Part shown: piece by piece, positions 1-64,000 of the stretch
Layout of the letters: every line of letters begins with the position of its first letter
How positions within the stretch are numbered: position 1 is the stretch's first letter
Origin: a virus
Virus record (IMG/VR): IMGVR_UViG_3300031972_002446
Coordinates: 62,001 to 126,000 of that record
DNA length: 64,000 bases
Direction: 5' to 3' (one strand)
Program-made: the position numbers and the translations under genes
Notes under the pieces: generated by a model
The model's input: only the letters and a program-made list of their open reading frames with translations
Databases searched by the model: none
What the model was told of the DNA's origin: nothing

Positions 1-150
1 TTCTCCTGATTCATAGCAGTAATTTATAATAGCACCTGCATTATTTGCGTCTTCATCAGAAATTTGTAATTCCTGTGTCATATCTCCGTATTCATCCACC
101 AAATAATCAGCAACAGCACTACTGTATTCGTTAACATTTTGAAATTGCAT
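1..150 (-). CDS. hypothetical protein, C-terminus cut by window edge
   Basis: An open frame begins at the ATG at 150 and runs off the left edge without a stop, so only the first 50 residues (MQFQNVNEYSSAVADY...) are visible. They are acidic and rich in Asn, Glu and Asp. A purine-rich AGAAAG lies 9 nt before the start, and a good promoter lies at 184-212. I do not recognise a family. It is the last gene visible on this strand. Confidence 0.6.
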   Translation of the reverse strand, partial: MQFQNVNEYSSAVADYLVDEYGDMTQELQISDEDANNAGAIINYCYESGE

Positions 151-183
151 TGTTGTTTCTTTCTGAAAAGGTCGGTTTTTATT

Positions 184-212
184 AGTATATCATACTTATC
201 GTCTGTTGTCAA
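184..212 (-). promoter_or_regulatory. sigma70-type promoter with GACGATA spacer
   Basis: TTGACA (207-212), a 17-nt spacer containing GACGATA, and TATACT (184-189). It sits 34 nt before the start codon at 150 and overlaps the 3' end of the upstream gene. It is one of the repeated left-arm promoter family. Confidence 0.75.
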
Positions 213-376
213 TCAATATCTTTACAAGAATTTTCATCTATGGTATCACCTAGTAAAACTACAGCATTTTCTAGTAAAACACCCATAATTTTGGGTTCGA
301 TATTATCTATATGGGTTAATTGATTCTCATAGTCGATAATGAATTTTTCAATCCTTAGCCTTAATTGATTAGTCAC
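209..376 (-). CDS. small hypothetical protein, paralogue of 563-715
   Basis: 55 codons starting at GTG; an in-phase ATG one base upstream would hit TGA at once, so GTG is the only reasonable start. AGGA lies 8-9 nt upstream. The N-terminal half (TNQLRLRIEKFIIDYENQL) matches the protein at 563-715 (TDELRQNIEKFILAYENQI) almost position for position, including the following xxIDN, so the two arose by duplication. It is probably a short helical protein of unknown function. It ends inside the next promoter. Confidence 0.6.
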   Translation of the reverse strand: MTNQLRLRIEKFIIDYENQLTHIDNIEPKIMGVLLENAVVLLGDTIDENSCKDID

Positions 377-384
377 ATATTATC

Positions 385-561
385 CTATTTTAAATCTCTA
401 ATATTATAAAACCCATCAAGAAAATTAACCATATTATTTATCTGATCAACAGTATAAGGTTGATACCCTGTACTCTTTTCCAGTTTTTTCATAACTTCGC
501 CCATATGCTCCAATGAGTCCACAATCATGGTAATATCATGTTTATCTAATTCTACAAGCAT
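385..561 (-). CDS. small hypothetical protein
   Basis: 58 residues (MLVELDKHDITMIVDSLEHM...). The start codon follows the stop of the upstream gene by one base (TAAGATG), so translation is probably coupled. The sequence is mostly helical in character with no recognisable domain. It separates the two paralogous genes at 209-376 and 563-715 in the same operon. Confidence 0.55.
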   Translation of the reverse strand: MLVELDKHDITMIVDSLEHMGEVMKKLEKSTGYQPYTVDQINNMVNFLDGFYNIRDLK

Positions 562-562
562 C

Positions 563-715
563 TTAATTGTCCTTTTTTACAACTTCTGTTAGTAGATCAA
601 TAGCACCCTCTAAAAATATATCTGTAGTTGCCACATCCATATTATCTATATCATTAATTTGATTCTCATAGGCCAGAATAAACTTTTCTATATTTTGTCG
701 TAATTCATCTGTCAT
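563..715 (-). CDS. small hypothetical protein, paralogue of 209-376
   Basis: 50 residues, overlapping the end of the upstream gene by 4 bp. The shared core EKFI-x2-YENQ-x3-DIDN with the 209-376 protein shows a local gene duplication. No known domain is visible. It is the third gene from the end of an operon running leftward from about 1363. Confidence 0.6.
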   Translation of the reverse strand: MTDELRQNIEKFILAYENQINDIDNMDVATTDIFLEGAIDLLTEVVKKDN

Positions 716-933
716 ACTGACACCCTCTCTTTGCTAAATCTATCCTCTAAATTAAAGACTTCCCACATTTCCCTAGACAATCTATTAATATCTTCCATAT
801 TATAATCTTTACCCATATCAGGGAAACCTTTTTCTTGGTCTTTTCTCATCCTTGCACGTTTTTCCAATAGAGCGTCGTACAACATAAGATAATCTTGGTC
901 TGTAATATCAAATAATTCATTAAAGTATTTCAT
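712..933 (-). CDS. hypothetical protein, 73 residues
   Basis: I chose the ATG at 933 (MKYFNELFDITDQDY...) because GGAAGG lies just upstream and the start overlaps the preceding stop as ATGA. A longer frame exists but its earlier start has no ribosome site. The protein is charged and probably helical, of unknown function. It is translationally coupled on both sides. Confidence 0.65.
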   Translation of the reverse strand: MKYFNELFDITDQDYLMLYDALLEKRARMRKDQEKGFPDMGKDYNMEDINRLSREMWEVFNLEDRFSKERVSV

Positions 934-1256
934 ACCGCCACCTTCCTTCCACTGTATAAATAACCCCCATGAGGATCGCAAACCTCTAAAATTCTATCAA
1001 AATTCTCTGCCAGATTATATCTAGCACCTTTTGCTGGAGAGTTCCATGTAGCCGCTTTTAGTATATCCAAATTATTATTATCCACAAAAGCATGAACACT
1101 ACTACCACCGCCAGCATCTACTCTGATAATTTTAGTATACTTTTTATTTACTTTAAAGTCATACTTGACAGGAGGGTTTGTAGGATATTTAGCCTTAAAT
1201 TTAGACTCCAATATTTCACACCATTCTTCTACAAAATTAATATACTTATTAATCAT
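930..1256 (-). CDS. conserved phage-type hypothetical protein (HAFVD/PAKGARYNL)
   Basis: 108 residues. The middle (KIIRVDAGGGSSVHAFVD, then DILKAATWNSPAKGARYNL) resembles a family I have seen in many cyanophage and enterobacterial phage proteins of unknown function: a short beta-rich segment, an aromatic-Pro-Ala-Lys motif, then Ala-Arg-Tyr/Gly-Asn. A charged N-terminal helix precedes it. Its start overlaps the stop of the membrane-protein gene upstream (ATGA). The assignment rests on motif memory, not a search. Confidence 0.7.
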   Translation of the reverse strand: MINKYINFVEEWCEILESKFKAKYPTNPPVKYDFKVNKKYTKIIRVDAGGGSSVHAFVDNNNLDILKAATWNSPAKGARYNLAENFDRILEVCDPHGGYLYSGRKVAV

Positions 1257-1363
1257 ACTTTCTTTCTCCTTTTATCTACTTTCCATTCTCTGTAAGATGC
1301 TATAAAAAACCACGCTGTAGCCACAATAGCCACGATATGTAATACTCTTCCGACTATTTCCAT
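1253..1363 (-). CDS. very small membrane protein (36 aa)
   Basis: MEIVGRVLHIVAIVATAWFF is followed by IASYREWKVDKRRKKV: one hydrophobic helix (about residues 4-21) and a basic tail, so probably inner membrane with the C-terminus in the cytoplasm. The stop overlaps the next start as ATGA. There is no strong ribosome site. Function unknown. Confidence 0.5.
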   Translation of the reverse strand: MEIVGRVLHIVAIVATAWFFIASYREWKVDKRRKKV

Positions 1364-1409
1364 TTGATTTCTATTTCATTTCTTTTTGATTTGTGGGTGA
1401 TTAACCCAT

Positions 1410-1586
1410 TTAGGTCATTTGATTCTTATTTTTGGTGGGAATCGTACCCAATAAGGTTCTATCAATTATATGCAGATTCTTTATTTCTTGATGCTTTATA
1501 TCTATTGGATTTGTATGTAAATGAGTGTGTAAAACCTTGCGTAATAGTTTGATTTCGCTATCTGTGAGAAGTATGCTTTTATACAT
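1410..1586 (-). CDS. small hypothetical protein, first gene of operon
   Basis: 58 residues (MYKSILLTDSEIKLLRKVLHTHL...). AGGAAA lies just before the ATG and a strong promoter lies at 1632-1659. The pattern 'LTDSEIKLLRKVL' reads like an amphipathic helix pair, but I see no family. Probably the leading gene of the 1-1586 operon. Confidence 0.55.
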   Translation of the reverse strand: MYKSILLTDSEIKLLRKVLHTHLHTNPIDIKHQEIKNLHIIDRTLLGTIPTKNKNQMT

Positions 1587-1631
1587 TTTTTCCTATACCT
1601 ATTACATAAACTACTACTAGTACTAATAGAC

Positions 1632-1659
1632 ATTATACCATAAGTAACCATAGAGTCAA
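1632..1659 (-). promoter_or_regulatory. sigma70 promoter TTGACT-N16-TATAAT
   Basis: The -35 is at 1654-1659 and a perfect -10 at 1632-1637, 46 nt upstream of the ATG at 1586. CCGATA abuts the -35 on its upstream side, so the nCGATA motif is present but shifted out of the spacer. Confidence 0.75.
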
Positions 1660-1963
1660 TATCGGAATTTAGAGCGTCTGGACTTTAGTTTTTTTATGCT
1701 CTTTTTTCCCTTAGAAAACCCTTATTTTACAAGTCAGTTATATTTAATAAGTAAATTAAGGTTATATTTATGACAAAATTGGTCTAAAAAACGATAAAAA
1801 CCAGTTCATTATTATTAATACAGGAAAGATAAACCCTAAAAACGGACATAAAAGATGTCTAAAATATGAAAAAATTCAAGAAACATGATGATAATTCCTA
1901 ATAGTTATATATTCTTTAGTAGTAGGGAAAATGTTATTAAAACTCTATTATAATCAATATTTT
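1660..1963. other. intergenic, no gene seen
   Basis: About 300 nt, strongly AT-rich, between the promoter at 1632-1659 and the end of the next gene. I looked for small frames with ribosome sites and found only a 16-codon minus-strand frame, which is not convincing. No hairpin with a U-run, tRNA or repeat was seen. Confidence 0.5.
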
Positions 1964-2167
1964 TTATTTTGATACTTGACCCTTCATTTCTATAGATACT
2001 TGATCCTTTGGTACTGATACTGTATGTGAAATTTTTATTATATCAATAGATAGTAAACAATCATCTAAATTATTACCATTCTCTTTTTTCCATGCATTAA
2101 CTTCTTTCTCTATACTTTTACAAACTTTCTCACAAGACACATTATCTCTCAGACTAATATTAACCAT
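1964..2167 (-). CDS. hypothetical protein, 67 residues
   Basis: MVNISLRDNVSCEKVCKSIEKEVNAWKKENG... is predicted to have an N-terminal helix with two cysteines and a beta-like C-terminus. AAGG lies about 11 nt upstream. The repeat element at 2211-2260 lies 44 nt upstream. No family recognised. Confidence 0.55.
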   Translation of the reverse strand: MVNISLRDNVSCEKVCKSIEKEVNAWKKENGNNLDDCLLSIDIIKISHTVSVPKDQVSIEMKGQVSK

Positions 2168-2210
2168 ATAACATTCAACCTTTTTAGTTTAGATTTGACA
2201 AACCTCTAAA

Positions 2211-2260
2211 ACTCACTGACTATCAATCATTGGCGCAATCCTAATAGTTAAGATAAGACA
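2211..2260 (-). repeat. 50-nt punctuation element, copy A
   Basis: Shares its 3' end (minus strand) GATAGTCAGTGA and its 5' end TTGTCTTA with copies at 2638, 3577 and 9093, and more loosely 13735. It lies in a non-coding gap between two single-gene units. See the finding on this family. Confidence 0.65.
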
Positions 2261-2290
2261 AAAATACTATCATTTAGTTTTTATTAAAAA

Positions 2291-2533
2291 TTATAAATTA
2301 TACTCTTCCATAGTTACAGTAAATGAATCACTTAAATTATTATCTTGATTTCCTTGATCCTTATTATCTTCTGATATATATGCTTCTAATTCCTTATCGA
2401 CACCTCTTTCCTTTACCTTGGGTTTATATGTTATTGCAGGATGATCATTCTCAAAAATTAAAGAACAAAAAATAGAAATTGTTCCCATTCCAAATAGAAT
2501 AGTTAATACGCTTAATAATATTTGACCTAACAC
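2291..2533 (-). CDS. single-pass membrane protein
   Basis: 80 residues. Residues 5-27 (ILLSVLTILFGMGTISIFC) form one hydrophobic helix, followed by an acidic, Asn/Asp-rich tail (EDNKDQGNQDNN). It looks like a small inner-membrane protein with an N-terminal anchor. It could be a host-takeover or superinfection factor, but nothing in the sequence decides this. A promoter with CGATA is at 2570-2598. Confidence 0.55.
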   Translation of the reverse strand: MLGQILLSVLTILFGMGTISIFCSLIFENDHPAITYKPKVKERGVDKELEAYISEDNKDQGNQDNNLSDSFTVTMEEYNL

Positions 2534-2569
2534 TCAACTTACTCCACGACCTTTATTTCCAACTACCTA

Positions 2570-2598
2570 ATAGTAGGGTTCGTTTTTTATCGCAGCAA
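2570..2598 (-). promoter_or_regulatory. probable promoter TTGCTG-N17-TACTAT
   Basis: The -35-like box is at 2593-2598 and the -10-like box at 2570-2575; CGATA is at the start of the spacer. It is weaker than the other family members but placed 37 nt before the start codon at 2533, directly downstream of repeat copy B. Confidence 0.45.
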
Positions 2599-2637
2599 GT
2601 TACGGTAGGTTAATATGATTTTTCATAAGTTGTTAAA

Positions 2638-2687
2638 ATTCACTGACTATGATTATCTGGTGCAAAGTTAGTAGTTAAGGTAAGACA
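2638..2687 (-). repeat. 50-nt punctuation element, copy B
   Basis: Minus strand: TTGTCTTACCTTAACTACTA at one end and ATCATAGTCAGTGAAT at the other, matching copy A at most conserved positions. It lies directly after the gene at 2692-2946 and before the promoter at 2570-2598. Confidence 0.65.
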
Positions 2688-2691
2688 ATAA

Positions 2692-2946
2692 TTATATATT
2701 TATTTTTCCTGACTCATGAACTATTTCTAATTGTTTATCGTCAGATAATTTGGCAAAGCAACTATATGATATTACTTGACCTTCTAAATCATTCTTCATA
2801 TATTTCGTATAAACATTAATTCGCCATCTATTGTCCCAAAGGTTCGATGCTCTACACATAACCAAATTTCTTGGTTTCCCTTTTTTCTGGAGTAATAGAT
2901 CACAAACTATTCCATCTGTTTCTATTGATACGGGATTTACTTGCAT
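2692..2946 (-). CDS. hypothetical protein, 84 residues
   Basis: MQVNPVSIETDGIVCDLLLQKKGKPRN... GGAG lies 6 nt before the ATG. Alternating hydrophobic residues suggest a small beta-sheet protein, with two Cys in the first half and one later. No family recognised. Confidence 0.6.
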   Translation of the reverse strand: MQVNPVSIETDGIVCDLLLQKKGKPRNLVMCRASNLWDNRWRINVYTKYMKNDLEGQVISYSCFAKLSDDKQLEIVHESGKINI

Positions 2947-2959
2947 AATTCACTCCTTT

Positions 2960-3175
2960 AATTATATTTATTTATTCGGTTTTTTTATCTTGACTAATCT
3001 AATTATTATGTTATATTTATACAGGCCGGGAGGATATTACTATCTAATACTAAATTCATTAACTTGTTTACTTTCACAATATAGGTCGGCTAGTGCAAAT
3101 AGGATGAGTATTGTTATCATATAAAATTTCGTTATAAAGGGAAAAGGGTTGAGTTTAGTAGGAAAAAGGTTATTA
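2960..3175. other. intergenic, no convincing gene
   Basis: About 215 nt. A 26-codon minus-strand frame (start near 3121) begins with a hydrophobic run but has no ribosome site, so I do not call it. No terminator or clear promoter is seen. Confidence 0.4.
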
Positions 3176-3433
3176 TTAAGTATTATCTTTATTTTCTGTA
3201 ATACCTATAATCTGTAAGTACTCATTTAATTTCTTAACCCTATCTTCATCAGATATATTAGGAAATTCTTTATCAACCATTTTTGCTAAATCTTCAAATA
3301 TACCATTTTCCAAATAATCTTGACCTTCTTTCATATATTTAATATAATCTTCCTTAGACAAAGAGTTTCTATAGTCCATGTCTTCTTGCATCAATTTACT
3401 CAGTGATTCTTGAACTTCTTTCTCATTAATCAT
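3176..3433 (-). CDS. hypothetical acidic helical protein, 85 residues
   Basis: MINEKEVQESLSKLMQEDMDYRNSL..., highly charged and helical throughout. AGGAG lies 8 nt before the start. A long leader precedes it: a promoter at 3502-3529, repeat copy C, then two tandem hairpins and a second promoter. Function unknown. Confidence 0.6.
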   Translation of the reverse strand: MINEKEVQESLSKLMQEDMDYRNSLSKEDYIKYMKEGQDYLENGIFEDLAKMVDKEFPNISDEDRVKKLNEYLQIIGITENKDNT

Positions 3434-3501
3434 TTAAACAACTCCTATTCTAATTAATAATCAAACTCATATATAAATACCCCGTAACATCTCAATGATA
3501 T

Positions 3502-3529
3502 ATAGTAGTCCTTTCTAGTTATTATTCAA
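3502..3529 (-). promoter_or_regulatory. probable promoter TTGAAT-N16-TACTAT
   Basis: The -35-like box is at 3524-3529 and the -10-like box at 3502-3507, about 70 nt before the ATG at 3433. It lies directly downstream of repeat copy C, as at the other copies. Confidence 0.4.
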
Positions 3530-3576
3530 TAATTATATTATCAACTATCCTTCTGTATAAATCAAAGACCATAGAA

Positions 3577-3626
3577 ATTCACTGACTATAACCATTCAAA
3601 CCAAACCTATCGGTTTAGATGATACA
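3577..3626 (-). repeat. 50-nt punctuation element, copy C
   Basis: Minus strand contains the hairpin AAACC-GATA-GGTTT and ends ATAGTCAGTGAATTT, identical to copy B over the last 14 nt. Its internal hairpin sequence differs from copies A, B and D while pairing is kept, which argues for RNA structure. Confidence 0.65.
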
Positions 3627-3667
3627 ATAGAACTCCAGATTGGAATATTTTTATATTTATATTATAA

Positions 3668-3785
3668 ATCTCTCGTAAGTCCTTACCAGCAAACAACTTA
3701 CACTCTACCATTATATCGGATCATCACGCCTTTGTCCATTAGGAAATCTCCGTAAGTCCTTGTCAGATATAGACTTACAACTAAT
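3668..3785 (-). repeat. two tandem GTAAGT...ACTTAC hairpins
   Basis: On the minus strand two units, about 75 nt apart, each have GTAAGT, about 15 nt of loop ending AAGG, then ACTTAC and (A)GAGATTT. Each forms a 6-bp stem. The upstream unit is followed by GGAGATTT and a 13-codon frame whose stop lies in the second stem. It could be a leader-type regulator or simply processed hairpins. Confidence 0.45.
3710..3738 (-). promoter_or_regulatory. promoter TGGACA-N17-TATAAT
   Basis: The -35 is at 3733-3738 and the perfect -10 at 3710-3715, with CCGATA directly abutting the -10. It lies between the two hairpins and would transcribe the second hairpin, repeat copy C and then the gene at 3176-3433. Confidence 0.5.
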
Positions 3786-3850
3786 TAGAATCTATTATTA
3801 TTTTACTATACACAATAAAATTGTCGTATTTTGCGCGGCCGGGTTTTGAC

Positions 3851-3888
3851 AAAAAAGAGCCGACCCGATTTCTCAGGCCGACTCTTTT
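3851..3888 (-). terminator. intrinsic terminator after the DUF932 gene
   Basis: On the minus strand AGAGTCGGCC pairs with GGTCGGCTCT (two GU pairs), followed by TTTTTT. It begins 26 nt after the stop codon at 3915. Confidence 0.8.
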
Positions 3889-3914
3889 CGACACGCACCA
3901 CGAAAGGAGAGCGA

Positions 3915-4862
3915 TTATAGAGCGTTGGCATACTCGGTTGCGAGATTCAACGCCCTGATATTATCAGAGCCGTTTTGACCGAACCACAGACTTTCCATGC
4001 GGTTGTTGGTATTACGACCCTTTGTGTAATTAAGATACTCATTGAAGCCGTTATAGGCAGCCCACCAAGTACCAGATACTCCCGGCATTGATTGTTTCGG
4101 GCCTTCGATGGTAGCAAGAATGTCGTCCATAATATTTTTGGTACGAGTCTTGATATCCTCTTCAGCCTTTTTATCAATATTCAGCAGAACCTTCACATAC
4201 TTACGAACATCAGCCTGATTGAAATTACGACTAGCAAGAAATCGGAACTGTTCAGCACTAGCCTCAAATTGTCCGTTGATATTGTCCATGATATCTCGGA
4301 CGTTATCTAGGTTTGCTGCTGCACTTTTTGTATGTCTGATACGCAGTAGTTTGCTTACGCCACTTTGGTGAGCAAATGCCAAGGTATTCACACAAACAAC
4401 ACGAATAGGAGTGTATCCTACGCGAATAGCAGTTGTACCATCGTGACTGTTGGATAGAAGGATAAACTTCTGAACCTCATCACCCTTAACAATTTCGCTA
4501 GGATCACGATTGAGTTGAGCCAAAGCCCATACTTTTTGCCCGTCACTTAGACTTCCTCCAGTATGCAGGCTACATTCACCAGCGTCGATGAATGGCTGAA
4601 ACCAGTTGAAGGCATCACGATTCTGGAGCGGTACGTATCTTGGGCCTACCACACCTAGAATACTATTATCGCTTTTACGATAAGTTGCTCTAGCAGGTAC
4701 ATCATAACCATCTTTGGTTACAAGATCTTTTGTACCCACTTCCCAATCAAGACCACTAGCCTCGATTGCTTCTGAGATTGTTGGAGCATCTTCCAACTTT
4801 TCACCAAGGCCATGCCAAGGTTCTGCTCCGGTGTAAAACATAGATTCAACATTAGCAGGCAT
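3915..4862 (-). CDS. DUF932 phage/plasmid-like protein
   Basis: 315 residues. The N-terminus (AEPWHGLGEKLEDAPTISEA), the central block (FILLSNSHDGTTAIRVGYTP then RVVCVNTL) and the C-terminal LWFGQNGS region are the hallmarks of DUF932, also named phage/plasmid-like protein TIGR03299. The family is common in phages and plasmids and has no proven biochemical role. Length is normal. AAGGA precedes the ATG; the gene is a single-gene unit with its own promoter (4902-4929) and terminator (3851-3888). It is noticeably less AT-rich than its neighbours. Confidence 0.9.
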   Translation of the reverse strand: MPANVESMFYTGAEPWHGLGEKLEDAPTISEAIEASGLDWEVGTKDLVTKDGYDVPARATYRKSDNSILGVVGPRYVPLQNRDAFNWFQPFIDAGECSLHTGGSLSDGQKVWALAQLNRDPSEIVKGDEVQKFILLSNSHDGTTAIRVGYTPIRVVCVNTLAFAHQSGVSKLLRIRHTKSAAANLDNVRDIMDNINGQFEASAEQFRFLASRNFNQADVRKYVKVLLNIDKKAEEDIKTRTKNIMDDILATIEGPKQSMPGVSGTWWAAYNGFNEYLNYTKGRNTNNRMESLWFGQNGSDNIRALNLATEYANAL

Positions 4863-4901
4863 TTTAGTTCCTTTCGTAAGAGTAATGTCCTGTATGCTCT
4901 A

Positions 4902-4929
4902 AGTATATCATATATATCGTCACTGTCAA
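4902..4929 (-). promoter_or_regulatory. sigma70-type promoter with GACGATA spacer
   Basis: TTGACA (4924-4929), 16-nt spacer with GACGATA, TATACT (4902-4907), 40 nt upstream of the DUF932 start codon. Confidence 0.8.
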
Positions 4930-4967
4930 CAGTTAATCTTTAGCATAATTGAGAAAAAAATAACATA

Positions 4968-4983
4968 ATCAGCCCGGCCTGAT
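4968..4983 (-). terminator. short hairpin ATCAG-N6-CTGAT upstream of promoter
   Basis: A GC-rich 5-bp hairpin just after the stop of the phosphoribosyltransferase gene, followed on the minus strand by a T-rich stretch and then the promoter at 4902. It is one of the hairpins found at most unit boundaries in this arm. Confidence 0.45.
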
Positions 4984-4988
4984 TTTAT

Positions 4989-5468
4989 TTAAATATAAGG
5001 AATGCCTAAATCTTTTTCACATAATTCAGGCATTTTCCTATAAGCACATTGATCTTTCATATAAGAGTACACGCCAATACATTTAGAGATTGGAGTTTCA
5101 TTCTTAATACTTCGAATGATATGTTTAACAGTATCCCCAGAGCATATTAAATCATCAATAATAATATATCGTTTACTACTTGGGCCTTCTACTATAAAGT
5201 CACTATATCCATCTTTTTTCTTACGAATAACAATTATATTTTTTTTGAGCAATTCAGCAATCTGTGGCACAACCATTAAACCACTCGTACCACAACATGC
5301 TATAGCATCGTATCCAATATTTAATTTATTCAAATAAGAATAGGTAGTCATAATTATTTTATTACGATATTTATGATTTAAGATACGGCTAGTATGAGAT
5401 GCTCCTTGTATAATACTGCCATCATCATTACGTCTGAACTCGTCAAGTTCTTGCATTAAAATATTCAT
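4989..5468 (-). CDS. phosphoribosyltransferase-like protein
   Basis: 159 residues. IIIDDLICSGDT (residues 102-113) is the PRPP-binding signature of type I phosphoribosyltransferases, and AIACCGTSGLMV (56-66) matches the pyrophosphate-loop strand that precedes it. A flexible-loop Lys/Arg cluster (IRKKKDG) lies between them. Such enzymes transfer phosphoribose to a purine, pyrimidine or other base; the substrate cannot be told. The ATG has no clear ribosome site and follows directly the T-run after the tRNA-like element, so the start is uncertain. Confidence 0.85.
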   Translation of the reverse strand: MNILMQELDEFRRNDDGSIIQGASHTSRILNHKYRNKIIMTTYSYLNKLNIGYDAIACCGTSGLMVVPQIAELLKKNIIVIRKKKDGYSDFIVEGPSSKRYIIIDDLICSGDTVKHIIRSIKNETPISKCIGVYSYMKDQCAYRKMPELCEKDLGIPYI

Positions 5469-5478
5469 AATTAAAAAA

Positions 5479-5552
5479 GACTAATGGCCTGATTCGAACA
5501 GACTAAATTGATAACTAGATTTATATGTGTGTCCCACCACACCGCATTAGTC
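5479..5552 (-). tRNA. aberrant tRNA-like element, anticodon unclear
   Basis: 74 nt with an 8-bp end stem (GACTAATG with CATTAGTC), a perfect T arm (GTCTG-TTCGAAT-CAGGC) and a D-arm-like GTGT...ACAC. The segment between D and T arms does not form a normal 5-bp/7-nt anticodon arm; the best is ATAA-ATCTAG-TTAT. An extra G-1:C73 pair resembles tRNA-His, but no GTG anticodon is present. Six Ts follow, so it may also act as a terminator. It could be a decayed tRNA. Confidence 0.5.
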
Positions 5553-5567
5553 GAAAGGAGATCAATA

Positions 5568-5738
5568 CTATATCTCATCAATAAGTTCAATAGGTTCTTG
5601 GTAGAGGTAGTTGCACGTTACATCTGTTTCAGCATTTTCATATTCATCATCTAAGTATGTTCCTTCTGTCATGAATTCACTATAATCAACGCTATTATCA
5701 GTAAGATCATCAATATATTCCCATTTATGATTATCCAT
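5568..5738 (-). CDS. small acidic hypothetical protein
   Basis: 56 residues from the ATG at 5738 (MDNHKWEYIDDLTDNSV...), chosen for AGGAG 8 nt upstream; a longer frame starts inside the promoter. Rich in Asp, Glu and Tyr and strongly acidic, as DNA mimics and small phage inhibitors often are, but no family is seen. It ends with TAG. Confidence 0.6.
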   Translation of the reverse strand: MDNHKWEYIDDLTDNSVDYSEFMTEGTYLDDEYENAETDVTCNYLYQEPIELIDEI

Positions 5739-5776
5739 ATATAATTCTCCTATCGTGAAACATTTAGTAATAGCAT

Positions 5777-5805
5777 ATTTTAACATATGCCACATCGCTT
5801 GTCAA
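5777..5805 (-). promoter_or_regulatory. sigma70-type promoter TTGACA-N17-TAAAAT
   Basis: The -35 is at 5800-5805, directly after the 3' end of tRNA-Lys; the -10 is at 5777-5782. The spacer begins AGCGAT, a variant of the nCGATA motif. It serves the gene at 5568-5738. Confidence 0.65.
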
Positions 5806-5806
5806 G

Positions 5807-5879
5807 TACCCCCAGTAGGACTCGAACCTACAACATACGGTTTAAAAGACCGCTACTCTACCGATTGAGTTATAGGGGC
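5807..5879 (-). tRNA. tRNA-Lys(UUU)
   Basis: Complete cloverleaf: acceptor GCCCCTA with TGGGGGT, D stem ACTC/GAGT, anticodon stem GCGGT/ACCGT with loop CTTTTAA (anticodon TTT), T arm GTAGG-TTCGAGT-CCTAC. CCA is not encoded. It reads AAA, the dominant Lys codon of the late genes. Confidence 0.92.
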
Positions 5880-5883
5880 TGAG

Positions 5884-5959
5884 TAGGACGGGCAGGAGTC
5901 GAACCTACCTATGAACACCTTATAAGAGTGTCGGATGCAACCGGCTTACCTTCCGTCCC
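5884..5959 (-). tRNA. tRNA-Ile(UAU)
   Basis: Acceptor GGGACGG with CCGTCCT, anticodon stem ACACT/GGTGT with loop CTTATAA (anticodon TAT), T arm GTAGG-TTCGACT-CCTGC. The D stem is weak (only two GC pairs) and position 8 is A rather than U. It would read AUA, frequent in this AT-rich genome. It starts directly after a CDS stop. Confidence 0.85.
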
Positions 5960-6121
5960 TTATGAGTATTCTGTTATTGCTCTTCTCCGAATATCCATCC
6001 GGGTGCGAACTCTACGAGGCCGGTTATCATGATTACCAGAGCCAGAACGATGAATGTTGTGTCCACGAGACATCTCCCAAGATTTTTTAGTTGAAACTTT
6101 TACTGATCCATACTTACTCAT
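5960..6121 (-). CDS. small basic hypothetical protein
   Basis: 53 residues (MSKYGSVKVSTKKSWEMSRG...), then HRSGSGNHDNRPRRVRTRMD. It is very basic with an Arg-rich second half, suggesting nucleic-acid binding. The ATG overlaps the upstream stop as ATGA. Another frame with a good ribosome site runs inside it (5974-6066). Its stop touches tRNA-Ile. Confidence 0.6.
   Translation of the reverse strand: MSKYGSVKVSTKKSWEMSRGHNIHRSGSGNHDNRPRRVRTRMDIRRRAITEYS
5974..6066 (-). CDS. possible nested membrane peptide, GTG start
   Basis: A 30-residue frame (VDTTFIVLALVIMITGLVEF...) lies out of frame inside the gene at 5960-6121. GGGAG stands 7 nt before the GTG, and the product is a clean hydrophobic helix with an acidic end, which is unlikely by chance opposite an Arg-rich frame. 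Expression is unproven. Confidence 0.35.
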   Translation of the reverse strand: MDTTFIVLALVIMITGLVEFAPGWIFGEEQ

Positions 6122-6417
6122 AGTTTATCCCTTAATAAGTCTTGAAGAAATTCTTTAGCAACATTATCAGGATCTTCTTCTACATTCACATCACACTCAT
6201 CTAATGCACCATCGAAAGAGTCTCTGTATGCTACTCCTAAATCCTCTAAGATATAATCGTCTCGTTCGTTTTCTTCTAATTCTAAATATTCTGTTCCATT
6301 GATAATATGTTTATGTGATTCATTTTCAATATAATCACCAATCCATTGGAATCTAATACTTTCAGGATCAGCCTCAACCCAACCATTAAATGTTATAATA
6401 ATTTTTTTATTACTCAT
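6118..6417 (-). CDS. hypothetical acidic protein, 99 residues
   Basis: Start taken at the ATG at 6417 (MSNKKIIITFNGWVEADPES...) with GGAGAAAC upstream, overlapping the stop of the preceding gene. A beta-like N-terminus (KIIITFNGWVEAD) is followed by an acidic helical region (NVEEDPDNVAKEFLQDLL). No family recognised. It belongs to a four-gene coupled operon reaching up to 6833. Confidence 0.6.
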   Translation of the reverse strand: MSNKKIIITFNGWVEADPESIRFQWIGDYIENESHKHIINGTEYLELEENERDDYILEDLGVAYRDSFDGALDECDVNVEEDPDNVAKEFLQDLLRDKL

Positions 6418-6532
6418 TAGTAAGTTTCTCCACAAGTAAATCACAAATCATATCAATAGTAGAAGCATCACTACGACCATCAAGAATAGCCCTAATGTCT
6501 TCCTGCATTTGTTCACACAACTCGTTCATCAT
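6410..6532 (-). CDS. very small helical protein (40 aa)
   Basis: MMNELCEQMQEDIRAILDGR... starts with two ATGs overlapping the TGA of the lipoprotein gene and ends inside the next gene. It is probably a short coiled helix. Position and coupling, not homology, support it. Confidence 0.5.
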   Translation of the reverse strand: MMNELCEQMQEDIRAILDGRSDASTIDMICDLLVEKLTNE

Positions 6533-6699
6533 CTTGTCCAATCTCTAAAGAACTCTACCCTAACTCCAACATTCATTCTACCATTATCGGGCTGACCCGT
6601 CAAGTCTATAGTTTTATTACAGGTAAGTGAACATTTGCTAGTAGTTACACATCCTGTACAACAAATTAAGAGTGAGACCAAACATAGTCGATATACCAT
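6529..6699 (-). CDS. probable small lipoprotein
   Basis: 56 residues. MVYRLCLVSLLICCTGC is a short signal peptide (one Arg, a hydrophobic run) ending in a lipobox-like C-T-G-C, so Cys17 would be lipidated; the -3 residue is Cys rather than the usual Leu. Further Cys at 23 and 27 could pair. A strong AAGGAGGTGG lies before the ATG. It sits in the envelope if made. It overlaps the 3' end of the upstream gene in another frame. Possible roles are superinfection exclusion or lysis. Confidence 0.6.
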   Translation of the reverse strand: MVYRLCLVSLLICCTGCVTTSKCSLTCNKTIDLTGQPDNGRMNVGVRVEFFRDWTR

Positions 6700-6833
6700 T
6701 CCACCACCTCCTTAAGAGTAATATCGTCATCCTCAAGGATTTTCTTTACCTTATTTGTTTCGGCCTCATTCATCACACTTAGCCTCTGGTTCAGGTAGTC
6801 TAAAATTGTTGTTATTTGTTCTTTTTTATCCAA
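6666..6833 (-). CDS. small helical protein, TTG start
   Basis: 55 residues (LDKKEQITTILDYLNQRLSV...), starting at a TTG with GGAG 6 nt upstream; no ATG gives a comparable frame. The sequence has heptad-like Leu/Ile spacing through residues 5-45. It overlaps the lipoprotein gene by 34 bp. It begins 22 nt after the 3' end of tRNA-Arg. Confidence 0.5.
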   Translation of the reverse strand: MDKKEQITTILDYLNQRLSVMNEAETNKVKKILEDDDITLKEVVEWYIDYVWSHS

Positions 6834-6854
6834 AATTTTCTCCAAATAAGTTAA

Positions 6855-6926
6855 TAGCCCCGGCGAGAATCGAACTCACATTTGAGGTTTAGAAGACCAC
6901 TGTTCTATCCGTTGAACTACGGGGCC
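6855..6926 (-). tRNA. tRNA-Arg(UCU)
   Basis: Acceptor GGCCCCG with CGGGGCT, D stem GTTC/GAAC, anticodon loop CTTCTAA (TCT) on a stem with one T-T mismatch, T arm GTGAG-TTCGATT-CTCGC. No encoded CCA. It reads AGA, the main Arg codon in the late genes. Confidence 0.9.
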
Positions 6927-6930
6927 AATA

Positions 6931-6983
6931 ATAAAAGCCAGAGCCGCAGTCTTGGTTATCCCCATTGACGCTGCGGCCCTGAC
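6931..6983 (-). terminator. intrinsic terminator after 6991-7278
   Basis: On the minus strand GTCAGGGCCGCAG pairs with CTGCGGCTCTGGC (one GU pair) across a 21-nt loop, followed by TTTTATTATT. It separates the gene at 6991 from tRNA-Arg. Confidence 0.75.
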
Positions 6984-6990
6984 CCTCTTA

Positions 6991-7278
6991 TTATACTCCC
7001 GGAAGGATAGCATCGCTAGTGTCTTTTGACACTACCAATTCTGACTTGGAAGAGGTAGCCTTGTGAGCATCGCCTGCTTCCTTCACGCCGATACCGAACT
7101 TACGGTTTCGAGCAACCTTCCAACCCTGCTCAGAATATTCCTTAACACCGTCAGCCTTGCACAAAGCAAGAGTGTCTTCAGGTAGTCCGTCAGTAAGTGC
7201 TTGACGAATGGTATCTTCAATAACTTCTGTATCGAGAGTCTCAGAAGCAATCGTCACATTAAAAGAAAAAGCCTTCAT
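6991..7278 (-). CDS. hypothetical protein, 95 residues
   Basis: MKAFSFNVTIASETLDTEVI... looks like a beta strand, then helices and a charged tail. GGAG precedes the ATG. It is less AT-rich than most of the window and sits in a single-gene unit with its own promoter (7342-7369) and terminator. I do not recognise the family. Confidence 0.7.
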   Translation of the reverse strand: MKAFSFNVTIASETLDTEVIEDTIRQALTDGLPEDTLALCKADGVKEYSEQGWKVARNRKFGIGVKEAGDAHKATSSKSELVVSKDTSDAILPGV

Positions 7279-7341
7279 AATAAATTCTCCAAGATAAAAC
7301 CAATTTTAGTAACTTGCACGGTGCTTGTCACTTATGCTATC

Positions 7342-7369
7342 ATTCTATCATATAGTATCGTCTTGTCAA
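7342..7369 (-). promoter_or_regulatory. sigma70-type promoter with GACGATA spacer
   Basis: TTGACA (7364-7369), 16-nt spacer with GACGATA, TAGAAT (7342-7347), 64 nt upstream of the ATG at 7278. Confidence 0.7.
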
Positions 7370-7445
7370 TAGCATAAACTTGAGAAAATAATGGCTTGAA
7401 TGTGATTATATTAAGCAATAACTCTGATATTGAAATTATACGCAA

Positions 7446-7463
7446 AATCCGGCCGGGCTGATT
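7446..7463 (-). terminator. boundary hairpin AATC-N10-GATT
   Basis: A GC-rich palindromic core (CGGCCGGG) flanked by AATC/GATT, between the 3' end of the structured region at 7468-7766 and the promoter at 7342. Confidence 0.4.
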
Positions 7464-7467
7464 TTAC

Positions 7468-7766
7468 ATAAAAAAACCGCCACAGGCTGTTTCCTCAACG
7501 CTCTCAAATAGTCTTGCAACTACCAAGTCTCTAGAGTTGTACCAGCCCGTTAAGCGGCTTATATTATTGGACGGGGAGGACTTCTTTTTCTACCTCCAAC
7601 TTTTCAGGGCATGATATGTCATAGTTCCCTACTTCGCACCGCTAGCCCAAACCTCAAGCACTTGCCCGTTGGTAAGGATTCGCGTACTGTTGTACCCTCA
7701 TGCGGGCCAGCACACTTTCAGTCACCGTCCTATAGCAAGGGTGCTACCCTTACTATATGTTTTGTA
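7468..7766 (-). ncRNA. candidate structured RNA, 3' of the Api92-like gene
   Basis: About 300 nt with no plausible coding frame and clearly higher GC than the region. On the minus strand it contains ATAG-t-AAGGG/CCCTT-g-CTAT, CAAG-TG-CTTG, GGAGG/CCTCC and AGCC-N8-GGCT hairpins, and ends in CAGCCTGTGGCGG followed by TTTTTTT, which can pair with GGGCTG and CCGC upstream as a terminator. No own promoter is visible, so it would be the 3' part of the mRNA of 7767-8682. No known class is recognised. Confidence 0.5.
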
Positions 7767-8282
7767 TTACGTTTCCTCCATAGTATCATAGTATTCGTGC
7801 ATACTGAACTCATCTCTCAAAGACTCTGGAAAATCGTTCCAGTGACCCTCATAAAAATTATCCTCACCATTATGCCATATTCCGGCAAAACTCATCCCTG
7901 GCTCAAAATATGACGCTTGTACATCAAATCCCAAGGCTACCAGCCTCTCATAAAATCCCAGCGGAGGATTCCATGCACTATCGAACGTCATACTAAGTTC
8001 ATTGTCTACCCTAGTTGGCTCCAGACCATATCCATCTTGACACCCAACGTCCCATTTTGTACCCCAATTTGCTAGTCTCCATAGATACCAGTTGTTATTT
8101 GGGTTATCGTCTTTACTCATCGCTTTACCTTCACCCATCATCATGGTTGGATCACCGGGATCTCTTGGAGTAGGGTAGAAAGTCTCGATAGTCCAATCAT
8201 TCCGATAGGCTTTTTCTAACTTGTCTATCATAGACTTGTCTTCGTGTATTACAGTCAATTTATTCATGCACCAGTTAGGCAT
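7767..8282 (-). CDS. Api92/DUF1281-like protein
   Basis: 171 residues. MPNWCMNKLTV at the N-terminus, LANWGTKWDVG in the middle (about 112-122) and MTFDSAWNPPLGFYERL (about 136-152) are the conserved blocks of the DUF1281/Api92 ferredoxin-like-fold family, common in phages and mobile elements and of unknown function. Length fits. GAGAG precedes the ATG, and the start overlaps the stop of 8275-8682 by 8 bp, so the two are one operon. Confidence 0.85.
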   Translation of the reverse strand: MPNWCMNKLTVIHEDKSMIDKLEKAYRNDWTIETFYPTPRDPGDPTMMMGEGKAMSKDDNPNNNWYLWRLANWGTKWDVGCQDGYGLEPTRVDNELSMTFDSAWNPPLGFYERLVALGFDVQASYFEPGMSFAGIWHNGEDNFYEGHWNDFPESLRDEFSMHEYYDTMEET

Positions 8283-8682
8283 AACATCTCTCCTCTACAA
8301 TATGCACTCTGTTACCATCTGTTACCAACATATCAAAGTGATAGTTGTCCCAGTCAAAATCACCATCGTCCTCTTGTCGTCTCCAACTTGGCTCGACTAT
8401 TGGATTATACAACAATCTTTCTAAGTTGTCAATAGGTAAACTGTCTTTTTCTAGTATATCAAAATTCTCACACTCTACCCAACCACAAACATCCTTCTTG
8501 CCTGCCGCATGAACTTTCTTGGCAGCATTTTTCTTATTGATTAGTGTGCAGCCTCTCATCTCAATCTGATACTTTTGTGGATCAATATACGAGAGTGTGC
8601 CATCATATGCCTTGATCTGCCAGTGCATATAGTGCTGACCACGTTGCAAGTGAAACCGTACTTTGTATTCAAAACCAACCAT
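8275..8682 (-). CDS. conserved phage-type hypothetical protein, 135 residues
   Basis: The N-terminal pattern 'KVRFHLQRGQHYMHWQIKA' and central 'AAKKVHAAGKKDVCGWVECENF' look like a protein I recall from several phages without a known role. AAGGAG precedes the ATG. It is the first gene of the operon driven by the promoter at 8701-8729. Confidence 0.65.
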   Translation of the reverse strand: MVGFEYKVRFHLQRGQHYMHWQIKAYDGTLSYIDPQKYQIEMRGCTLINKKNAAKKVHAAGKKDVCGWVECENFDILEKDSLPIDNLERLLYNPIVEPSWRRQEDDGDFDWDNYHFDMLVTDGNRVHIVEERCYA

Positions 8683-8700
8683 AATTGTCTCCTTTCCTCT

Positions 8701-8729
8701 AGTATATCATATCGACATTATTATGTCAA
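8701..8729 (-). promoter_or_regulatory. sigma70-type promoter with GTCGATA spacer
   Basis: TTGACA (8724-8729), 17-nt spacer, TATACT (8701-8706), 19 nt before the ATG at 8682, so the leader is very short. Confidence 0.75.
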
Positions 8730-9035
8730 TACCTTTAGCCAATCTTTCCATATTTGGACATTCCAAGTAGATGGAAACGGAGCACCACGACTAGTATAAG
8801 CATTGTCAGGATATAGTTTATTCCTATCTTTATCTTCAAACCACCTAGCCTGCCTAATGGTAGTACCCATAAATTTAGACATATCTGACAACGTAATTTC
8901 TTCCACACCCATACTAGAAAAATGATCTAGCATCTCTATAATTTTTTGCTTCTTGTTATCACTATTAACTCTTGTTTCTATAGTTTTGTAGGGTATTGGC
9001 ATTACAGAACTATTGGTGTCATACTGAAAATACAT
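8721..9035 (-). CDS. hypothetical protein, 104 residues
   Basis: Start chosen at the ATG at 9035 (MYFQYDTNSSVMPIPYKTIE...) because AAGGAG lies just upstream; the longer frame begins within the promoter. The middle (SSMGVEEITLSDMSKFMGTT then IRQARWFED) looks like a small helix-turn-helix. Its stop overlaps the next promoter's -35 region. Confidence 0.6.
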   Translation of the reverse strand: MYFQYDTNSSVMPIPYKTIETRVNSDNKKQKIIEMLDHFSSMGVEEITLSDMSKFMGTTIRQARWFEDKDRNKLYPDNAYTSRGAPFPSTWNVQIWKDWLKVLT

Positions 9036-9053
9036 AATTATCTCCTTTCCCCT

Positions 9054-9082
9054 AGTATACATTATCGACAGACTATTGTCAA
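9054..9082 (-). promoter_or_regulatory. sigma70-type promoter with GTCGATA spacer
   Basis: TTGACA (9077-9082), 17-nt spacer, TATACT (9054-9059), 18 nt before the ATG at 9035. Repeat copy D ends just upstream. Confidence 0.75.
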
Positions 9083-9092
9083 TACTTTAGTT

Positions 9093-9142
9093 TTTCGCTG
9101 ACTATCACCATCGCCACCAATCCTATAGGATTAGGTAAAACA
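9093..9142 (-). repeat. 50-nt punctuation element, copy D
   Basis: Contains a perfect AATCC-TATA-GGATT hairpin, then GGTGGCGATGG and TGATAGTCAGCGAA. It is the 3' end of the structured RNA at 9093-9459 and lies directly before the promoter at 9054-9082. Confidence 0.65.
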
Positions 9143-9459
9143 AGCTGGCGTCTATACGATGTTGGTCCAATCTTCCCCGGCCTAGCCGGAAGGTATAGAA
9201 CTCCCCCGTTCCCAGTGGAGTACGCTCCTCAGAGGTCACCAGTTGTTTATGTAGTAGGACTTAGGTATTACCCGTACTAGGGCAATTCTTTCCCGTATAC
9301 CTATCAGGTTACCAAGGTGGTATACGCCTTATCCGTCTTAATGTACGGCCATCGCACTAGGGACTTGCACCCTACAAGTATCTCCGAATGTTTGACGATA
9401 AAGCCTTATCGTATCACAATCTTGGGCTTGAATACTTGGGTAACTCTTCCGTGCCATGT
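9093..9459 (-). ncRNA. candidate structured non-coding RNA with its own promoter
   Basis: About 367 nt without a coding frame, GC-richer than the surroundings, starting about 7 nt after the -10 of the promoter at 9466-9493. Minus-strand hairpins include ACGATAA-N4-TTATCGT (9395-9412), CGTATACC paired with GGTATACG, GGAG-CGTA-CTCC, GAAC-N6-GTTC and CTTCCGGC paired with GCCGGGGAAG. Its first 107 nt (9351-9457) close with ATGGCAC/GTGCGAT (6 of 7 pairs) next to a T-arm-like TAGGG-TGCAAGT-CCCTA. It ends with repeat copy D. No known family recognised. Confidence 0.6.
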
Positions 9460-9465
9460 ATTGTA

Positions 9466-9493
9466 AGTATACTATATTTATCGTCATTGTCAA
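9466..9493 (-). promoter_or_regulatory. sigma70-type promoter with GACGATA spacer, drives ncRNA
   Basis: TTGACA (9488-9493), 16-nt spacer, TATACT (9466-9471). No open frame follows for more than 400 nt, so this promoter serves the candidate RNA. Confidence 0.75.
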
Positions 9494-9527
9494 TAGTATT
9501 CTTTAGAATAATACAAAAATAATTATG

Positions 9528-9540
9528 GCACAGTCCGTGC
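9528..9540 (-). terminator. boundary hairpin GCAC-N5-GTGC
   Basis: A 4-bp GC-rich stem next to GGCC, just after the gene at 9566, followed on the minus strand by ATAATTATTTTTG and the promoter at 9466. Member of the boundary-hairpin family. Confidence 0.45.
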
Positions 9541-9565
9541 GGCCTGGTTTTGTGTTTTTTTTACA

Positions 9566-9793
9566 TCAGACCGGATACCCTTCTTTTCTTAGAATATCTT
9601 TGGTGGGAACAACGAAAGTGAGTTGGTCGGCGTTTGTATAATCTCTCATTCCACGCTGGTCAATATACATATATTCGTCTAATACATCATGTTCATTCAT
9701 TTCGTGTATAACTGTTCTACAGGCGTCATAGGGTTGTTGACTTGTTGAATAAATTAATTGTAGTGTTCCGGTCGAAATATAATACTTACTCAT
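9566..9793 (-). CDS. conserved phage-type hypothetical protein, 75 residues
   Basis: MSKYYISTGTLQLIYSTSQQ opens a beta-rich fold; the end reads DQRGMRDYTNADQLTFVVPT. I recall similar short proteins (YYISTG...L, then DERG) from other phages, of unknown role. It starts in a 4-bp ATGA overlap with the Gp88-like gene, so the two are co-translated. Confidence 0.65.
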   Translation of the reverse strand: MSKYYISTGTLQLIYSTSQQPYDACRTVIHEMNEHDVLDEYMYIDQRGMRDYTNADQLTFVVPTKDILRKEGYPV

Positions 9794-10566
9794 GCTGCTA
9801 CCTCCTCTTTTTTTAGAATTTTTAGTGCGTTTGCTGCTTCGCTACCCTTGGGCTGGACTCCATGAATTAGTAGGGCAAAATCCTGATTTGCTTTGGTTGG
9901 ATCGCAGGCATGGCTGTCGTCATTATCAATCTCCAAACCTAAATCGGCGGCTTCTTGTTTTGAGAATACTACCTTTGCAGATCGTAAACCGTGTTCTGCG
10001 ATTAGATGATCATCACGACCACCGTACGATGCAGTCAGAACCAGATTAGTCGGTACAAGGTCACGACTACGAACCCAATAGGTCAGAGACTTTGTGTAGG
10101 CGTAAAATAAAACATCGGGGTTACGCTCTGCGACTTTGATCCATGCCATGAAATACTTGTGACTAAACATATCACCAGACACATGAATACGAATGATTCG
10201 AGCATCCTTGGGTAACGCTGCACACAATCCGTCTGCCATAGCGTCACTTGTCTCCAGACTATGTATAGCGTCGTGATTGCGTTTGCGACTTTTGTAGGTG
10301 TTGGTGAATAATACTTCTTGACTAGCAGAGAAGCAACGGAATTTGGTATGAGGGCCGTCCTTGATTCTGCGACTACCGTCTGCCTGCTCTTCGGCTTGAG
10401 ACTTGCAGTTATAGGCGAAAGGACAGTCTACTCCCGATAATATATCGAAAGAATAAACTTTGGCAGTAGACCGTCCTATCTTATGACCCAACCACCGCTT
10501 GAGCACAGTTGTTGCGAGTTTGTATAGTTTCTTGAGTTTTGTATTCGCTGTTGAGAATTTTAGCAT
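9790..10566 (-). CDS. Gp88-like phage protein
   Basis: 258 residues. The opening LKFSTANTKLKKL, the Cys motif DCPFAYNCKSQ (Cys48, Cys54), Cys78 in FRCFSASQE, and the block ARIIRIHVSGDMFSHKYFMAW are typical of the 'gene product 88' family of actinobacteriophages and others. The family's role is unknown; the clustered Cys suggest a metal or Fe-S site. AGGAG precedes the ATG, and the promoter at 10594-10621 lies 28 nt upstream. Confidence 0.8.
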   Translation of the reverse strand: MLKFSTANTKLKKLYKLATTVLKRWLGHKIGRSTAKVYSFDILSGVDCPFAYNCKSQAEEQADGSRRIKDGPHTKFRCFSASQEVLFTNTYKSRKRNHDAIHSLETSDAMADGLCAALPKDARIIRIHVSGDMFSHKYFMAWIKVAERNPDVLFYAYTKSLTYWVRSRDLVPTNLVLTASYGGRDDHLIAEHGLRSAKVVFSKQEAADLGLEIDNDDSHACDPTKANQDFALLIHGVQPKGSEAANALKILKKEEVAA

Positions 10567-10593
10567 GTCGTTGTCTCCTGTGGTTATCTCTCA

Positions 10594-10621
10594 AGTATAT
10601 CATAGTATCGTCTGGTGTCAA
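10594..10621 (-). promoter_or_regulatory. sigma70-type promoter with GACGATA spacer
   Basis: TTGACA (10616-10621), 16-nt spacer, TATACT (10594-10599), directly upstream of the Gp88-like gene. Confidence 0.8.
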
Positions 10622-10655
10622 CTAAAAACTATAGAAAAAATAAAAATAATTTTTG

Positions 10656-10668
10656 GCATATCGCGTGC
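10656..10668 (-). terminator. boundary hairpin GCAT-N5-GTGC
   Basis: Lies in TTTTTGGCATATCGCGTGCG, a 20-nt stretch repeated exactly at about 11595-11614. A T-rich run follows on the minus strand before the promoter at 10594. Confidence 0.45.
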
Positions 10669-10696
10669 GGGCTGAAATTTAATATTTTTGTGTTGA

Positions 10697-10750
10697 TTCC
10701 GGCCTGCTCCTAAATCATTGCAGAGCAACAACTTAGGGCAGGTACCGGAA
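10697..10750 (-). terminator. long stable hairpin after 10770-11153
   Basis: TTCCGG/CCGGAA closes the stem and CCTGC-t-CCTAA pairs with TTAGG-g-GCAGG, leaving an 18-nt loop. It lies 20 nt after the stop codon. There is no U-run directly after it, so it may stabilise the mRNA end, with termination at the next hairpin. Confidence 0.55.
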
Positions 10751-10769
10751 CACACCACGAAGAGAGTCG

Positions 10770-11153
10770 TTATGCTACTGCCCAGCCAAACAATGGCTTC
10801 CGGCAATTCTTTACACGCTCACAGTAGAACTGTCTAATAGCACCATCATGAGTTTCACATGTTACAATGTGATGAGTACGCTTGAAGTCTGGATCGTTCC
10901 TACGATAAGTAGAAGATCGATTCATCTTCTCGATAGCACTGTTAGAAAACTTATGAGGCTCTTCGACAACCTTAGCCAATACTCGCTTAGGATCACCATG
11001 CAGTGGCTGCATGTATTCAAAGTTATAAACTTCACCGACCTTAGCATCGCAGAGACTAGCCTGACGACCACCGTAAACAGAGTAAACTCCGAACAAAACA
11101 AGTGCTACAGCGATTCCACCAATGACACTTGCCATCAAAATCAAATTATCCAT
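10770..11153 (-). CDS. membrane-anchored hypothetical protein, 127 residues
   Basis: Residues 4-27 (LILMASVIGGIAVALVLFGV) form one transmembrane helix. The soluble part starts with QASLCDAKVGEVYNFEYMQ and has a beta-rich pattern with four or five Cys. GGAGG precedes the ATG. It probably sits in the inner membrane with the C-terminal domain on one side; orientation is not clear. Single-gene unit. Confidence 0.7.
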   Translation of the reverse strand: MDNLILMASVIGGIAVALVLFGVYSVYGGRQASLCDAKVGEVYNFEYMQPLHGDPKRVLAKVVEEPHKFSNSAIEKMNRSSTYRRNDPDFKRTHHIVTCETHDGAIRQFYCERVKNCRKPLFGWAVA

Positions 11154-11188
11154 TTTTTTTCCTCCAAAGTGTGAAAAAACCTAAAACC

Positions 11189-11217
11189 ATTTTACCATAT
11201 GCTCAACACCATGTCAA
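11189..11217 (-). promoter_or_regulatory. sigma70-type promoter TTGACA-N17-TAAAAT
   Basis: The -35 (11212-11217) overlaps the end of the upstream gene; the -10 is at 11189-11194. This copy lacks nCGATA. It serves the membrane protein at 10770-11153. Confidence 0.65.
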
Positions 11218-11516
11218 GCATAAACTCTCATACCTTCCTGAAAAGGTGTTCCGTGACTAGTGAACCATTCCCAATTTTTCTGGAATACGGACACTGGACT
11301 ATATTTGTTGATTCGTTTTTTTGTGGTTGGACTTTTCCATCCACCATGCCTCAGTGTAGCAGAATCATCATCATGAATCACTACAATATCTGTACTGAAA
11401 TGTTGAATCGCTACGCTACCACTCGGTAAAATTCTTGCTGTAGTATTGTTTCCCACCTTGCGTTGCATTCTGTTATTCTTGCCCAAAACTAATTGTGTTG
11501 CTTCTGCGTGTGTCAT
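11214..11516 (-). CDS. conserved phage-type hypothetical protein, 100 residues
   Basis: The order SVAIQHFSTDIVVIH, then ATLRHGGWKSPTTKKRINKY and FQKNWEW, matches a small beta-sandwich-like phage protein I have seen often (pattern GGW-x-(S/T)-x-TTK-x-RIN) with no known role. AAGGAG precedes the ATG. It is a single-gene unit driven by the promoter at 11548-11575. Confidence 0.75.
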   Translation of the reverse strand: MTHAEATQLVLGKNNRMQRKVGNNTTARILPSGSVAIQHFSTDIVVIHDDDSATLRHGGWKSPTTKKRINKYSPVSVFQKNWEWFTSHGTPFQEGMRVYA

Positions 11517-11547
11517 AAGTATTTTCTCCTTACTTGTTATATCGTCA

Positions 11548-11575
11548 ATTATACAGGCTCAACTTTAGTTGTCAA
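11548..11575 (-). promoter_or_regulatory. sigma70 promoter TTGACA-N16-TATAAT, GACGATA after -10
   Basis: The -35 is at 11570-11575 and the -10 at 11548-11553. The GACGATA motif lies directly downstream of the -10 (11541-11547), not in the spacer. A near copy of the whole site, including ACTAAAGTTG in the spacer and ATATAACAA after it, is at 14318-14346. Confidence 0.8.
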
Positions 11576-11600
11576 TACAAAAAAAAGAAAATAATTTTTG

Positions 11601-11613
11601 GCATATCGCGTGC
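11601..11613 (-). terminator. boundary hairpin GCAT-N5-GTGC
   Basis: Same 20-nt sequence as the hairpin at 10656. It follows the stop of 11631-12014 and precedes the T-rich run and promoter at 11548. Confidence 0.45.
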
Positions 11614-11630
11614 GGGCTGGTTTGATGATT

Positions 11631-12014
11631 TTATGGATCAATTGGTGATGGTCTCGTAACATCAAATGGTTCGTGTGGATTATAAGCAGTCATATATTTT
11701 AACCATCCTGCTGTTAATAAATCGTACTTGTATTTCAAAGACCATATATTATTGCTATCATCTATTTCTGTGAGACTCTTTGCTAAATCATCATCGCCCA
11801 CATGCGTGATTAAACAATAGTCTTTTATATACCAATAAAATACAATAGTCTCATCTTTTGCAAATGCTGGTAGATAACGCTCCATATTTTCTCTATGTAG
11901 ATCATACAGATCATAAACCATTATAACATCACTATAACTATCCACACATAGATCTTTTATATCTTCAGTATAAGGCCCGAAAGTCATACATAAAGACAAT
12001 ACTAAATTTATCAT
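11631..12014 (-). CDS. hypothetical protein, 127 residues
   Basis: MINLVLSLCMTFGPYTEDIK... The first 12 residues are hydrophobic but too short to be sure of a signal peptide. The remainder is rich in Tyr, Trp and Asp. AAAGGAAA precedes the ATG. It follows the gene at 12030 by 15 nt and is probably in its operon. Family unknown. Confidence 0.6.
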   Translation of the reverse strand: MINLVLSLCMTFGPYTEDIKDLCVDSYSDVIMVYDLYDLHRENMERYLPAFAKDETIVFYWYIKDYCLITHVGDDDLAKSLTEIDDSNNIWSLKYKYDLLTAGWLKYMTAYNPHEPFDVTRPSPIDP

Positions 12015-12029
12015 TTTACTTTCCTTTTT

Positions 12030-12623
12030 CTAAATAGATAGCACAACCTGATCATCCTGCATTAAATTACGTTCTAGCATCCTATCTAAAATTGTATCCA
12101 TTAATCTACCATAATCATATGTTGCCTCTTCTGGAAAGTCAATACCCTCTGATGGATTAACAATAAAATCTAACTTTTCATGTGGAATAGATGCTGTAAT
12201 CTTATCGCCGCTATGCTCAAAATACTGATAAATATTTTCATAACTACCTACAGCAATCGAATATGGTGCAGAAGTTTGGGTGAGTATGATATAATCAAAC
12301 ATTTTTTCCATAGTGTAGTTTTTACCTAATTTGTTAGCAATCGTTATAGCATTGGTTTTACCAGTACGTTTCTGAAACATTTTTTGCTGAGATTTACCAG
12401 ATACTCGCTGTTTACAAAAAGTCCAATCATATCCGACCTCATCTACATATTCCAGATACGGAAAGACTTTTGAATATTTTTTATCAATCAGTTTAGCCTT
12501 CATAAATCTGTGACCAGAATCATTTAAGCTGGCTCCGATATTGTGGCACTGTTTGAGTAATTCATGACAGCTATTAGGGCTATTAGTTAAATAAGCTGAG
12601 AGTAAGTTGCTTACAGTTTTCAT
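12030..12623 (-). CDS. hypothetical protein, 197 residues
   Basis: MKTVSNLLSAYLTNSPNSCH... Mixed alpha/beta with a Lys/Gln-rich middle (VSGKSQQKMFQKRTGKTNA) and an acidic C-terminus. I see no known motif. AAGGA precedes the ATG, and a promoter at 12648-12676 starts this two-gene operon. Confidence 0.65.
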   Translation of the reverse strand: MKTVSNLLSAYLTNSPNSCHELLKQCHNIGASLNDSGHRFMKAKLIDKKYSKVFPYLEYVDEVGYDWTFCKQRVSGKSQQKMFQKRTGKTNAITIANKLGKNYTMEKMFDYIILTQTSAPYSIAVGSYENIYQYFEHSGDKITASIPHEKLDFIVNPSEGIDFPEEATYDYGRLMDTILDRMLERNLMQDDQVVLSI

Positions 12624-12647
12624 AGTGTTGTCCTTTCGTGTACTACC

Positions 12648-12676
12648 ATCCTACCATAATATTATCGGCTTGTCAA
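12648..12676 (-). promoter_or_regulatory. sigma70-type promoter with GCCGATA spacer
   Basis: TTGACA (12671-12676), 17-nt spacer, TAGGAT (12648-12653), 25 nt before the ATG at 12623. A CCCGGCCGGG palindrome (12699-12708) lies upstream. Confidence 0.7.
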
Positions 12677-12714
12677 GCTAAAAACTTTAGATAATCAGCC
12701 CGGCCGGGTTTGGT

Positions 12715-12770
12715 AGAAAAAACCGCCTCGCCCCATGAAACAATATCAGGATAGGTCTTACAGGCGGTTT
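12715..12770 (-). terminator. intrinsic terminator after the 12817-13426 operon
   Basis: AACCGCCT pairs with AGGCGGTT across a 33-nt loop, with TTTTTT on the minus-strand exit side and TTTGTTTTTG on the other, so it could work in both directions. Confidence 0.7.
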
Positions 12771-12816
12771 GTTTTTGTTCTACTGATTATCAGTGGTTAC
12801 ATTGAACTGAGCAATT

Positions 12817-13029
12817 TCACCTTTTCCTTCCTGTAGCGACACGATAAGCATCGACATAACTCCCAAAACCATCGCTACTATCATTATCTTTATCGCTTTC
12901 CTTTGCTTCTCGTTCATATTCGCTCTCCTTAGCGTCTAACATATCTCTGAGATACCAGCACAACAACGTGCCGCATACATATCCTATCGTCAAACTAGCA
13001 GGGTCAAGTTGAATCATGTTTATTATCAT
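12817..13029 (-). CDS. small membrane-anchored hypothetical protein
   Basis: Up to 70 residues; a second ATG 4 codons in has better AGGA spacing, so the N-terminus is uncertain. Residues about 12-28 (LTIGYVCGTLLCWYL) are hydrophobic, followed by a charged tail. Its start overlaps the stop of the upstream gene. Last gene of a three-gene coupled operon. Confidence 0.55.
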   Translation of the reverse strand: MIINMIQLDPASLTIGYVCGTLLCWYLRDMLDAKESEYEREAKESDKDNDSSDGFGSYVDAYRVATGRKR

Positions 13030-13253
13030 CCTGTGTACTCCTCAAAAGTAAAACTTTCAACACCCCTACGATACTGTTGCTCTACAATACCTGAAATTGC
13101 AACTAAATTTTCATGTCGATCCTCTGGTGTACTTAGATCAATTTTAGGTACTGCTACCATTATCGTCAAATTATCTTGCTCCTCTCCAGTAATTTCGTCA
13201 ACAATATTTTTGCAGTCGTAATACCGAAAATTTGGATCCATAGCGTTATTCAT
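13026..13253 (-). CDS. hypothetical protein, 75 residues
   Basis: MNNAMDPNFRYYDCKNIVDE... The core NLTIMVAVPKIDLSTPEDRH looks like an edge of a beta-sheet domain. It overlaps both neighbours by 4 bp (ATGA), so translation is coupled. No family recognised. Confidence 0.6.
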   Translation of the reverse strand: MNNAMDPNFRYYDCKNIVDEITGEEQDNLTIMVAVPKIDLSTPEDRHENLVAISGIVEQQYRRGVESFTFEEYTG

Positions 13254-13426
13254 TTTTCATCCCTATATCTTTTTAGTAATTCCTTAGCACCTGATCGAAC
13301 AATACTTTCCCAATCGTTTACATCGTCCAAGTCTCCTCTCAACTTTGCTTTGGGAATCTCATCTCCTGCCCAACGAACCCACATCTGAATATCTTCCGTT
13401 GCAAACTCATCAAAGTAGTATTTCAT
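13250..13426 (-). CDS. small hypothetical protein, 58 residues
   Basis: MKYYFDEFATEDIQMWVRWA... is an acidic, Trp-containing helical protein that starts 9 nt after the upstream gene ends. Its TGA overlaps the next ATG. It is the first gene of the coupled trio 13426-12817. Confidence 0.6.
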   Translation of the reverse strand: MKYYFDEFATEDIQMWVRWAGDEIPKAKLRGDLDDVNDWESIVRSGAKELLKRYRDEK

Positions 13427-13435
13427 AGTAGTAGT

Positions 13436-13651
13436 TTAACCCCAATCCTCTGGATAGTCAATAGTGTTCATATACATATCCCCAATATAATCGTCACCAC
13501 TGTATAAGTCGTGGTATTCTTCCTGTAGGGTAGGCTGTCCGTCATCATCCCTATCATAGATGTCGTACTGATCATCCTCCATCATGTCGTGGGTGTCAAG
13601 ACCATCAACAACGTCTTCATCTGAACGATAAATGTTTTCAGCAGGTGTCAT
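13436..13651 (-). CDS. strongly acidic hypothetical protein, 71 residues
   Basis: From the ATG at 13651 (MTPAENIYRSDEDVVDGLDT...), which has GGAG 8 nt upstream; an in-frame TTG two codons earlier is less likely. About a third of the residues are Asp or Glu, with many Tyr and Met, as in DNA-mimic proteins, though this is only composition. The promoter at 13684-13711 precedes it. Confidence 0.6.
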   Translation of the reverse strand: MTPAENIYRSDEDVVDGLDTHDMMEDDQYDIYDRDDDGQPTLQEEYHDLYSGDDYIGDMYMNTIDYPEDWG

Positions 13652-13683
13652 AATCAAGTCTCCAATGGGTTAGTGATATTCCA

Positions 13684-13711
13684 AGTATACAGTTATTATC
13701 GGCGTTGTCAA
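13684..13711 (-). promoter_or_regulatory. sigma70-type promoter with GCCGATA spacer
   Basis: TTGACA (13706-13711), 16-nt spacer, TATACT (13684-13689), 32 nt before the ATG at 13651. Repeat copy E lies just upstream. Confidence 0.75.
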
Positions 13712-13734
13712 GCATAATCTTTACTTTTTTTGGA

Positions 13735-13790
13735 ATTCGCTGGCTGTCGTGCTATGACAAGTGACGCCGAAGGCTTAGCTGAGACGAAGG
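13735..13790 (-). repeat. 50-nt punctuation element, divergent copy E
   Basis: Minus strand starts TTCGTCTCAGCTAAGCC, has a GCC-TTC-GGC hairpin and TGTC-N7-GACA, and ends GACAGCCAGCGAAT. It matches copy D in its 3' end and layout but not in its hairpin sequence. Confidence 0.45.
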
Positions 13791-13941
13791 GTGATATTTT
13801 TATATTGAATTTTCTAACAAAATCCGGCGGGCCTAATTATGTTATTTTATTTTAAAAACCATTTTAGTAAACATATAAGCAAACAACAATACGTACCCCA
13901 TCGAAACGATAGGACCGTATTGCCGAATGAATGGAACCAAG

Positions 13942-14205
13942 TCAAGCCACGGCTGCATCATCTTCTTCTACCTCGTCGTCTTCTACATCTTCAGCAAAAC
14001 ATGCGGCGTCTATCTCGTCTATATCTAAGTTGCTATCGTTCCATGCTACATGGTCAGGAGTTTCCAGTGAATCCAATTCCCGCATAGTACCAACAAACTC
14101 ATCATAATTAGCACAAGACATGCTGAGATTGTAGAGCCCTTCATCATTCGAAATCCACAAGCAAACATTCCACGTTTCATAGTTTTTATATCCGTTGTAA
14201 CTCAT
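13942..14205 (-). CDS. conserved phage-type protein (YNGYKNYETWNV)
   Basis: 87 residues. MSYNGYKNYETWNVCLWISNDEG... matches a widespread small phage family with the pattern NG(W/Y)xNYETWNVxLWxxND and unknown function. The C-terminus is a long acidic tail (EDVEDDEVEEDD). GAGAGG precedes the ATG, which overlaps the stop of the membrane peptide upstream. Confidence 0.75.
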   Translation of the reverse strand: MSYNGYKNYETWNVCLWISNDEGLYNLSMSCANYDEFVGTMRELDSLETPDHVAWNDSNLDIDEIDAACFAEDVEDDEVEEDDAAVA

Positions 14206-14291
14206 GAGAACCTCTCAAGTAAAATCATTGAAACAGCAACCACTAAGAAAAGTATAACACACATTCCATCAGCGTCAAATCCTTTTTTCAT
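14202..14291 (-). CDS. membrane peptide, 29 residues
   Basis: MKKGFDADGMCVILFLVVAV... One hydrophobic helix (about 10-25). AAGGAG lies 6 nt before the ATG, directly after a strong promoter. Its TGA overlaps the next ATG. Small but well supported by signals. Confidence 0.6.
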   Translation of the reverse strand: MKKGFDADGMCVILFLVVAVSMILLERFS

Positions 14292-14317
14292 CTTTAACTC
14301 CTTATTGTTATATCGAC

Positions 14318-14346
14318 ATTATACATGGTACAACTTTAGTTGTCAA
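14318..14346 (-). promoter_or_regulatory. sigma70 promoter TTGACA-N17-TATAAT, GTCGATA after -10
   Basis: The -35 is at 14341-14346 and the -10 at 14318-14323. It is a near copy of the site at 11548-11575, sharing ACAACTAAAGTTG, the -10 and the downstream CGATATAACAA. Confidence 0.8.
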
Positions 14347-14373
14347 TAGATAAAATTTAAATATTTTCAGCCC

Positions 14374-14386
14374 GCACTCCCTGTGC
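14374..14386 (-). terminator. boundary hairpin GCAC-N5-GTGC
   Basis: Directly after the stop of 14396-14647; flanked by CCC and followed on the minus strand by GGGCTGAAAATATTTAAATTTTA and the promoter. Confidence 0.45.
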
Positions 14387-14395
14387 CTAATTTCT

Positions 14396-14647
14396 TCACG
14401 TTACTTTATATCCCCATCGTTTCATCGCATCTACTGTACATGCGTGCATGTTAGTATCAAATGTTAATATACCTCCTACCGTTTCGGTATTTTCCGTTTC
14501 CCATCCATCACCATAGTCCTGCCTGTACTTGCACCATTCGATTCCTTCATAAGTGTACATACTTACAACCTTCCGAAGCCATCCGTGTCCCTTTTTTCTT
14601 TCCCATACACTTCCGGCTTCGACTGTAATTATTTTTCTATTACTCAT
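14396..14647 (-). CDS. hypothetical protein, 83 residues
   Basis: Start taken at the ATG at 14647 (MSNRKIITVEAGSVWERKKG...), 10 nt after GGGGAG; an earlier ATG is too close to that site. The pattern VEAGSVWERK...W.KV suggests a small SH3-like beta barrel, seen in other phage proteins that open with 'GSVW'. It overlaps the stop of the upstream gene. Confidence 0.6.
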   Translation of the reverse strand: MSNRKIITVEAGSVWERKKGHGWLRKVVSMYTYEGIEWCKYRQDYGDGWETENTETVGGILTFDTNMHACTVDAMKRWGYKVT

Positions 14648-14990
14648 TGTAAGCATACTCCCCTGTGTTATAGTTTCTTATCTGCTGTAGTATATCCGCT
14701 ACCTCGAAAAAGTCACGCCATCCAATCACATCTACACAGCCAAGGTCTTTATTGATCTGCGTGTCGTAAATCAGTTCGCTTGTTATCTCTGGATCGGTTC
14801 CGAGAGGATACTTGAGAATAGCGACCTCAAAGTATCCAGCGTGACCGCCATAAGTACCACTGTGACATGCGACACTAGCACCAAGACCATTAGAGAAATA
14901 GTAACGCTTAACATATCGACCTTCTTTGTGTGCGGCTGCTTCGAACCGTGTTTCGTTTAGCTTCAGTGGGTTTACTTTGCAAGTTTTCAT
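14640..14990 (-). CDS. conserved phage-type hypothetical protein, 116 residues
   Basis: MKTCKVNPLKLNETRFEAAA... The block RYYFSNGLGASVACHSGTYG followed by GYFEVAIL is like proteins I recall from other phages, where it reads YxFxNGYGASV...YG...YEVAVL. Function unknown. TGAGGA lies upstream of the chosen ATG, which follows the preceding stop by one base. Confidence 0.7.
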   Translation of the reverse strand: MKTCKVNPLKLNETRFEAAAHKEGRYVKRYYFSNGLGASVACHSGTYGGHAGYFEVAILKYPLGTDPEITSELIYDTQINKDLGCVDVIGWRDFFEVADILQQIRNYNTGEYAYNE

Positions 14991-14991
14991 T

Positions 14992-15162
14992 TTATTCCTC
15001 AATGTGTGAAAGTCTGAAAGGTATCATAACATGTTGGGCTACCTTTTGTCTAGCCTCAGTTTCTGACATCGCCCCAACTTCTCCGATTCTATTTCCTTGG
15101 GTATCATAGACAACCCAAACATTTTTTCTAACTTCTGGCATGATGCAATTATTGTTACTCAT
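14992..15162 (-). CDS. small hypothetical protein, 56 residues
   Basis: MSNNNCIMPEVRKNVWVVYD, then TQGNRIGEVGAMSETEARQK: two strands and a helix in the style of small phage proteins that read 'WVVYDxxGNxI...AxSExxAxxKA'. ATGA overlap with the upstream zinc-ribbon gene; the next gene follows after one base. Confidence 0.65.
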   Translation of the reverse strand: MSNNNCIMPEVRKNVWVVYDTQGNRIGEVGAMSETEARQKVAQHVMIPFRLSHIEE

Positions 15163-15323
15163 CGACTAACCTCGTATTCTTCTGTGATAATTTCTGTATG
15201 CTCTCCACACGCTGGGCAGATGTCTGAGCAGTTGTCTGAAACATACTCACCACAGCAATCTGTGATATACATTGTAGTTACTTGGAATAATTCTTCAACT
15301 TGTTTTTTATCAAATGTTTTCAT
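15159..15323 (-). CDS. small zinc-ribbon-like protein
   Basis: 54 residues. TDCCGEYVSD and DICPACGEHTEI give a CC...CxxC arrangement typical of a one-zinc ribbon. A second protein with the same plan, 16727-16915, shares DCCG, V.SD and CP.C.EH.E. It may bind nucleic acid or protein. First gene of the operon 15323-14396, with a promoter at 15361-15389. Confidence 0.65.
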   Translation of the reverse strand: MKTFDKKQVEELFQVTTMYITDCCGEYVSDNCSDICPACGEHTEIITEEYEVSR

Positions 15324-15360
15324 TTTCTTTTCTTTCTAATCTGTTACTTGTTATATCCTA

Positions 15361-15389
15361 AGTATATATACTATATCGGAATTTGTCAA
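15361..15389 (-). promoter_or_regulatory. sigma70-type promoter with TCCGATA spacer
   Basis: TTGACA (15384-15389), 17-nt spacer, TATACT (15361-15366), 38 nt before the ATG at 15323. GGATATAACAAG follows the -10, as at 11548 and 14318. Confidence 0.75.
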
Positions 15390-15514
15390 GCATTAATTTA
15401 GAAATATTTTTATTATTTTTCTGTGTGCAAATATCATGCCAAAAATTTTTTTTGTTTGGCACATCGTTTGCTGTAAGTTTTTTATCGTAACGCGGCCCGG
15501 CTCGTTACGTGATT

Positions 15515-15673
15515 TTAATAAGCCTCTTCGGGTGTCCAATATATTTCTTCAAACAAGTCCACACCAGTTACGTCACACCAATCAAGAGGGTGTGAGTTGT
15601 TCTCGTCACAAGGCTCAACACAACCTTCCGATTCCAGGGCAGCAATTAAAAGTTGCATATCGATGTTAAACAT
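15515..15673 (-). CDS. small acidic hypothetical protein, 52 residues
   Basis: MFNIDMQLLIAALESEGCVE... with three Cys and a very acidic end (VDLFEEIYWTPEE). GGAGAA precedes the ATG. No family recognised. Upstream promoter at 15705-15732. Confidence 0.55.
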   Translation of the reverse strand: MFNIDMQLLIAALESEGCVEPCDENNSHPLDWCDVTGVDLFEEIYWTPEEAY

Positions 15674-15704
15674 ATCAGTTCTCCGTGGTAAGTGTTATAT
15701 GTCA

Positions 15705-15732
15705 AGTATATACATACTATATTTATTGTCAA
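15705..15732 (-). promoter_or_regulatory. sigma70-type promoter TTGACA-N16-TATACT
   Basis: The -35 is at 15727-15732 and the -10 at 15705-15710. This copy lacks nCGATA; the same spacer position reads ATAAATA. Confidence 0.7.
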
Positions 15733-15741
15733 GTACAATCT

Positions 15742-15897
15742 TTATTTTTTTTCGTAGATTGTATCAAGATAAATTTCATCAGCAGTCATAACATATCCGT
15801 ACTCACAATTAGGGGTATACACCCCAAAATATACCTTACCATTATCATACCCTTCGAACCCTACCATGATTCCAAATATAGTGTAGATTGTCAACAT
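15742..15897 (-). CDS. small hypothetical protein, 51 residues
   Basis: MLTIYTIFGIMVGFEGYDNG, then KVYFGVYTPNCEYGYVMTAD: a compact beta-rich peptide. GGAGAA precedes the ATG. A weak GTCGATATA region lies about 40 nt upstream, but no clean -35 is visible. Family unknown. Confidence 0.55.
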   Translation of the reverse strand: MLTIYTIFGIMVGFEGYDNGKVYFGVYTPNCEYGYVMTADEIYLDTIYEKK

Positions 15898-16008
15898 TGT
15901 TTTTCTCCGTGGGTTATTCTTTCCTATACTTTATATATCGACAACATACAGTAGAAACTTAACAGAAATTTTATTTATTTATTTATTATTTTTTTAACCA
16001 AACCCGGC

Positions 16009-16023
16009 GGCACTCTTTGTGCC
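16009..16023 (-). terminator. boundary hairpin GGCAC-N5-GTGCC
   Basis: A perfect 5-bp GC-rich stem with CGGG next to it. It lies after the stop of 16047-16370; an AT-rich run with TTTTTTAAT-type sequence follows. Best-formed member of the boundary-hairpin family. Confidence 0.5.
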
Positions 16024-16046
16024 AAAAATCTAATAATCTACCATAT

Positions 16047-16370
16047 TTATTCTTCTATAAAGGGTGATTCCTCACGATCCTGTAAAAATTCATACTGACT
16101 CTTTAATGCCTCGACACGTTCAGCACTTCCCGGTTTACCTATAGGTTTAGACATATGATCCACACCACCAACTACGCGAGGGTTTGCCTTTGTATGTCGT
16201 TTTCTGAAATGTTTACGACTAAACTTGACTACCTTTTCACCATCAATAGTACCTCCATCAGCAGCAGACTTCTGACAAGGGATAGCAATTCCCTGCCAAA
16301 TATTTTCACATTCGTCCCAAGCGTCTGATAAGATTTGATACTTTTTCATTAATTTTTCTGTACTACTCAT
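16047..16370 (-). CDS. hypothetical basic protein, 107 residues
   Basis: MSSTEKLMKKYQILSDAWDE... A helical N-terminus is followed by a basic middle (VVKFSRKHFRKRHTKANPRV) and a helical end. It may bind nucleic acid, but no known domain is visible. It overlaps the upstream gene by 8 bp and is the last gene of the coupled trio 16666-16047. Confidence 0.6.
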   Translation of the reverse strand: MSSTEKLMKKYQILSDAWDECENIWQGIAIPCQKSAADGGTIDGEKVVKFSRKHFRKRHTKANPRVVGGVDHMSKPIGKPGSAERVEALKSQYEFLQDREESPFIEE

Positions 16371-16539
16371 TATAAAAATTCCTACAGTAAAGTATATTCT
16401 GTGCTACTCTAATTCCCTCGTAATCTTCTGGTCGACATTCTTGACAAGCCACCAAATAGCATTGTAATTTAGGCGTGTCAAATTTGTCAAGTACTTTGTA
16501 AAGGTACTCATATAAAGATGTTGATTTGTATTCATTCAT
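16363..16539 (-). CDS. small hypothetical protein, 58 residues
   Basis: I chose the ATG at 16539 (MNEYKSTSLYEYLYKVLDKF...) because GAGG lies upstream and the start overlaps the stop of the preceding small gene; a frame extended by 20 codons runs across that gene and looks spurious. Three Cys (QCYLVACQEC). Family unknown. Confidence 0.55.
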   Translation of the reverse strand: MNEYKSTSLYEYLYKVLDKFDTPKLQCYLVACQECRPEDYEGIRVAQNILYCRNFYNE

Positions 16540-16666
16540 TTTTTGCATCATCCTCAAATATAGGGTCGCCGTATTCATCGACTGGTATTCCGTCTTCATT
16601 CATAAATATATCACCATTTCGCAGACCGTCAATAGTGATTTCTAATTTTTCTTGCTCACTAAACAT
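16532..16666 (-). CDS. very small acidic protein, 44 residues
   Basis: MFSEQEKLEITIDGLRNGDI, then FMNEDGIPVDEYGDPIFEDD. The N-D-G-x-P-V-D-E-x-G-D-P repeat-like run resembles the short 'DGxPVDxxGxP' segments of phage structural proteins. AAAGGTG precedes the ATG. Confidence 0.5.
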   Translation of the reverse strand: MFSEQEKLEITIDGLRNGDIFMNEDGIPVDEYGDPIFEDDAKNE

Positions 16667-16691
16667 ATAGCACCTTTTAATATTTTTTCAA

Positions 16692-16720
16692 AGTGTACCA
16701 AAATTTTTCCGTCTATGCAA
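16692..16720 (-). promoter_or_regulatory. weak promoter candidate TTGCAT-N17-TACACT
   Basis: The -35-like box (16715-16720) and -10-like box (16692-16697) have consensus spacing and lie 26 nt before the ATG at 16666, but each box is imperfect. Confidence 0.35.
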
Positions 16721-16726
16721 TCCGCT

Positions 16727-16915
16727 TTATGCGGCCCCGTAAAAATCGAGACCAGCCTGAAAGTGTACCGCTTCAGAATCATCATAATCGATTCTATCTT
16801 CGATAACTTCGCAATGCTCAAGGCACGTTGGGCAAAGATCGGCATCGGAGTGAACCGAAGCACCACAGCAATCAGAGGAGTAAACTATTTCGAAATTTTT
16901 TGAAGTGTTTAACAT
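16727..16915 (-). CDS. small zinc-ribbon-like protein, paralogue of 15159-15323
   Basis: 62 residues from the ATG at 16915 (AAAGGAT upstream); a longer frame upstream overlaps the promoter region and was not used. SSDCCGASVHSDADLCPTCL gives a CC...CxxC metal site, then EHCEVIEDRIDYDD. The same plan is seen at 15159-15323. Its stop lies in a CCGC-N5-GCGG hairpin. A TATACT with CCGATA lies at 16946-16951 without a good -35. Confidence 0.65.
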   Translation of the reverse strand: MLNTSKNFEIVYSSDCCGASVHSDADLCPTCLEHCEVIEDRIDYDDSEAVHFQAGLDFYGAA

Positions 16916-17095
16916 TTTTTTTATCCTTTGTTTAATGTTCTTTTTAGTATATCGGAATTTTAACATACTAAACTTTAATTTGCAAGAAGAATTTTTTTCC
17001 TCTTTATAGTTTATATATAGTGCAAGTATCATGCCATTCGGATAAAATTTTTTTGCCTATACTTGTATACTTTTTAGATTGTCATTATGGCATAA

Positions 17096-17200
17096 TTCAC
17101 ATTCTTGTAACATGATTTGTCATGTTATTGTGAATAGTACGTAAAACCCGTTAAATACGTGTCACATTATTGTGAACATGATTCATACGTACGTTACAGT
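17096..17200. repeat. palindrome-rich intergenic region
   Basis: TAACATGA-TTTG-TCATGTTA (17108-17127) sits inside an outer TTCACA...TGTGAA pair (17096-17134). TTATTGTGAA repeats at 17125 and 17167, 42 bp apart, and TCACATTATTGTGA forms a second dyad. ACGT/TACGT words recur around it. The whole gap 16916-17334 has no gene. It may be an operator cluster, an origin or the scar of a mobile endonuclease insertion. Confidence 0.5.
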
Positions 17201-17334
17201 CAGCATGGGGGGTTTTTTTGTTTTGTTATGATAATGAGAATCAGTATCAATAAGCCGGGGGTCATCCAAACATAATAAGGGCTATAAAATATAAAATGTA
17301 ATAGCTAAACCTTTCGCTTAGACCCTAAGTCCCT

Positions 17335-18819
17335 TTATACCTTTAGCATCTTTCTAAATTCCATTACTGACTTTGCCGTAAACACTTCAGATATCCCGTA
17401 CTCTTTTATACATACTTCTGCCAGTTCTTCATCTGAATATTCCTTATATAAATACTCGATCATTTTTTCTGCTTCTATTCCCAATAATGTTCGACCATCT
17501 TTTCTGCGTAAATTATTTTCTAAATGACTCTGTAATGCTTTTGGTTTATATAAACCCATATCATATCTCATAGATCGCACAACCCCCATTTTATATACTT
17601 TCCCACATTCTTTATTTATATATTCCGCTAGTTGTTCGTCTGACATCTTTTCATAATTACTCGCAATCACTTGATAAACACCACTATTCCTACCTTTATT
17701 TCTAATAGGTTTATTTATTCTTTTATCTCTTCTATCTTTCTGACCCTTCCAGACATACTTCTGTAATTTCGATTTAATATTACTAATATCTTTAGAACTA
17801 ATATCTAAATTATATTTTTCACTAAAAGCCTCTGCTATTTTTTTATTCTTTTTATTACCATACTTATCCTGACATTCCTGCAAAAATTCAGCCACACCTT
17901 CTTGATTCCACAAAGATAGTCTTTTCTTAATTGTTGTATTATTTTTTATTATATCAGGATACTTTTCTCTTAGGTTTAATTCTTTTTCCCATCTATATAC
18001 TCCAGTAGCCACACTTATTTCTCCATTAACTTCACAATTGCTTTTCCATCCATAAAACTTAGTAATTTCTGCCCCATCTCCTTTAAACTTCAACCAAATC
18101 TTTTCAAACTGTTCTGGAAAATCCCCTCTTTTATCAATACCATTCTGTCTATGACTACCAGGTTTTAAATGCTTAGGATTATAACAACGTTTATTATCGC
18201 ACATATGTCTAATTAATTCTGGATATTCTCCATACTCATCCCAATAAGCTAGTCTATGTAACAGAATACTTTTATTTTCCTTGCCTATATGTATTACCAA
18301 TTTACAATAACCATCACCACTAGCATTTGATTTAATCATAGGTTCTTTACAAGAAGTTCCATTATAAATTTTATCACTTTTTATCACATAGTTATTATAT
18401 GTTTTACTTTTTCTTGCTTTATCTAAAAACTTAGTTATATCTTCTGCATTGACAGCTCTCCAATTATTTAACAAACATTCTTCTTTCCACCTATACTGAT
18501 ATTCCGTTTCCTTCTGTAAAATTAAACTTTCGTCGCATCTTTCTAAGATTACATACTTCATCTCATACTCTGGGCTATCAAAACACTCTTGAACTTTCTT
18601 AGAATAATGCTTCTTATTTTCTAGATGAAACTTATGTGTTTTGCATCTTGAGACTATATTTGCACTACTACCAACATATATTTTGACGTCATCCTCAGAT
18701 TGTTTCTGAAATACCAAGCCGTAGGTTCCAGAAATTTTTTCCAAACTAATTAAATATAATTCTTCAAATTCCTCAATTTCTTTTTTGGTAATTGCGTATT
18801 TTAGTGTTAATTGTGTCAT
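17335..18819 (-). CDS. GIY-YIG plus HNH homing-type endonuclease
   Basis: 494 residues from the ATG at 18819 (AGGGG upstream). Residues 31-110 are a GIY-YIG nuclease: GTYGLVF, KIYVGSS, Arg58 and Glu105 in QKETEY. Residues 185-230 are an HNH domain of the HNH_3 type: LLHRLAYWDEYGEYPE, then RHMC...RCYNPKHLKPG. The remaining 260 residues contain two or three helix-turn-helix-like segments (DEQLAEYINKECG, DEELAEVCIKEYG) likely to bind DNA. Free-standing homing endonucleases are common in phages, but carrying both nuclease folds is unusual. It lies next to the switch between the two arms. Confidence 0.85.
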   Translation of the reverse strand: MTQLTLKYAITKKEIEEFEELYLISLEKISGTYGLVFQKQSEDDVKIYVGSSANIVSRCKTHKFHLENKKHYSKKVQECFDSPEYEMKYVILERCDESLILQKETEYQYRWKEECLLNNWRAVNAEDITKFLDKARKSKTYNNYVIKSDKIYNGTSCKEPMIKSNASGDGYCKLVIHIGKENKSILLHRLAYWDEYGEYPELIRHMCDNKRCYNPKHLKPGSHRQNGIDKRGDFPEQFEKIWLKFKGDGAEITKFYGWKSNCEVNGEISVATGVYRWEKELNLREKYPDIIKNNTTIKKRLSLWNQEGVAEFLQECQDKYGNKKNKKIAEAFSEKYNLDISSKDISNIKSKLQKYVWKGQKDRRDKRINKPIRNKGRNSGVYQVIASNYEKMSDEQLAEYINKECGKVYKMGVVRSMRYDMGLYKPKALQSHLENNLRRKDGRTLLGIEAEKMIEYLYKEYSDEELAEVCIKEYGISEVFTAKSVMEFRKMLKV

Positions 18820-18931
18820 TATACCCCTTTTATTCTGCAAAAATAAAAATATATCTTTATAGTATCTTTTGTAGTTTAATCACAAAGAATCGTAATGTAC
18901 TATAATATATAATATGGTGCGATTTAAAAGC

Positions 18932-18960
18932 TTGACATATAAGGCGTTATAGCTTATAAT
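18932..18960 (+). promoter_or_regulatory. consensus sigma70 promoter of the rightward block
   Basis: A perfect TTGACA (18932-18937), 17-nt spacer and perfect TATAAT (18955-18960), 49 nt before the ATG at 19009. It is the only full-consensus plus-strand promoter in the window and marks the divergent boundary. Confidence 0.85.
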
Positions 18961-19008
18961 ATTATTAACGAATCGTTTTTTATTACCTATAGGAAAAAAG
19001 GAAATAAT

Positions 19009-19611
19009 ATGAAATTAGAGAAAAAAATCGTTATCCAACCCCCTCCTTTTTCTACCAATGCTGGACAAGTCGTTAATCCTGATCCACTAGAATTCGAAGA
19101 ATTGGACTTAACTTTTCAAGATACTCCTAAAGCAAAAACTATACAAGTATTTATTAAAGATATTCCTAATCCGATTAATCTTTATTCGGCAAAAGCTTAT
19201 GATGACTTAGGAGATTGGACTAAAGCACAATTAGAAACTCGTCTTAAAGAAGCTTTAGGTCCTTATCCAGATGTCTTTTTAAGAAGTACTTTTCCTAGAA
19301 CTATGGAAGAAGATCCACATGGCCCAGGAACTCAATTATCTAAAATGATTAAAACTTTAGGTATTCACATGAGCGATAGTTGCTCTTGTCGTAGACATGC
19401 GTTAAAAATGAATGAGATGGGCGGAGATTGGTGTTTAGAAAATATTGATACTGTGGTTGGGTGGTTAGAAGAAGAAGCGAAGCGTAGAGGTCTACCTTTT
19501 GTGAAGATGGTAGGAAAGGTAATGGTAAACAGGGCTGTTAAGAAATCTAAGAAATTAATAGCCAATGAACCAGTACCAGAGAATGATGAGGATTTGGATA
19601 AGGAAGATTAG
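19009..19611 (+). CDS. hypothetical protein with CSC-R / WC-N motif
   Basis: 200 residues. The C-terminal half reads GPGTQLSKMIKTLGIHMSDS, CSCRRHALKMNEMGGDWCLE, then NIDTVVGWLEEEAKRRGLPF. I know this block (GT-x-L...LGI...C-x-C...MN-x-G-x-WC-x-N...I-x-WL-x-EA) from diverse phage and bacterial proteins, often as an end module; its function is not known to me. The three Cys could bind a metal. The N-terminus is Pro-rich. It is the first gene of the rightward block, with its own promoter and a strong terminator. Confidence 0.75.
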   Translation: MKLEKKIVIQPPPFSTNAGQVVNPDPLEFEELDLTFQDTPKAKTIQVFIKDIPNPINLYSAKAYDDLGDWTKAQLETRLKEALGPYPDVFLRSTFPRTMEEDPHGPGTQLSKMIKTLGIHMSDSCSCRRHALKMNEMGGDWCLENIDTVVGWLEEEAKRRGLPFVKMVGKVMVNRAVKKSKKLIANEPVPENDEDLDKED

Positions 19612-19643
19612 TTTTTTAAATTATTGTTTCTTTCTCTAAGAGA

Positions 19644-19674
19644 AGAGGTTGCAGAAATGCAGCCTCTTTTTATT
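19644..19674 (+). terminator. intrinsic terminator
   Basis: AGAGGTTGCA pairs with TGCAGCCTCT (one GU) around a GAAA tetraloop, followed by TTTTTATTT. It isolates the first rightward gene from the rest. Confidence 0.9.
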
Positions 19675-19680
19675 TATATA

Positions 19681-19693
19681 TTGGTGTATATAA
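19681..19693 (+). promoter_or_regulatory. late-promoter-like motif TTGGTGTATATAA
   Basis: Lies 58 nt before the start codon at 19739, just after a terminator and without a TTGACA box. One of six similar sites in the rightward block. Confidence 0.55.
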
Positions 19694-19738
19694 AAAACAT
19701 ACGCATCTTATATGACATTGAACATCAAGGGTAAAAAT

Positions 19739-20671
19739 ATGGCTGAAGTAGTTTTAGGAACATTTAAGAATAATGACTTTGCTTGTGATGTATCTGATTG
19801 TGCTGTATCTGAGGGCAGTGCTGTCACAACCGTAACTAAGGTTACTTTTGATGATGATGTTCTTAAAGGCATATCTATAAAATCACCTCCAACATCAATA
19901 AAAAATTACGTTCGCAAATCATGGAGCCCTCTTGCATACGGTAGGACCGGGTCCGGTTGTACCCCCTACACAGCCGAACAATTCGCGCAAGTAGTTCAAA
20001 GCGAAGCAGCTGGTCTGACAGCTTGCTCAGGAAATTCAAATGCTACTTTTACAACCGGTACTTGTAGTTTAACAGTTTCAGGAAGTGTTACTGTTGTTTA
20101 TAGAGAACCTGGTAGCATCTTTGGAGGCAAAACCAATTGTGGTAATAGCGGTAGTATAACAAAGACTTTCAGTTATCATGCTCCATACTTGACTGGTCCT
20201 CAGTCAGTAACATTACAGAAAACATCTATGAATATGGAATTAGTAGACGGAGATGGTAATAGAACATCAACAGCTCAACCTATAGGACGAGACCTACCAA
20301 TGCCTCCTAATTGCTACGATGGAAGTACGCAATATGCATACAAGATGGAAGCTTGTCACGTTTGTGGAATTCCTTTCGGTAATGGGTCAGGACCAGGTTC
20401 TGCAACATTATGCAAAGGCACAGGTAACGAGCAAAATGTTTTTTCTGACACTGCTCATTCCACAGGTACTGCTATAGATAATGGTTATCCTACAGCAGGT
20501 CTTGCTGGAGCGGCTATGGCTGCTGTGGCAGGTCAAGCAGTAGCTGCTTTTGGTGCAGCCCGAGCAAATGCGATCAAAGCATATAAGGCTGCTTTAGCAG
20601 AAATGCCCGATCCTAATTGTGGTAGAATTTCTGTTGCGGTAAATTGCACTGCCTCAGTAGGTTGTTTTTAA
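19739..20671 (+). CDS. cysteine-containing putative virion protein
   Basis: 310 residues from the ATG at 19739, which has AAGGG 7 nt upstream. Beta-rich, Ser/Thr/Gly-rich segments (NATFTTGTCSLTVSGSVTVV) with about 15 Cys, including a CHVCG pair, then an Ala-rich stretch near residues 258-290 (AGLAGAAMAAVAGQAVAAFG) that could be a transmembrane or coiled helix. This composition fits an extracellular, disulfide-bonded tail or fibre protein. No family recognised; the role is inferred from place and composition. Confidence 0.65.
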   Translation: MAEVVLGTFKNNDFACDVSDCAVSEGSAVTTVTKVTFDDDVLKGISIKSPPTSIKNYVRKSWSPLAYGRTGSGCTPYTAEQFAQVVQSEAAGLTACSGNSNATFTTGTCSLTVSGSVTVVYREPGSIFGGKTNCGNSGSITKTFSYHAPYLTGPQSVTLQKTSMNMELVDGDGNRTSTAQPIGRDLPMPPNCYDGSTQYAYKMEACHVCGIPFGNGSGPGSATLCKGTGNEQNVFSDTAHSTGTAIDNGYPTAGLAGAAMAAVAGQAVAAFGAARANAIKAYKAALAEMPDPNCGRISVAVNCTASVGCF

Positions 20672-20709
20672 TACTAATATTACTTTACAAAACAGAGAAA
20701 ATAAAAATT

Positions 20710-21888
20710 ATGGCAATTTATCAACCTATCAATTTAAATGAAACTGCTACTAGATTATCTTTTAAAGGAGCAGATGATAGTACTTTTACTGTTTCCTCAG
20801 GCAAGGTTGTAGATAAAGGTATAAATTTATTAATTAAAAATCCAGGAAATGAAACTAAAACAGATATGTATTTTCAAGTACATGAAGATTCTATTTCTAT
20901 AGAAACAAGTGATGTGACGTATTCTGGTTCTAAAATATATGGATTAATAGAATCTAGTATAGATTATGAAGATGATCAACCCGCTATTATAGAATTTAAT
21001 ATTACTTCTCCTACTTATAGGCCAGAATTTTCTAGCGTTGTAGCATCAGGTTTATTTCAAGGAAATAATTCTTATTCATTAACGGAAGACTATCTTTATA
21101 GCGATACCAGAGATCTTCATTATATTGATAGTGATTCTATGAATTCTATTTTTCTTGATATTTCTTTAATGTCTACAATCAATAGTATCGATATTTATAG
21201 TGGTGGATCTGGTTACAAATTAGGTACTGTATTTACTTTATCAAATAATGATGCTAGAACTACCATAGGCGGTTTATCTGATGCTAGTATTACTGGTAAT
21301 TTAAGTTTGAATAGTGGTACTGTTAGTATTAGCGGAGGCGAGTCTTATCAAGTAGGCGAAACCTTTACCGTAACAGATAGTGTTTCTGGTAGCAGTGGTA
21401 TTATACAAATTACAGAAGTAGCTTATAATAGTAGAGCAATTACAAAAATAATATTAGTATCTTCAGATAATGGTTTTACTAACACACCATCTGTAACTTA
21501 TAATGGTTCTAATGGTTCGGGAGCGACAATCACAATTAATGATAATTATACATTAGGTAGCGTAACAGTTAATGATGGTGGAGAAGCATATCCTGGTGGT
21601 ATTAATAGGGTAAAATCAAGTTTAGCTAGTGTTGAATATGATCCAACTGTTCAAGCGATATTAGTATTAATTACTGAATCATATAGAGAATCTGGTGTTT
21701 CTATAAAAAATAATTTCATATTGGCAGATTGTAAGATTAAAGAAGCAGGTAATAATTTAAACAGTGAATCTGATTATAAGTTATTTGATAATAATAAACA
21801 ATATAATTTTAACGATTATATTACTATTAATGCGTATATAGATATTGATGATACTATACCTAATAATGATCCAGTTTTTTTCGTGTAA
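20710..21888 (+). CDS. putative tail-fibre-like protein, cassette 1
   Basis: 392 residues from MAIYQPINLNETATRL. Residues about 160-330 contain repeated beta modules (SGGSGYKLGTVFTL; SGGESYQVGETFTV; NTPSVTYNGSNGSGATITIN), a pattern common in phage fibre and tail-spike repeats of the type GGSGY...G...F.V and P.VT...G(S/G)GA. The protein at 23097-24494 carries the same modules. It is followed at once by a CxCxC protein, and this pair is duplicated downstream. Confidence 0.7.
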   Translation: MAIYQPINLNETATRLSFKGADDSTFTVSSGKVVDKGINLLIKNPGNETKTDMYFQVHEDSISIETSDVTYSGSKIYGLIESSIDYEDDQPAIIEFNITSPTYRPEFSSVVASGLFQGNNSYSLTEDYLYSDTRDLHYIDSDSMNSIFLDISLMSTINSIDIYSGGSGYKLGTVFTLSNNDARTTIGGLSDASITGNLSLNSGTVSISGGESYQVGETFTVTDSVSGSSGIIQITEVAYNSRAITKIILVSSDNGFTNTPSVTYNGSNGSGATITINDNYTLGSVTVNDGGEAYPGGINRVKSSLASVEYDPTVQAILVLITESYRESGVSIKNNFILADCKIKEAGNNLNSESDYKLFDNNKQYNFNDYITINAYIDIDDTIPNNDPVFFV

Positions 21889-21908
21889 ATTTATAGGAGA
21901 CTTACCAA

Positions 21909-22853
21909 ATGAGCCGTTGCTGTACTGATGATTGCACTTGCCCTGAAGCACCCAAAACAGGAGCCTGGAGCACTGCGCACGGTCCTGGTTGTTGTGGTTG
22001 TCTCTACGATCAGGAGGGTGCTAGTTGCACAGATGTTCATGGTAAAAAACTTCCTGAGAGACATCCAGATCCTGATAATTGCAGTTGCATATGTAAAGGC
22101 GCTTCAGATGAGATTTGTGCGGCAAATCCGGGAATTCATACAGAGTTTGATAGTTTGAATTGTAGATGTTGGTGTTCTTATCTTGATGAAGAAGATGATG
22201 GAACTATAACAGATACTTGCGCTGGAGATAGTGGTGGTAAAATGTTTATTGACAAGGGATGTGATTGTGTTTGCGAATCAAGTTTTCCTTGTCCAGATCC
22301 TAAAAAACCTAAATGGGTCGTAAATGGTAAATATGACTGTGAATGTAAGTGTGATATAGAGCCAGAAGAATGTGAAGGATTCACGCCTGATTTTAATGAA
22401 GAAGAGTGTAAATGTCAATGTGATTTAATAGAAGCAAATCCAGATGAGCCTTGCCAAGATCCTGCAGCACCTCATTTCAACCACGCGGGATGTGGATGTG
22501 AATGTTATACATATAAGGTGGAATGTGATGAACCAGCCAAACCAGATGTAAAAAAAGAAGATTGTTCGTGTTTTTGTAGCAAAGCTGAGACAGGCTATTG
22601 TGAAAGCATAGAAACTGGTACCGGAGCTCAAGCAGGAAATTATCATGTTTTAGATCCTGCTAATTGTAAATGTGTATGTAACGCTGAGTGCTCAGCTCCT
22701 CTTGTGAAAGGAGATGGATGTTATTGTCGCTGTCCCTCAGAAACTATTTCTCCTACGTGTGATAAAGCTACTGAGAAATTTGATCCAGATAGTTGTTCGT
22801 GTGTTCCAAAAGATTATGTTTTAAGTCTTTTGAGTGAAGAGTTAATTCCGTAG
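21909..22853 (+). CDS. CxCxC-repeat cysteine-rich protein, cassette 1
   Basis: 314 residues with nine CxCxC units (NCSCIC, NCRCWC, GCDCVC, DCECKC, ECKCQC, GCGCEC, DCSCFC, NCKCVC, GCYCRC) spaced 25-35 residues. A typical unit is C-x(5-12)-P-x-F-x-x(3)-CxCxC. The only repeats of this kind I know are the CXCXC repeats of insect Balbiani-ring secretory proteins and VEGF-C. The N-terminus (CCTDDCTCPE...GPGCCGC) and C-terminus (CSCVPKDYVLSLLSEELIP) match the paralogue at 24500-25345. There is no signal peptide. Probably a disulfide-bonded rod on the virion. Confidence 0.75.
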   Translation: MSRCCTDDCTCPEAPKTGAWSTAHGPGCCGCLYDQEGASCTDVHGKKLPERHPDPDNCSCICKGASDEICAANPGIHTEFDSLNCRCWCSYLDEEDDGTITDTCAGDSGGKMFIDKGCDCVCESSFPCPDPKKPKWVVNGKYDCECKCDIEPEECEGFTPDFNEEECKCQCDLIEANPDEPCQDPAAPHFNHAGCGCECYTYKVECDEPAKPDVKKEDCSCFCSKAETGYCESIETGTGAQAGNYHVLDPANCKCVCNAECSAPLVKGDGCYCRCPSETISPTCDKATEKFDPDSCSCVPKDYVLSLLSEELIP

Positions 22854-22856
22854 CAA

Positions 22857-22871
22857 TTGGTGTAATATAAT
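22857..22871 (+). promoter_or_regulatory. late-promoter-like motif TTGGTGTAATATAAT
   Basis: 52 nt before the start codon at 22909, in the gap between the two fibre/Cys-rich cassettes. Confidence 0.55.
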
Positions 22872-22908
22872 AAAAGATACTACTTAATACGATAAAAAGA
22901 GGTTTTAT

Positions 22909-23100
22909 ATGAATATTAGTTATGGAAGTAAAATTAAATCTAGAATAGATAGAGATTTTAACGAAAGATCTATTACTAGGGGTACAGAACCTCAATTAAA
23001 AGACAAAACCAAAGTTGTATATCCTATACAACATCCTAGACCAAGATTCTTTTTGGGTCCATACAATCTTAAAGTTCAAACAGGGGGATCTGATATATGA
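22909..23100 (+). CDS. small basic hypothetical protein, 63 residues
   Basis: MNISYGSKIKSRIDRDFNER... ends HPRPRFFLGPYNLKVQTGGS. AAGAGG lies 6 nt before the ATG. It overlaps the start of the second fibre-like gene by 4 bp (ATGA), so the two are coupled. It is basic and Arg/Pro-rich. No counterpart precedes the first cassette. Confidence 0.65.
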   Translation: MNISYGSKIKSRIDRDFNERSITRGTEPQLKDKTKVVYPIQHPRPRFFLGPYNLKVQTGGSDI

Positions 23101-24494
23101 ATGACTCAAAAACTATGTATCAAATTTACAATGACGAATATTCATTAATATCTTATCCTTACGGAGTAGATAGTTCTTCTTTTGCTGTAGATGATACAAG
23201 AAAAGATATTACTTATGGTTTATATCTTAGAATTCCAATCGGAACTAGCGTAGCTACTCCGACTTTTAGAGAAGCGGAGTTGTTTACTGTATCTAAATTT
23301 AATGACGAAAGTATAGAATTTGTTACAGCTTCAGATAAATCTGGAAGTTTTTCTGCTTCTAGTGTTTATGTTGTTATTCCTTGTTATTCAAGAGTAGGTG
23401 GTAAAGGAAATACAATTATTGAATACGATATTGTTGCTGACACTCCCACTAATGCTTCAGGTGTAAATTTATTAAGCACAGAAAGTATTGATACAAGCAC
23501 CGATGGTATGAATACAGCTAATGTTTCTTCTGGGACCAAAGCAGAGCTAAGCGAAAGATTAGGATATAGTTATGATATAGTAAATGGTACTAATTTCAAC
23601 TCACGACCAAGAATTGCATCAGTATTAACAGCAGTTTCTGCTGAACCATCAGATGAAAACTATGTTAATCCTAGCTCGGGTTATAAAATAGGAACAACAT
23701 ACACAATATATCCGCTCGAAGGTTACTGGGATGATATAGACGCATCAAATATTGTTAAACCTACTATTACTGTTAATTATAATATATCATTAGACGCAGA
23801 AATGAAAACTACCAGTTTTACTATTACTGGTGGTTCTGGTTATCAAGCTGGTGATACATTTTCAGTGAGTAACGGAGGTTCTATAAAAGTGACATCTGTT
23901 GATAATCAAGGAGCTATTAGAGATATCGTTATGGTAACTCAAGGTTCTAGTTTTACCTCAGCGCCTACTGTTACTTACGATTCGCCTTCTAGAAGTGTTG
24001 TTGGTAGCGGAGCCACTGTTACTGTTAATAATAGTTATGCTGTAGATAGTGTTTCTTTAGATAGTTCTGATGGATTTCCTTTTACAGAAGGTGGTGTGGG
24101 TACTATCAGACCATTATCAGGTTATGATGCAGACTCAGATCTTATAGACTATACATTATATTATGAAACGGATAATCCAGGTGTTTATGCTGTTGAGAAT
24201 TTAGATAAGTTTTCTTTAGATTCTATCTACGTTATGAATAAGGGTGTTGGCTATGGTGCCGTTACTGATTATGATTTACATATTTATAAACCTAATTATG
24301 TTACTAGACTATATGAATATGTTGCAAACACTTTTGATATAACTTACGACTTAAAACTTAAGGCTGATTTACAGATGCTACCATCTTATGGAAGTAGTAC
24401 TCCAGATGCTAGTAGATTTTATAATCCTTCTGCGATAGTTGGTCCAACACCTAACAATCGTATATTCACACACACTATTAAGGAAGAGGAGTAA
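23097..24494 (+). CDS. putative tail-fibre-like protein, cassette 2
   Basis: 465 residues. The middle (about 240-320) repeats the modules of 20710-21888: FTITGGSGYQAGDTFSVSNG, then QGSSFTSAPTVTYD and GSGATVTVNNSY. Flanking regions are beta-rich with many Ser, Asp and Tyr. I take it as a paralogue that arose with the neighbouring CxCxC gene by cassette duplication. Binding target unknown. Confidence 0.7.
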   Translation: MNDSKTMYQIYNDEYSLISYPYGVDSSSFAVDDTRKDITYGLYLRIPIGTSVATPTFREAELFTVSKFNDESIEFVTASDKSGSFSASSVYVVIPCYSRVGGKGNTIIEYDIVADTPTNASGVNLLSTESIDTSTDGMNTANVSSGTKAELSERLGYSYDIVNGTNFNSRPRIASVLTAVSAEPSDENYVNPSSGYKIGTTYTIYPLEGYWDDIDASNIVKPTITVNYNISLDAEMKTTSFTITGGSGYQAGDTFSVSNGGSIKVTSVDNQGAIRDIVMVTQGSSFTSAPTVTYDSPSRSVVGSGATVTVNNSYAVDSVSLDSSDGFPFTEGGVGTIRPLSGYDADSDLIDYTLYYETDNPGVYAVENLDKFSLDSIYVMNKGVGYGAVTDYDLHIYKPNYVTRLYEYVANTFDITYDLKLKADLQMLPSYGSSTPDASRFYNPSAIVGPTPNNRIFTHTIKEEE

Positions 24495-24499
24495 CTCTT

Positions 24500-25345
24500 A
24501 TGACAGTTCTTATATGTTGCGGAGGATGCAATTGTCCTTCAGATAAGCCTAATGTAATACCAGATGCTGTACAAGGACCATGTTGTAGATGTGATATTGA
24601 CGAAGGTATTGAAGAATGTCCTGCTAATGATCCTCATCCTGTTCATGGTAGATTACCAGGACCTGTAGGTGCTTGTGCGTGTGAGTGTGATCCCGGTAGA
24701 GCTGGTCAAATTGGTGAATACACACCTGAATTTGATGAAGATGGCGTTATGACAGCCAATACTTGGGAAGGAGAATGTCCTCCAAATGTTCCTGAATTTG
24801 ATACTGCTATTTGCGCATGTAAATGCACCAAGGATGCTGACACTTGTGCTCCTAAGACATTTATATCAGAAATCTGCGATTGTAAATGTACAAAAACCGA
24901 GGATGATTGCTCAGCCCCTAACCCAGAATTAGATCCAGACTCTTGCTCGTGCGGTCCATGTACGAACACTTGCGAAGATGCAGCCCTGCCAGATCGAGAT
25001 GATGATACATGTGAGTGTAAATGTGATAAAGACGATCCTGATGGTGGTAATTCTTGCCCAGAAGATACTCCGGATTTAAAAGCTGAAGATTGCAGTTGCT
25101 TCTGTGCTTTAGCTGAGCTTGAAACTCCTTGTGCTAAAGGTGAGAAGTTCTCCCCAGGTACTTGTTCTTGTGATCCTTGTCCTACACCATGCCCTGAAAA
25201 TCATGTCAGAGATGACGTAGGTTGTGGTTGTGCTTGTCCTCAGCCTAAAGCAATCTGTGCTTCAGATGAAACTTTTGATGATGAGACATGTAGTTGTGTT
25301 CCTAGCTATGCATCAGCTTTACTCGATGTAGACCTTCTACCTTAA
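24500..25345 (+). CDS. CxCxC-repeat cysteine-rich protein, cassette 2
   Basis: 281 residues, six exact CxCxC units (ACACEC, ICACKC, ICDCKC, TCECKC, DCSCFC, GCGCAC) and several CSC-x(2)-C variants, again with short Pro/Asp-rich linkers. N-terminus (CCGGCNCP...GPCCRC) and C-terminus (CSCVPSYASALLDVDLLP) match the paralogue at 21909-22853, so ends are conserved while the repeat number differs. GGAG precedes the start region. Probably a virion surface or tail component; a link to the fibre gene just upstream is inferred from the repeated pairing. Confidence 0.75.
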   Translation: MTVLICCGGCNCPSDKPNVIPDAVQGPCCRCDIDEGIEECPANDPHPVHGRLPGPVGACACECDPGRAGQIGEYTPEFDEDGVMTANTWEGECPPNVPEFDTAICACKCTKDADTCAPKTFISEICDCKCTKTEDDCSAPNPELDPDSCSCGPCTNTCEDAALPDRDDDTCECKCDKDDPDGGNSCPEDTPDLKAEDCSCFCALAELETPCAKGEKFSPGTCSCDPCPTPCPENHVRDDVGCGCACPQPKAICASDETFDDETCSCVPSYASALLDVDLLP

Positions 25346-25533
25346 TTAGAGGGTCTGCCTTTGGGTCTAGACAAACGATATTTACGCCTTTGCCTTCTAA
25401 TCATATCTGTAGATATATTATCTCCTGTGATTCTAGATAGTGTAACAGCAATAGAATTGTCGGTCATTTTAATATAATTATTTTTAATAAATTCCACATC
25501 TTCATCTCTCCATCTTCTATATAATCTATTCAT
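25342..25533 (-). CDS. small helix-turn-helix protein on the opposite strand
   Basis: 63 residues (MNRLYRRWRDEDVEFIKNNY, then IKMTDNSIAVTLSRITGDNI). The pattern W-x-x-E-(D/E)-x-x-(F/Y)-(I/L)-K-x(3)-...-S-I-A-x-x-L-x-R ending in a basic tail is that of homeodomain-like/Myb-like DNA-binding domains. It is the only minus-strand gene in the late block and overlaps the end of the Cys-rich gene by 4 bp, tail to tail. It may regulate the adjacent late genes or be a remnant of a mobile gene. Confidence 0.65.
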   Translation of the reverse strand: MNRLYRRWRDEDVEFIKNNYIKMTDNSIAVTLSRITGDNISTDMIRRQRRKYRLSRPKGRPSN

Positions 25534-25552
25534 AAAGATATCTCGCTTTACT

Positions 25553-25567
25553 TTGGTGTAAGTATTA
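25553..25567 (+). promoter_or_regulatory. late-promoter-like motif TTGGTGTAAGTATTA
   Basis: 66 nt before the start codon at 25619, upstream of the sigma-like gene cluster. Confidence 0.5.
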
Positions 25568-25618
25568 ACTACAATACTATTATAGAGAGTTTTCTACGTT
25601 TAGCAAAGAAAGAATATT

Positions 25619-25780
25619 ATGAAAAATCAGACTTATACAAATATTGCTGGATCTTCGGTTAAAGTTGTAGCATCTGAGGAATTGGAACTTAGCTTAGATA
25701 AGGATTTAAATGAGGAACAGGAAACAAAAAGTATTGAAGAATTACTGAATGAGCAAAAAAAAGCAGCAGAAACAACCTAA
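25619..25780 (+). CDS. small acidic protein, 53 residues
   Basis: MKNQTYTNIAGSSVKVVASE, then a Glu/Leu-rich helical half. The ribosome site is weak (AAAGAAAG). It overlaps the start of the sigma-like gene by 32 bp. It could be a small partner of that protein, as late transcription factors of other phages have, but nothing beyond position supports this. Confidence 0.55.
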   Translation: MKNQTYTNIAGSSVKVVASEELELSLDKDLNEEQETKSIEELLNEQKKAAETT

Positions 25781-26387
25781 GGTTTCAGATGAACAATTTC
25801 TAGAAACCCTAGATATTATAACCAAAAAACTGGTATATAAATTCAGATTCGGCTACCATGATATAGAAGATATGAAACAGCAGGCAGCTGTTTTTGCTCT
25901 AGAAGGACTTAAAAAGTACGACCATTCTAGACCTTTAGAAAACTTTTTATGGACACATGTTAGAAATCGCCTTTTCAACTATAAACGAGATAATTACCAA
26001 AGACCAGATAAGCCTTGTTTAACGTGTCCTTTATACCAACCTAATGACGAGGTTTCTGATTGCGCTCAATTTAAAGATAAATTAAATTGTAATGCTTATA
26101 AAGTTTGGTTTAAAAGAAACGATAGCAAAAAGAATATTATGCAGCCATCTTATATTGATGGTAAAGATCCTCAAAATAAAAAAGACTTCTTAAGAGATAT
26201 TATGAATTCTGAGGTTATTGATCAGATCGAAGACACACTACCTATCAAATATAGAAATACATACTTAAAATTAAAACATGGTATGAAGGTTGCTAAAAAT
26301 GATAAAGTTAAATTACAAAATTATATTAAACGACGCTTTATAGACAAAAATAAGAATAAAGATAATAAGGATAATGAAAATGAGTAA
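25749..26387 (+). CDS. sigma-factor-like protein with zinc-finger insert
   Basis: 212 residues. Residues 28-80 (YHDIEDMKQQAAVFALEGLK, then KYD...FLWTHVRNRLFNYKR) match sigma70 region 2, which binds RNA polymerase and the -10 element. Cys90, Cys93, Cys105 and Cys114 form a probable zinc site. Residues 150-200 are basic and helical and could replace region 4. The short form without regions 1 and 3 resembles the late sigma factors (gp55 type) of T4-like phages. Likely role: late transcription, perhaps from the TTGGTGTATAATA sites (inference). Confidence 0.75.
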   Translation: MSKKKQQKQPKVSDEQFLETLDIITKKLVYKFRFGYHDIEDMKQQAAVFALEGLKKYDHSRPLENFLWTHVRNRLFNYKRDNYQRPDKPCLTCPLYQPNDEVSDCAQFKDKLNCNAYKVWFKRNDSKKNIMQPSYIDGKDPQNKKDFLRDIMNSEVIDQIEDTLPIKYRNTYLKLKHGMKVAKNDKVKLQNYIKRRFIDKNKNKDNKDNENE

Positions 26388-27201
26388 AAAAAGAGGTCAG
26401 TTATCATTATCAGAAGAAAAATATATAAAAGATAATGTGCATGATGTATCTATAGAACAAATAGCTGAACATTTAAATAGAAATACTGCTCCAGTTAAAA
26501 AATATATAGAAAAAAACAATCTTTTACAACCTAAAGAAGAGTTTGATGAAGTAGAAATATTAAAGATAAAATTAAGATCCAAATCTTTTTGGTCTGAGGT
26601 GTGTAAGCAATTTGATATAGATACTGGTGAGTTGAGTTATTTTGAAAATACTTGGGTTAATTTAATAAAGCAATTTAGAGAAGATGTTTTGCCAGCAGAA
26701 GAGTTGCAGATCAAACAGTTTATTACTATCGATATACTTATCAATCGAAGTATGAAGGAAAGAAAAAGACATATAGCAGAAACGACAAAACTACAGAAAA
26801 AAGTTGATTTTGAGTATGAAATACCAGAGGCGGATAGAGACACTGCTAAGCTAGCAAATCTTGAAACACAGTTGAGTTTTGCTAGAAATAGTATTGCTAG
26901 TTACACTAATGAATATACTAAGCTCCTTTCGGAACAACAAAAAATTAGTAAAGATCTTAAAGCAACAAGAGAACAGCGAATCAAACGTATTGAAGATGGT
27001 AAAAGCAGCTGGACGGGCCTTATTAGAATGCTAGAAGATGAAAGCATTAGAGAAAGCGAAGGTCGTCAGTTAGAAATTATGAAATTAGCTACTAAGCAAT
27101 TTAAAAATCAATTACAAGACGCTCATCAATATCAAGACGAAGAATACGATAGACCAATCCTTAACCACGAATCAGCTAAAAGAGAACAGGAAGATGCGTA
27201 G
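26380..27201 (+). CDS. candidate small terminase subunit
   Basis: 273 residues from the ATG at 26380 (AAGGAT upstream; an ATG two codons earlier is possible). The N-terminus (LSLSEEKYIKDNVHDVSIEQ then IAEHLNRNTAPVKKYIEKN) is a helix-turn-helix, and residues 130-240 are long charged helices suited to a coiled-coil ring. DNA-binding head plus coiled coil and its place ahead of HNH and large terminase genes suggest TerS, which recognises the packaging site. No direct homology was recognised. Confidence 0.6.
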   Translation: MSKKRGQLSLSEEKYIKDNVHDVSIEQIAEHLNRNTAPVKKYIEKNNLLQPKEEFDEVEILKIKLRSKSFWSEVCKQFDIDTGELSYFENTWVNLIKQFREDVLPAEELQIKQFITIDILINRSMKERKRHIAETTKLQKKVDFEYEIPEADRDTAKLANLETQLSFARNSIASYTNEYTKLLSEQQKISKDLKATREQRIKRIEDGKSSWTGLIRMLEDESIRESEGRQLEIMKLATKQFKNQLQDAHQYQDEEYDRPILNHESAKREQEDA

Positions 27202-27457
27202 ATTTTATGATAATCAATATAAACAATGGATAAAGAAAATTTTTGCTAGAGACAGGCATAGCTGTCAGTGGCCTGGTTGTTCTAGCAGGAGAAAGCTTAA
27301 TGCCCACCATATCAAAAAATGGTCAGATTATCCAGGATTAAGATTCCATTTAGATAATGGTATTACTTTATGTAAACAGCATCATGATCTTATTAAAGAT
27401 AATGAAGAAAATTATGAAATGTTTTTCTTTAAGATAATAGGAGAGCATAAAAAATGA
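27194..27457 (+). CDS. HNH endonuclease
   Basis: 87 residues with the complete HNH zinc site: Cys24, Cys29, LNAHHIKKW (His38-39), DNGITLC (Asn55, Cys60) and KQHHDLI (His63-64). Small HNH proteins next to terminase genes are widespread in phages and help packaging nucleases cut concatemers. It overlaps its neighbours by 8 and 4 bp in the terminase cluster. Confidence 0.9.
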   Translation: MRRFYDNQYKQWIKKIFARDRHSCQWPGCSSRRKLNAHHIKKWSDYPGLRFHLDNGITLCKQHHDLIKDNEENYEMFFFKIIGEHKK

Positions 27458-28056
27458 TTATTTTACATGAACACAGGTTATGTTTCTTAGAAAAACCAAA
27501 GTGCGGTAGCAGATCTTTAGTTAGGGCTATCACTAGACCCTTACATAAACGCTGGAAGAAAGAAGATATTTTTGTTAGTAATAAAAATTTACATAACTTA
27601 AATTTCGACTATCACCATCCTAACTATTTACATGTTAATCTTCATGGAGCTATTACATATATTCAAGAAGTTAAAAAGCAAAATATTCAAGAATATACAT
27701 TTATATGTTTATTAAGAAATCCTATAGATTTATTTATTAGTTTATATTGTTATGATATGAATAGGCAGAATAATAGATATCATAAGTTTTCTTGTGTTGA
27801 AGATATGAGGAATACTATACATTATAAGATGTTTACAGACAATATATTTTTACATATGAGGGATTTTGTTAATATAAAATTCTTTTCTTTACATAATACT
27901 GACTCTCTTATAGATTATTTATTTATGAAGCATAGAATTCCTATAAGGTTTCCTACTATTAATGTTAATCAAAATAAAAAGGAGTTAGATATTTCAGACT
28001 TGAAAGATCAAATTTTACAGGATTTCCCCATATATAATACTTTGTATGGTCAATAA
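27454..28056 (+). CDS. sulfotransferase-like protein
   Basis: 200 residues. EKPKCGSRSLVRAI (residues 13-26) fits the 5'-phosphosulfate loop of PAPS-dependent sulfotransferases, and ICLLRNPIDLFISLYCYD (84-101) fits the 3'-phosphate motif R-(N/D)-P-x-D-x-x-x-S. Such enzymes move sulfate from PAPS to sugars, lipids or proteins. The fold is short but complete for Sulfotransfer_2-type proteins. Its position between terminase-cluster genes is unusual. It may modify a virion or host-surface polysaccharide; substrate unknown. Confidence 0.75.
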   Translation: MIILHEHRLCFLEKPKCGSRSLVRAITRPLHKRWKKEDIFVSNKNLHNLNFDYHHPNYLHVNLHGAITYIQEVKKQNIQEYTFICLLRNPIDLFISLYCYDMNRQNNRYHKFSCVEDMRNTIHYKMFTDNIFLHMRDFVNIKFFSLHNTDSLIDYLFMKHRIPIRFPTINVNQNKKELDISDLKDQILQDFPIYNTLYGQ

Positions 28057-28729
28057 AACCTATATATATAATTTATTACTTTCTTCATATTTTATCAATT
28101 ACAATAAAGACGAATATGTTTGCTCCTTAGACATGGAACAAGGCTTGGCTTTGTATTTGTTTACATATTCTAAAGAGTTATTTCTTTTACAAAAACAACG
28201 TCTAACAGACCCTTCTATTATTATTGATGACTATAGCTTTTTAAATATATCATCTTATCTTGTTAGTAAATTAAGTAATGTTGAATCTATACAAAGACAT
28301 GAAAATCTCATCACATTTAATTATTTAAATCTTTATAATTATAAGATTATGCATAGAACTTACGCTATTAAACAAAACACAATATATAATAATATACCTG
28401 TAGATTTCACATATAATGGGATAAGTTTTAAAACCCCTCGTGTAGATGATGTAATTAGTTATTATTTTTATCAGTATATTAAATATAAATTTAATTTAGA
28501 GTTTTTATTGTATTCCTGTTTATTAATTACTTTATACCATAATTCAATTAAAAACAATAATATTTTGACCAATTTATTGCAGTACGGGGTAAGTATCAAG
28601 AGAGGCTTTAAGAATATTAAGAAAGATATGAGTGTCATAAACTTTCAAATTATTAAAGGTTTTAATATAGATGATCAGGTGGTACAAGAACGAGTGGGAT
28701 CCTTAGTGGATTTTTGTTATGACTTCTAA
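28046..28729 (+). CDS. hypothetical protein, 227 residues
   Basis: Rich in Tyr, Asn, Ile and Leu (MVNKTYIYNLLLSSYFINYN...). No signal peptide or clear motif. It ends with QVVQERVGSLVDFCYDF, which reads like a helical tail. It overlaps the sulfotransferase-like gene by 11 bp and the ERCC4 gene by 11 bp, so it belongs to the same transcript. It might be an assembly factor, because phages often place these near the terminase, but the sequence does not show it. Confidence 0.55.
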   Translation: MVNKTYIYNLLLSSYFINYNKDEYVCSLDMEQGLALYLFTYSKELFLLQKQRLTDPSIIIDDYSFLNISSYLVSKLSNVESIQRHENLITFNYLNLYNYKIMHRTYAIKQNTIYNNIPVDFTYNGISFKTPRVDDVISYYFYQYIKYKFNLEFLLYSCLLITLYHNSIKNNNILTNLLQYGVSIKRGFKNIKKDMSVINFQIIKGFNIDDQVVQERVGSLVDFCYDF

Positions 28730-29189
28730 TGAGAAAAAATATAGTTTTAATGTTATTATAGACACCAGAGAACAGAAGCCTTGGGCTTTTGCTGGTTGTG
28801 AAACTATTAATAAAAAATTAGATACTGGAGATTATTCCATTGAAGGCTTAGAGAATCTATTATGTATAGAAAGAAAAAATAGCGTTAGCGAAATAGCTAA
28901 TAATATATCAGAAGCTAGATTTAAAGCTGAAATACTTAGAATGCAAGATTACTTATATAAGTTTATATTGCTAGAGTTTAGTTTACAAGATATTTTAAAT
29001 TATCCCAAAGGATCATCAGTACCTAGACATATGTGGAATAAAATTAAAATAAGACCTGCTTTTATCTTAAAGTATATCACAGAACTTCAAACTAAACATA
29101 ATATCAATGTAGTATTTTGTGACAACCCTCAGGCCGCTAACCAAATGGCCTTTTCAATTATTAAGAGAGTGAATGAATCTCATGGATAA
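28719..29189 (+). CDS. ERCC4-domain nuclease
   Basis: 156 residues with the XPF/Mus81-type nuclease signature: IIDTREQKPW (Asp15, Arg17-Glu18), LDTGDYSIEG (GDY at 37-39) and CIERKNS (ERK at 51-53). The family cuts branched or flap DNA using a divalent metal. There is no helix-hairpin-helix domain. Beside the terminase genes it may resolve branches before packaging, as endonuclease VII does in T4 (inference by analogy). Confidence 0.88.
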   Translation: MTSNEKKYSFNVIIDTREQKPWAFAGCETINKKLDTGDYSIEGLENLLCIERKNSVSEIANNISEARFKAEILRMQDYLYKFILLEFSLQDILNYPKGSSVPRHMWNKIKIRPAFILKYITELQTKHNINVVFCDNPQAANQMAFSIIKRVNESHG

Positions 29190-31209
29190 TATTAATAATA
29201 ACTACCTAGACAATGCATGGCTTAACTTAGGAAACATTAACGATATTAAGATTGATAAAAATCTAATGATACGTCGTTCTAAAAAAGAAATAGAAAATCC
29301 TGACAGACATCTTATCAATATTATTAAAGATCCAGCCAATTTCAGCATGACGGCCAAATTGTTAATGAATATTGAATTACATCCGATTCAAGCAGCTATT
29401 TTGCAAGAATTTTGGGATCGGCCATTTCCTATGTTTATAGCTAGTCGTGGTTTTGGTAAATCTTTTTTATTAGCTCTTTATTGTACTTTAAAATGTATAT
29501 TTGTTCCAGGTAGTAAAATAGTTGTCGTCGGGGCTGCTTTTAGACAGAGTAAAGTTATTTTTGAATATATGGAAACCATATGGAGAAAATCTGCTATTAT
29601 ACGTAGTATTTTCAATGGTAATGATGATGGTCCAAGAAGAGATGTTGATAGATGTACTATGAGATACGGAGATAGCTGGACAATAGCTATTCCTTTGGGT
29701 GATGGTAGTAAGATTAGAGGTTTAAGAGCTCATATCATTATTGCTGATGAATTTGCATCTATTTCACCAGATGTATATGAAACGGTAGTATCTGGTTTTG
29801 CTGCTGTTTCTGCAGATCCTATGGGTAACGTCAAAGCAGAAGCTAAAAAAGAACTTATGAAAGAGCTCGGTATGTGGAATGAAGAAATGGAAACTTTACA
29901 ACATCGTAAAAGTAATCAGGCTATAATAGCAGGTACTGCTGATTACAGCTTTAAACACTTTGCTCAGTATTGGGAGCGATATAGATCTATTATTCATAGT
30001 TTAGGAGAAGAATCAAAACTTCAAGAAATTTTTAAAGGCGAGGTGCCACAAAACTTTAACTGGCAAGATTATAGTATTGTTAGAATGCCATACGAACTTA
30101 TACCTAAAGGTTTTATGGATGATAGGCAAGTAGCTAGAGCTAAAGCGACTATACATAGCGGTATTTATAATATGGAATATGCTGCATGTTTTACTAAAGA
30201 TAGTAGTGGTTTTTTCAAAAGAAGTTTGATTGAGAGTTGTGTTGTTGGTAATAAAAATCCTGTTGTGATTAATGAAGAACCTATTATTTTCGACGCTAAA
30301 ATAAAAGGCGATCCAGATAAAAAATATGTATATGGTATTGACCCAGCTAGTGAGCAAGATAATTTTAGTATAGTAGTATTAGAATTACAACCAAATCATT
30401 CTAGAGTTGTGTATGTGTGGACTACAAATAGAAAAAATTTCAAGAAAAGACAAAATACAGGATTAGTTAATGAGAACGATTTTTATGGTTTTTGCTCTAG
30501 AAAAATTCGAGACTTAATGAAAGTATTTCCGTGTGAAAGAATAGCCTTAGATGCTCAGGGTGGTGGTGTTGCTATTGAAGAAGCTCTACATGATACTAAT
30601 AAATTACAAAGCAATGAACTACCTATATGGCCAATTATTGAAGCAAAATCGAAGGATACGGATTTTAAATCAGGATTGCATATTTTGCAGTTAATACAAT
30701 TTGCTAGATCAGATTGGACTAGCCAAGCTAATCATGGTTTGAGAAAAGACTTAGAAGATAAAGTTTTATTATTTCCTCAGTTCGATAATCTTACTTTAGG
30801 TTTAGCTATGGAAAAAGAATCTCAAGATATTACAAGAGATGATATTGATCCTATATATGATACTCTTAGTGAATGTATTTTAGAAATAGAAGAATTAAAA
30901 AATGAGTTAACTACCATAGTAATGTCTCAAACTAGTAATAGTCCTGGTGCCAGAGAAAGATGGGATACTCCAGATATTAAAGGTGTTCATGCCAAACGAG
31001 GTAAACTACGAAAAGACCGTTATAGCTCCTTAATTATGGCTAATTCAGTAGCCAGAGCAATTAATAGAGCAGACACACCAGTTGAGTTCGAGGTTATCGG
31101 GGGTGTTGATGGAGTCTATAGATCTGACGAGAAAACTTTATATAAAGGGCCCGGATGGTTTACCGAAGGCGGTAATGACGATATTTATCTTGGAATTTAT
31201 AAAAAATAG
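29173..31209 (+). CDS. terL: terminase large subunit
   Basis: 678 residues. ATPase: Walker A ASRGFGKS (90-97), Walker B HIIIADEF (187-194) and coupling motif AIIAGTA (250-256). Nuclease: YGIDPASEQ with Asp390, IALDAQGGG with Asp460, and the acidic C-terminal part. This motor pumps DNA into the prohead and cuts concatemers. The first ATG overlaps the ERCC4 gene by 17 bp; an ATG three codons later is equally possible. Length is typical of large phages. Confidence 0.95.
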   Translation: MNLMDNINNNYLDNAWLNLGNINDIKIDKNLMIRRSKKEIENPDRHLINIIKDPANFSMTAKLLMNIELHPIQAAILQEFWDRPFPMFIASRGFGKSFLLALYCTLKCIFVPGSKIVVVGAAFRQSKVIFEYMETIWRKSAIIRSIFNGNDDGPRRDVDRCTMRYGDSWTIAIPLGDGSKIRGLRAHIIIADEFASISPDVYETVVSGFAAVSADPMGNVKAEAKKELMKELGMWNEEMETLQHRKSNQAIIAGTADYSFKHFAQYWERYRSIIHSLGEESKLQEIFKGEVPQNFNWQDYSIVRMPYELIPKGFMDDRQVARAKATIHSGIYNMEYAACFTKDSSGFFKRSLIESCVVGNKNPVVINEEPIIFDAKIKGDPDKKYVYGIDPASEQDNFSIVVLELQPNHSRVVYVWTTNRKNFKKRQNTGLVNENDFYGFCSRKIRDLMKVFPCERIALDAQGGGVAIEEALHDTNKLQSNELPIWPIIEAKSKDTDFKSGLHILQLIQFARSDWTSQANHGLRKDLEDKVLLFPQFDNLTLGLAMEKESQDITRDDIDPIYDTLSECILEIEELKNELTTIVMSQTSNSPGARERWDTPDIKGVHAKRGKLRKDRYSSLIMANSVARAINRADTPVEFEVIGGVDGVYRSDEKTLYKGPGWFTEGGNDDIYLGIYKK

Positions 31210-31220
31210 TGTATTATAAA
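31207..31220 (+). promoter_or_regulatory. late-promoter-like motif TAGTGTATTATAAA
   Basis: Begins at the stop codon of the terminase gene, 60 nt before the portal start codon. Slightly degenerate in its first positions. Confidence 0.45.
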
Positions 31221-31266
31221 AATATAAACGCATACAATCCTATTGCAATGGAAATACAATTAAATT

Positions 31267-33465
31267 ATGAGTAAAAAATATCCTAAAAGTGATGCTATCG
31301 AAGACGCCATAACAGAACAGGAAGAGCTATATGTAACTTGGGGAGAAGATTTAGAATCTAAACAGCAAGCTCTAGGGGAATCATCGAAATCTATTACTGA
31401 GTTTGAAGGAATACACAAAACTACTGGTTATGCTAGATATAGTAGAGACTTTTCTAATTTAGGAGAAAACCTTTCCGGTAGACCAGGACTAAGTCGATCG
31501 GATTATGATTATTTTAGACCTAACGAAGCTGTTCCTGTTAGACTAAAAAATATTATTAAAACAGCGGATACTATTTATCAACGGGTTGGTTTAGTTAAAA
31601 ATGTCATTGATTTGATGGGTGATTTTAGCTCACAAGGTATCAGGCTTGTTCACAGAAACAAAAGAATAGAAAGATTTTACACAAATTGGTTTGATAAAAT
31701 TGGAGGTACTGAAAGAAGCGAAAGATTTTTAAATAATTTGTATAGAGTTGGGAATGTTGTTATCAATAGACAAACAGCTAAAATAGGTAAAAAGACAGAG
31801 GATCAACTTTATAAAGCTGCTGGGGAAGCAGATATTCGTATAGAACAGGAAACTATTAACCGTAAAGAGATACCTTGGAGATATACTTTTATAGATCCTT
31901 TCTATGTTGATATTATGGGAGAAAGTCTGTCTTCTTTTGTTGGTAAAAAAAGTTATGCAATATCATTACCAGCTCAATTAAGAAAAACTATTAACAGTCC
32001 AAAAAATGCTGTAGAGAAACAAATAGTTTCAGAATTACCAGAAGATATAATTTTAGCAGCTAAAAATAAAACATTATACCCTCTTAGTCCAGACAAGACT
32101 TTGGTGTTTCATTATAAAAAAGATGATTGGCAAAATTGGGCATATCCTATGATTTATGCTATCATGGATGATATTAATATTATCGAAAAACTTAAGCTTG
32201 CAGATTTAGCAGCTCTAGATGGCGCTATTTCTAATATAAGAATTTTCAAACTAGGTAATCTCGAACATAAAATTGCTCCTACTAAAGCAGCTGCGGCTAA
32301 GTTATCTAATATCTTACAGAATAATGTTGGTGGAGGCACAATGGATTTAATTTGGGGTCCAGATATAGAGCTAATAGAATCAAAAACTAATGTACATCAA
32401 TTTTTAGGAGAAGCAAAATACACTCCTCATTTAAATAGTGTTTATGCTGGTCTTGGTATACCCCCGACTCTTACAGGTACTTATGGTGCTGCTGGGACAA
32501 CTAATAATTTCATCAGTCTTAAAACACTTACCCAAAGACTAGAATATGGTCGTCAGATTCTAAAGCAATTTTGGATAAAAGAGATTGAAAATGTGCAAAA
32601 GGCTATGGGTTTTAGATATCCAGCCAAAATTGAATTCGATAGAATGGATTTAAGTAATGAAGATGCTGAAAAGGCTTTATTGATACAGCTATCTGATCGT
32701 AATCTGGTTAGCGAGGAGTTGGTGCAAACTAGGTTTGGATTTGATGCTGATATGGAAAGTCTCCGAATTGCTAGAGAACAAAAAGAAAGAGACAATGCTA
32801 AGAGACCTAGTAAAGCTGGCCCATTTCATGAAGCTGATTTTGAAAACAGTCTCAAAAAGATTGTCTTGCAAAGTGGCATGGCAACACCTAGTGAGGTTGG
32901 TTTAGATCTAAAGTCGAAAAAAAGAGGTCAAAAGAATCTATATGAATTAAAGAACGAAAAGCCTTCTTCACCAGAAACCACAACGAAGTTGGTAAAAGAT
33001 TCGCCAGAATCTTTACCAGGTGTTCCGGGTGAGGGAAGACCTAAGTTGTCAAAAGACACAAAGAAACGAAAAAGCAAAACCTTTAAACCCCGAACAGGAG
33101 CTACTTTAGATATATGGGCTCAAGACGCTCAAGATAAAATTAGCGCTATTGTAAACCCCTTAATTTTAGATTATTACAAGAAGAAAAATCTGAGGTCTTT
33201 ATCTAGTGAGGAGTTCAAAAACTTAGAGTATGTTAAAACTCAAACTCTCTTTGCATTAAATCCATTTTCTAATATTGACGAGGAAAAAATTTCAGCTAAT
33301 ATAAAAAATGTACACAATAATAATACCAAAAAACATATAATGGGGTATGAATATTGGTTGAAGGCTATTGGTAATGATCTTGATCGTTCTTTGACTATTG
33401 AAGAGCAAAAGATTGTTAAATCTGTCTATTATTCAACCATTCACCATAAAGAGAGTGTTTTATGA
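31267..33465 (+). CDS. portal protein
   Basis: 732 residues directly after the terminase. Typical portal features are the early segment VGLVKNVIDLMGDFSSQGIR, the mixed wing/stem region (LADLAALDGAISNIRIFKLG) and the block YAGLGIPPTLTGTYGAAGTT followed by a long helix (EYGRQILKQFWIKEIENVQK). The C-terminal 200 residues are Lys-rich and low in complexity, a probable barrel or internal extension. It forms the dodecameric DNA channel at one capsid vertex. It overlaps the next gene by 4 bp. Confidence 0.85.
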   Translation: MSKKYPKSDAIEDAITEQEELYVTWGEDLESKQQALGESSKSITEFEGIHKTTGYARYSRDFSNLGENLSGRPGLSRSDYDYFRPNEAVPVRLKNIIKTADTIYQRVGLVKNVIDLMGDFSSQGIRLVHRNKRIERFYTNWFDKIGGTERSERFLNNLYRVGNVVINRQTAKIGKKTEDQLYKAAGEADIRIEQETINRKEIPWRYTFIDPFYVDIMGESLSSFVGKKSYAISLPAQLRKTINSPKNAVEKQIVSELPEDIILAAKNKTLYPLSPDKTLVFHYKKDDWQNWAYPMIYAIMDDINIIEKLKLADLAALDGAISNIRIFKLGNLEHKIAPTKAAAAKLSNILQNNVGGGTMDLIWGPDIELIESKTNVHQFLGEAKYTPHLNSVYAGLGIPPTLTGTYGAAGTTNNFISLKTLTQRLEYGRQILKQFWIKEIENVQKAMGFRYPAKIEFDRMDLSNEDAEKALLIQLSDRNLVSEELVQTRFGFDADMESLRIAREQKERDNAKRPSKAGPFHEADFENSLKKIVLQSGMATPSEVGLDLKSKKRGQKNLYELKNEKPSSPETTTKLVKDSPESLPGVPGEGRPKLSKDTKKRKSKTFKPRTGATLDIWAQDAQDKISAIVNPLILDYYKKKNLRSLSSEEFKNLEYVKTQTLFALNPFSNIDEEKISANIKNVHNNNTKKHIMGYEYWLKAIGNDLDRSLTIEEQKIVKSVYYSTIHHKESVL

Positions 33466-35159
33466 TAATATATCAGCAAGAATACGATGACGGTGTCGAT
33501 GAAATTATATCGGCCAATGCATCTTTAGCATACATAACAGAAGCTCAACCATGCCTAAGAAAAGATATCGAGCTAGCAAAAGCAAACATCAATAATAATC
33601 AAACTATTGCTGCATTAAATGATGAAGATCTTTATTATGTACAATCTATTTTAGTGTCATCTTCTTGGAATAAAAATGATGATATTTTTGATAAATCTGA
33701 GGTCTGGGCAGCTAAGGCCACACCAGAAGACAAACCAACTAACTTAGAGCATGACGAAGATCAAATTGTGGGACATATTGTTTCCAATTGGCCTATAGAT
33801 ATAGATGGCAATACTTTACCAGAGAGTACAGGTTTGGAAGCATTACCTGAAAAATTTCATATCGTCACAGGCTCCGTAATTTATCGTAATTTTTCTAATC
33901 CTGATCTTAAAGAAAGAGCTGAAAATCTTATTCAGGAAATTAAAAGTGGAAAAAAATATGTAAGCATGGAGTGTTATTTTAACAACTTTGATTATGGTCT
34001 TTTAGATAAGTCTACAGGAAATTACAAAGTGTTAAAAAGAGATAATAATTCAGCATATTTAACAAAACATTTGAGAGCATATGGTGGTGTTGGTGAGTAT
34101 GATAATTTTAAGATTGGTAGAGTATTGAGAAATATCAATTTTTCCGGTAAAGGTTTTGTAGATAAACCAGCAAATCCTGAAAGTATTATATTCGACCAAG
34201 ACTCTGCACAAAAAATATTAAAAGAACAAACTGAACAAAATATCCCTTTGGTCAATAATAGTGTATCTAATATTCAAGCGTCCCTTAACCTGGAGAAAAA
34301 TAAAATGAGTCTAGAAAAAGATGTAGAAGCTTTATCAGACAAAGTCGAAGCCATGACTGGTTGCGGCGAAGTTTTGAAAGAAGCATATAGCAAAGTTAGT
34401 GAGTTGGAGGCCAAGGTTATGGACCTCGAACAAGGCATGAAAAACAAAGAAGAAGAAATGGCAATGTGGAAGGAAAAAGCTACCAAAGATATGGAAGAAG
34501 CTACAATTTCTATTGCTGAAAAAGACAAATTATTAGAAGAATACAAAAATAAAATGGAATACGATGTTGCAGAATTGAGTGAGGCTAAAGCTACGGAGCT
34601 TAAAGAACTCACATCTGCTCATGAAGAATCCATTAAAGCTAAAGATTGTGATCTTGAAGCTTTGCAAACTGAATTAACCTCAGCTAAAGAGGCTATTGCG
34701 ACTTTTGAAGCTGAAAAAGCTGAATTAGCAAAACAGGCTAAAATTCAAAGCAGAATTGCAGAGCTCGTTGAAACTGGTGTGACCTCTGAAGTAGCTTCAG
34801 CCACTGTTGATAAGTTCGAAGAACTTGACGACGAAGCTTTTTCTACTATCAAGGCTTTGGTTAGTTCTAACATACCAGAATGGGCTCAGGTAAAAGCTGA
34901 AGAGTCGGAAGAAGTTGCTGAAACTTCGGAAGAAACAGAAGCTTCTACTGAATCTGTTGAGGTTGAGGTTGAAGATGAAGAGACTGAGTCAGCTGTTGCC
35001 GAAGATGTTTTAGAAAATGTTGAGGTCGAAGAAGACGGCGTTGATCTTAGTGTTGGCAGTGAAGATGACTCAGAAGTTCATAGCACTAGAGCATCATTAG
35101 TAGATTTTGTATATTCTAGATTAGGCAAACAAAATTCCAATTCCAATAAAGGAGAGTAA
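33462..35159 (+). CDS. prohead protease fused to scaffold domain
   Basis: 565 residues. N-terminal domain (1-250) is protease-like: a conserved NLEHDEDQIVGHI (probable catalytic His) and YVSMECYF (probable catalytic Ser), as in capsid maturation proteases of the S78/U9 group. Residues 285-445 are a long Glu/Lys/Ala coiled coil, then an acidic tail (EVEDEETESAVAEDVLENVE), the hallmark of scaffolding proteins. An internal start at 34305 with GGAG would release the scaffold alone. Upstream of capsid genes, as expected. Confidence 0.8.
   Translation: MIIYQQEYDDGVDEIISANASLAYITEAQPCLRKDIELAKANINNNQTIAALNDEDLYYVQSILVSSSWNKNDDIFDKSEVWAAKATPEDKPTNLEHDEDQIVGHIVSNWPIDIDGNTLPESTGLEALPEKFHIVTGSVIYRNFSNPDLKERAENLIQEIKSGKKYVSMECYFNNFDYGLLDKSTGNYKVLKRDNNSAYLTKHLRAYGGVGEYDNFKIGRVLRNINFSGKGFVDKPANPESIIFDQDSAQKILKEQTEQNIPLVNNSVSNIQASLNLEKNKMSLEKDVEALSDKVEAMTGCGEVLKEAYSKVSELEAKVMDLEQGMKNKEEEMAMWKEKATKDMEEATISIAEKDKLLEEYKNKMEYDVAELSEAKATELKELTSAHEESIKAKDCDLEALQTELTSAKEAIATFEAEKAELAKQAKIQSRIAELVETGVTSEVASATVDKFEELDDEAFSTIKALVSSNIPEWAQVKAEESEEVAETSEETEASTESVEVEVEDEETESAVAEDVLENVEVEEDGVDLSVGSEDDSEVHSTRASLVDFVYSRLGKQNSNSNKGE
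34305..35159 (+). CDS. probable nested scaffold protein (in-frame internal start)
   Basis: Met282 of the fused protease (MSLEKDVEALSDKVEAM...) is preceded by GGAG with a 9-nt spacing and an A-rich stretch. The start falls exactly at the boundary between the protease and the coiled-coil domain. The 284-residue product would be a pure scaffold, as Nu3 is made inside gene C of phage lambda. Expression is predicted only. Confidence 0.6.
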   Translation: MSLEKDVEALSDKVEAMTGCGEVLKEAYSKVSELEAKVMDLEQGMKNKEEEMAMWKEKATKDMEEATISIAEKDKLLEEYKNKMEYDVAELSEAKATELKELTSAHEESIKAKDCDLEALQTELTSAKEAIATFEAEKAELAKQAKIQSRIAELVETGVTSEVASATVDKFEELDDEAFSTIKALVSSNIPEWAQVKAEESEEVAETSEETEASTESVEVEVEDEETESAVAEDVLENVEVEEDGVDLSVGSEDDSEVHSTRASLVDFVYSRLGKQNSNSNKGE

Positions 35160-35161
35160 AA

Positions 35162-35620
35162 ATGGCTTTAAAACCAGATCGTATCGAAAGTTTAACTGAT
35201 GTTTCTTTCTTTATGAATGTAGCAGCTACACGCGGTGGCGTTGCTGTATTCAGCGGTAATGGCGGGGTCGGTTCATCTATGGATGATGCTGATGCTACTG
35301 TTATCTATCCAACAGGCAGTCCATCTGGTACAGCACCAGCTGGCGTCTTGATGAATGATGTAGTAAATCTTGATCTTACAAGACAGCACATCAACTACCA
35401 CAAAGATGAAGTTCAACTTGGTGGTAAAGTTGCTTTGCTTCGCAGAGGTCAGGTTACAACAAATATGGTAGATAGTTCCACACCAGCCGCTGGTGATGCT
35501 GCCTACTATGATGGGTCGGGTGATTTTACCACAACTTCAACCAACAGTGTTAAAGTTGGTACGTTTTTAAGTGGTAAAGATGCCGACGGTTACGTTAAAG
35601 TAGATATCAACATTACCTAA
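35162..35620 (+). CDS. putative capsid decoration protein
   Basis: 152 residues, beta-rich, Gly/Thr/Asp-rich (AATRGGVAVFSGNGGVGSSM; GKVALLRRGQVTTNM; KVGTFLSGKDADGYVKVDIN). The short size and position between the protease/scaffold and the major capsid gene are those of decoration or head-stabilising proteins. GGAG precedes the ATG. C-ending codons are more frequent than in neighbouring genes, as expected for high expression. Confidence 0.65.
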   Translation: MALKPDRIESLTDVSFFMNVAATRGGVAVFSGNGGVGSSMDDADATVIYPTGSPSGTAPAGVLMNDVVNLDLTRQHINYHKDEVQLGGKVALLRRGQVTTNMVDSSTPAAGDAAYYDGSGDFTTTSTNSVKVGTFLSGKDADGYVKVDINIT

Positions 35621-35640
35621 TTAAAGAGGAGACGAAAATA

Positions 35641-36645
35641 ATGGCTAATAATAGATTTGAACCAAGTCCAGAGCTTACTGACCTTTTAATTAGGTCAGGA
35701 TCTGCAGAAAAAGAGCAATCTTTAGCTGCTAGTAGAGAGTTTGCAAAGGCTCTTGAATTACCTTTGCGTCAGGCTGTCTTAAGTGGAGACGTCTTAAATG
35801 GAATTTTTGAGCCAGTTCAGTTGGCTCCTGGTGCTACTCCAGAATTTCCATTAGATTTCCTTGCTCCAGGCACAGAGTCTGATTTTGTTGCTTACACCCT
35901 TCCTAATCATGGTTACGTTCCAGAACGTCATGTTGAAGGTGATTATGTCATGGTTCCAACTTATGACATCGGTGCAAGCATTGATTATCTTCTTAAGTAT
36001 GCTCGTGACGCCCGTTGGGATGTCGTTGGTCGTGCTATGGAAGTTCTTGAAGCTCAGTTTGTCAAAAAGATGAATGATGATGGTTGGCACACAGTTCTTG
36101 CTGCTGGTGTTGACAGAAACATTGTTGTTTATGACAGTGATGCTGATGCTGGTCAGTTTACCAAGCGTCTTGTAAGCTTGTTAAAAACAGTTATGCGTCG
36201 TAATGGTGGAGGTAATTCTGCTAGTAATAACAGAGGTATCCTTACCGATCTTTATGTTTCTCCAGAAGCTATGGAAGACATTCGTAACTGGGGTGTTGAT
36301 CAAGTTGACGAAATTACTCGTCGTGAAATCTACACTGCTGAAGACGGTACTCTTAACAGAGTATTTGGTGTAAACCTTCATGATCTTGATGAGCTTGGCG
36401 AAGGTCAGGAATATCAAGAATTCTACAACAATGTACTTTCTGGTACATTACCAGCCGCTGACGCTGAAGTAGTTGTTGGTTTGGATCTTAGAAGCAGAGA
36501 TTCCTTTATTATGCCAGTTCGCCAAGAAGTTCAAATCTTCGAAGATGATACCCTTCATCGTCAGAAGAGAGCAGGCTTCTACGGATGGGCAGAACAGGGT
36601 TTTGCTGTTCTAGATAACAGAAGAGTACTTTTAGGTTCTCTATAA
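35641..36645 (+). CDS. major capsid protein (HK97-fold, by context)
   Basis: 334 residues right after the protease/scaffold and decoration genes. GDYVMVPTYDIGASIDYLLK, AMEVLEAQFVKKMNDDGWHT and the late block LRSRDSFIMPVRQEVQIFED resemble HK97-fold capsid proteins with their long spine helix and P-domain. No N-terminal delta domain is seen, which fits a separate scaffold. GAGGAG precedes the ATG, codon use is the least AT-biased in the block, and a strong terminator follows: signs of a highly expressed gene. Confidence 0.82.
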   Translation: MANNRFEPSPELTDLLIRSGSAEKEQSLAASREFAKALELPLRQAVLSGDVLNGIFEPVQLAPGATPEFPLDFLAPGTESDFVAYTLPNHGYVPERHVEGDYVMVPTYDIGASIDYLLKYARDARWDVVGRAMEVLEAQFVKKMNDDGWHTVLAAGVDRNIVVYDSDADAGQFTKRLVSLLKTVMRRNGGGNSASNNRGILTDLYVSPEAMEDIRNWGVDQVDEITRREIYTAEDGTLNRVFGVNLHDLDELGEGQEYQEFYNNVLSGTLPAADAEVVVGLDLRSRDSFIMPVRQEVQIFEDDTLHRQKRAGFYGWAEQGFAVLDNRRVLLGSL

Positions 36646-36670
36646 TCAAAAATGATGTTGCTTAATAAAG

Positions 36671-36704
36671 TAGCCACCTCTCTTTTGGGGTGGCTATTTT
36701 TTTT
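36671..36704 (+). terminator. intrinsic terminator after the major capsid gene
   Basis: TAGCCACC pairs with GGTGGCTA across a 10-nt loop, followed by eight Ts. Confidence 0.92.
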
Positions 36705-36724
36705 ATATACATGCTGGTCCAGAA

Positions 36725-36737
36725 TGGGGTATAATAA
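36725..36737 (+). promoter_or_regulatory. late-promoter-like motif TGGGGTATAATAA
   Basis: Just after the terminator and 49 nt before the start codon at 36774; no TTGACA at -35. Confidence 0.55.
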
Positions 36738-36773
36738 CATTATCACCATAAATTTATCACAAGGAGATCTTCT

Positions 36774-37301
36774 ATGGCCTGGCAAACTGAAATACCAATT
36801 ATAGTAAGAGCTTTAATTAATGATTTTGAAGAAACATATTCTGATTCCAGAATCATTCAATTAAGCACAGTGGCTGCTAGATATGTGGTTATGGATTTAA
36901 ATTTAAATCAAGATTATACTATTGATGTTGTTAATAATACTATCACTCCAGATCCTTGTGCGGTTGCTACCAGAGATGATACATTTGTTAGTTTTGTATC
37001 ATTAAGAGCATCATGCTTTTTAGATCAAAGTACATTTAGAACTAAAGCAGCTACAGAAGGTATTAAAGCTGGTCTAGGACCTGCTCAGGTACAGGTTTCA
37101 GGCCACCTAGCTGGCTATAAGACAGTTTTAGACGTCGGACCTTGTGCAATGTATGATCATTTAAAACAGCAGCATAATATTGGAAATGCTACAGCTATAG
37201 ATGCGATTCTTAGTCCTTTTGTTGGGAATGATTTTGATCCTAGATTTCTTGCTGTTTCAGATTTACCAGCCCGAAGTACTCGTGATGGATTTTATACATA
37301 A
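36774..37301 (+). CDS. putative head-tail connector protein
   Basis: 175 residues. The opening (IPIIVRALINDFEETYSDSR, then IIQLSTVAARYVVMDLN) is a helical pattern seen in head-tail adaptor proteins that follow capsid genes. AAGGAG precedes the ATG, and the stop overlaps the next start (TAATG). Assigned mostly by gene order. Confidence 0.6.
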   Translation: MAWQTEIPIIVRALINDFEETYSDSRIIQLSTVAARYVVMDLNLNQDYTIDVVNNTITPDPCAVATRDDTFVSFVSLRASCFLDQSTFRTKAATEGIKAGLGPAQVQVSGHLAGYKTVLDVGPCAMYDHLKQQHNIGNATAIDAILSPFVGNDFDPRFLAVSDLPARSTRDGFYT

Positions 37302-37795
37302 TGGATCTCACAAATATTAAAACTTTATATAATAGCATGATAGATATAGTATTAGCCGAAAAAGGTTTAACTATACCATGTACTTTAGTATATGAAACTA
37401 GCAAATTAAGTCAATGTCCTAATTGCGTATATGATACTATTTCTAAGAAATCAGCCAATATATATAACGGAACAGGACCTATCTCTTTCGTTAATGGTCA
37501 AACCTGTCCGTATTGTTTAGGTGAAGGTATTACTTCTAATTCTGCGTCAGAGAGCGCTGTAAATTTTGCTGTTTTAACAGATAGCAAGAATTTTGTTGGT
37601 AGTGTGAATATTCCTGATATTGATGCTCAAACTATTTGTTCTATTAGTCATTTAGATTCAATTAAAAAATGTTCTAAAATTATTTTTAATACAGACATAC
37701 CTAGTTTAACAAATAATATTTTTATTAGAGCTAACGAACCTACCCCTGTGGGGCTAGGAGATAATAGATATATCTTTACTAATTGGAAGAGATAG
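37301..37795 (+). CDS. putative head-completion protein with zinc motif
   Basis: 164 residues. CPNCVYD (residues 38-44) and CPYCLGEG (about 68-75) form a CxxC...CxxC zinc ribbon; the second half is a beta domain. I recall neck proteins with this plan in other siphovirus-like phages. It is coupled to the connector gene upstream. The role as stopper or completion protein is inferred from position. Confidence 0.6.
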   Translation: MDLTNIKTLYNSMIDIVLAEKGLTIPCTLVYETSKLSQCPNCVYDTISKKSANIYNGTGPISFVNGQTCPYCLGEGITSNSASESAVNFAVLTDSKNFVGSVNIPDIDAQTICSISHLDSIKKCSKIIFNTDIPSLTNNIFIRANEPTPVGLGDNRYIFTNWKR

Positions 37796-37801
37796 TTATA
37801 T

Positions 37802-38434
37802 ATGGAATATTCAATTAATATATTAGAGTCTACAAGCACTATTTCTAATAGAATATTAAAAGCTTTATCTAAAGAAGTCGATCAACATTTTAAAAAGGCT
37901 TATAATAAATGTAGAAAAGAAATTGTTAATATAGTAGTTTCAGCTATAAAGTCTCATAGAACCTATAATAGTTTAATTGCTGGTGATCTAAAAGGAGAAT
38001 TTGGTCTAGACAACGCAACGAATCGCCTTAATGAGATATTAGAGTTTTGGAAATATTTAGATTTAGAATACAATAAACCAGTTATTCGTTCTCAACAAAT
38101 TATAGGGTCTTTTTCTTTATCTATGATTAGATCAGATTATTCTGATGTTTTATCGTCCGCAGCAGCTGAGGTGGTAACAGATAAAGGTGTATCTTTAGAA
38201 TGGTTAAGATGGTTATTGTTGTTTGGCGACAAAACTATCATTAAAGATTATGAGGTAAAACTTGGACCTCATCCTAACTCTAGATCTGGAAATGGAATTA
38301 TGATCGGTAAAGGAGGTTCTAGATGGAGTGTACCTTCTGGTTTTGCTGGTGTTGCTAAGAAAAACTGGATTACTGAATCAATAGATAGTGTTGAAAGTGA
38401 AATTACTAATTTATTACAATCTGCACTGAGGTAA
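37802..38434 (+). CDS. putative neck/tail-completion protein
   Basis: 210 residues. A helical N-terminal half (KALSKEVDQHFKKAYNKCRK...) is followed by a short beta domain with HPNSRSGNGIMIGKGGSRWS and PSGFAGVAKKNWI. The 'SRSG...M.....WRVP..FAG' pattern occurs in neck or tail-completion proteins near tail-tube genes. Position between connector and tail genes agrees. Confidence 0.55.
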   Translation: MEYSINILESTSTISNRILKALSKEVDQHFKKAYNKCRKEIVNIVVSAIKSHRTYNSLIAGDLKGEFGLDNATNRLNEILEFWKYLDLEYNKPVIRSQQIIGSFSLSMIRSDYSDVLSSAAAEVVTDKGVSLEWLRWLLLFGDKTIIKDYEVKLGPHPNSRSGNGIMIGKGGSRWSVPSGFAGVAKKNWITESIDSVESEITNLLQSALR

Positions 38435-38440
38435 AAAAAA

Positions 38441-39421
38441 ATGGCTAAAGGTAGTGAAAAGTTTACTGGTGTTAATTCAATTAATGATTACCTCCTTATT
38501 TCCAATATAGAAAATAATCTTAAATCTTTTTTAGATTGGGGCTTTTTAAATATTGGTGGATTTATTAATGTTAGCTCAACATCTAATGAGTACCATAATG
38601 ATCCTAGTAAATTAGGTTATGTATCTGATCCTAATTATTCTGATGGTCAGGTATGGCAAACAATATATCAAGATTGGGTTTATGATAATTTAGACGATTA
38701 TGCACCAACTCTTATTACTGGGGTTAATGTTGATGGTTCGTCTGTGAATTCTAGTGACTATATTTTAGATTATGTTAATAGTAGAGTTATATTCAATACA
38801 GCTATATCTACTTCTAGTAATGTTACGATGAATTATGCGTATAGATGGGTGCAAGTTCATAAAGCTAGTAGCAATTTAGTTTGGTGGAAGCAGTTTCAAT
38901 TTGATATAGTTAATGATGCTACCCAATTTAGTCAAAATACTGGAGAATATGCTATTTTTAATCAAAATAGAATTCAAATGCCTAGCGTTATTATAGAAAC
39001 AGTGCCTAGAGGAATTTCTAAACCATATCAATTGGGCGATAAATCATTAATTGCTGATCAAGATATTATATTACATGTTATAGCCACTAATTCAGCTCAT
39101 AGAAATTCTATTATAGATATTATTAGATTACAAGAAGATAAAGTTATATGGCTTTATGATACTCAAAAATTAGCTCAAGATGGTATTTTACCTTTTAATT
39201 TTAATGGGTCTTTAAATGGTAGTAGAAAACCATATAATTTAATAGTTAACGATTGCACAGATCCCGACCCCGTAACTAATGAAGTTGTGTGTGAAGATGA
39301 ATATAGGTGGAAAACATGCCATTTGAAAGATTTTATTGTTTCTGAAGTAGAGTCTAGGTATTTTTTCGAAGAGGCCAAAATTCGTATCACTGCTGAAATA
39401 ATATTTGATACTATAGGATAA
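38441..39421 (+). CDS. putative tail or neck structural protein
   Basis: 326 residues, rich in Asn, Ser, Tyr and Trp. The block 'PTLITGVNVDGSSVNSSDYI...VNSRVIFNTAISTSSNVTMNYAYRWVQV' looks like an immunoglobulin-like or beta-sandwich domain common to virion proteins. Four Cys lie close to the C-terminus. GAGG precedes the ATG. It may be the tail terminator or a tube-associated protein; assignment is by position only. Confidence 0.55.
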   Translation: MAKGSEKFTGVNSINDYLLISNIENNLKSFLDWGFLNIGGFINVSSTSNEYHNDPSKLGYVSDPNYSDGQVWQTIYQDWVYDNLDDYAPTLITGVNVDGSSVNSSDYILDYVNSRVIFNTAISTSSNVTMNYAYRWVQVHKASSNLVWWKQFQFDIVNDATQFSQNTGEYAIFNQNRIQMPSVIIETVPRGISKPYQLGDKSLIADQDIILHVIATNSAHRNSIIDIIRLQEDKVIWLYDTQKLAQDGILPFNFNGSLNGSRKPYNLIVNDCTDPDPVTNEVVCEDEYRWKTCHLKDFIVSEVESRYFFEEAKIRITAEIIFDTIG

Positions 39422-39437
39422 TTGGTGTATAATTATT
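39422..39437 (+). promoter_or_regulatory. late-promoter-like motif TTGGTGTATAATTATT
   Basis: Starts one base after the previous stop and lies 59 nt before the start of the first tail-tube-like gene. Confidence 0.55.
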
Positions 39438-39480
39438 CGTAGTGTTCCCAACCGTTTTAAATGCAAATGGAGAATAAACC

Positions 39481-40380
39481 ATGCCAAATAATAGAGTATT
39501 TTACGCATCTCAGGGCGTATCAATTGGTGGTACAGTTGTACAAGGCGCTCAGAGCGTCGGTATTACCACCAATTTCAACCTAGAGCAAGTTTTTCAATTA
39601 GGTCAACTAGCCTTGTATGATAATGTATCGTTAGATCCAGAAGTAGAAATTACAGTATCTAAAATTCTTGATGGAGAATCTTCCGTTTGGAAACTTGCTA
39701 CTGGTGGTGGTACTTTGATCGCTAACGCTAATGATGAAGCAGTTGTTGTAGTAGGTATCGGTAGTGATACTGGCTCTACCTTAAGTAGCACAAGCGCTAT
39801 TACTTGTAGCGGTATGTTTGTTTCTTCTGTTTCTTATACTTTCCCAGTTGATGGTAATATGACAGAAGAAGTTACTTTTGTTGGTAATGCTAAAGCTTTA
39901 ACAGGTAGTGTTGCTGCTCCTGCTACCACAGAAAAAACTGTATTAAGACGTCAAAATATTAATTTTGGCGCCGCATCCGCTGTTTTACCTACAGAAGTAG
40001 ATGGTAAAAATATCACAAGTATTAGTATTAGTGCTGATCTTGGTCGTGAAAGTATGTATAAACTTGGTTCTTTGAAACCATTCCATCGTTTCGTTAATTT
40101 CCCACTTGAAGTTACTTGTGAGTTCGAAGTTAGCGCTACAGATCTTGATGGTGTTGAAGTCGATGTACCAGATACAGCTTGTAGCGGTTTGGCTAGTAAT
40201 GACCGTGAAATTGTTGTTGTAGTTTGTGGCACAGATGGTAACGACGCATACACGTTTGATCTCGGTGATAAATGTAAGTTAACAAGTGTTAATTATAGTG
40301 GTGGAGATACTGGTGGTGGTAATGCAACCATTACTTACTCTTTTAGTACTTATAATGAACTTGAAATTACAGACGCTTAA
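39481..40380 (+). CDS. tail-tube-like protein 1
   Basis: 299 residues. Beta-rich with Gly/Thr/Ser turns. The opening (NNRVFYASQGVSIGG... SVGITTNFNLEQVFQLGQL) and block SYTFPVDGNMTEEVTFVGNA are shared with the next gene, showing a tandem duplication. Position before the assembly chaperones and tape measure is that of the major tail (tube) protein. GGAG precedes the ATG; codon use is relatively GC-rich, consistent with high expression. Confidence 0.75.
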   Translation: MPNNRVFYASQGVSIGGTVVQGAQSVGITTNFNLEQVFQLGQLALYDNVSLDPEVEITVSKILDGESSVWKLATGGGTLIANANDEAVVVVGIGSDTGSTLSSTSAITCSGMFVSSVSYTFPVDGNMTEEVTFVGNAKALTGSVAAPATTEKTVLRRQNINFGAASAVLPTEVDGKNITSISISADLGRESMYKLGSLKPFHRFVNFPLEVTCEFEVSATDLDGVEVDVPDTACSGLASNDREIVVVVCGTDGNDAYTFDLGDKCKLTSVNYSGGDTGGGNATITYSFSTYNELEITDA

Positions 40381-40410
40381 TCATTAAGTAAGCAGTGTAG
40401 GGAATACTAT

Positions 40411-40438
40411 GCTGGGGGTAATATTGCCCCCAGCTTTT
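40411..40438 (+). terminator. intrinsic terminator between the two tail-tube-like genes
   Basis: GCTGGGGG pairs with CCCCCAGC across an 8-nt loop, followed by TTTTAA. The U-run is short, so read-through is likely. It would make more of the first tube protein than of the second. Confidence 0.75.
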
Positions 40439-40457
40439 AATTCAATGGAGAATAAAA

Positions 40458-41306
40458 ATGGCGAATAGAATTTTTTATGCTTGTCACGCCTTGGCTGTTG
40501 ATGGAAGTTTTGTCGCCGGTGCTCAAAGCGCTGCTATCACTACATCTTTTGACCTTGAGCCAGTATTTCAATTAGGTCAATTAGAAGCTGTAGATGTTTT
40601 AAATCTATCTCCTAATGTTGAAGTTACAGTAACTAGGGCTCTGACCGATAGTAGCGGTACTATTTTTAGTGGTAGTTTTATTGATAATGTTGGAGATAAT
40701 AATAAAACAGTTTGCTTAGGTATTGGAGATGATCAGGAGGAGCTATTAACCTCAACATCTTCTATTCATTGTACAGGTATGGGTATTAGTGGTGTTACAT
40801 ATAACTTTCCTGTAGATGGAATATTTACAGAAGAAGTTAGTTTTTCAGGAACTAGCAAGACTGTTGGTGGTTGTAGTGTGAGCGCTTCAGAAGACACAAC
40901 CTCTAAAGCTTTAGTCAGATATAGTTATCAAAGCGGTGTTCCTGCTACAGTTACAAACGCTGGTAATTTAACCAATATTAGTATTAGCGCTTCGATTAGT
41001 AGAGAAAATTTATTTAGATTAGGTGAATATAAAGCTTATCATAATTTTGCAAGTTTGCCTTCTGAAATTACAGTTGATTTTGAAGTTAGTGCTACCAGTG
41101 TAGATGGTATCGCAATAGCTGCTGCTGCTGGCTGTAATGGCCCTACAGACAATAAAGAAGATATTACTATTGCTTTGTGTGGATATAGTTTTGCGATTGA
41201 AAATGCTCGTTTAAGTAATGTTGCGTATGGAGGTGGAGATACTGGCGGTGGGAACGCTACTATCACATTCACGTACACATCATATAACAGCTTGACGGTT
41301 ACGTAA
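40458..41306 (+). CDS. tail-tube-like protein 2
   Basis: 282 residues, clear paralogue of the preceding gene: NRIFYACHALAVDG, AGAQSAAITTSFDLEPVFQL, then YNFPVDGIFTEEVSFSGTSK and GGGDTGGGNATITFTYTSYN match in order and spacing. Two tube-like proteins could build different tail zones or one could be a tube cap. GGAG lies before the ATG, directly after a terminator. Confidence 0.72.
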   Translation: MANRIFYACHALAVDGSFVAGAQSAAITTSFDLEPVFQLGQLEAVDVLNLSPNVEVTVTRALTDSSGTIFSGSFIDNVGDNNKTVCLGIGDDQEELLTSTSSIHCTGMGISGVTYNFPVDGIFTEEVSFSGTSKTVGGCSVSASEDTTSKALVRYSYQSGVPATVTNAGNLTNISISASISRENLFRLGEYKAYHNFASLPSEITVDFEVSATSVDGIAIAAAAGCNGPTDNKEDITIALCGYSFAIENARLSNVAYGGGDTGGGNATITFTYTSYNSLTVT

Positions 41307-41341
41307 TTTAAATTTTAATAAATTAAATTAAAAGTCAAAAA

Positions 41342-42391
41342 ATGGACATAGAAGGAAATATATACAGGATTATTACAGGACACTACTATATATCTGTTGA
41401 TAATACAGATTATAGAGTTGTTTCACCCAATATTCAAATCAAACAAAAAGCTCATTATATATATAATAATATACTTAATAGTAATAAATTTGATACTAAA
41501 TACTGGCTTAAGAAAAAACAAGCTGATAGAATATTAGAGACTAATGGCATTTGGAATTCAACCAAAGAAGAAAGCCTAAAAGTTTTAAACAACAGGCTAG
41601 ACGATATGAAAATTGAGTTGTATCTAAAATACGACGATCCTACTATGAGGAAAAAAATTAAAGCTAGCTTATCTACTGGTAGAATAAAGATTAGTGAGTT
41701 AGAAACAAAAAAAACATCGATGGACACCTTAACTTTAGAATACTATGCTAATTCAGCAAAAAATGAATATATAGTTTTGAATACGGTGTATAAAGATGAA
41801 GAGTTGGTTTTTAAAGGTAAAGATGATACTAGTATTAATACAGAGTTTTTGGATAGTATTATCACAGAAGTAAATAGGAACGGTTTAAGTATGGAAGATT
41901 TAAGGATTGTAGCTAGAAGTGATCTTTGGAAATCTTACTGGGATGCTGCCAAAGGTAATATATTTGCACCACCCGCATACGCATGGAATGATGAGCAAAG
42001 ATTATTGGTGAACCTTAGTAAAATGTATGATTCGGTTCATGAACATCCTGAAGCTCCAGATGATAATGTTATTGCTGACGACGATGCTTTAGATGGATGG
42101 ATGTTGGCCACAAGAAGAAAAGCTGAAAAAGAACGTAAGAAAACTAAATTAATGGATTCCATAGGTGGTAAATATAAAAATGCAGGAGAAATATTTATTG
42201 TTACTCAATCGCAAGAAGAAGCCAAAGGTATTTACGGTCTGAATGACGCAGAAGGAATGGCTGAAATTAATCATTTGAAAACTATAGCTAAAACCAGTCA
42301 AGAACCAGTTCAATGGCAAGATATGCCACATGTTCGTACTAAGCTAGAAAGTCAATTAAAACAAAGAAACGCTATGAAAAAAGGTGAATAA
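41342..42391 (+). CDS. putative tail assembly protein
   Basis: 349 residues, mainly helical and charged. Central block WKSYWDAAKGNIFAPPAYAW and DDALDGWMLATRRKAEKERK are distinctive but I cannot name a family. Located between tail tube and tape-measure genes, where tail assembly chaperones lie. No programmed frameshift is needed to join it with the next gene, which starts 2 nt after its stop. Confidence 0.6.
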   Translation: MDIEGNIYRIITGHYYISVDNTDYRVVSPNIQIKQKAHYIYNNILNSNKFDTKYWLKKKQADRILETNGIWNSTKEESLKVLNNRLDDMKIELYLKYDDPTMRKKIKASLSTGRIKISELETKKTSMDTLTLEYYANSAKNEYIVLNTVYKDEELVFKGKDDTSINTEFLDSIITEVNRNGLSMEDLRIVARSDLWKSYWDAAKGNIFAPPAYAWNDEQRLLVNLSKMYDSVHEHPEAPDDNVIADDDALDGWMLATRRKAEKERKKTKLMDSIGGKYKNAGEIFIVTQSQEEAKGIYGLNDAEGMAEINHLKTIAKTSQEPVQWQDMPHVRTKLESQLKQRNAMKKGE

Positions 42392-42393
42392 CA

Positions 42394-42693
42394 ATGCAGA
42401 GAAAAATACATAGTAGAAGACTAATTATAGAACAATTAGAAAAAAGATTTAAGACAATCATGATAGGTTCTTTAGCTAGATTTGAAAAAGAATTTGGATA
42501 TTTATGGAATAATGATGAAGATCCTAATACTGATCAAGAAGTTTTTTTTAGAGATAAATGGGAGGATTTGAGACACGAATTATTGGATCACGGAAACGAC
42601 CAAATGAGAAATGGAGTACAGGATTTGAATGATTATTTGAATCATGTAGAAAAGTATAATTTACAAATTTATTATAACAGAGGAGAAGAATAA
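42394..42693 (+). CDS. putative small tail assembly protein
   Basis: 99 residues, helical (IEQLEKRFKTIMIGSLARFE...; RDKWEDLRHELLDHGNDQMR). I recall similar 'KTIMIGALARFEKxFGxLW' proteins from cyanophage-like tail clusters. The start follows the previous stop by two bases and the stop touches the next start, so three tail-assembly genes are tightly coupled. Confidence 0.6.
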   Translation: MQRKIHSRRLIIEQLEKRFKTIMIGSLARFEKEFGYLWNNDEDPNTDQEVFFRDKWEDLRHELLDHGNDQMRNGVQDLNDYLNHVEKYNLQIYYNRGEE

Positions 42694-43619
42694 TGGCTGA
42701 GACTTTTAAAATGACAGTAAATGGTAAAAATCAGGAATTTTTGGTACAGTCTCCAAATTTAGCTCAACAAAGAGAAGGTCAGAAAGTTTACAATCAGGCA
42801 TTTTCTGATGCTGTAAAGTCTGGGTCTATAGTTCGTGCTAAATTAGATGATTTGCTTAAAGATCAAGGATTATGGGATGATGAAAAGCAAGCTCGTTTTT
42901 TAGCTATTCAAGAAGAGTTAAACAATAACGAAAAAAGCCTAGCTACTGGAGGTATTTCTCTTGAGAACGCTAAAGCCCAGGCTTTAAAAATGAGAGATCT
43001 TAGAGAAGAGCTTAAAGAGTTAATTTCTGTTAGAACCAATTTAGATACACACACAGCAGAAGGCCAAGCTGATAATGCTAGATTCAACTACTTAGTTTCA
43101 TCTTGTGTGGTGTATAATAATACCAAGAAAGTTTATTTTCGTAATTATGAAGATTACCTGAATAAATCTTCTGATCCGGTTGCGGTGATTGGTGCTCAAA
43201 AATTAGCAGCTATGCTTTATGGCTTAGACTCTGAATTTGAGAAAAAATTACCAGAAAATAAGTTTTTGTTAGAATATAAGTTTGTTAATGATGATTTAAG
43301 ATTCATTAATAAAGATGGTAAGTATGTTGATCAAGACGGTAGGTTAGTAGATGAAATTGGTAGGTATATCGACGAGGAAGGTAAATATGTAGATAAGGAT
43401 GGAAATCTGGTTGATGAGTCGGGAGAATATTTAGTAGATTTTGTTCCTTTTACTGATGATGATGGTAAACCTGTAGTTTTGGAAAAGGGTAAAGATGAAA
43501 AACAATCAGAATCACAACAGGATAAACCTAAGGAAGAATCTACAACTGAACCTGAAGTCACACCTCAGAACACCTCTACCAATCAAGAGGTTCCTACCGA
43601 GGAAACTAACACAGAATAA
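42693..43619 (+). CDS. putative tail assembly protein with D-x-x-G repeats
   Basis: 308 residues. Residues 1-195 are helical. About residues 203-250 contain six short repeats of the form D-x-x-G-x-(Y/L)-(V/I) (KDGKYV, QDGRLV, EIGRYI, EEGKYV, KDGNLV, ESGEYL), and the last 45 residues are a Pro/Glu/Thr/Gln tail. Proteins with the 'INKDGKYVD' repeat are known to me from tail clusters of other phages. Directly before the tape measure; GGAG precedes the ATG. Confidence 0.6.
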   Translation: MAETFKMTVNGKNQEFLVQSPNLAQQREGQKVYNQAFSDAVKSGSIVRAKLDDLLKDQGLWDDEKQARFLAIQEELNNNEKSLATGGISLENAKAQALKMRDLREELKELISVRTNLDTHTAEGQADNARFNYLVSSCVVYNNTKKVYFRNYEDYLNKSSDPVAVIGAQKLAAMLYGLDSEFEKKLPENKFLLEYKFVNDDLRFINKDGKYVDQDGRLVDEIGRYIDEEGKYVDKDGNLVDESGEYLVDFVPFTDDDGKPVVLEKGKDEKQSESQQDKPKEESTTEPEVTPQNTSTNQEVPTEETNTE

Positions 43620-43659
43620 ACTTTTTGATTATTTGTATATTATACTCCTTTCTTTGCAG

Positions 43660-43677
43660 CCCTCTGGAAACAGAGGG
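43660..43677 (+). other. hairpin CCCTCTG-GAAA-CAGAGGG
   Basis: A perfect 7-bp stem with GAAA tetraloop in the gap before the tape-measure gene, without a U-run. It could be an mRNA processing or stability element. A TTTGTATATTATA sequence at 43632 resembles the late motif. Confidence 0.5.
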
Positions 43678-43717
43678 TATGCTTATATATAAACGACACA
43701 CAAAGGTATAAATAATT

Positions 43718-46700
43718 ATGGCAGCAGCTTTTAATTTAACGGCACAAATTAATTTAAGAGGACCTAGTAATACTAAGGTTATTGCTTCTCAAATTAGAAA
43801 GCAATTATCTAATATTAAAGTAAAAGTTAATCTTGATTTAAAAGGATCAGCAGCTAAAAATGTTACTAAGGTTAACAAGCAGTTACAGTTGTTACAGCAA
43901 AATGCTGCTAAAGCTAATGCTAGTGTTGCTAGTTTAAGTGCTACAGTATCTCAGTTAGGGGCCGGTTTAAATAATTTAGGTGGCTCTGGAGGCGTTCAGT
44001 CTCTTAACAAAGTGCAAAAACAAGTGCAAAGTACTGGGAGTGCTATTAGCTCAGCTACTACCCAAGTTCAAGAATTTGGAAAACAATCAGGCTTAGCTAT
44101 TCGTAGATTCGCTGCTTTTAGTGCTGTTACTGGTGTTGTTTATAGTTTAACTAACGCTATTAATAGTGCTTTCAAAGAATTTGTAGCTTTTGATAAACAA
44201 ATTGTTCGATTAAGTCAGGTAACAGGAACGACTGTTAGTGGCCTTTCTGGTATTACAAAAGAAATCTCTAATCTATCTAGCAATTTAGGTGTTGCGTCTT
44301 CTGATTTAGCTCAAGTATCTGTTACACTTTCTCAAGCTGGTTTAAGCGCTCAAGAAACTAAAATAGCATTAGAAGCCTTAGCCAAATCTGCATTAGCTCC
44401 TTCTTTTGATAATCTTAATAATACTGTTGAAGGTAGTATTGCTTTAATGCGTCAGTTTAGTATTAGTTCTGGGGAGTTAGAAGCTGCTCTTGGTAGTGTG
44501 AATGCTGTAGCTGCTAGTTTTGCTGTTGAAGCTGGCGATATCATTGCTGCTATTCAGCGTACTGGTGGTGTGTTTGCTTCTTCTAGTAGGGGTATTAGTG
44601 AAGGTACGGCTGCTCTTAATGAATTTGTAGCTTTGTTTACTAGTGTTAGAGCGACTACTCGTGAAAGTGCAGAAACTATTGCTACTGGTTTAAGAACTAT
44701 CTTTACTAGAATACAAAGAGGTTCTACTATAGAGTCTTTGAAAGAGTTTGGTATTACGCTTACAGACTTACAAGGGAAATTTGTTGGACCCTTTGAAGCT
44801 GTTAAACGATTAAGCGAAGGTCTTAAAGGTTTAGATCCAAGAGATTTGCGTTTTGGTCAAATTGTCGAAGAGCTTGGTGGTTTCCGTCAAATTGGTAAAG
44901 TTATTCCTTTAATTCAACAGTTCGCCACTGCTCAAAAAGCTTTAGGGGTAGCTCAATCTGGGCAAGGCAGTTTATCTAAAGCGGCTATACAAGCTCAAGC
45001 ATCTTTAGCAGTTCAATTTGAAAAAACCAGACAGTCTTTTGTTTCTTTAGTTAGAGATATAGGTAATAGCACAACTTTCAGAGGCATTGCTAAAGTTGCT
45101 TTAACAACAGCAAATGCATTTATAACATTGGCTTCAGCATTAAAACCTTTATTGCCTATGATAACGGCCTTAGCTGCTTTTAAGGGAGTTTCGGCATTAA
45201 GTGAATTTGGTGGTGGTTTTCTTGGTGGGTTTGGAGGTAAAGGCGGAGGCGGAGGAGGCGGAGGTGGTCCATCAGGCCCAATGGGTCCAATAGGTCCTTC
45301 TTCTGGCGGTAGTGTTAGTGGTAGAGGTAGTGGTCGTAGGAATAAAGGCTCGGCTTCTAACAACAAAGCTTTAGCTAAAAATTCAGCAGCTTTAAACGCT
45401 AATACAACAGCACTAGGCTCTGTAAATACTAGTATGGCTAGCTTACTTCAGTCTATTGATGCTTTGTCTGAAGCTATTAATAATAAACAATCTGGAGTTA
45501 ATACTCAAGGCTTTGCTAGTGGTGGTTTGGTTCCTGGAAGTGGTAATAGAGACACTGTATCTGCTATGCTAACTCCTGGTGAATATGTTATTCGTAAAAA
45601 AGCTGTTGAAAAAATAGGCGCAGATAATCTTAAAAAACTTAATCGTGGAGGTAGAGTACAAAGATTTACCGGTGGTGGTGGAGCTGAAGCTTTGACTGTA
45701 GACGATATTAAAATATTTGAATCTGGTCAAAACGCAGGAGGAATTCCTAAGGGACAATTAAAAAACATGCCGAGTAGCCTAGCACAATCTGTAATAGATC
45801 GTTATAAAGGTAAAGGTAAACTTAATCAAGAAACATTTAAAGCCTTAAAAGAAAAAGTAGCATTAAAAGCAGCACAAGATAAAGCAGTACCTTATGCACT
45901 AGTTGGCCTGAGAGGAACTGCTAAAGAAGTGTTTGCAGAAGCTGATGACGGAACTATGGTAAAGCTTATTGGCAGAACTTTAGGCGAGACTGATGATAAT
46001 AAACCTTATGAAGATACTATGTTTAAGGATTTCAAAGACACGGTAGCTAAAGTGGCTAATCAGATGGCTACAAAAGTACAAGCTCAGCCAGTATCGCCAG
46101 GCGATCTGAATAAAGATGCTATGGAAAAAGCAGGTTTCTTTAATGCTGTAGGAGCTTATCTCGAAGCGGCTGTAGCAAGTATTGGTGCTCCTTACGATAA
46201 AGATCAGTCTAATGATCCACTAGATTTTGCGCAAGGTTTGGGTTCTGCTTCTGGTTTATTTGGCTTACCATCGGACATGCCTGCTGATACCACAAGAACA
46301 GTTTTTAGTAGTGGTAAAAGTCCTGCAGATTTTCTGAAACAAGTGAATAATTATAGAGCAAAATTAGCTGGAGGAGGCTCTGTTAGCGACACGGTTCCTG
46401 CATTATTAACTCCTGGTGAGTATGTAATCAATGAAAAGTCTGCAAAAAAATTAGGATCTCAAAAATTAGATCAACTTAATAGAGCAGATAGGATTCAAGG
46501 TTATGCTAGTGGCGGCCCTGTTGGTTTTGTTCAACGTTTAGCTAGTGGTGGTAGTCCTAGAGCAGATAAAATGGAATATCTGGAAAGAGTAGCTAAAAAA
46601 CTTGGAATGACTGTTTCACAATACGAAAAAAGTATTAGAAGTAGAATTCTTCAAGGAGCAGAAACTAGAGCTACCGAGAAAACAGGTATGCAAGGAGATC

Positions 46701-49700
46701 TAAAGGATGTTATTGTTAAAAATATACAATCTATTGGAGATGCAGATGTAGAGGGTATGGTTAGAACAGAAGTATCTGATCTAGTTAAGAAAATTTATAC
46801 GGGATATGATGAGATTGATCCAGATTTGTTGAATCAGGGTATAGATGAACTTGTTCAAGGTATGAAGGCAGGACTATCTCTTGATGAAATTAAAAATATG
46901 TCTGATGGGTTTAAAGAAATTTTAGACGCACAAATTACTGCTGGTGATGAACTATCTGGTGTTACAGAAGAGATGGCTAAGAAATTAGGATTTTTGACAT
47001 CTAGAATGAAAGTTCGAGATATTGATATGAAAGCTTCAGGTTCTCAAAAAGCCGGGAAGTTTGGAGCTTTAGATGACGATCTTAGAAAAGCACAAAAGAG
47101 TATCGAGTCTGGTGTCGGTTCTATATTAGATGGTTTTTCAGAAGCTGTTTCTTTACAAAATCTTCCAGGTATGAAGAAATTATCTAGTGCTTATCCAGAA
47201 TTGACTAAAAAGATTACGACAGCCGGTGATAAATTAGGTGGTACTTTTGGCTTAATAGGTACTGGGGCAACACTACTAAGCTCTAAAATGCCAGAGCTGG
47301 GTCATGCTTTTGATGAATTAGCTGGTACGGTTAGTGACCAAAGCGCAGCATTCGCAGGCTTCACTGGAGCTTTACAAAAAGGCGGCTCTTTAGGTATGAG
47401 CGCAGGAATAGTTGGAGGTCAAGCTTTTGGTAGAAGAGGTGCTGCTGTAGGAGGTGCTGCTGGCTTAGCTGCTGGAGCTGTCACAGGTTTTATTGACGCT
47501 TCTATTGTAAAAGAGACAGAATTAGCCTTTAAAGGTATCGCAGCAGCTTCGGCAGAGCTGGACAAAACTTTTAATAGGTTGGATACTGCTGTAACTGTTG
47601 AAGAAAGAGCAGCATTACAAGAGCAGGCGGCAGAAGATTATAATAAACTTAATGCTGCTATACAAAGAGCAACTGATACAATTGATGGTAATAGATTGTG
47701 GAAATCTTTTAGTGCTGGTATTAGTGGTATGACAACAGCTATGATTAGTTTAATTGGTGTCATTAATGCTGTTAAATTAGCACAAGTAGCCTCTGCTCTT
47801 CTACCAGGTAAAGTTTCCGGTGGCATTGTTAAAGGTTATGCTTCTGGTGGTTTTGCTAAAGGTGGTCAGTCTAGTGGTATGGGGGTTCCTGTTAGGTTAG
47901 CTTCTGGAGAAGCTGTATTTACGCCTCCTTTACCTGGCACTCTTTCTGAAATGAAACAATTGAATCAGATTGATCGTGGTGGTTCTTCAAGTTTAAGCCG
48001 AAAAGGTCAGACAGGTGGTTCTTTTATTGTTCCGGGTAATAGTAGTGGTAAGGTAGATAATCAAAGCGCTATTTTACCAGAAAACAGTTTTGTTTTAAGA
48101 AGAGATGCTACAGATACTCTTAAAGCTATGAGAGGAGGTCCGATATCTGCTGCTACAGGTGGATTAATAGGTAGTGGTAGTGTTGGTTTCGGTGGTAGCG
48201 GAGGTATTCGTGGTTATTCTGTTGGTGGAAATATACAAGGTTATTTTGGCGGAGGTAGAGTTGCTTCTGCTCTATTAGCAAAACTAGTGGCTAATCTGGG
48301 TCGTTTAGGTCCAGCAATAACTGCTGGATTTGGTAGAATGTCACCAGCACTCAAAGCAATAACAGGCCAACTCGCTACAATGGTAGGTATTAGTGCTTTG
48401 GCAGGACTTTTTTCAGGCTTTTTTAGCTTTTTTATGGGTTCGGCTGAACGAGACAGGGCTATTCTACAACAACAATTGCAACAATTAGAGAATTTAAATA
48501 CATTGGTTGGTAATCAGCAGTCTATGGATGTAAGAAATGAAGCTTTCGCTGATAGACTAATACCTGCTGTAGATGCAATCGAAAATTCTGGTTTGTCTAT
48601 GGATCAGAAAGAAATGCAATTTGGTAGATTTAGAACTCCTGGTGGTAGAATGAATGATGCTAATCTTTTAGGAGAGATGACAGCTCGTCAAGCTATCGGA
48701 GCAGATGCAGACCTAGAAGCTGTAGGACAGAATCAGTCTGTACAAGAATATTTAGATAGTCTAGATCCTACACAAAGACAAAAAGCTAACGCAGCTATTG
48801 ATAAAGCTCAAGGAGAGTTATTAAGAAGTACTTTTATAGAAAAAAGAAAAAGAGAAGGAATGGATGAAGTTGAGGCTTCGAGAGCTTATGATTCTGATCC
48901 TCAGGCTGCCAAAGCAGAGGCTCAAGAAGCTCTTGGAGAAAAGTCTAGGGCTGAGGGATTAGCTAAACGTATGCAAATTATCAATAGGTCTATTAATAAA
49001 TTTACTCTTAATTTAGTAGATGTAATGAATCGATTAGGCAGCGTTATGAATCGAACAATCGGAGATTTAAATGCTAATATAGATAAAATGAGTCAGGTTT
49101 CTGATATTTACAGCGGAGGTCAAGCGGGTTCGCTAAATCCTAACGAAGATAATGTAAGAATTTTATCTAATATTACTGCTGCTAGTAATGCAGAATTAGC
49201 GCAAGCTGTTGGTCAAATTAATAAAGATCTTGGAGATACTAAAGAAACCCAAACGATGGCAGGTCTTATCAAGGGTATTCAAGTCTTGCAAAAAGAGCTG
49301 CCTTTAATTCTTAGACAAACAGGAACTGGTGGAGATTTAGACGCTGGTTCAGAAACTAGTATTCGTGGTAGATTAGACACTATGTTTCAAGGTTTAGATA
49401 TTGGTGAAAATTTAAAAAGAGATCTTAAGAGTAATGTTATTAATTTTATTAATGATAAAACAGGTTCGAGACAAGGAGACTCTTTTGAAGATTTAGCAAA
49501 CTATATAGATGGACTGAAGGAATTAGATGAGGCTGCTGAGCAAGCCAGAGCAACTTTTGAAAAGTATGCTAAAGAACAAGCTGATTTTAATAGAAAACTT
49601 GGAGGCTTATCTAATCAACTAAGCGCTCAACTATCTAAACTTGCAGATAACGCTATTAGAGTTAAAGATATTCAATTAAATAGTGCTTTACAATTATCAG

Positions 49701-52700
49701 AAAAATTTAATAAAACATTATCGTTAAGTAGTCTTAATGCACCATTCATGAATTCTGTATCAGGATTAACCGGAGGTACCACAGATCCTGAAAAAATTGG
49801 TAGAGAGTTAGCTTCTGCTATCGAAAGACAAAGACAAATTGAAGCTGATCCTAATTCCCAAACGACTGCTTTAGGCTCTGGTGAAGTTGCTAAATTAACT
49901 TCTAAAATTAATAAATATCAAAAAGCTTTAGATATATTAGCAACTAGTACAGATAGAGCATCTAATGCATTGAAAAAGATTGATGAGCAACAAAGAATTT
50001 CTTCTGGACGAAGAAGTGGTGTTATGAGTTTTCTTTCTAACATAAATAACCCAGAAGCTTTGTTAGGTATGAGGCAAGAACAACAGTCTTATTCTAATGT
50101 TATGGCAGGTACAGGAACTATTACAGATATTGCTAGAGGTACTAATAGTCTTAATATGATGGAGTCAACTCAAACTCCTGAGCAGTTCCAGAAAACGCAA
50201 CAAAAATTCTTTGAAAATGCTATGCGTATTTTAGAGGCTAATGGTGCTAATCCCGCTGTCTTTAAACAATTTAGAGAATCATTCGCTGGTGATTTCGCCG
50301 CTCCTGATGCAAATCCTGCTGTTAAACCATTTATTGATGCGTATCAAGAAGCTGCTAGAATACAAACAGAAGCTGTTAAGCAACAATCTAATTTATTAAA
50401 TAGTGGAGCAGTAATAGCAGCGGATACTTTAAAGAAAAGCGCAGACGCTTTCGCTACTAAAATGAAAGAAGCCACTGCAGAAATTGTTAAAGAGTTTAAC
50501 GCAGTTGCTGATAGACTAGGTTTAGGCAAACCTAAGGACTCTAATAAAATGTCTAGTGGAGGTGTGGTATATGCTTCTGCTGGTCAATTTGTTAATTTTA
50601 CGCCTAAAGGCACCGATACTGTTCCTGCTATGTTAACGCCTGGTGAGTTTGTTGTTAATCGATCAGCAACTTCTAAGAATTTACCTTTATTAAAATCTAT
50701 TAATAGTGGTGGCTATAGTAGTGGTGGTAGTGTTGGTTATTATGCTGATGGTGGACAAATCGGACCAGGTTTAAAAACTGTTAATCGTAATTTTAATCTT
50801 TTATCTCCTTATCCAGAAAAAAGTTTAGACAATTTCCAAGAATATAAAGATCATGTACCATATGGGTATATGGATAGGTATTTTGGAAATAAAGATAGTG
50901 CTGTTTCTGAACGAGAGCTTAAATCAATGAATCAAGCTATTCAGAAACATCAAAAACAATACTTTACCACAACTAAGGTTAATCGCTATAAAAGCTTAAG
51001 ATCATTAGTGCCTGAATGGGAGAAAAACGAGAAAAACCAAGACAAACAAGCTAGTTTTTGGGATTGGATTACAGGGTCTAGTCCTGATAGAGGCATGAAA
51101 TTTAATTCTGGTAATTTTAAAAGTGTTAAAGATGCTAAAATTTTTGCTGGAACAATGGAAGCTGCTCATGGTATTCCTTTAGGGCGGGGTGTTGGTACTG
51201 GGGATATAGGAAGTTCTACATATAGTGGTAGATTTTATGGTGGCGATTCTTCATTTCCTATGGATAGTGCTACAAGTCAAGGATTTGGAGAGCTTTTACA
51301 ACAAAGAATTATACAATCTCGTTCTACAGATTGGGAAGCGTTTTTCTATGGTTTAGCTTCAAAGGCATTGCCTACTATTGGAGGTATTATTGGCGGTGGT
51401 ATTGGTGCTGTTTTAGGTGGTACGGCTGCGGTAGCTTCAGGAGGTCTGGGTGCGTGGGGTGTTCCCATCTTTACTGTAGCAGGTGCTATGGGTGGTAATA
51501 TGGCTGGTCATGCGGTTAATAGTTTTGCATACAGTATGTTACCTGATTCATGGCAAAAGCGTATTGAGCAAAAGGTTAATGACAATCCTGGTTCGTATAA
51601 TGCCGGACAATGGTTAGGCTTCGGAGCTGATGTGGTAGCAGGTGGTATGGGCGCCAATGCTGTTGCGAAAGGTATTAGCAGATCTATACCTCCAAGAGCA
51701 ATAGTTCAACAATTTGTCAGACAGGGTGGTACTACAGGAGTTAATGCGGCTCGCCCGACTGTAGAAGATGCTATTGATATGGCTACAAAATCTGCTGGAA
51801 CTAAAGCTGCTAATAATTCTAGAAATATTGGTAATAAAATACCAGTTACAGGTCAGCCAAATGCTACATTAAATATTGGTTCTGTAGATGATATATTGAG
51901 TTTACCACCAGGAATAAAACCATCTGGAGGAGCTAGACCTACTGGGTTACCTGGAGGAGGAGCTAGACCTACTGGGTTACCTGGACCTACTGGGGCATCT
52001 GGTGCTACTGGTGGTGCAGCATCTGCTACTGCTAGAGCTGGTGCAATTCAAATGAAAAAATTAGCTATGGCTCTAGAAGAAACTTTGTATGCAGGTAAAC
52101 CGCAACAATTAGTAGATGATATTATGTCTCCTAATGGTAAAGGTATATATGAGGTATTAGGTAGAGACCCTCAAATTCAAAGTGCTACTTTTAGAAAATT
52201 ACAAAAACTTCTACATCCAGATATGATGAGACATTCTAAAATGTTTGATGGTATGGGTTTAGATGATGCTGCAATAAAACTTTTCCAAAAACGATTGAGC
52301 TCAATGAAAACTGTTTTAGATAATAGTCTCATGCGAGCAGATTATGATCAGCTTTTAGGGAGAGGTCATTATGCTGACGATCTTTTAGATAATTTATCGC
52401 GTAATGGATTTAATGTTAGACAACTGTTGCAGCCAGGGTCGAGAGCTGCCGCAGCAACACCTAAACCTAAACCAGGTAGCCAAGCGCCGCCAAAACCAAA
52501 GGCTGAATCACCAAAACCTAAACCAGATCAACCTAAACCGGGTCAGCCTAAACCTAAACCAGATCAACCTAAGCCAGGGCAATCTTCTAAACCTAAGCCA
52601 GGACAATCGTCTAAACCTAAGCCAGGACAATCGTCTAAACCTAAGCCAGGACAATCGTCTAAACCTAAGCCGGGTGAAACACCTAAGCCGAGTCAACCTA

Positions 52701-55700
52701 AACCACCTACTGGTAGCGGGTCAAGGACTTGGTCACAATTTCTGGACGATTGGATGGGTGGTAGCGTTGGTCGGGGTTACTATACCGGTTCAGGTATTGG
52801 TGAAATGCTTAGTGGCATGCTCGGTTTTGGTTTAACACCTGATCCGTCTAAAAGATCATCATCACAAAGCGAATCACCTAAGCCTTTACCTGGTGGTTAT
52901 CCAGATAAATCTTCTAAAGCTAAAGATCAAGCAGCTAAAGACGCTATTGAGCAAATGACAGAAAAAACCAAAAGAACATTTGGAACAACAGATAGGGGTA
53001 TTATGGACCAAGTTCAATTTGGAACAGACGGTCAATACAAGTTCGGCCAGGTTCAAAATGCTGCAGCCTCTTTAAAGCTAAAAGATCCACTTAAAAGAGT
53101 TAATTTCTTATATAGAAATATTAGTATTCCTGAATTTGAACTAGGTATGGGTGGTCAGGGTTCTACAGGCGTAGCTGAGGGTCAGTTATTGACACAAAAA
53201 CAGCGTAAAGATGCCGAAGAAGAATATTTATTCATTAATAAAAAAGTCTCAGATATGTATAGTAACCCTTCTGCTCATGGGAATACCTTACAAGCTTACC
53301 TCCAAAGAAGAGGTCAGCTTAAGACTATGCTAGATAGTGATTTTAGAGCTCAATATAATCTTGGTGTTCCTACAGGAGATAAGCCTACATTTAATCTGAA
53401 ACCTCCTGTAAAACCCAATACAGAACCGCCTACAGAGAAAGAAAAAAGAATGCTTAGAGATGGTGTTATAGATGATAATGCCACTCTTCAAGGGCTATTA
53501 GCACAGCAAGATACTGGAACAGCAAATAGAAAAAACTCAACTGTTATGGCTGGTTTTACACAAAGATTTTCAGATCTTGAAGAGACTAAAAATACAGAAG
53601 GCGCTAGCTTTGCTCTCTTAAAGAAATTTAATTCTGTCAAATTAGATTATATTAAAGCTTTTGGTCAAGTTAAAGGAGTTAGTGATAAAGCTATAGACCC
53701 AGGTTTATTAAGCGTTGCTTCTACTCAAGAACAGGTAGATGCTGAAGTAAAAGCTTTAAAAACAGATATATCTTCTAAGACTAATAATAAAGATTGGATG
53801 GCTGGAAACTCACAAGCTCAAGCTACAGATAAGCAAAAGATTAAAACAAAAGCAGATATAGCAAAAATGGTTGCAAAATATTCTGAACAATCTGGAGTTA
53901 CAGATCCTAAAAAACTTAAAGATTGGTTACAGAAACAATCAGGAATTCGTCAAGAGCTTAAAGGTAGACATTCTTTATGGGATAATTATTATACAAAAGA
54001 AAAGGAATTTAAAGACAAAGAATTAGAACATTTATTCCAAACAGAACGATGGGGATATAGAGATGAGTTAAAGAAAAACCCTGAAGGAAGAATGTATGGT
54101 GATGGTAGTATGGGTATGAATAGTTTAGAGTATTTACTATTTAATCATCCTGCTAAAGTTGCTCATAATTTTATTAATCCTTTTAATCAAAACAAAAGTA
54201 CGGATGAATTATTATACGGGGCTCCTCTAGGCACTGTTAAACCAGAAACACATGCTACCAGAACTCAAAATGCTATTAGAAAATATCTCAAATCTTTTGG
54301 TAAATCTTTAGGCATACAAGCTCCTATCGATGAAAACACCAATGTCGATGAATGGTTTAAGAATTTAGATCCTAATTTAATGACAGACTTAAATGCTGAA
54401 GGAAATCTAAACCAATTAATGAAGGTAGGCAATGAAAGTCAAGGCGCTACCATGTTAGATATTCTCAAAAATATGTATCAGCCAGGTAGTCAAGAAGTCA
54501 CAGACAATGTTGCTGCTCGTTTTGGTCTTTGGTCTGTGGTTGGTGCTGATGATGCTAGAAACAAAGATTTTGGTAAAGAATATCAATCAGAATTCTTAAG
54601 AAGACTATACAAATATGTGGAGAGTACATCTACACAGAAAAGTAAAGAGTCTTTCCAAATGACTGAAAGTGTTGATACATATCTTAAGATGATCGATGCT
54701 TTAGCTGCTTATACGGGTCAAATGGATCCTGCTATTTATGGTAAAGCTTCTGATAATTTCGGACCTTTAGTAATTCCAAAACAATTAAAAGGTAAAACCG
54801 AAAAAGAACAAATGAAAAATCTTTCTAGAGTTATTGGGAGAGATTTTTATAAATATACAAGATCAACATTTGATTATGAATTTGGTGGCATCACGAGTGC
54901 TGAAGATTATGGTAAGGTTGGAGATCGCTTAGGTATTCAGGGTTACAGTCCAGAAGATCTTAGAAGAACAGTTTTTGCTGATAGAAATACTTTAAGACGT
55001 ATATATGAGCGTAAAGCTTATAGCGTTGGTGGAGGTTTAACAACTGCTGATACTTTAGTTAATACTGGTATGGCCACATTATTTAATGCTAATAAAGACA
55101 AAACCGTTGATTCTGGGGATTTAGCTAATTTTTATGATTTAGATGGTAATGTCTTGAGCGAAGGCACTACTATAATGGGTTTGATATCTAAAGCTTTAGA
55201 TTTTGGAAAAAGAATGCCTGTTGCCAATAGACAGGGTATGATTGATTATGCTAAAGACTTCGATTTCAAGGGAAACCTAGCAGACGATAGTTACGCTAAA
55301 TATGAGGAAAATCTTGATAATAATTTACACGCTTTAAAATCCACATATAAACTTTGGGATTCGCTTGTTTATTACAGTAAGCCTAACCCTGGAACAACCA
55401 AAGCAGAGACTGTTGATTTAAACGCAGCAGGACCTGTTCTACAATCAGCTACGGCGGGAGGTTCTATAAACATTGCTGGTACTCAGATTCCTTCAGTAGA
55501 TTTCTTAAGTAAGTATCAAAACGCATTGGAAACTACTGGCGCTAAGGCTTATGGTCAAATTGTAGAAGCTGGTAGTATTTTCAATGATCATGTAGGAGGT
55601 AGTAGCAACTTTACATTAGCTGGTGCTCCAAATCCGTTTGATAATCCAGAATTTATTGCTTTAAAGAAATTCAAACAATTACAAGAAGTTGGTACTGTTA

Positions 55701-56335
55701 ATGCTGCTACCGGTGGTCATATTTCTGGAGGTATGGGTGCAGGCAAAGCGTCTCTAGTAAACTACAAACCTGTAGGAACCGATACTGTACCAGCCATGCT
55801 CACCCCAGGTGAATACGTTATCAATAGAAGTGCAACGCAACAGCACTTACCTTTATTAAAAGCTATTAATAATGGTGGACTATCTTATGCTAGTAATGGA
55901 GGAATGATTCAACCTCAGTATAAAAACATTGGAGGTTTAGCATCGTCTGCTCTTAGTTATATGGGTGGTGGAGGTTTGGATATGGGGAATGCTTCCAGAG
56001 TATTTGACGGCTTCGTGTCAAGTTTTAGTAAAGAAATTGCATCTTTTGGTGGTTTAATTAATAATTTAGCCAAAGTATTCCCAGCACTATCCGGTCCTGT
56101 TAATAATTTTGGTAATCATGTAGATAAGTTAGCTAAATCCTTAAATGATCTGCAAAATATTGAGATTAAAGGACCGAACATCCCAGAAACCATTAGGTTG
56201 AATAGTGATGCTATTAGGGTTGAGATAGACTATGTTCCTGGATCTAATAAGCTCTCACCAGATGCTGAGGATAAATTAGCAAGCCAGGTAGCAGCTAAAC
56301 TTAAGACATTAGTTGATTTGGGTAGAATAAGTTGA
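43718..56335 (+). CDS. tape-measure protein, giant, with J-domain
   Basis: 4,205 residues. About 140-420 resembles the TP901-type tape-measure core (QVTGTTVSGLSGITKEISNL...). Several Gly/Ala-rich hydrophobic stretches occur (about 1245-1270, 1540-1575, 2545-2610). The motif DTVxAMLTPGEYVI recurs at residues 612, 891, 2300 and 4022. A J-domain-like segment lies at 2808-2880 (YEVLG, HPD at 2833-2835, RADYDQLL), then a Lys/Pro repeat region (2913-3000). Collagen-like GPxGPxGP runs occur near 520 and 2740. By the usual 1.5 A per residue the tail would be about 0.6 micrometre. Confidence 0.92.
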   Translation: MAAAFNLTAQINLRGPSNTKVIASQIRKQLSNIKVKVNLDLKGSAAKNVTKVNKQLQLLQQNAAKANASVASLSATVSQLGAGLNNLGGSGGVQSLNKVQKQVQSTGSAISSATTQVQEFGKQSGLAIRRFAAFSAVTGVVYSLTNAINSAFKEFVAFDKQIVRLSQVTGTTVSGLSGITKEISNLSSNLGVASSDLAQVSVTLSQAGLSAQETKIALEALAKSALAPSFDNLNNTVEGSIALMRQFSISSGELEAALGSVNAVAASFAVEAGDIIAAIQRTGGVFASSSRGISEGTAALNEFVALFTSVRATTRESAETIATGLRTIFTRIQRGSTIESLKEFGITLTDLQGKFVGPFEAVKRLSEGLKGLDPRDLRFGQIVEELGGFRQIGKVIPLIQQFATAQKALGVAQSGQGSLSKAAIQAQASLAVQFEKTRQSFVSLVRDIGNSTTFRGIAKVALTTANAFITLASALKPLLPMITALAAFKGVSALSEFGGGFLGGFGGKGGGGGGGGGPSGPMGPIGPSSGGSVSGRGSGRRNKGSASNNKALAKNSAALNANTTALGSVNTSMASLLQSIDALSEAINNKQSGVNTQGFASGGLVPGSGNRDTVSAMLTPGEYVIRKKAVEKIGADNLKKLNRGGRVQRFTGGGGAEALTVDDIKIFESGQNAGGIPKGQLKNMPSSLAQSVIDRYKGKGKLNQETFKALKEKVALKAAQDKAVPYALVGLRGTAKEVFAEADDGTMVKLIGRTLGETDDNKPYEDTMFKDFKDTVAKVANQMATKVQAQPVSPGDLNKDAMEKAGFFNAVGAYLEAAVASIGAPYDKDQSNDPLDFAQGLGSASGLFGLPSDMPADTTRTVFSSGKSPADFLKQVNNYRAKLAGGGSVSDTVPALLTPGEYVINEKSAKKLGSQKLDQLNRADRIQGYASGGPVGFVQRLASGGSPRADKMEYLERVAKKLGMTVSQYEKSIRSRILQGAETRATEKTGMQGDLKDVIVKNIQSIGDADVEGMVRTEVSDLVKKIYTGYDEIDPDLLNQGIDELVQGMKAGLSLDEIKNMSDGFKEILDAQITAGDELSGVTEEMAKKLGFLTSRMKVRDIDMKASGSQKAGKFGALDDDLRKAQKSIESGVGSILDGFSEAVSLQNLPGMKKLSSAYPELTKKITTAGDKLGGTFGLIGTGATLLSSKMPELGHAFDELAGTVSDQSAAFAGFTGALQKGGSLGMSAGIVGGQAFGRRGAAVGGAAGLAAGAVTGFIDASIVKETELAFKGIAAASAELDKTFNRLDTAVTVEERAALQEQAAEDYNKLNAAIQRATDTIDGNRLWKSFSAGISGMTTAMISLIGVINAVKLAQVASALLPGKVSGGIVKGYASGGFAKGGQSSGMGVPVRLASGEAVFTPPLPGTLSEMKQLNQIDRGGSSSLSRKGQTGGSFIVPGNSSGKVDNQSAILPENSFVLRRDATDTLKAMRGGPISAATGGLIGSGSVGFGGSGGIRGYSVGGNIQGYFGGGRVASALLAKLVANLGRLGPAITAGFGRMSPALKAITGQLATMVGISALAGLFSGFFSFFMGSAERDRAILQQQLQQLENLNTLVGNQQSMDVRNEAFADRLIPAVDAIENSGLSMDQKEMQFGRFRTPGGRMNDANLLGEMTARQAIGADADLEAVGQNQSVQEYLDSLDPTQRQKANAAIDKAQGELLRSTFIEKRKREGMDEVEASRAYDSDPQAAKAEAQEALGEKSRAEGLAKRMQIINRSINKFTLNLVDVMNRLGSVMNRTIGDLNANIDKMSQVSDIYSGGQAGSLNPNEDNVRILSNITAASNAELAQAVGQINKDLGDTKETQTMAGLIKGIQVLQKELPLILRQTGTGGDLDAGSETSIRGRLDTMFQGLDIGENLKRDLKSNVINFINDKTGSRQGDSFEDLANYIDGLKELDEAAEQARATFEKYAKEQADFNRKLGGLSNQLSAQLSKLADNAIRVKDIQLNSALQLSEKFNKTLSLSSLNAPFMNSVSGLTGGTTDPEKIGRELASAIERQRQIEADPNSQTTALGSGEVAKLTSKINKYQKALDILATSTDRASNALKKIDEQQRISSGRRSGVMSFLSNINNPEALLGMRQEQQSYSNVMAGTGTITDIARGTNSLNMMESTQTPEQFQKTQQKFFENAMRILEANGANPAVFKQFRESFAGDFAAPDANPAVKPFIDAYQEAARIQTEAVKQQSNLLNSGAVIAADTLKKSADAFATKMKEATAEIVKEFNAVADRLGLGKPKDSNKMSSGGVVYASAGQFVNFTPKGTDTVPAMLTPGEFVVNRSATSKNLPLLKSINSGGYSSGGSVGYYADGGQIGPGLKTVNRNFNLLSPYPEKSLDNFQEYKDHVPYGYMDRYFGNKDSAVSERELKSMNQAIQKHQKQYFTTTKVNRYKSLRSLVPEWEKNEKNQDKQASFWDWITGSSPDRGMKFNSGNFKSVKDAKIFAGTMEAAHGIPLGRGVGTGDIGSSTYSGRFYGGDSSFPMDSATSQGFGELLQQRIIQSRSTDWEAFFYGLASKALPTIGGIIGGGIGAVLGGTAAVASGGLGAWGVPIFTVAGAMGGNMAGHAVNSFAYSMLPDSWQKRIEQKVNDNPGSYNAGQWLGFGADVVAGGMGANAVAKGISRSIPPRAIVQQFVRQGGTTGVNAARPTVEDAIDMATKSAGTKAANNSRNIGNKIPVTGQPNATLNIGSVDDILSLPPGIKPSGGARPTGLPGGGARPTGLPGPTGASGATGGAASATARAGAIQMKKLAMALEETLYAGKPQQLVDDIMSPNGKGIYEVLGRDPQIQSATFRKLQKLLHPDMMRHSKMFDGMGLDDAAIKLFQKRLSSMKTVLDNSLMRADYDQLLGRGHYADDLLDNLSRNGFNVRQLLQPGSRAAAATPKPKPGSQAPPKPKAESPKPKPDQPKPGQPKPKPDQPKPGQSSKPKPGQSSKPKPGQSSKPKPGQSSKPKPGETPKPSQPKPPTGSGSRTWSQFLDDWMGGSVGRGYYTGSGIGEMLSGMLGFGLTPDPSKRSSSQSESPKPLPGGYPDKSSKAKDQAAKDAIEQMTEKTKRTFGTTDRGIMDQVQFGTDGQYKFGQVQNAAASLKLKDPLKRVNFLYRNISIPEFELGMGGQGSTGVAEGQLLTQKQRKDAEEEYLFINKKVSDMYSNPSAHGNTLQAYLQRRGQLKTMLDSDFRAQYNLGVPTGDKPTFNLKPPVKPNTEPPTEKEKRMLRDGVIDDNATLQGLLAQQDTGTANRKNSTVMAGFTQRFSDLEETKNTEGASFALLKKFNSVKLDYIKAFGQVKGVSDKAIDPGLLSVASTQEQVDAEVKALKTDISSKTNNKDWMAGNSQAQATDKQKIKTKADIAKMVAKYSEQSGVTDPKKLKDWLQKQSGIRQELKGRHSLWDNYYTKEKEFKDKELEHLFQTERWGYRDELKKNPEGRMYGDGSMGMNSLEYLLFNHPAKVAHNFINPFNQNKSTDELLYGAPLGTVKPETHATRTQNAIRKYLKSFGKSLGIQAPIDENTNVDEWFKNLDPNLMTDLNAEGNLNQLMKVGNESQGATMLDILKNMYQPGSQEVTDNVAARFGLWSVVGADDARNKDFGKEYQSEFLRRLYKYVESTSTQKSKESFQMTESVDTYLKMIDALAAYTGQMDPAIYGKASDNFGPLVIPKQLKGKTEKEQMKNLSRVIGRDFYKYTRSTFDYEFGGITSAEDYGKVGDRLGIQGYSPEDLRRTVFADRNTLRRIYERKAYSVGGGLTTADTLVNTGMATLFNANKDKTVDSGDLANFYDLDGNVLSEGTTIMGLISKALDFGKRMPVANRQGMIDYAKDFDFKGNLADDSYAKYEENLDNNLHALKSTYKLWDSLVYYSKPNPGTTKAETVDLNAAGPVLQSATAGGSINIAGTQIPSVDFLSKYQNALETTGAKAYGQIVEAGSIFNDHVGGSSNFTLAGAPNPFDNPEFIALKKFKQLQEVGTVNAATGGHISGGMGAGKASLVNYKPVGTDTVPAMLTPGEYVINRSATQQHLPLLKAINNGGLSYASNGGMIQPQYKNIGGLASSALSYMGGGGLDMGNASRVFDGFVSSFSKEIASFGGLINNLAKVFPALSGPVNNFGNHVDKLAKSLNDLQNIEIKGPNIPETIRLNSDAIRVEIDYVPGSNKLSPDAEDKLASQVAAKLKTLVDLGRIS
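51926..51985 (+). repeat. 30-bp tandem duplication in the tape-measure gene
   Basis: The stretch containing AGCTAGACCTACTGGGTTAC occurs twice 30 bp apart, encoding two copies of a Gly/Pro-rich GARPTGLPGG unit. In frame, so the protein is unbroken. Confidence 0.8.
52568..52663 (+). repeat. 24-bp tandem repeat x4 in the tape-measure gene
   Basis: Four units of 24 bp (CCTAAGCCAGGACAATCG plus TCTAAA), nearly identical, plus partial units on both sides; each encodes PKPGQSSK. Near identity at DNA level points to recent slippage or unequal exchange. Confidence 0.9.
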
Positions 56336-56360
56336 CAAAGATAAAAAATAACCATAATAT
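56332..56360 (+). promoter_or_regulatory. weak promoter candidate after the tape-measure gene
   Basis: TTGACA (56332-56337), overlapping the tape-measure stop, and TAATAT 17 nt later. The -10 is poor, and the region also holds ATAATATATATTATA that could be a degenerate late motif. Confidence 0.3.
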
Positions 56361-56388
56361 ATATTATATATAAAGAAAAGGATATTTA

Positions 56389-57984
56389 ATGTATAAAGTT
56401 CAAAATGAAACCACCACAGAAAATGTATCTACACAGGCTATAACTCCCGGAGGAGCTTCTGTAAGTGTTAACGGATCTAATTTATCACCTTCTCCTTTTG
56501 TTTCTATTTCTATAGACCAGTTTAGGTCTGGAGAATTAGTTTTGGGTGGAGTTATGAATGTGTCTTTGAACGGAACTGTTACAGGTGATAGCTTCTCTGA
56601 GGTTGTGAGTGCAGTTAAAAATGTTTTAGCTATAGGTAAGTCCGGGGATTGTGTAAATGTAAATATTAACTGCGGGGGAACTCAATTAGTAAATGGTTAT
56701 GGTACAATTAAAACTATTAGCGCTAATGAAGGACCTGATCCTACTTGGGTTCAAGTTGCAACATATAATATAGAAATAGAATTATATGTTAATGAATCAG
56801 ATTTAGTTGTTAGACCTAATACTAACGCCAGCTCACATGTAACTGCTAATGAAATTATTAAAGATTTGAGTGAGTCTGTTTCATTAAACTTAGATAATGA
56901 TGGTTTTGAAACAGATAATATGAATGGTAGTTATGTAGGTAAAGCTCATGCCAAATATAATTTTTCTATTAGCGCAACAGGGGCTGCTGTGGGTTGCTCT
57001 GCTGCCGGTAAATTAGTTGGTATTGAAGCAGCAGAACAGGTTTTACAAAGAAGAATTAATTCTATTAGCAATGGCAATATAAGTAGCGGTCTGGGTAATA
57101 CTCCGAATATCTCAAGTCAATTAAGCACATACCATAGTGGTCAAAAGTTTGCTCACGTTAGAAGTGTAGACGTAGACCCTGTTACCGGAACTGTTAGTGC
57201 CTCTGGAGAGGTTATAATGAGACCTTCCGGCTCTCTTTTCCCTCAAGTTTTTATAGATGTTAGTGTAGACTCTCGCAGTGATAGCACTCAGGTTGGTAGG
57301 GTGGTTGTAATTTCTGGTACTATAGAGGGTTTACATGCTCACGATTTTAGCTCTATTATTAGTAACGGAACTTTTCATGGAGCAAGCACTGATAGAGTTG
57401 GTGTTGCTATTAACGCTTACAACACTTTGAAATCATCTTTTCCTTCTATTGCCAACGCTTATCAAGAGGCAGAAATTGAAGATGCTTGTTCATTATCAGA
57501 TCTTTATAATATATGCTTTTCTCAGGTGGATCAAACAGAATGTACTATGAGAGAAGTTAATAGTAATGTTACTAGAAATTTTGGTACTGGTAGTGTTTCT
57601 TTTACTACAGAGTTCTCTACTGTTCAAAACTGTACTATAGTAGGAGCCGCTAAAGTAGAGTTGGAGTGTACTCACACATACCCCACAGATGTATTCGCAG
57701 AATTTGTGATACCGTTCAGGTCATCAGGCCCTTTAACTCAAGATTTAGGCACATCAACCAAGGAAGTAATTAGTTGCACAGGTTCTGCTCAAGTAGAAAA
57801 CCAAGGCTGTGACTCAAGAGATTTATCTAATATTTCTAGTTGTCTAGAAGGAGCAGTTGATAGTAAGGCTTACGGAGAGGGTGCTGATGCTAGTTGGTAT
57901 ATTACACAAAGAACCAAAACTTATTCGAATACCGGTGTATTAAGAATAACTAAGGAATGGACCAAGAGATACGATTGTTCTTAA
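56389..57984 (+). CDS. putative distal tail/baseplate protein
   Basis: 531 residues, first gene after the tape measure, the usual place of distal tail proteins. Beta-rich with repeats of Ser/Asn/Thr and about 15 Cys, mostly in the last 200 residues (CSLSDLYNICFSQVDQTECT; ISCTGSAQVENQGCDSRDLS). Segment VSISIDQFRSGELVLGGVMN opens the protein. Family not recognised; disulfide-bonded beta protein on the tail tip is the best guess. Confidence 0.6.
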   Translation: MYKVQNETTTENVSTQAITPGGASVSVNGSNLSPSPFVSISIDQFRSGELVLGGVMNVSLNGTVTGDSFSEVVSAVKNVLAIGKSGDCVNVNINCGGTQLVNGYGTIKTISANEGPDPTWVQVATYNIEIELYVNESDLVVRPNTNASSHVTANEIIKDLSESVSLNLDNDGFETDNMNGSYVGKAHAKYNFSISATGAAVGCSAAGKLVGIEAAEQVLQRRINSISNGNISSGLGNTPNISSQLSTYHSGQKFAHVRSVDVDPVTGTVSASGEVIMRPSGSLFPQVFIDVSVDSRSDSTQVGRVVVISGTIEGLHAHDFSSIISNGTFHGASTDRVGVAINAYNTLKSSFPSIANAYQEAEIEDACSLSDLYNICFSQVDQTECTMREVNSNVTRNFGTGSVSFTTEFSTVQNCTIVGAAKVELECTHTYPTDVFAEFVIPFRSSGPLTQDLGTSTKEVISCTGSAQVENQGCDSRDLSNISSCLEGAVDSKAYGEGADASWYITQRTKTYSNTGVLRITKEWTKRYDCS

Positions 57985-58001
57985 AGGAATTTAAATAGGA
58001 T

Positions 58002-59942
58002 ATGAATAAAAAATATGAAATAAACTACACTTTTCCTAATTGCTTATCAGAATATAGTGGTACTATATCTATCACAGATTTAACGAATGGTAATTTATCC
58101 ATGACATGGTTGAATTTACCAGAAACAGCTGTGATAAATAGTAAAGGTATGTCTGTTAATAATTTACAATGCGGCATATATGAATTGGATATATACGACA
58201 CTAGCACAGATCAAAACCACAAAGAAATTATAGATATTACATGCTTTAACGACCTAACCCTCGATCTTGTACAAATAGATGACTTAAATTGTATAAATGA
58301 TATGGGCGTTTTAAATATTAGTTGGTCTGGAGGACAGGCTCCTTATAAAGTGTCTTTAAATTCTGATAGTGTCTCAACTAACGATACTCATTTATCTTAT
58401 GATATTATAGCTAATAAAAAATACAAATTAACTATTAAAGATAGTAATAACTGCATACTGAGCAAATCAGATATTATAAAAACTATTAAACCCATGAAAG
58501 TTGAAATAGGTTGGGAATCTATTAAACATAATGGTGGTGTTTCTGGAGATGTTTTTTATAAAATTCAAGGAGGTGTTGAGCCATATAAAGTAGCTTGGTT
58601 TACCCAAAAAGATACCAATCATCCATTAATTATAAATCAAAATCATATTCAAAATAAACTACAAAGTAATCATTATAAACTAATGGTAACAGACTCTGTT
58701 GGATGTTCTATAGATAAATCTTTCTATATTTCAGAACCACCTCCTATTATTGTACAAACTAAAGAATCTGCTGATTATAGTTTTAAAGCAACTTATCCTA
58801 ATATCAAATCAAAAAGTTTCTATAATTTAATATTATTAAATAATTATGATAAACCTATAAAATATTTATTAAATAAAAAAATTACTTTAAAACATAAAAA
58901 TATTAATAGTAAACAAAAAATTATTATGAATTATGGAAATATAACACTAGATGGTGTTGATTATCAGTACTTTTATATTAATCCAGGAATACCTGCTCTT
59001 AAAAGCTCGAACTCTGAATTGATAATAGAAGATGGTGATGATTCAGAAGCATTGCTTTTATCTCATGATATAAATTTTAATAATCAAAATAAATTGCTGG
59101 TAGGTTCTGTTATATTATCAGATATTTATGATTATATATTTCATGATAATGATATAGTAGAAATTATAGATAATGATGGAAATACGCTAAAAACTTGTAT
59201 AGATCAAGCACATAACCAGGCTCAATTGTATGACAATATTAATGCTTCTACAGTAATTAATTTTATTAATAGGGATAATTCTGAATCAGAAGATATTCTT
59301 AAATTATTAAATAATAGAAAATCACTTAATAATAATCAAATTAAATGCTTAACAACAAAATATAATAATAAGATGGGTGAACTACATTGTTTAATTCACG
59401 GTGGGGACAAACAGACTCTTAAGTTAGATATTCTATATTCAGATGGTAATGTTGATACTTATGATATAGACAATAATAGTATTATTTTAAAGAATTTAAC
59501 ACATGGTACGTATAGAATTAAAGTTTATGATAAGTATAATATAGCGCATGAATATAATAGAATATATACAGGTGAATATTATGAATTCGACATTATGTCT
59601 TCTTTTGATGAAGAACAGGAAAATTGTAAGATAGCAGCTATATCTAAGTATAATTTAGATCCTAGTTTTCTGAATAGATATGATCAAACTCCTAGTAAAT
59701 TATTATTTACATCACCAGAATTCAAAAACGGGGTATTAATTAATATATCTCCTTCAGAGTCTTGTTATGATATTATTGATGATGAAGGTAATGTTATAGA
59801 GGATTGTGGATATAAGGTTATAAATTTGGAATATGGTAAGTATAAAATATATGCACAGCACGAAGGACATGAATCTGTTGAAAAAGTGTTTTTCGTAAAT
59901 TCTCCTAAGGAATTAGTAACTATAGTATTAGAAAAGGAATAG
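58002..59942 (+). CDS. putative baseplate protein with SprB/PKD-like beta repeats
   Basis: 646 residues. Residues 1-240 contain three beta repeats of the type G-G-x-x-P-Y-K-V-x-W/L ... Y-K-L-x-(I/V)-x-D-x-x-(G/N)-C (SGGQAPYKVSLN...YKLTIKDSNNC; QGGVEPYKVAWF...YKLMVTDSVGC). This pattern matches SprB repeats of gliding bacteria's adhesins and PKD-like domains. The rest has two more Gly-Thr-Tyr-(R/K)-I-K-V-Y-D segments. Probably a host-facing or scaffold beta protein in the tail tip. Confidence 0.6.
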   Translation: MNKKYEINYTFPNCLSEYSGTISITDLTNGNLSMTWLNLPETAVINSKGMSVNNLQCGIYELDIYDTSTDQNHKEIIDITCFNDLTLDLVQIDDLNCINDMGVLNISWSGGQAPYKVSLNSDSVSTNDTHLSYDIIANKKYKLTIKDSNNCILSKSDIIKTIKPMKVEIGWESIKHNGGVSGDVFYKIQGGVEPYKVAWFTQKDTNHPLIINQNHIQNKLQSNHYKLMVTDSVGCSIDKSFYISEPPPIIVQTKESADYSFKATYPNIKSKSFYNLILLNNYDKPIKYLLNKKITLKHKNINSKQKIIMNYGNITLDGVDYQYFYINPGIPALKSSNSELIIEDGDDSEALLLSHDINFNNQNKLLVGSVILSDIYDYIFHDNDIVEIIDNDGNTLKTCIDQAHNQAQLYDNINASTVINFINRDNSESEDILKLLNNRKSLNNNQIKCLTTKYNNKMGELHCLIHGGDKQTLKLDILYSDGNVDTYDIDNNSIILKNLTHGTYRIKVYDKYNIAHEYNRIYTGEYYEFDIMSSFDEEQENCKIAAISKYNLDPSFLNRYDQTPSKLLFTSPEFKNGVLINISPSESCYDIIDDEGNVIEDCGYKVINLEYGKYKIYAQHEGHESVEKVFFVNSPKELVTIVLEKE

Positions 59943-59944
59943 TA

Positions 59945-60871
59945 ATGTCTAGCTCTAAAGCTTTTAATTGTGAAATTGTAAATATATCATGTAATTTAGG
60001 TTTTGGTGCCAGTGAGTCTAGTGTAAATTTAACATTAGTAGAGTGTGGTACTCCTTATGATGGCTCTTTAGGTTGTGTATATACTATTAATGTTGGTGGT
60101 TTTAATTTTACTGGTGTTTTAGCTGATCATACTTATCAACAGTCTTCTTCAGGTTTGGTGTGGACAGTTAGACTTACTGATGGTAGGCAAAGTTTAACAA
60201 ATGTTTCGGTGATACTAAATGACTATTACTGTAATATTGATACTCCTAATTTAATTAATGTTTTAGCTTTGTTGGAGCCTTCTATTTGTGAATTCAGTTG
60301 CAGTGACTTTATGGCGTCTTTAAAAGACGATACCGGAATATTAATGCTGTATATTCTAAGAGCTCTTAATGGTCAATCATGTTTATTACCCGTTTGTGGT
60401 GTTACGCTTAATATAGATTTGTCTCAGGTGATTGATATATGTCCGGCATATTTAAAGATTAATGATACGCACTCTAATGTTTTAAACATAATAGATCAAG
60501 CTTGCCAGGAAGCTGGTTATGACTTTTTTATTCAAATTGAAGGCAGTTCTTTTGTAGCTGTTCCTATTAGTAAAAAAGTTGCTCCTCCATCCGGAGCTTT
60601 ACAAACTTTATTAAATACTATCTCTGCAAGTAACTGTGGTGGTGAAGCCAATATTGATTTTAGATATGGTGAAGAAGCAGCTTATGAACCAAGCAAAAAA
60701 TTTGTCATTGGAGAAAATATACACTATTTAATGCAAATAGATAAAGCGGGGGATTGTGATAATAAACCCAATGACGGAACAATTGGAGGCGTTCCCGATA
60801 CTGGTGTCATTGACGATCCGGTTGTTACAGGTTTAGCTCTAACACCATTACCAGAATATAAAGGAGATTAA
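59945..60871 (+). CDS. putative tail hub-like protein
   Basis: 308 residues. The middle 'LNIIDQACQEAGYDFFIQIE' followed by GSSFVAVPISKK resembles the hub segment of phage baseplate proteins (helix, then strand pair with 'A-x-x-A-G-Y-D-(F/W)-...-(I/V)-V-P'). The N-terminal third is beta-rich with Cys pairs. The C-terminus is Asp/Gly/Pro-rich. Starts 2 nt after the previous stop. Assignment is tentative. Confidence 0.5.
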   Translation: MSSSKAFNCEIVNISCNLGFGASESSVNLTLVECGTPYDGSLGCVYTINVGGFNFTGVLADHTYQQSSSGLVWTVRLTDGRQSLTNVSVILNDYYCNIDTPNLINVLALLEPSICEFSCSDFMASLKDDTGILMLYILRALNGQSCLLPVCGVTLNIDLSQVIDICPAYLKINDTHSNVLNIIDQACQEAGYDFFIQIEGSSFVAVPISKKVAPPSGALQTLLNTISASNCGGEANIDFRYGEEAAYEPSKKFVIGENIHYLMQIDKAGDCDNKPNDGTIGGVPDTGVIDDPVVTGLALTPLPEYKGD

Positions 60872-60874
60872 AGT

Positions 60875-63800
60875 ATGGCATGTTCAGTCAATATGTTTTT
60901 TGGTGAAAGGTTATTAGCCAATGGCACTTTTGAAATATTCATGTCTGAGCAAGATCAAGTATATATAGAGAATTATGATTGTACCATGATATCTAAAGCT
61001 CTTGGTTTAAATTTTACAGATTTTACATTAACAGAGGAAGAACTTTTAGCCACTGCTAGTATGTCGTGTTGGACTTCTTACATAGGAACCCCTACCGCCA
61101 ACCAAACAGAGCTTTTTGGGTATAAGGTTTTTGAATCTCTTTTTGGTGCTGACGGCTTAGCTAAGCTGCGTGACCTAGTAGCAGATAATTTTGAAGATTT
61201 AGCATTAAACCAAAATACTGGAGCTATGAATTCTCATATGAACTCTATAGCTAAAGAAGATGCGGCTGTTAATATCCCTAAATTAGAACAAGCTCATGCT
61301 TGGATTTCTAGTATACATAGTGATTTTTATGGAAAACAATACTTAATACAAATAGGAGACGATACGGCTGGGGTTTGTATTAAAGATAGATTTGGTAATA
61401 TTCCAGCAGGTAATATTAAAATTGAGTCTGAGGGTGGTTTATATTATTCTAGCGACTCTCCTGCTTCTGGTGGGGCGTGGCCAAATGCTGGACAGGTTCA
61501 GGTATTAGGTTTAAATGTAGGTTCTGAAACTTTATTATTTCAAGAATCGGATAATCGTATAGGCGCTTTTGTTAAACTATCAGATTATAAAAATGTTTCT
61601 AAGTATAATCATACATGGGAAGTTGATTTATCTTCTTTAAGTGATGATAATTTTTATAAACAGGGAGAAGACTTATTTATTAAAGCTGGCTTATCAGACG
61701 CCTTGTATCAGTATGATAACAAACAATATATTTTACTAGAAATGTCTGCTGTCCCCAGATTGCAGATTAAAGGGGATGGTGAGCTATGCCCGGCTAATCT
61801 TATGAGTCAAGGCGCTATTGCTGTGATGGCTTTATTTGAAAGTCATTACAGTGATGTTGATACAGCTCTTCAGGATATATTTTGTGATGACCCAAATAAC
61901 ACTAAGAACGGTACTGTTCCTAATAGATCAGCATTTAATGTTTTAAATAGTAATAAGCCTTCTATAGTTCCAGATAATTTTATCTGTCCTATGAAAAGCA
62001 ATTTATTTGTATATGGTCCCTGGTTTCATCAAACAAATCCAGTTGGAGGCACAATAGTAGATCCTAATAAAGAATTATGTCCTTGGAGATTTAGCGATGG
62101 TAATGATGATGGTTATACTAGAATGGATGTATATGGAAACTTAATAGCAAATGATGGACCTAGAGGTTTACAGAAGCAAGAATCTGGTTCTATTACAGTA
62201 GCAGCATTACCTTCTTATAATCTCGGTCATATAGTTGCACAAAATGCGGCTACTCTTACTGATATTAGTATTAGCATAGGTGAAAGTGGTTATACAACTA
62301 CTTATAATTTTCAAACATATACTCCAAAATTCGGTAGTCCTGGTAGAGCATTAAAGGATTTATGGTCTAAAAGCTATCAATCGATGTCTTATTTAAATAA
62401 ATATTTTAAAGATCAAAAATTAGAATTAAATAAATTAATTAATAATAATGATATCAGATTACAAGATGCACAAGCTAGAAGATTTGATGTTGATGGTGCT
62501 GTTAGTAGTGGCGTTTCTGAAGATGCTGGTAAAGGAGCTACAACATCATCAAGTAGTCCGGGTGTTATTTTATTTTCTGGATTTTTCTACAGAGATAAAG
62601 AAGATAATGCGCAAGGAGGTGCGGATTCACATGATGGATCGTCAGTTGAGATGACTCCTTGTTCTAAATGTAGAGACAGCACTACTGACCAAAACATCCC
62701 TGAGAAATCTGTAGACTCTGACGGTAATATTTTACAGAATAGACCATTTTCTATGTTGGAGAAAGCATATAGTTGGGAACATATTAAAGAAAATACTTTT
62801 AAAAGATTAGCTTTATCAAGTTTAGATTTAATTTTTGGAGGCATTAGCACGAAAACTCAAGAGGATCAAGAAGCAGAACTACCCAGACTATCATTATATA
62901 CAAATTATGATGCCGATTATTCAGAATGGTCGGATAAAGAAGATGATGAGGATCCTGGAAGACCACCTAAGTCTAGACCAAGATTAGAAATACCTCCTTT
63001 TGAATTTATGAATGAATTAGAGTACGACCTACCCATACATCAGCAATATTTAAATAGTGTTACTTCGGGAACCATGTTAAGTAGCTGGGACGATAGATCT
63101 AATTCTAGCACTAAAGGATTTATTGCGTATTTAATTAGTGCTGGTGAAACATATGAAGATTTTAAATTAACTATTTTAGATGAAAATGAAACCGATAGAC
63201 AAGAATTTGATAATTTTAGATATAATGCTTTAAGAGGACCTTTAACTCTACAGTCTTGGGGTTACGACACATCTGGAAAACCTATCCCTAACGCCATAGA
63301 CTCAGCTAACAACACAGAACGAGGTAAGTTTAGAAGAAAAGGACTCAAAGACAAGTTTTTAAAAGATTGGCTTGAAAATCCCAAATCATGGCCTGTAGGA
63401 CCTATAGATTTAAGATGGGACAGAGAAAGAGGGGTTTGGGTATCTCCTCCAGCCAATAAAATTGTGGTAGCTAGATTGACGCAAAATTTGAATAAATTTG
63501 GTGTCGCAGAAGCTGAGCTTATAGATCCAGAAGCTGGTTCAGCTTCGTTCTACGAGTATTATGATATATGGGATAAAGATGGCAGAAATATTAAAGTTGC
63601 ATTAACTAAAACTAAAATTAAAGTATATGATTTTCTTGGTATCGACTTATGTAAATGCGATCATGTTTATGCTTACTATGACGATAATAGATATATCGTT
63701 TTAGAAAGTAGTAGAGCTTATAAAGACCCCAATGAGCTATGTTGTACAACAGCAACTCCTGTTCCTTCGCCTCACACAACAATACCAACTTCGTGTTGGT

Positions 63801-63952
63801 GTAATTTAGAATGTCTACAGACTCTTAAAGGATATCAAGAAGGTAAGCATCAAGCTTTGGTTCATAAGTCTGAAACTGGTGGTCCCGATTGTTTAGTTTG
63901 GGAAGATATTGTTGAATGCTATACACCCCCTCCTGAGCATTTTATAGAATAA
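60875..63952 (+). CDS. large putative baseplate/tail-tip protein
   Basis: 1,025 residues, fourth gene after the tape measure. Long beta-rich regions, a Ser/Asp/Gln-rich helical insert near 500-600, and a cysteine-rich C-terminus (LCKCDHVYAYY; ELCCTTATPVP; SCWCNLECLQ; DCLVWEDIVECY). SYNLGHIVAQNAATLTDISI with GESGYTTTYNFQTYTPKFGS resembles the closing part of tail-hub proteins that end in a loop 'TTTYNFQTYTPKFG'. It might carry the central tail-fibre function. The stop lies 48 nt before the window end; no gene is visible after it. Confidence 0.6.
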   Translation: MACSVNMFFGERLLANGTFEIFMSEQDQVYIENYDCTMISKALGLNFTDFTLTEEELLATASMSCWTSYIGTPTANQTELFGYKVFESLFGADGLAKLRDLVADNFEDLALNQNTGAMNSHMNSIAKEDAAVNIPKLEQAHAWISSIHSDFYGKQYLIQIGDDTAGVCIKDRFGNIPAGNIKIESEGGLYYSSDSPASGGAWPNAGQVQVLGLNVGSETLLFQESDNRIGAFVKLSDYKNVSKYNHTWEVDLSSLSDDNFYKQGEDLFIKAGLSDALYQYDNKQYILLEMSAVPRLQIKGDGELCPANLMSQGAIAVMALFESHYSDVDTALQDIFCDDPNNTKNGTVPNRSAFNVLNSNKPSIVPDNFICPMKSNLFVYGPWFHQTNPVGGTIVDPNKELCPWRFSDGNDDGYTRMDVYGNLIANDGPRGLQKQESGSITVAALPSYNLGHIVAQNAATLTDISISIGESGYTTTYNFQTYTPKFGSPGRALKDLWSKSYQSMSYLNKYFKDQKLELNKLINNNDIRLQDAQARRFDVDGAVSSGVSEDAGKGATTSSSSPGVILFSGFFYRDKEDNAQGGADSHDGSSVEMTPCSKCRDSTTDQNIPEKSVDSDGNILQNRPFSMLEKAYSWEHIKENTFKRLALSSLDLIFGGISTKTQEDQEAELPRLSLYTNYDADYSEWSDKEDDEDPGRPPKSRPRLEIPPFEFMNELEYDLPIHQQYLNSVTSGTMLSSWDDRSNSSTKGFIAYLISAGETYEDFKLTILDENETDRQEFDNFRYNALRGPLTLQSWGYDTSGKPIPNAIDSANNTERGKFRRKGLKDKFLKDWLENPKSWPVGPIDLRWDRERGVWVSPPANKIVVARLTQNLNKFGVAEAELIDPEAGSASFYEYYDIWDKDGRNIKVALTKTKIKVYDFLGIDLCKCDHVYAYYDDNRYIVLESSRAYKDPNELCCTTATPVPSPHTTIPTSCWCNLECLQTLKGYQEGKHQALVHKSETGGPDCLVWEDIVECYTPPPEHFIE

Positions 63953-64000
63953 ATTTATACATTTCAAAGTATAAAAAAAAGGCAACAGAATTAACTGCTG

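What the first reader, a model, noticed from the sequence alone, without database searches (positions are those of the whole stretch)
20710..25345. Duplicated cassette of fibre-like protein plus CxCxC-repeat protein
Two tandem pairs each join a beta-repeat fibre-like gene with a protein built of CxCxC repeats (nine and six exact units). Both Cys-rich proteins keep the same N-terminus (CC..C.CP...G(P/C)C.C) and the same C-terminus (CSCVP...LL...L.P), while repeat number differs. The only comparable repeats I know are eukaryotic (Balbiani-ring secretory proteins, VEGF-C). The conserved ends suggest docking or assembly signals and the variable middle a rod. This looks like an undescribed disulfide-built virion appendage whose length varies by copy.
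Basis: partly seen in the sequence, partly recalled or inferred. Interest (0 to 1): 0.82.

Follow-up and report, generated by a model that had tools for sequence, protein, structure and literature searches.

The report
Disulfide-scaffold attachment cassette of planctomycete phage
An uncultured phage that probably infects planctomycete bacteria carries two late-expressed gene cassettes that pair a fibre-like protein with a very cysteine-rich protein; relatives carry one to four such cysteine-rich genes, and their pattern of fixed cysteines, fast-changing loops and a shared tail-end tag suggests a new kind of cell-attachment part built on a disulfide frame.

Summary
CysA (21909-22853, 46 Cys) and CysB (24500-25345, 42 Cys) are paralogues with an animal-type CXCXC/BR3P repeat, each just downstream of one of two paralogous beta-rich fibre-like genes. 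Three corrections. (1) Repeat number hardly varies: all six CXCXC-type members have 11-12 CxC clusters, so a variable-length rod is not supported. (2) The module is wider: six related phages carry 15 Cys-rich proteins of several architectures, nearly all beside a fibre-like or small 'MNxIYYxxGGxI' protein. (3) All 15 end in a tag, about LSxDLIP-COOH; among 2,086 C-termini the only other strong scorer is a lectin-fold protein beside an Mtd_N fibre. Cysteines are kept at 93-98% while other residues are 22-45% identical (terminase 79-85%); 14 of 15 proteins have an even Cys count. A TTGGTGTAW element precedes 7 of 9 cassettes and the tail-tube gene but none of 24 other window genes. The record carries planctomycete-type genes. 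Best reading: a late, fast-evolving virion attachment module, its disulfide scaffold displaying variable loops and docking by its C-terminal tag. Virion location, disulfides, docking and receptor are inferred, not shown. No relative was found among 50,697 phage records.

The parts
19681..19693 (+). TTGGTGTATATAA, putative late-promoter element of cassette 1
   Evidence: starts 31 bp before the ATG at 19712; same motif before the tail-tube gene and before cassettes of relatives
19712..20671 (+). first gene of cassette 1, 319 aa, 13 Cys; positional counterpart in L006, L008, L012
   Evidence: alignment to counterparts weak
20710..21888 (+). fibre-like protein A, 392 aa, with a G-G-x-x-Y beta-repeat domain
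   Evidence: PHROG 460 match E 7e-4
21909..22853 (+). CysA, 314 aa, 46 Cys, CXCXC/BR3P repeats, ends LLSEELIP
   Evidence: (PF03128, 19 bits)
22857..22869 (+). TTGGTGTAATATA, putative late-promoter element of cassette 2
   Evidence: exact match; 52 bp before the start at 22909
22909..23100 (+). small protein of the MNxIYYxxGGxI family, 63 aa, overlaps the start of the next gene
23097..24494 (+). fibre-like protein B, 465 aa
24500..25345 (+). CysB, 281 aa, 42 Cys, ends LLDVDLLP
   Evidence: (PF03128, 16.1 bits)
39422..39434 (+). the same TTGGTGTATAATT element before the tail-tube-like gene 39481-40380 (comparison site, not part of the cassette)
   Evidence: tail-tube assignment from weak PHROG/Pfam matches

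Best explanation
The two cassettes are late, fast-evolving virion attachment (adhesin or receptor-binding) modules of a long-tailed phage of Planctomycetes. Shown: each cassette joins a fibre-like gene, with or without a small IYY-GG protein, to a protein whose cysteines are almost invariant while its loops diverge; all such proteins in the clade share a short hydrophobic C-terminal tag; the cassettes carry the same upstream element as the tail-tube gene. Inferred: the Cys-rich protein is made reduced in the cytoplasm, docks by its C-terminal tag to a common virion site (the fibre or an invariant tail or head part), oxidises after release into a stack of disulfide-locked hairpins, and presents the variable loops to the host surface. 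Several cassettes per genome would give several interchangeable adhesins.
For: Co-occurrence in six related phages with 15 Cys-rich proteins. Tag: with a leave-genome-out matrix 13 of 14 Cys-rich C-termini outrank all but 0-4 of 1,312 other C-termini. A wider scan found a 15th Cys-rich gene not used to build the matrix and one FGE-sulfatase/C-type-lectin-like protein next to an Mtd_N fibre gene; every other ORF scored 3.2 or less. Cys kept 93-98% against 22-45% for other residues, while terminase is 79-85% identical. Even Cys count in 14 of 15 proteins, p = 5e-4, against 88 even and 75 odd in controls. TTGGTGTAW lies 31-59 bp upstream of 7 of 9 cassettes and of the tail-tube gene, but of none of the 24 other window genes tested; the five hits in relatives are independent of motif discovery. 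Short gaps of 20 and 5 bp between fibre and Cys genes suggest co-translation. Host: DUF1559, DUF1501 and PSCyt1/PSCyt2/PSD1 in the same record.
Against: No proteomics or imaging. The module lies upstream of the terminase gene, not among the tail genes, and in distant relatives the Mtd_N-type fibres sit elsewhere, after the capsid gene. No fold match for the Cys protein and a poor model of the fibre-like protein. The tagged lectin-fold protein is one example; most of its homologues lack the tag. The first gene of the cassette aligns poorly between genomes. Even Cys counts in homologues are not fully independent. One tag (L006b) scores weakly.
Confidence: 0.6

Rival explanations
1. Purely structural role: the Cys-rich proteins are decoration or stalk subunits that stiffen or protect the particle after release, with no role in receptor choice.
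For: Constant cysteine lattice and near-constant repeat number; late-type upstream element.
Against: Loops diverge much faster than the core genes, cassettes multiply and swap, and distant relatives lack the family altogether, which is more usual for host-range parts.
Confidence: 0.2
2. The Cys-rich proteins are not in the virion but act on the host, for example on the cysteine-rich protein wall of Planctomycetales, at lysis or as superinfection exclusion factors.
For: Planctomycetales walls contain cysteine-rich YTV-domain proteins (PMC8567305); the record also encodes a thioredoxin-like protein with an N-terminal hydrophobic segment and a WCPYC site.
Against: The Cys-rich proteins start without an evident N-terminal hydrophobic export segment; the thioredoxin-like gene does not track the module in relatives; pairing with fibre-like genes is unexplained.
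Confidence: 0.12
3. The cysteines bind metal (metallothionein-like, Zn or Fe-S) rather than forming disulfides.
For: Dense CxC spacing; synthesis in a reducing cytoplasm without an evident export signal.
Against: Even Cys counts in 14 of 15 proteins; match to the BR3P motif of secreted animal proteins; no Pfam metal-binding family matched.
Confidence: 0.08

Closest known systems
CXCXC repeat, Pfam PF03128 (Balbiani-ring 3 protein; C-terminal 'silk homology' region of VEGF-C)
   Same: Repeat C-x(about 10)-C-x-C-x(1,3)-C; PF03128 over its cut-off in CysA and CysB and in no control genome; motif as given in PMC10328876.
   Different: Phage gene, no evident secretion signal, distinct Cys-rich N-terminus CC..C.CP, C-terminal tag, fibre-like partner, no VEGF homology domain found.
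Mtd (major tropism determinant) and other C-type-lectin-fold phage adhesins
   Same: One tagged protein in a distant relative (L109) has an FGE-sulfatase domain and lies beside an Mtd_N fibre; a rigid fold carrying variable surface residues.
   Different: CysA and CysB have no lectin domain; variability is by divergence and cassette turnover; no retroelement was looked for or seen.
Phage virion proteins with GG-x-x-Y beta repeats (PHROG 460, head closure Hc2)
   Same: The beta-repeat domain of the fibre-like proteins.
   Different: Match E 7e-4 to one domain only; no tblastn hit for fibre-like B in 50,697 phage records.
Planctomycetal YTV cysteine-rich cell-wall proteins
   Same: Cysteine-rich and from the same likely host phylum (PMC8567305).
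   Different: No YTV or other Pfam domain found in the phage proteins.

Membership tests
CXCXC repeat (PF03128) / BR3P motif | repeated C-x(about 10)-C-x-C-x(1,3)-C | tested here: met
   5 and 7 full units against 0.2 in shuffles
CXCXC repeat (PF03128) / BR3P motif | Pfam model over its curated cut-off of 15 bits | tested here: met
   19.0 bits in CysA, 16.1 in CysB, 15.0 in G002 by six-frame search; marginal: hmmscan of the whole CysA protein gives 14.4 and CysB none
CXCXC repeat (PF03128) / BR3P motif | secreted eukaryotic protein, disulfide-bonded | not testable with these tools
   phage protein without an obvious signal; redox state not measurable; even Cys counts suggest full pairing
phage tail fibre / receptor-binding protein | sequence or fold match to a known fibre or receptor-binding family | tested here: not met
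   CysA, CysB: no PHROG hit, no phage tblastn hit; CysB model no fold hit; fibre-like A only a weak PHROG 460 match
phage tail fibre / receptor-binding protein | late expression with virion genes | tested here: inconclusive
   shared TTGGTGTAW element with the tail-tube gene; no expression data
phage tail fibre / receptor-binding protein | present in the virion and needed for adsorption | not testable with these tools
   needs proteomics and adsorption assays
planctomycetal YTV wall proteins | YTV domain | tested here: not met
   no such domain in Pfam scans
metal-binding Cys-rich proteins | match to a known metal-binding family | tested here: not met
   no such Pfam match in CysA, CysB or relatives

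The most novel reading that the evidence does not exclude
A plug-in adhesin system: a roughly 8-residue C-terminal peptide (LSxDLIP-COOH) lets unrelated proteins (CXCXC stacks, other Cys-rich folds, a lectin-fold protein) dock on one virion socket, and the disulfide scaffolds engage, perhaps by thiol-disulfide exchange, the cysteine-rich protein wall of planctomycete hosts.
Probability: 0.15. Interest if true: 0.85.

Novelty: new variant of a known kind. Interest (0 to 1): 0.62.

Why it matters
Phages are not known to me to build virion parts on dense CXCXC disulfide stacks, a motif described from animal secreted proteins. If confirmed, it gives a natural phage scaffold with a fixed cysteine frame and free loops, a short portable docking tag, and an entry point to how phages attach to Planctomycetes. 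The library held no paper with the phrase 'planctomycete phage'; the nearest work found describes one cultured planctomycete with a chronically released phage (PMC10945688).

Tried and rejected
Variable-length rod: rejected, since cluster number is 11-12 in all six members. Link to the phage-encoded thioredoxin: not specific. Fusion of the small IYY-GG protein to the N-terminus of some Cys-rich proteins: the profile search gave only E about 16, dropped. Fold matches for CysB: none in PDB or BFVD. Host from terminase hits in genome bins: three MAG contigs of unrelated phyla, taken as mis-binned phage DNA. L188, found with the Pro/Thr-rich L065 protein, is a low-complexity match. The L065 protein ending LLSAMVGLIP scores only 0.9 and is not counted as tagged. 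Whether host genomes hold the Cys family could not be tested: no planctomycete genome could be reached as a search centre.

Full report
What the window is. The window is bases 62001-126000 of a 165,940-base uncultured virus record. The + strand from about 19 kb to 64 kb carries late virion genes: terminase at 29173, a capsid protein at 35641 with a weak match to the major head protein of Bacillus phage G, tail-tube-like genes at 39481 and 40458 (weak matches for the first) and a 4,205-residue protein at 43718 that I read as the tape measure from its size and place. The same record carries DUF1559, DUF1501 and a PSCyt1-PSCyt2-PSD1 protein, families typical of Planctomycetes from general knowledge; a distant relative also has DUF1559, and another carries a subtilase with a below-cut-off match to the 'Planctomycete extracellular' model. 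A planctomycete host is therefore likely but not proven.

The observation. CysA and CysB have nine and six exact CxCxC units and share both termini. The fuller BR3P motif is strongly over-represented, and PF03128 is over its cut-off in just these two genes of the record and in none of 14 control genomes. The claim that repeat number differs is an artefact of counting exact CxCxC: including CxCxxC there are 12 and 11 clusters, and relatives have 11 or 12.

Relatives. Terminase searches and a fibre search gave six distinct phages with the module: the window's own (a second contig is 99.99% identical over 12.8 kb), L005, L006, L008, L009 and L012/L161. They carry 15 distinct Cys-rich genes, one to four per genome, nearly all beside a fibre-like gene or a 62-119 residue protein starting MNxIYYxxGGxI. 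Sixteen or so further records were searched whole; those outside the clade lack the family. No relative of CysA, CysB or fibre-like B was found in 50,697 phage records.

The C-terminal tag. All 15 proteins end in a short hydrophobic peptide, consensus about LSxDLIP-COOH. With matrices built without the genome under test, 13 of 14 outrank all but 0-4 of 1,312 other C-termini. A scan of 2,086 ORFs gave the 14, one further Cys-rich gene not used in training (L156:2366-3361), and one other protein, L109:13149-14909; the rest scored 3.2 or less. L109's protein has an FGE-sulfatase domain and follows an Mtd_N fibre, which suggests that tagged proteins are fibre-associated adhesins. That is a single example, and most homologues of it lack the tag.

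Evolution. Between the window and its relatives terminase is 79-85% identical, the Cys proteins 33-53%, the fibre-like proteins 25-35%. Cysteines are kept at 93-98% while other residues are 22-45% identical. Fourteen of 15 proteins have an even number of cysteines (p = 5e-4; controls 88 even, 75 odd). This is the pattern of a covalent frame with free loops. The two window copies diverged long ago: CysB is nearest to L005 and L012, CysA to L006.

Expression. TTGGTGTAW occurs 31-59 bp upstream of the first gene of 7 of 9 cassettes and of the tail-tube gene, but not of 24 other window genes; the motif was seen in the window first, and five of seven cassettes of relatives then confirmed it. The 200-residue gene before cassette 1 has its own consensus promoter and terminator and is probably a separate unit.

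Structure. AlphaFold2 on six sequences gives CysB as a series of short hairpins, mean pLDDT 65 and about 80 in repeat stretches, with no fold match. The fibre-like model is poor outside one beta domain.

Mechanism. The best-supported reading is a late virion attachment module whose Cys protein displays variable loops on a disulfide frame and docks through its C-terminal tag. Shown: gene pairing, tag, Cys frame against loops, shared upstream element. Inferred: virion location, disulfides (presumably formed after lysis, as no evident export segment is seen), the docking partner and the receptor. A possible tie to the cysteine-rich walls of Planctomycetales (PMC8567305) is speculation.

Novelty. 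A new variant of a known kind: phage attachment cassettes are known, but one built on CXCXC stacks with a shared C-terminal tag is not described in anything searched here.

Noticed in passing
L085:13163-14458 (-), L085:15081-17453 (-): The phage record encodes DUF1501 and a PSCyt1-PSCyt2-PSD1 'planctomycete cytochrome' protein, with a small gene between them and a ferredoxin next door: an unusual host-type block in a phage.
   Followed up: partly
L084:5585-6592 (-): DUF1559 pseudopilin-like protein with an N-methylation motif; DUF1559 also in the distant relative G005.
   Followed up: partly
L084:9092-9565 (-): Thioredoxin-like protein with N-terminal hydrophobic segment and WCPYC; present in some relatives irrespective of the Cys module.
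   Followed up: yes
L109:11400-14909 (+): Mtd_N fibre followed by an FGE-sulfatase-fold protein ending ASLSIDYIP, the only strong tag match outside the Cys-rich genes.
   Followed up: partly
window 19009-19611 (+): Conserved 200-residue protein of the whole phage group with a perfect TTGACA-17-TATAAT promoter and a strong terminator; sits inside the module in this clade but next to the terminase in others.
   Followed up: partly
window 39481-40380 and 40458-41306 (+): Two tandem tail-tube-like genes; the first carries the TTGGTGTAW element.
   Followed up: no
window 43718-56335 (+): A 4,205-residue single-ORF putative tape measure with a short Pro/Lys-rich tandem repeat, implying a very long tail.
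   Followed up: no
L088:16554-17756 and 17775-19007 (-): Two adjacent proteins with 22 and 24 Cys and no family match, without the tag.
   Followed up: no
L014:260-1474, L027:3065-4387, L040:4204-5406 (-): Subtilase genes upstream of the terminase in relatives; the L014 protein has a below-cut-off match to the planctomycete extracellular signal, the other two have none.
   Followed up: partly
L149, L150, L151: Relatives of this phage's terminase sit in MAGs labelled Alphaproteobacteria, Flavobacteriales and SAR202, probably mis-binned phage contigs.
   Followed up: no
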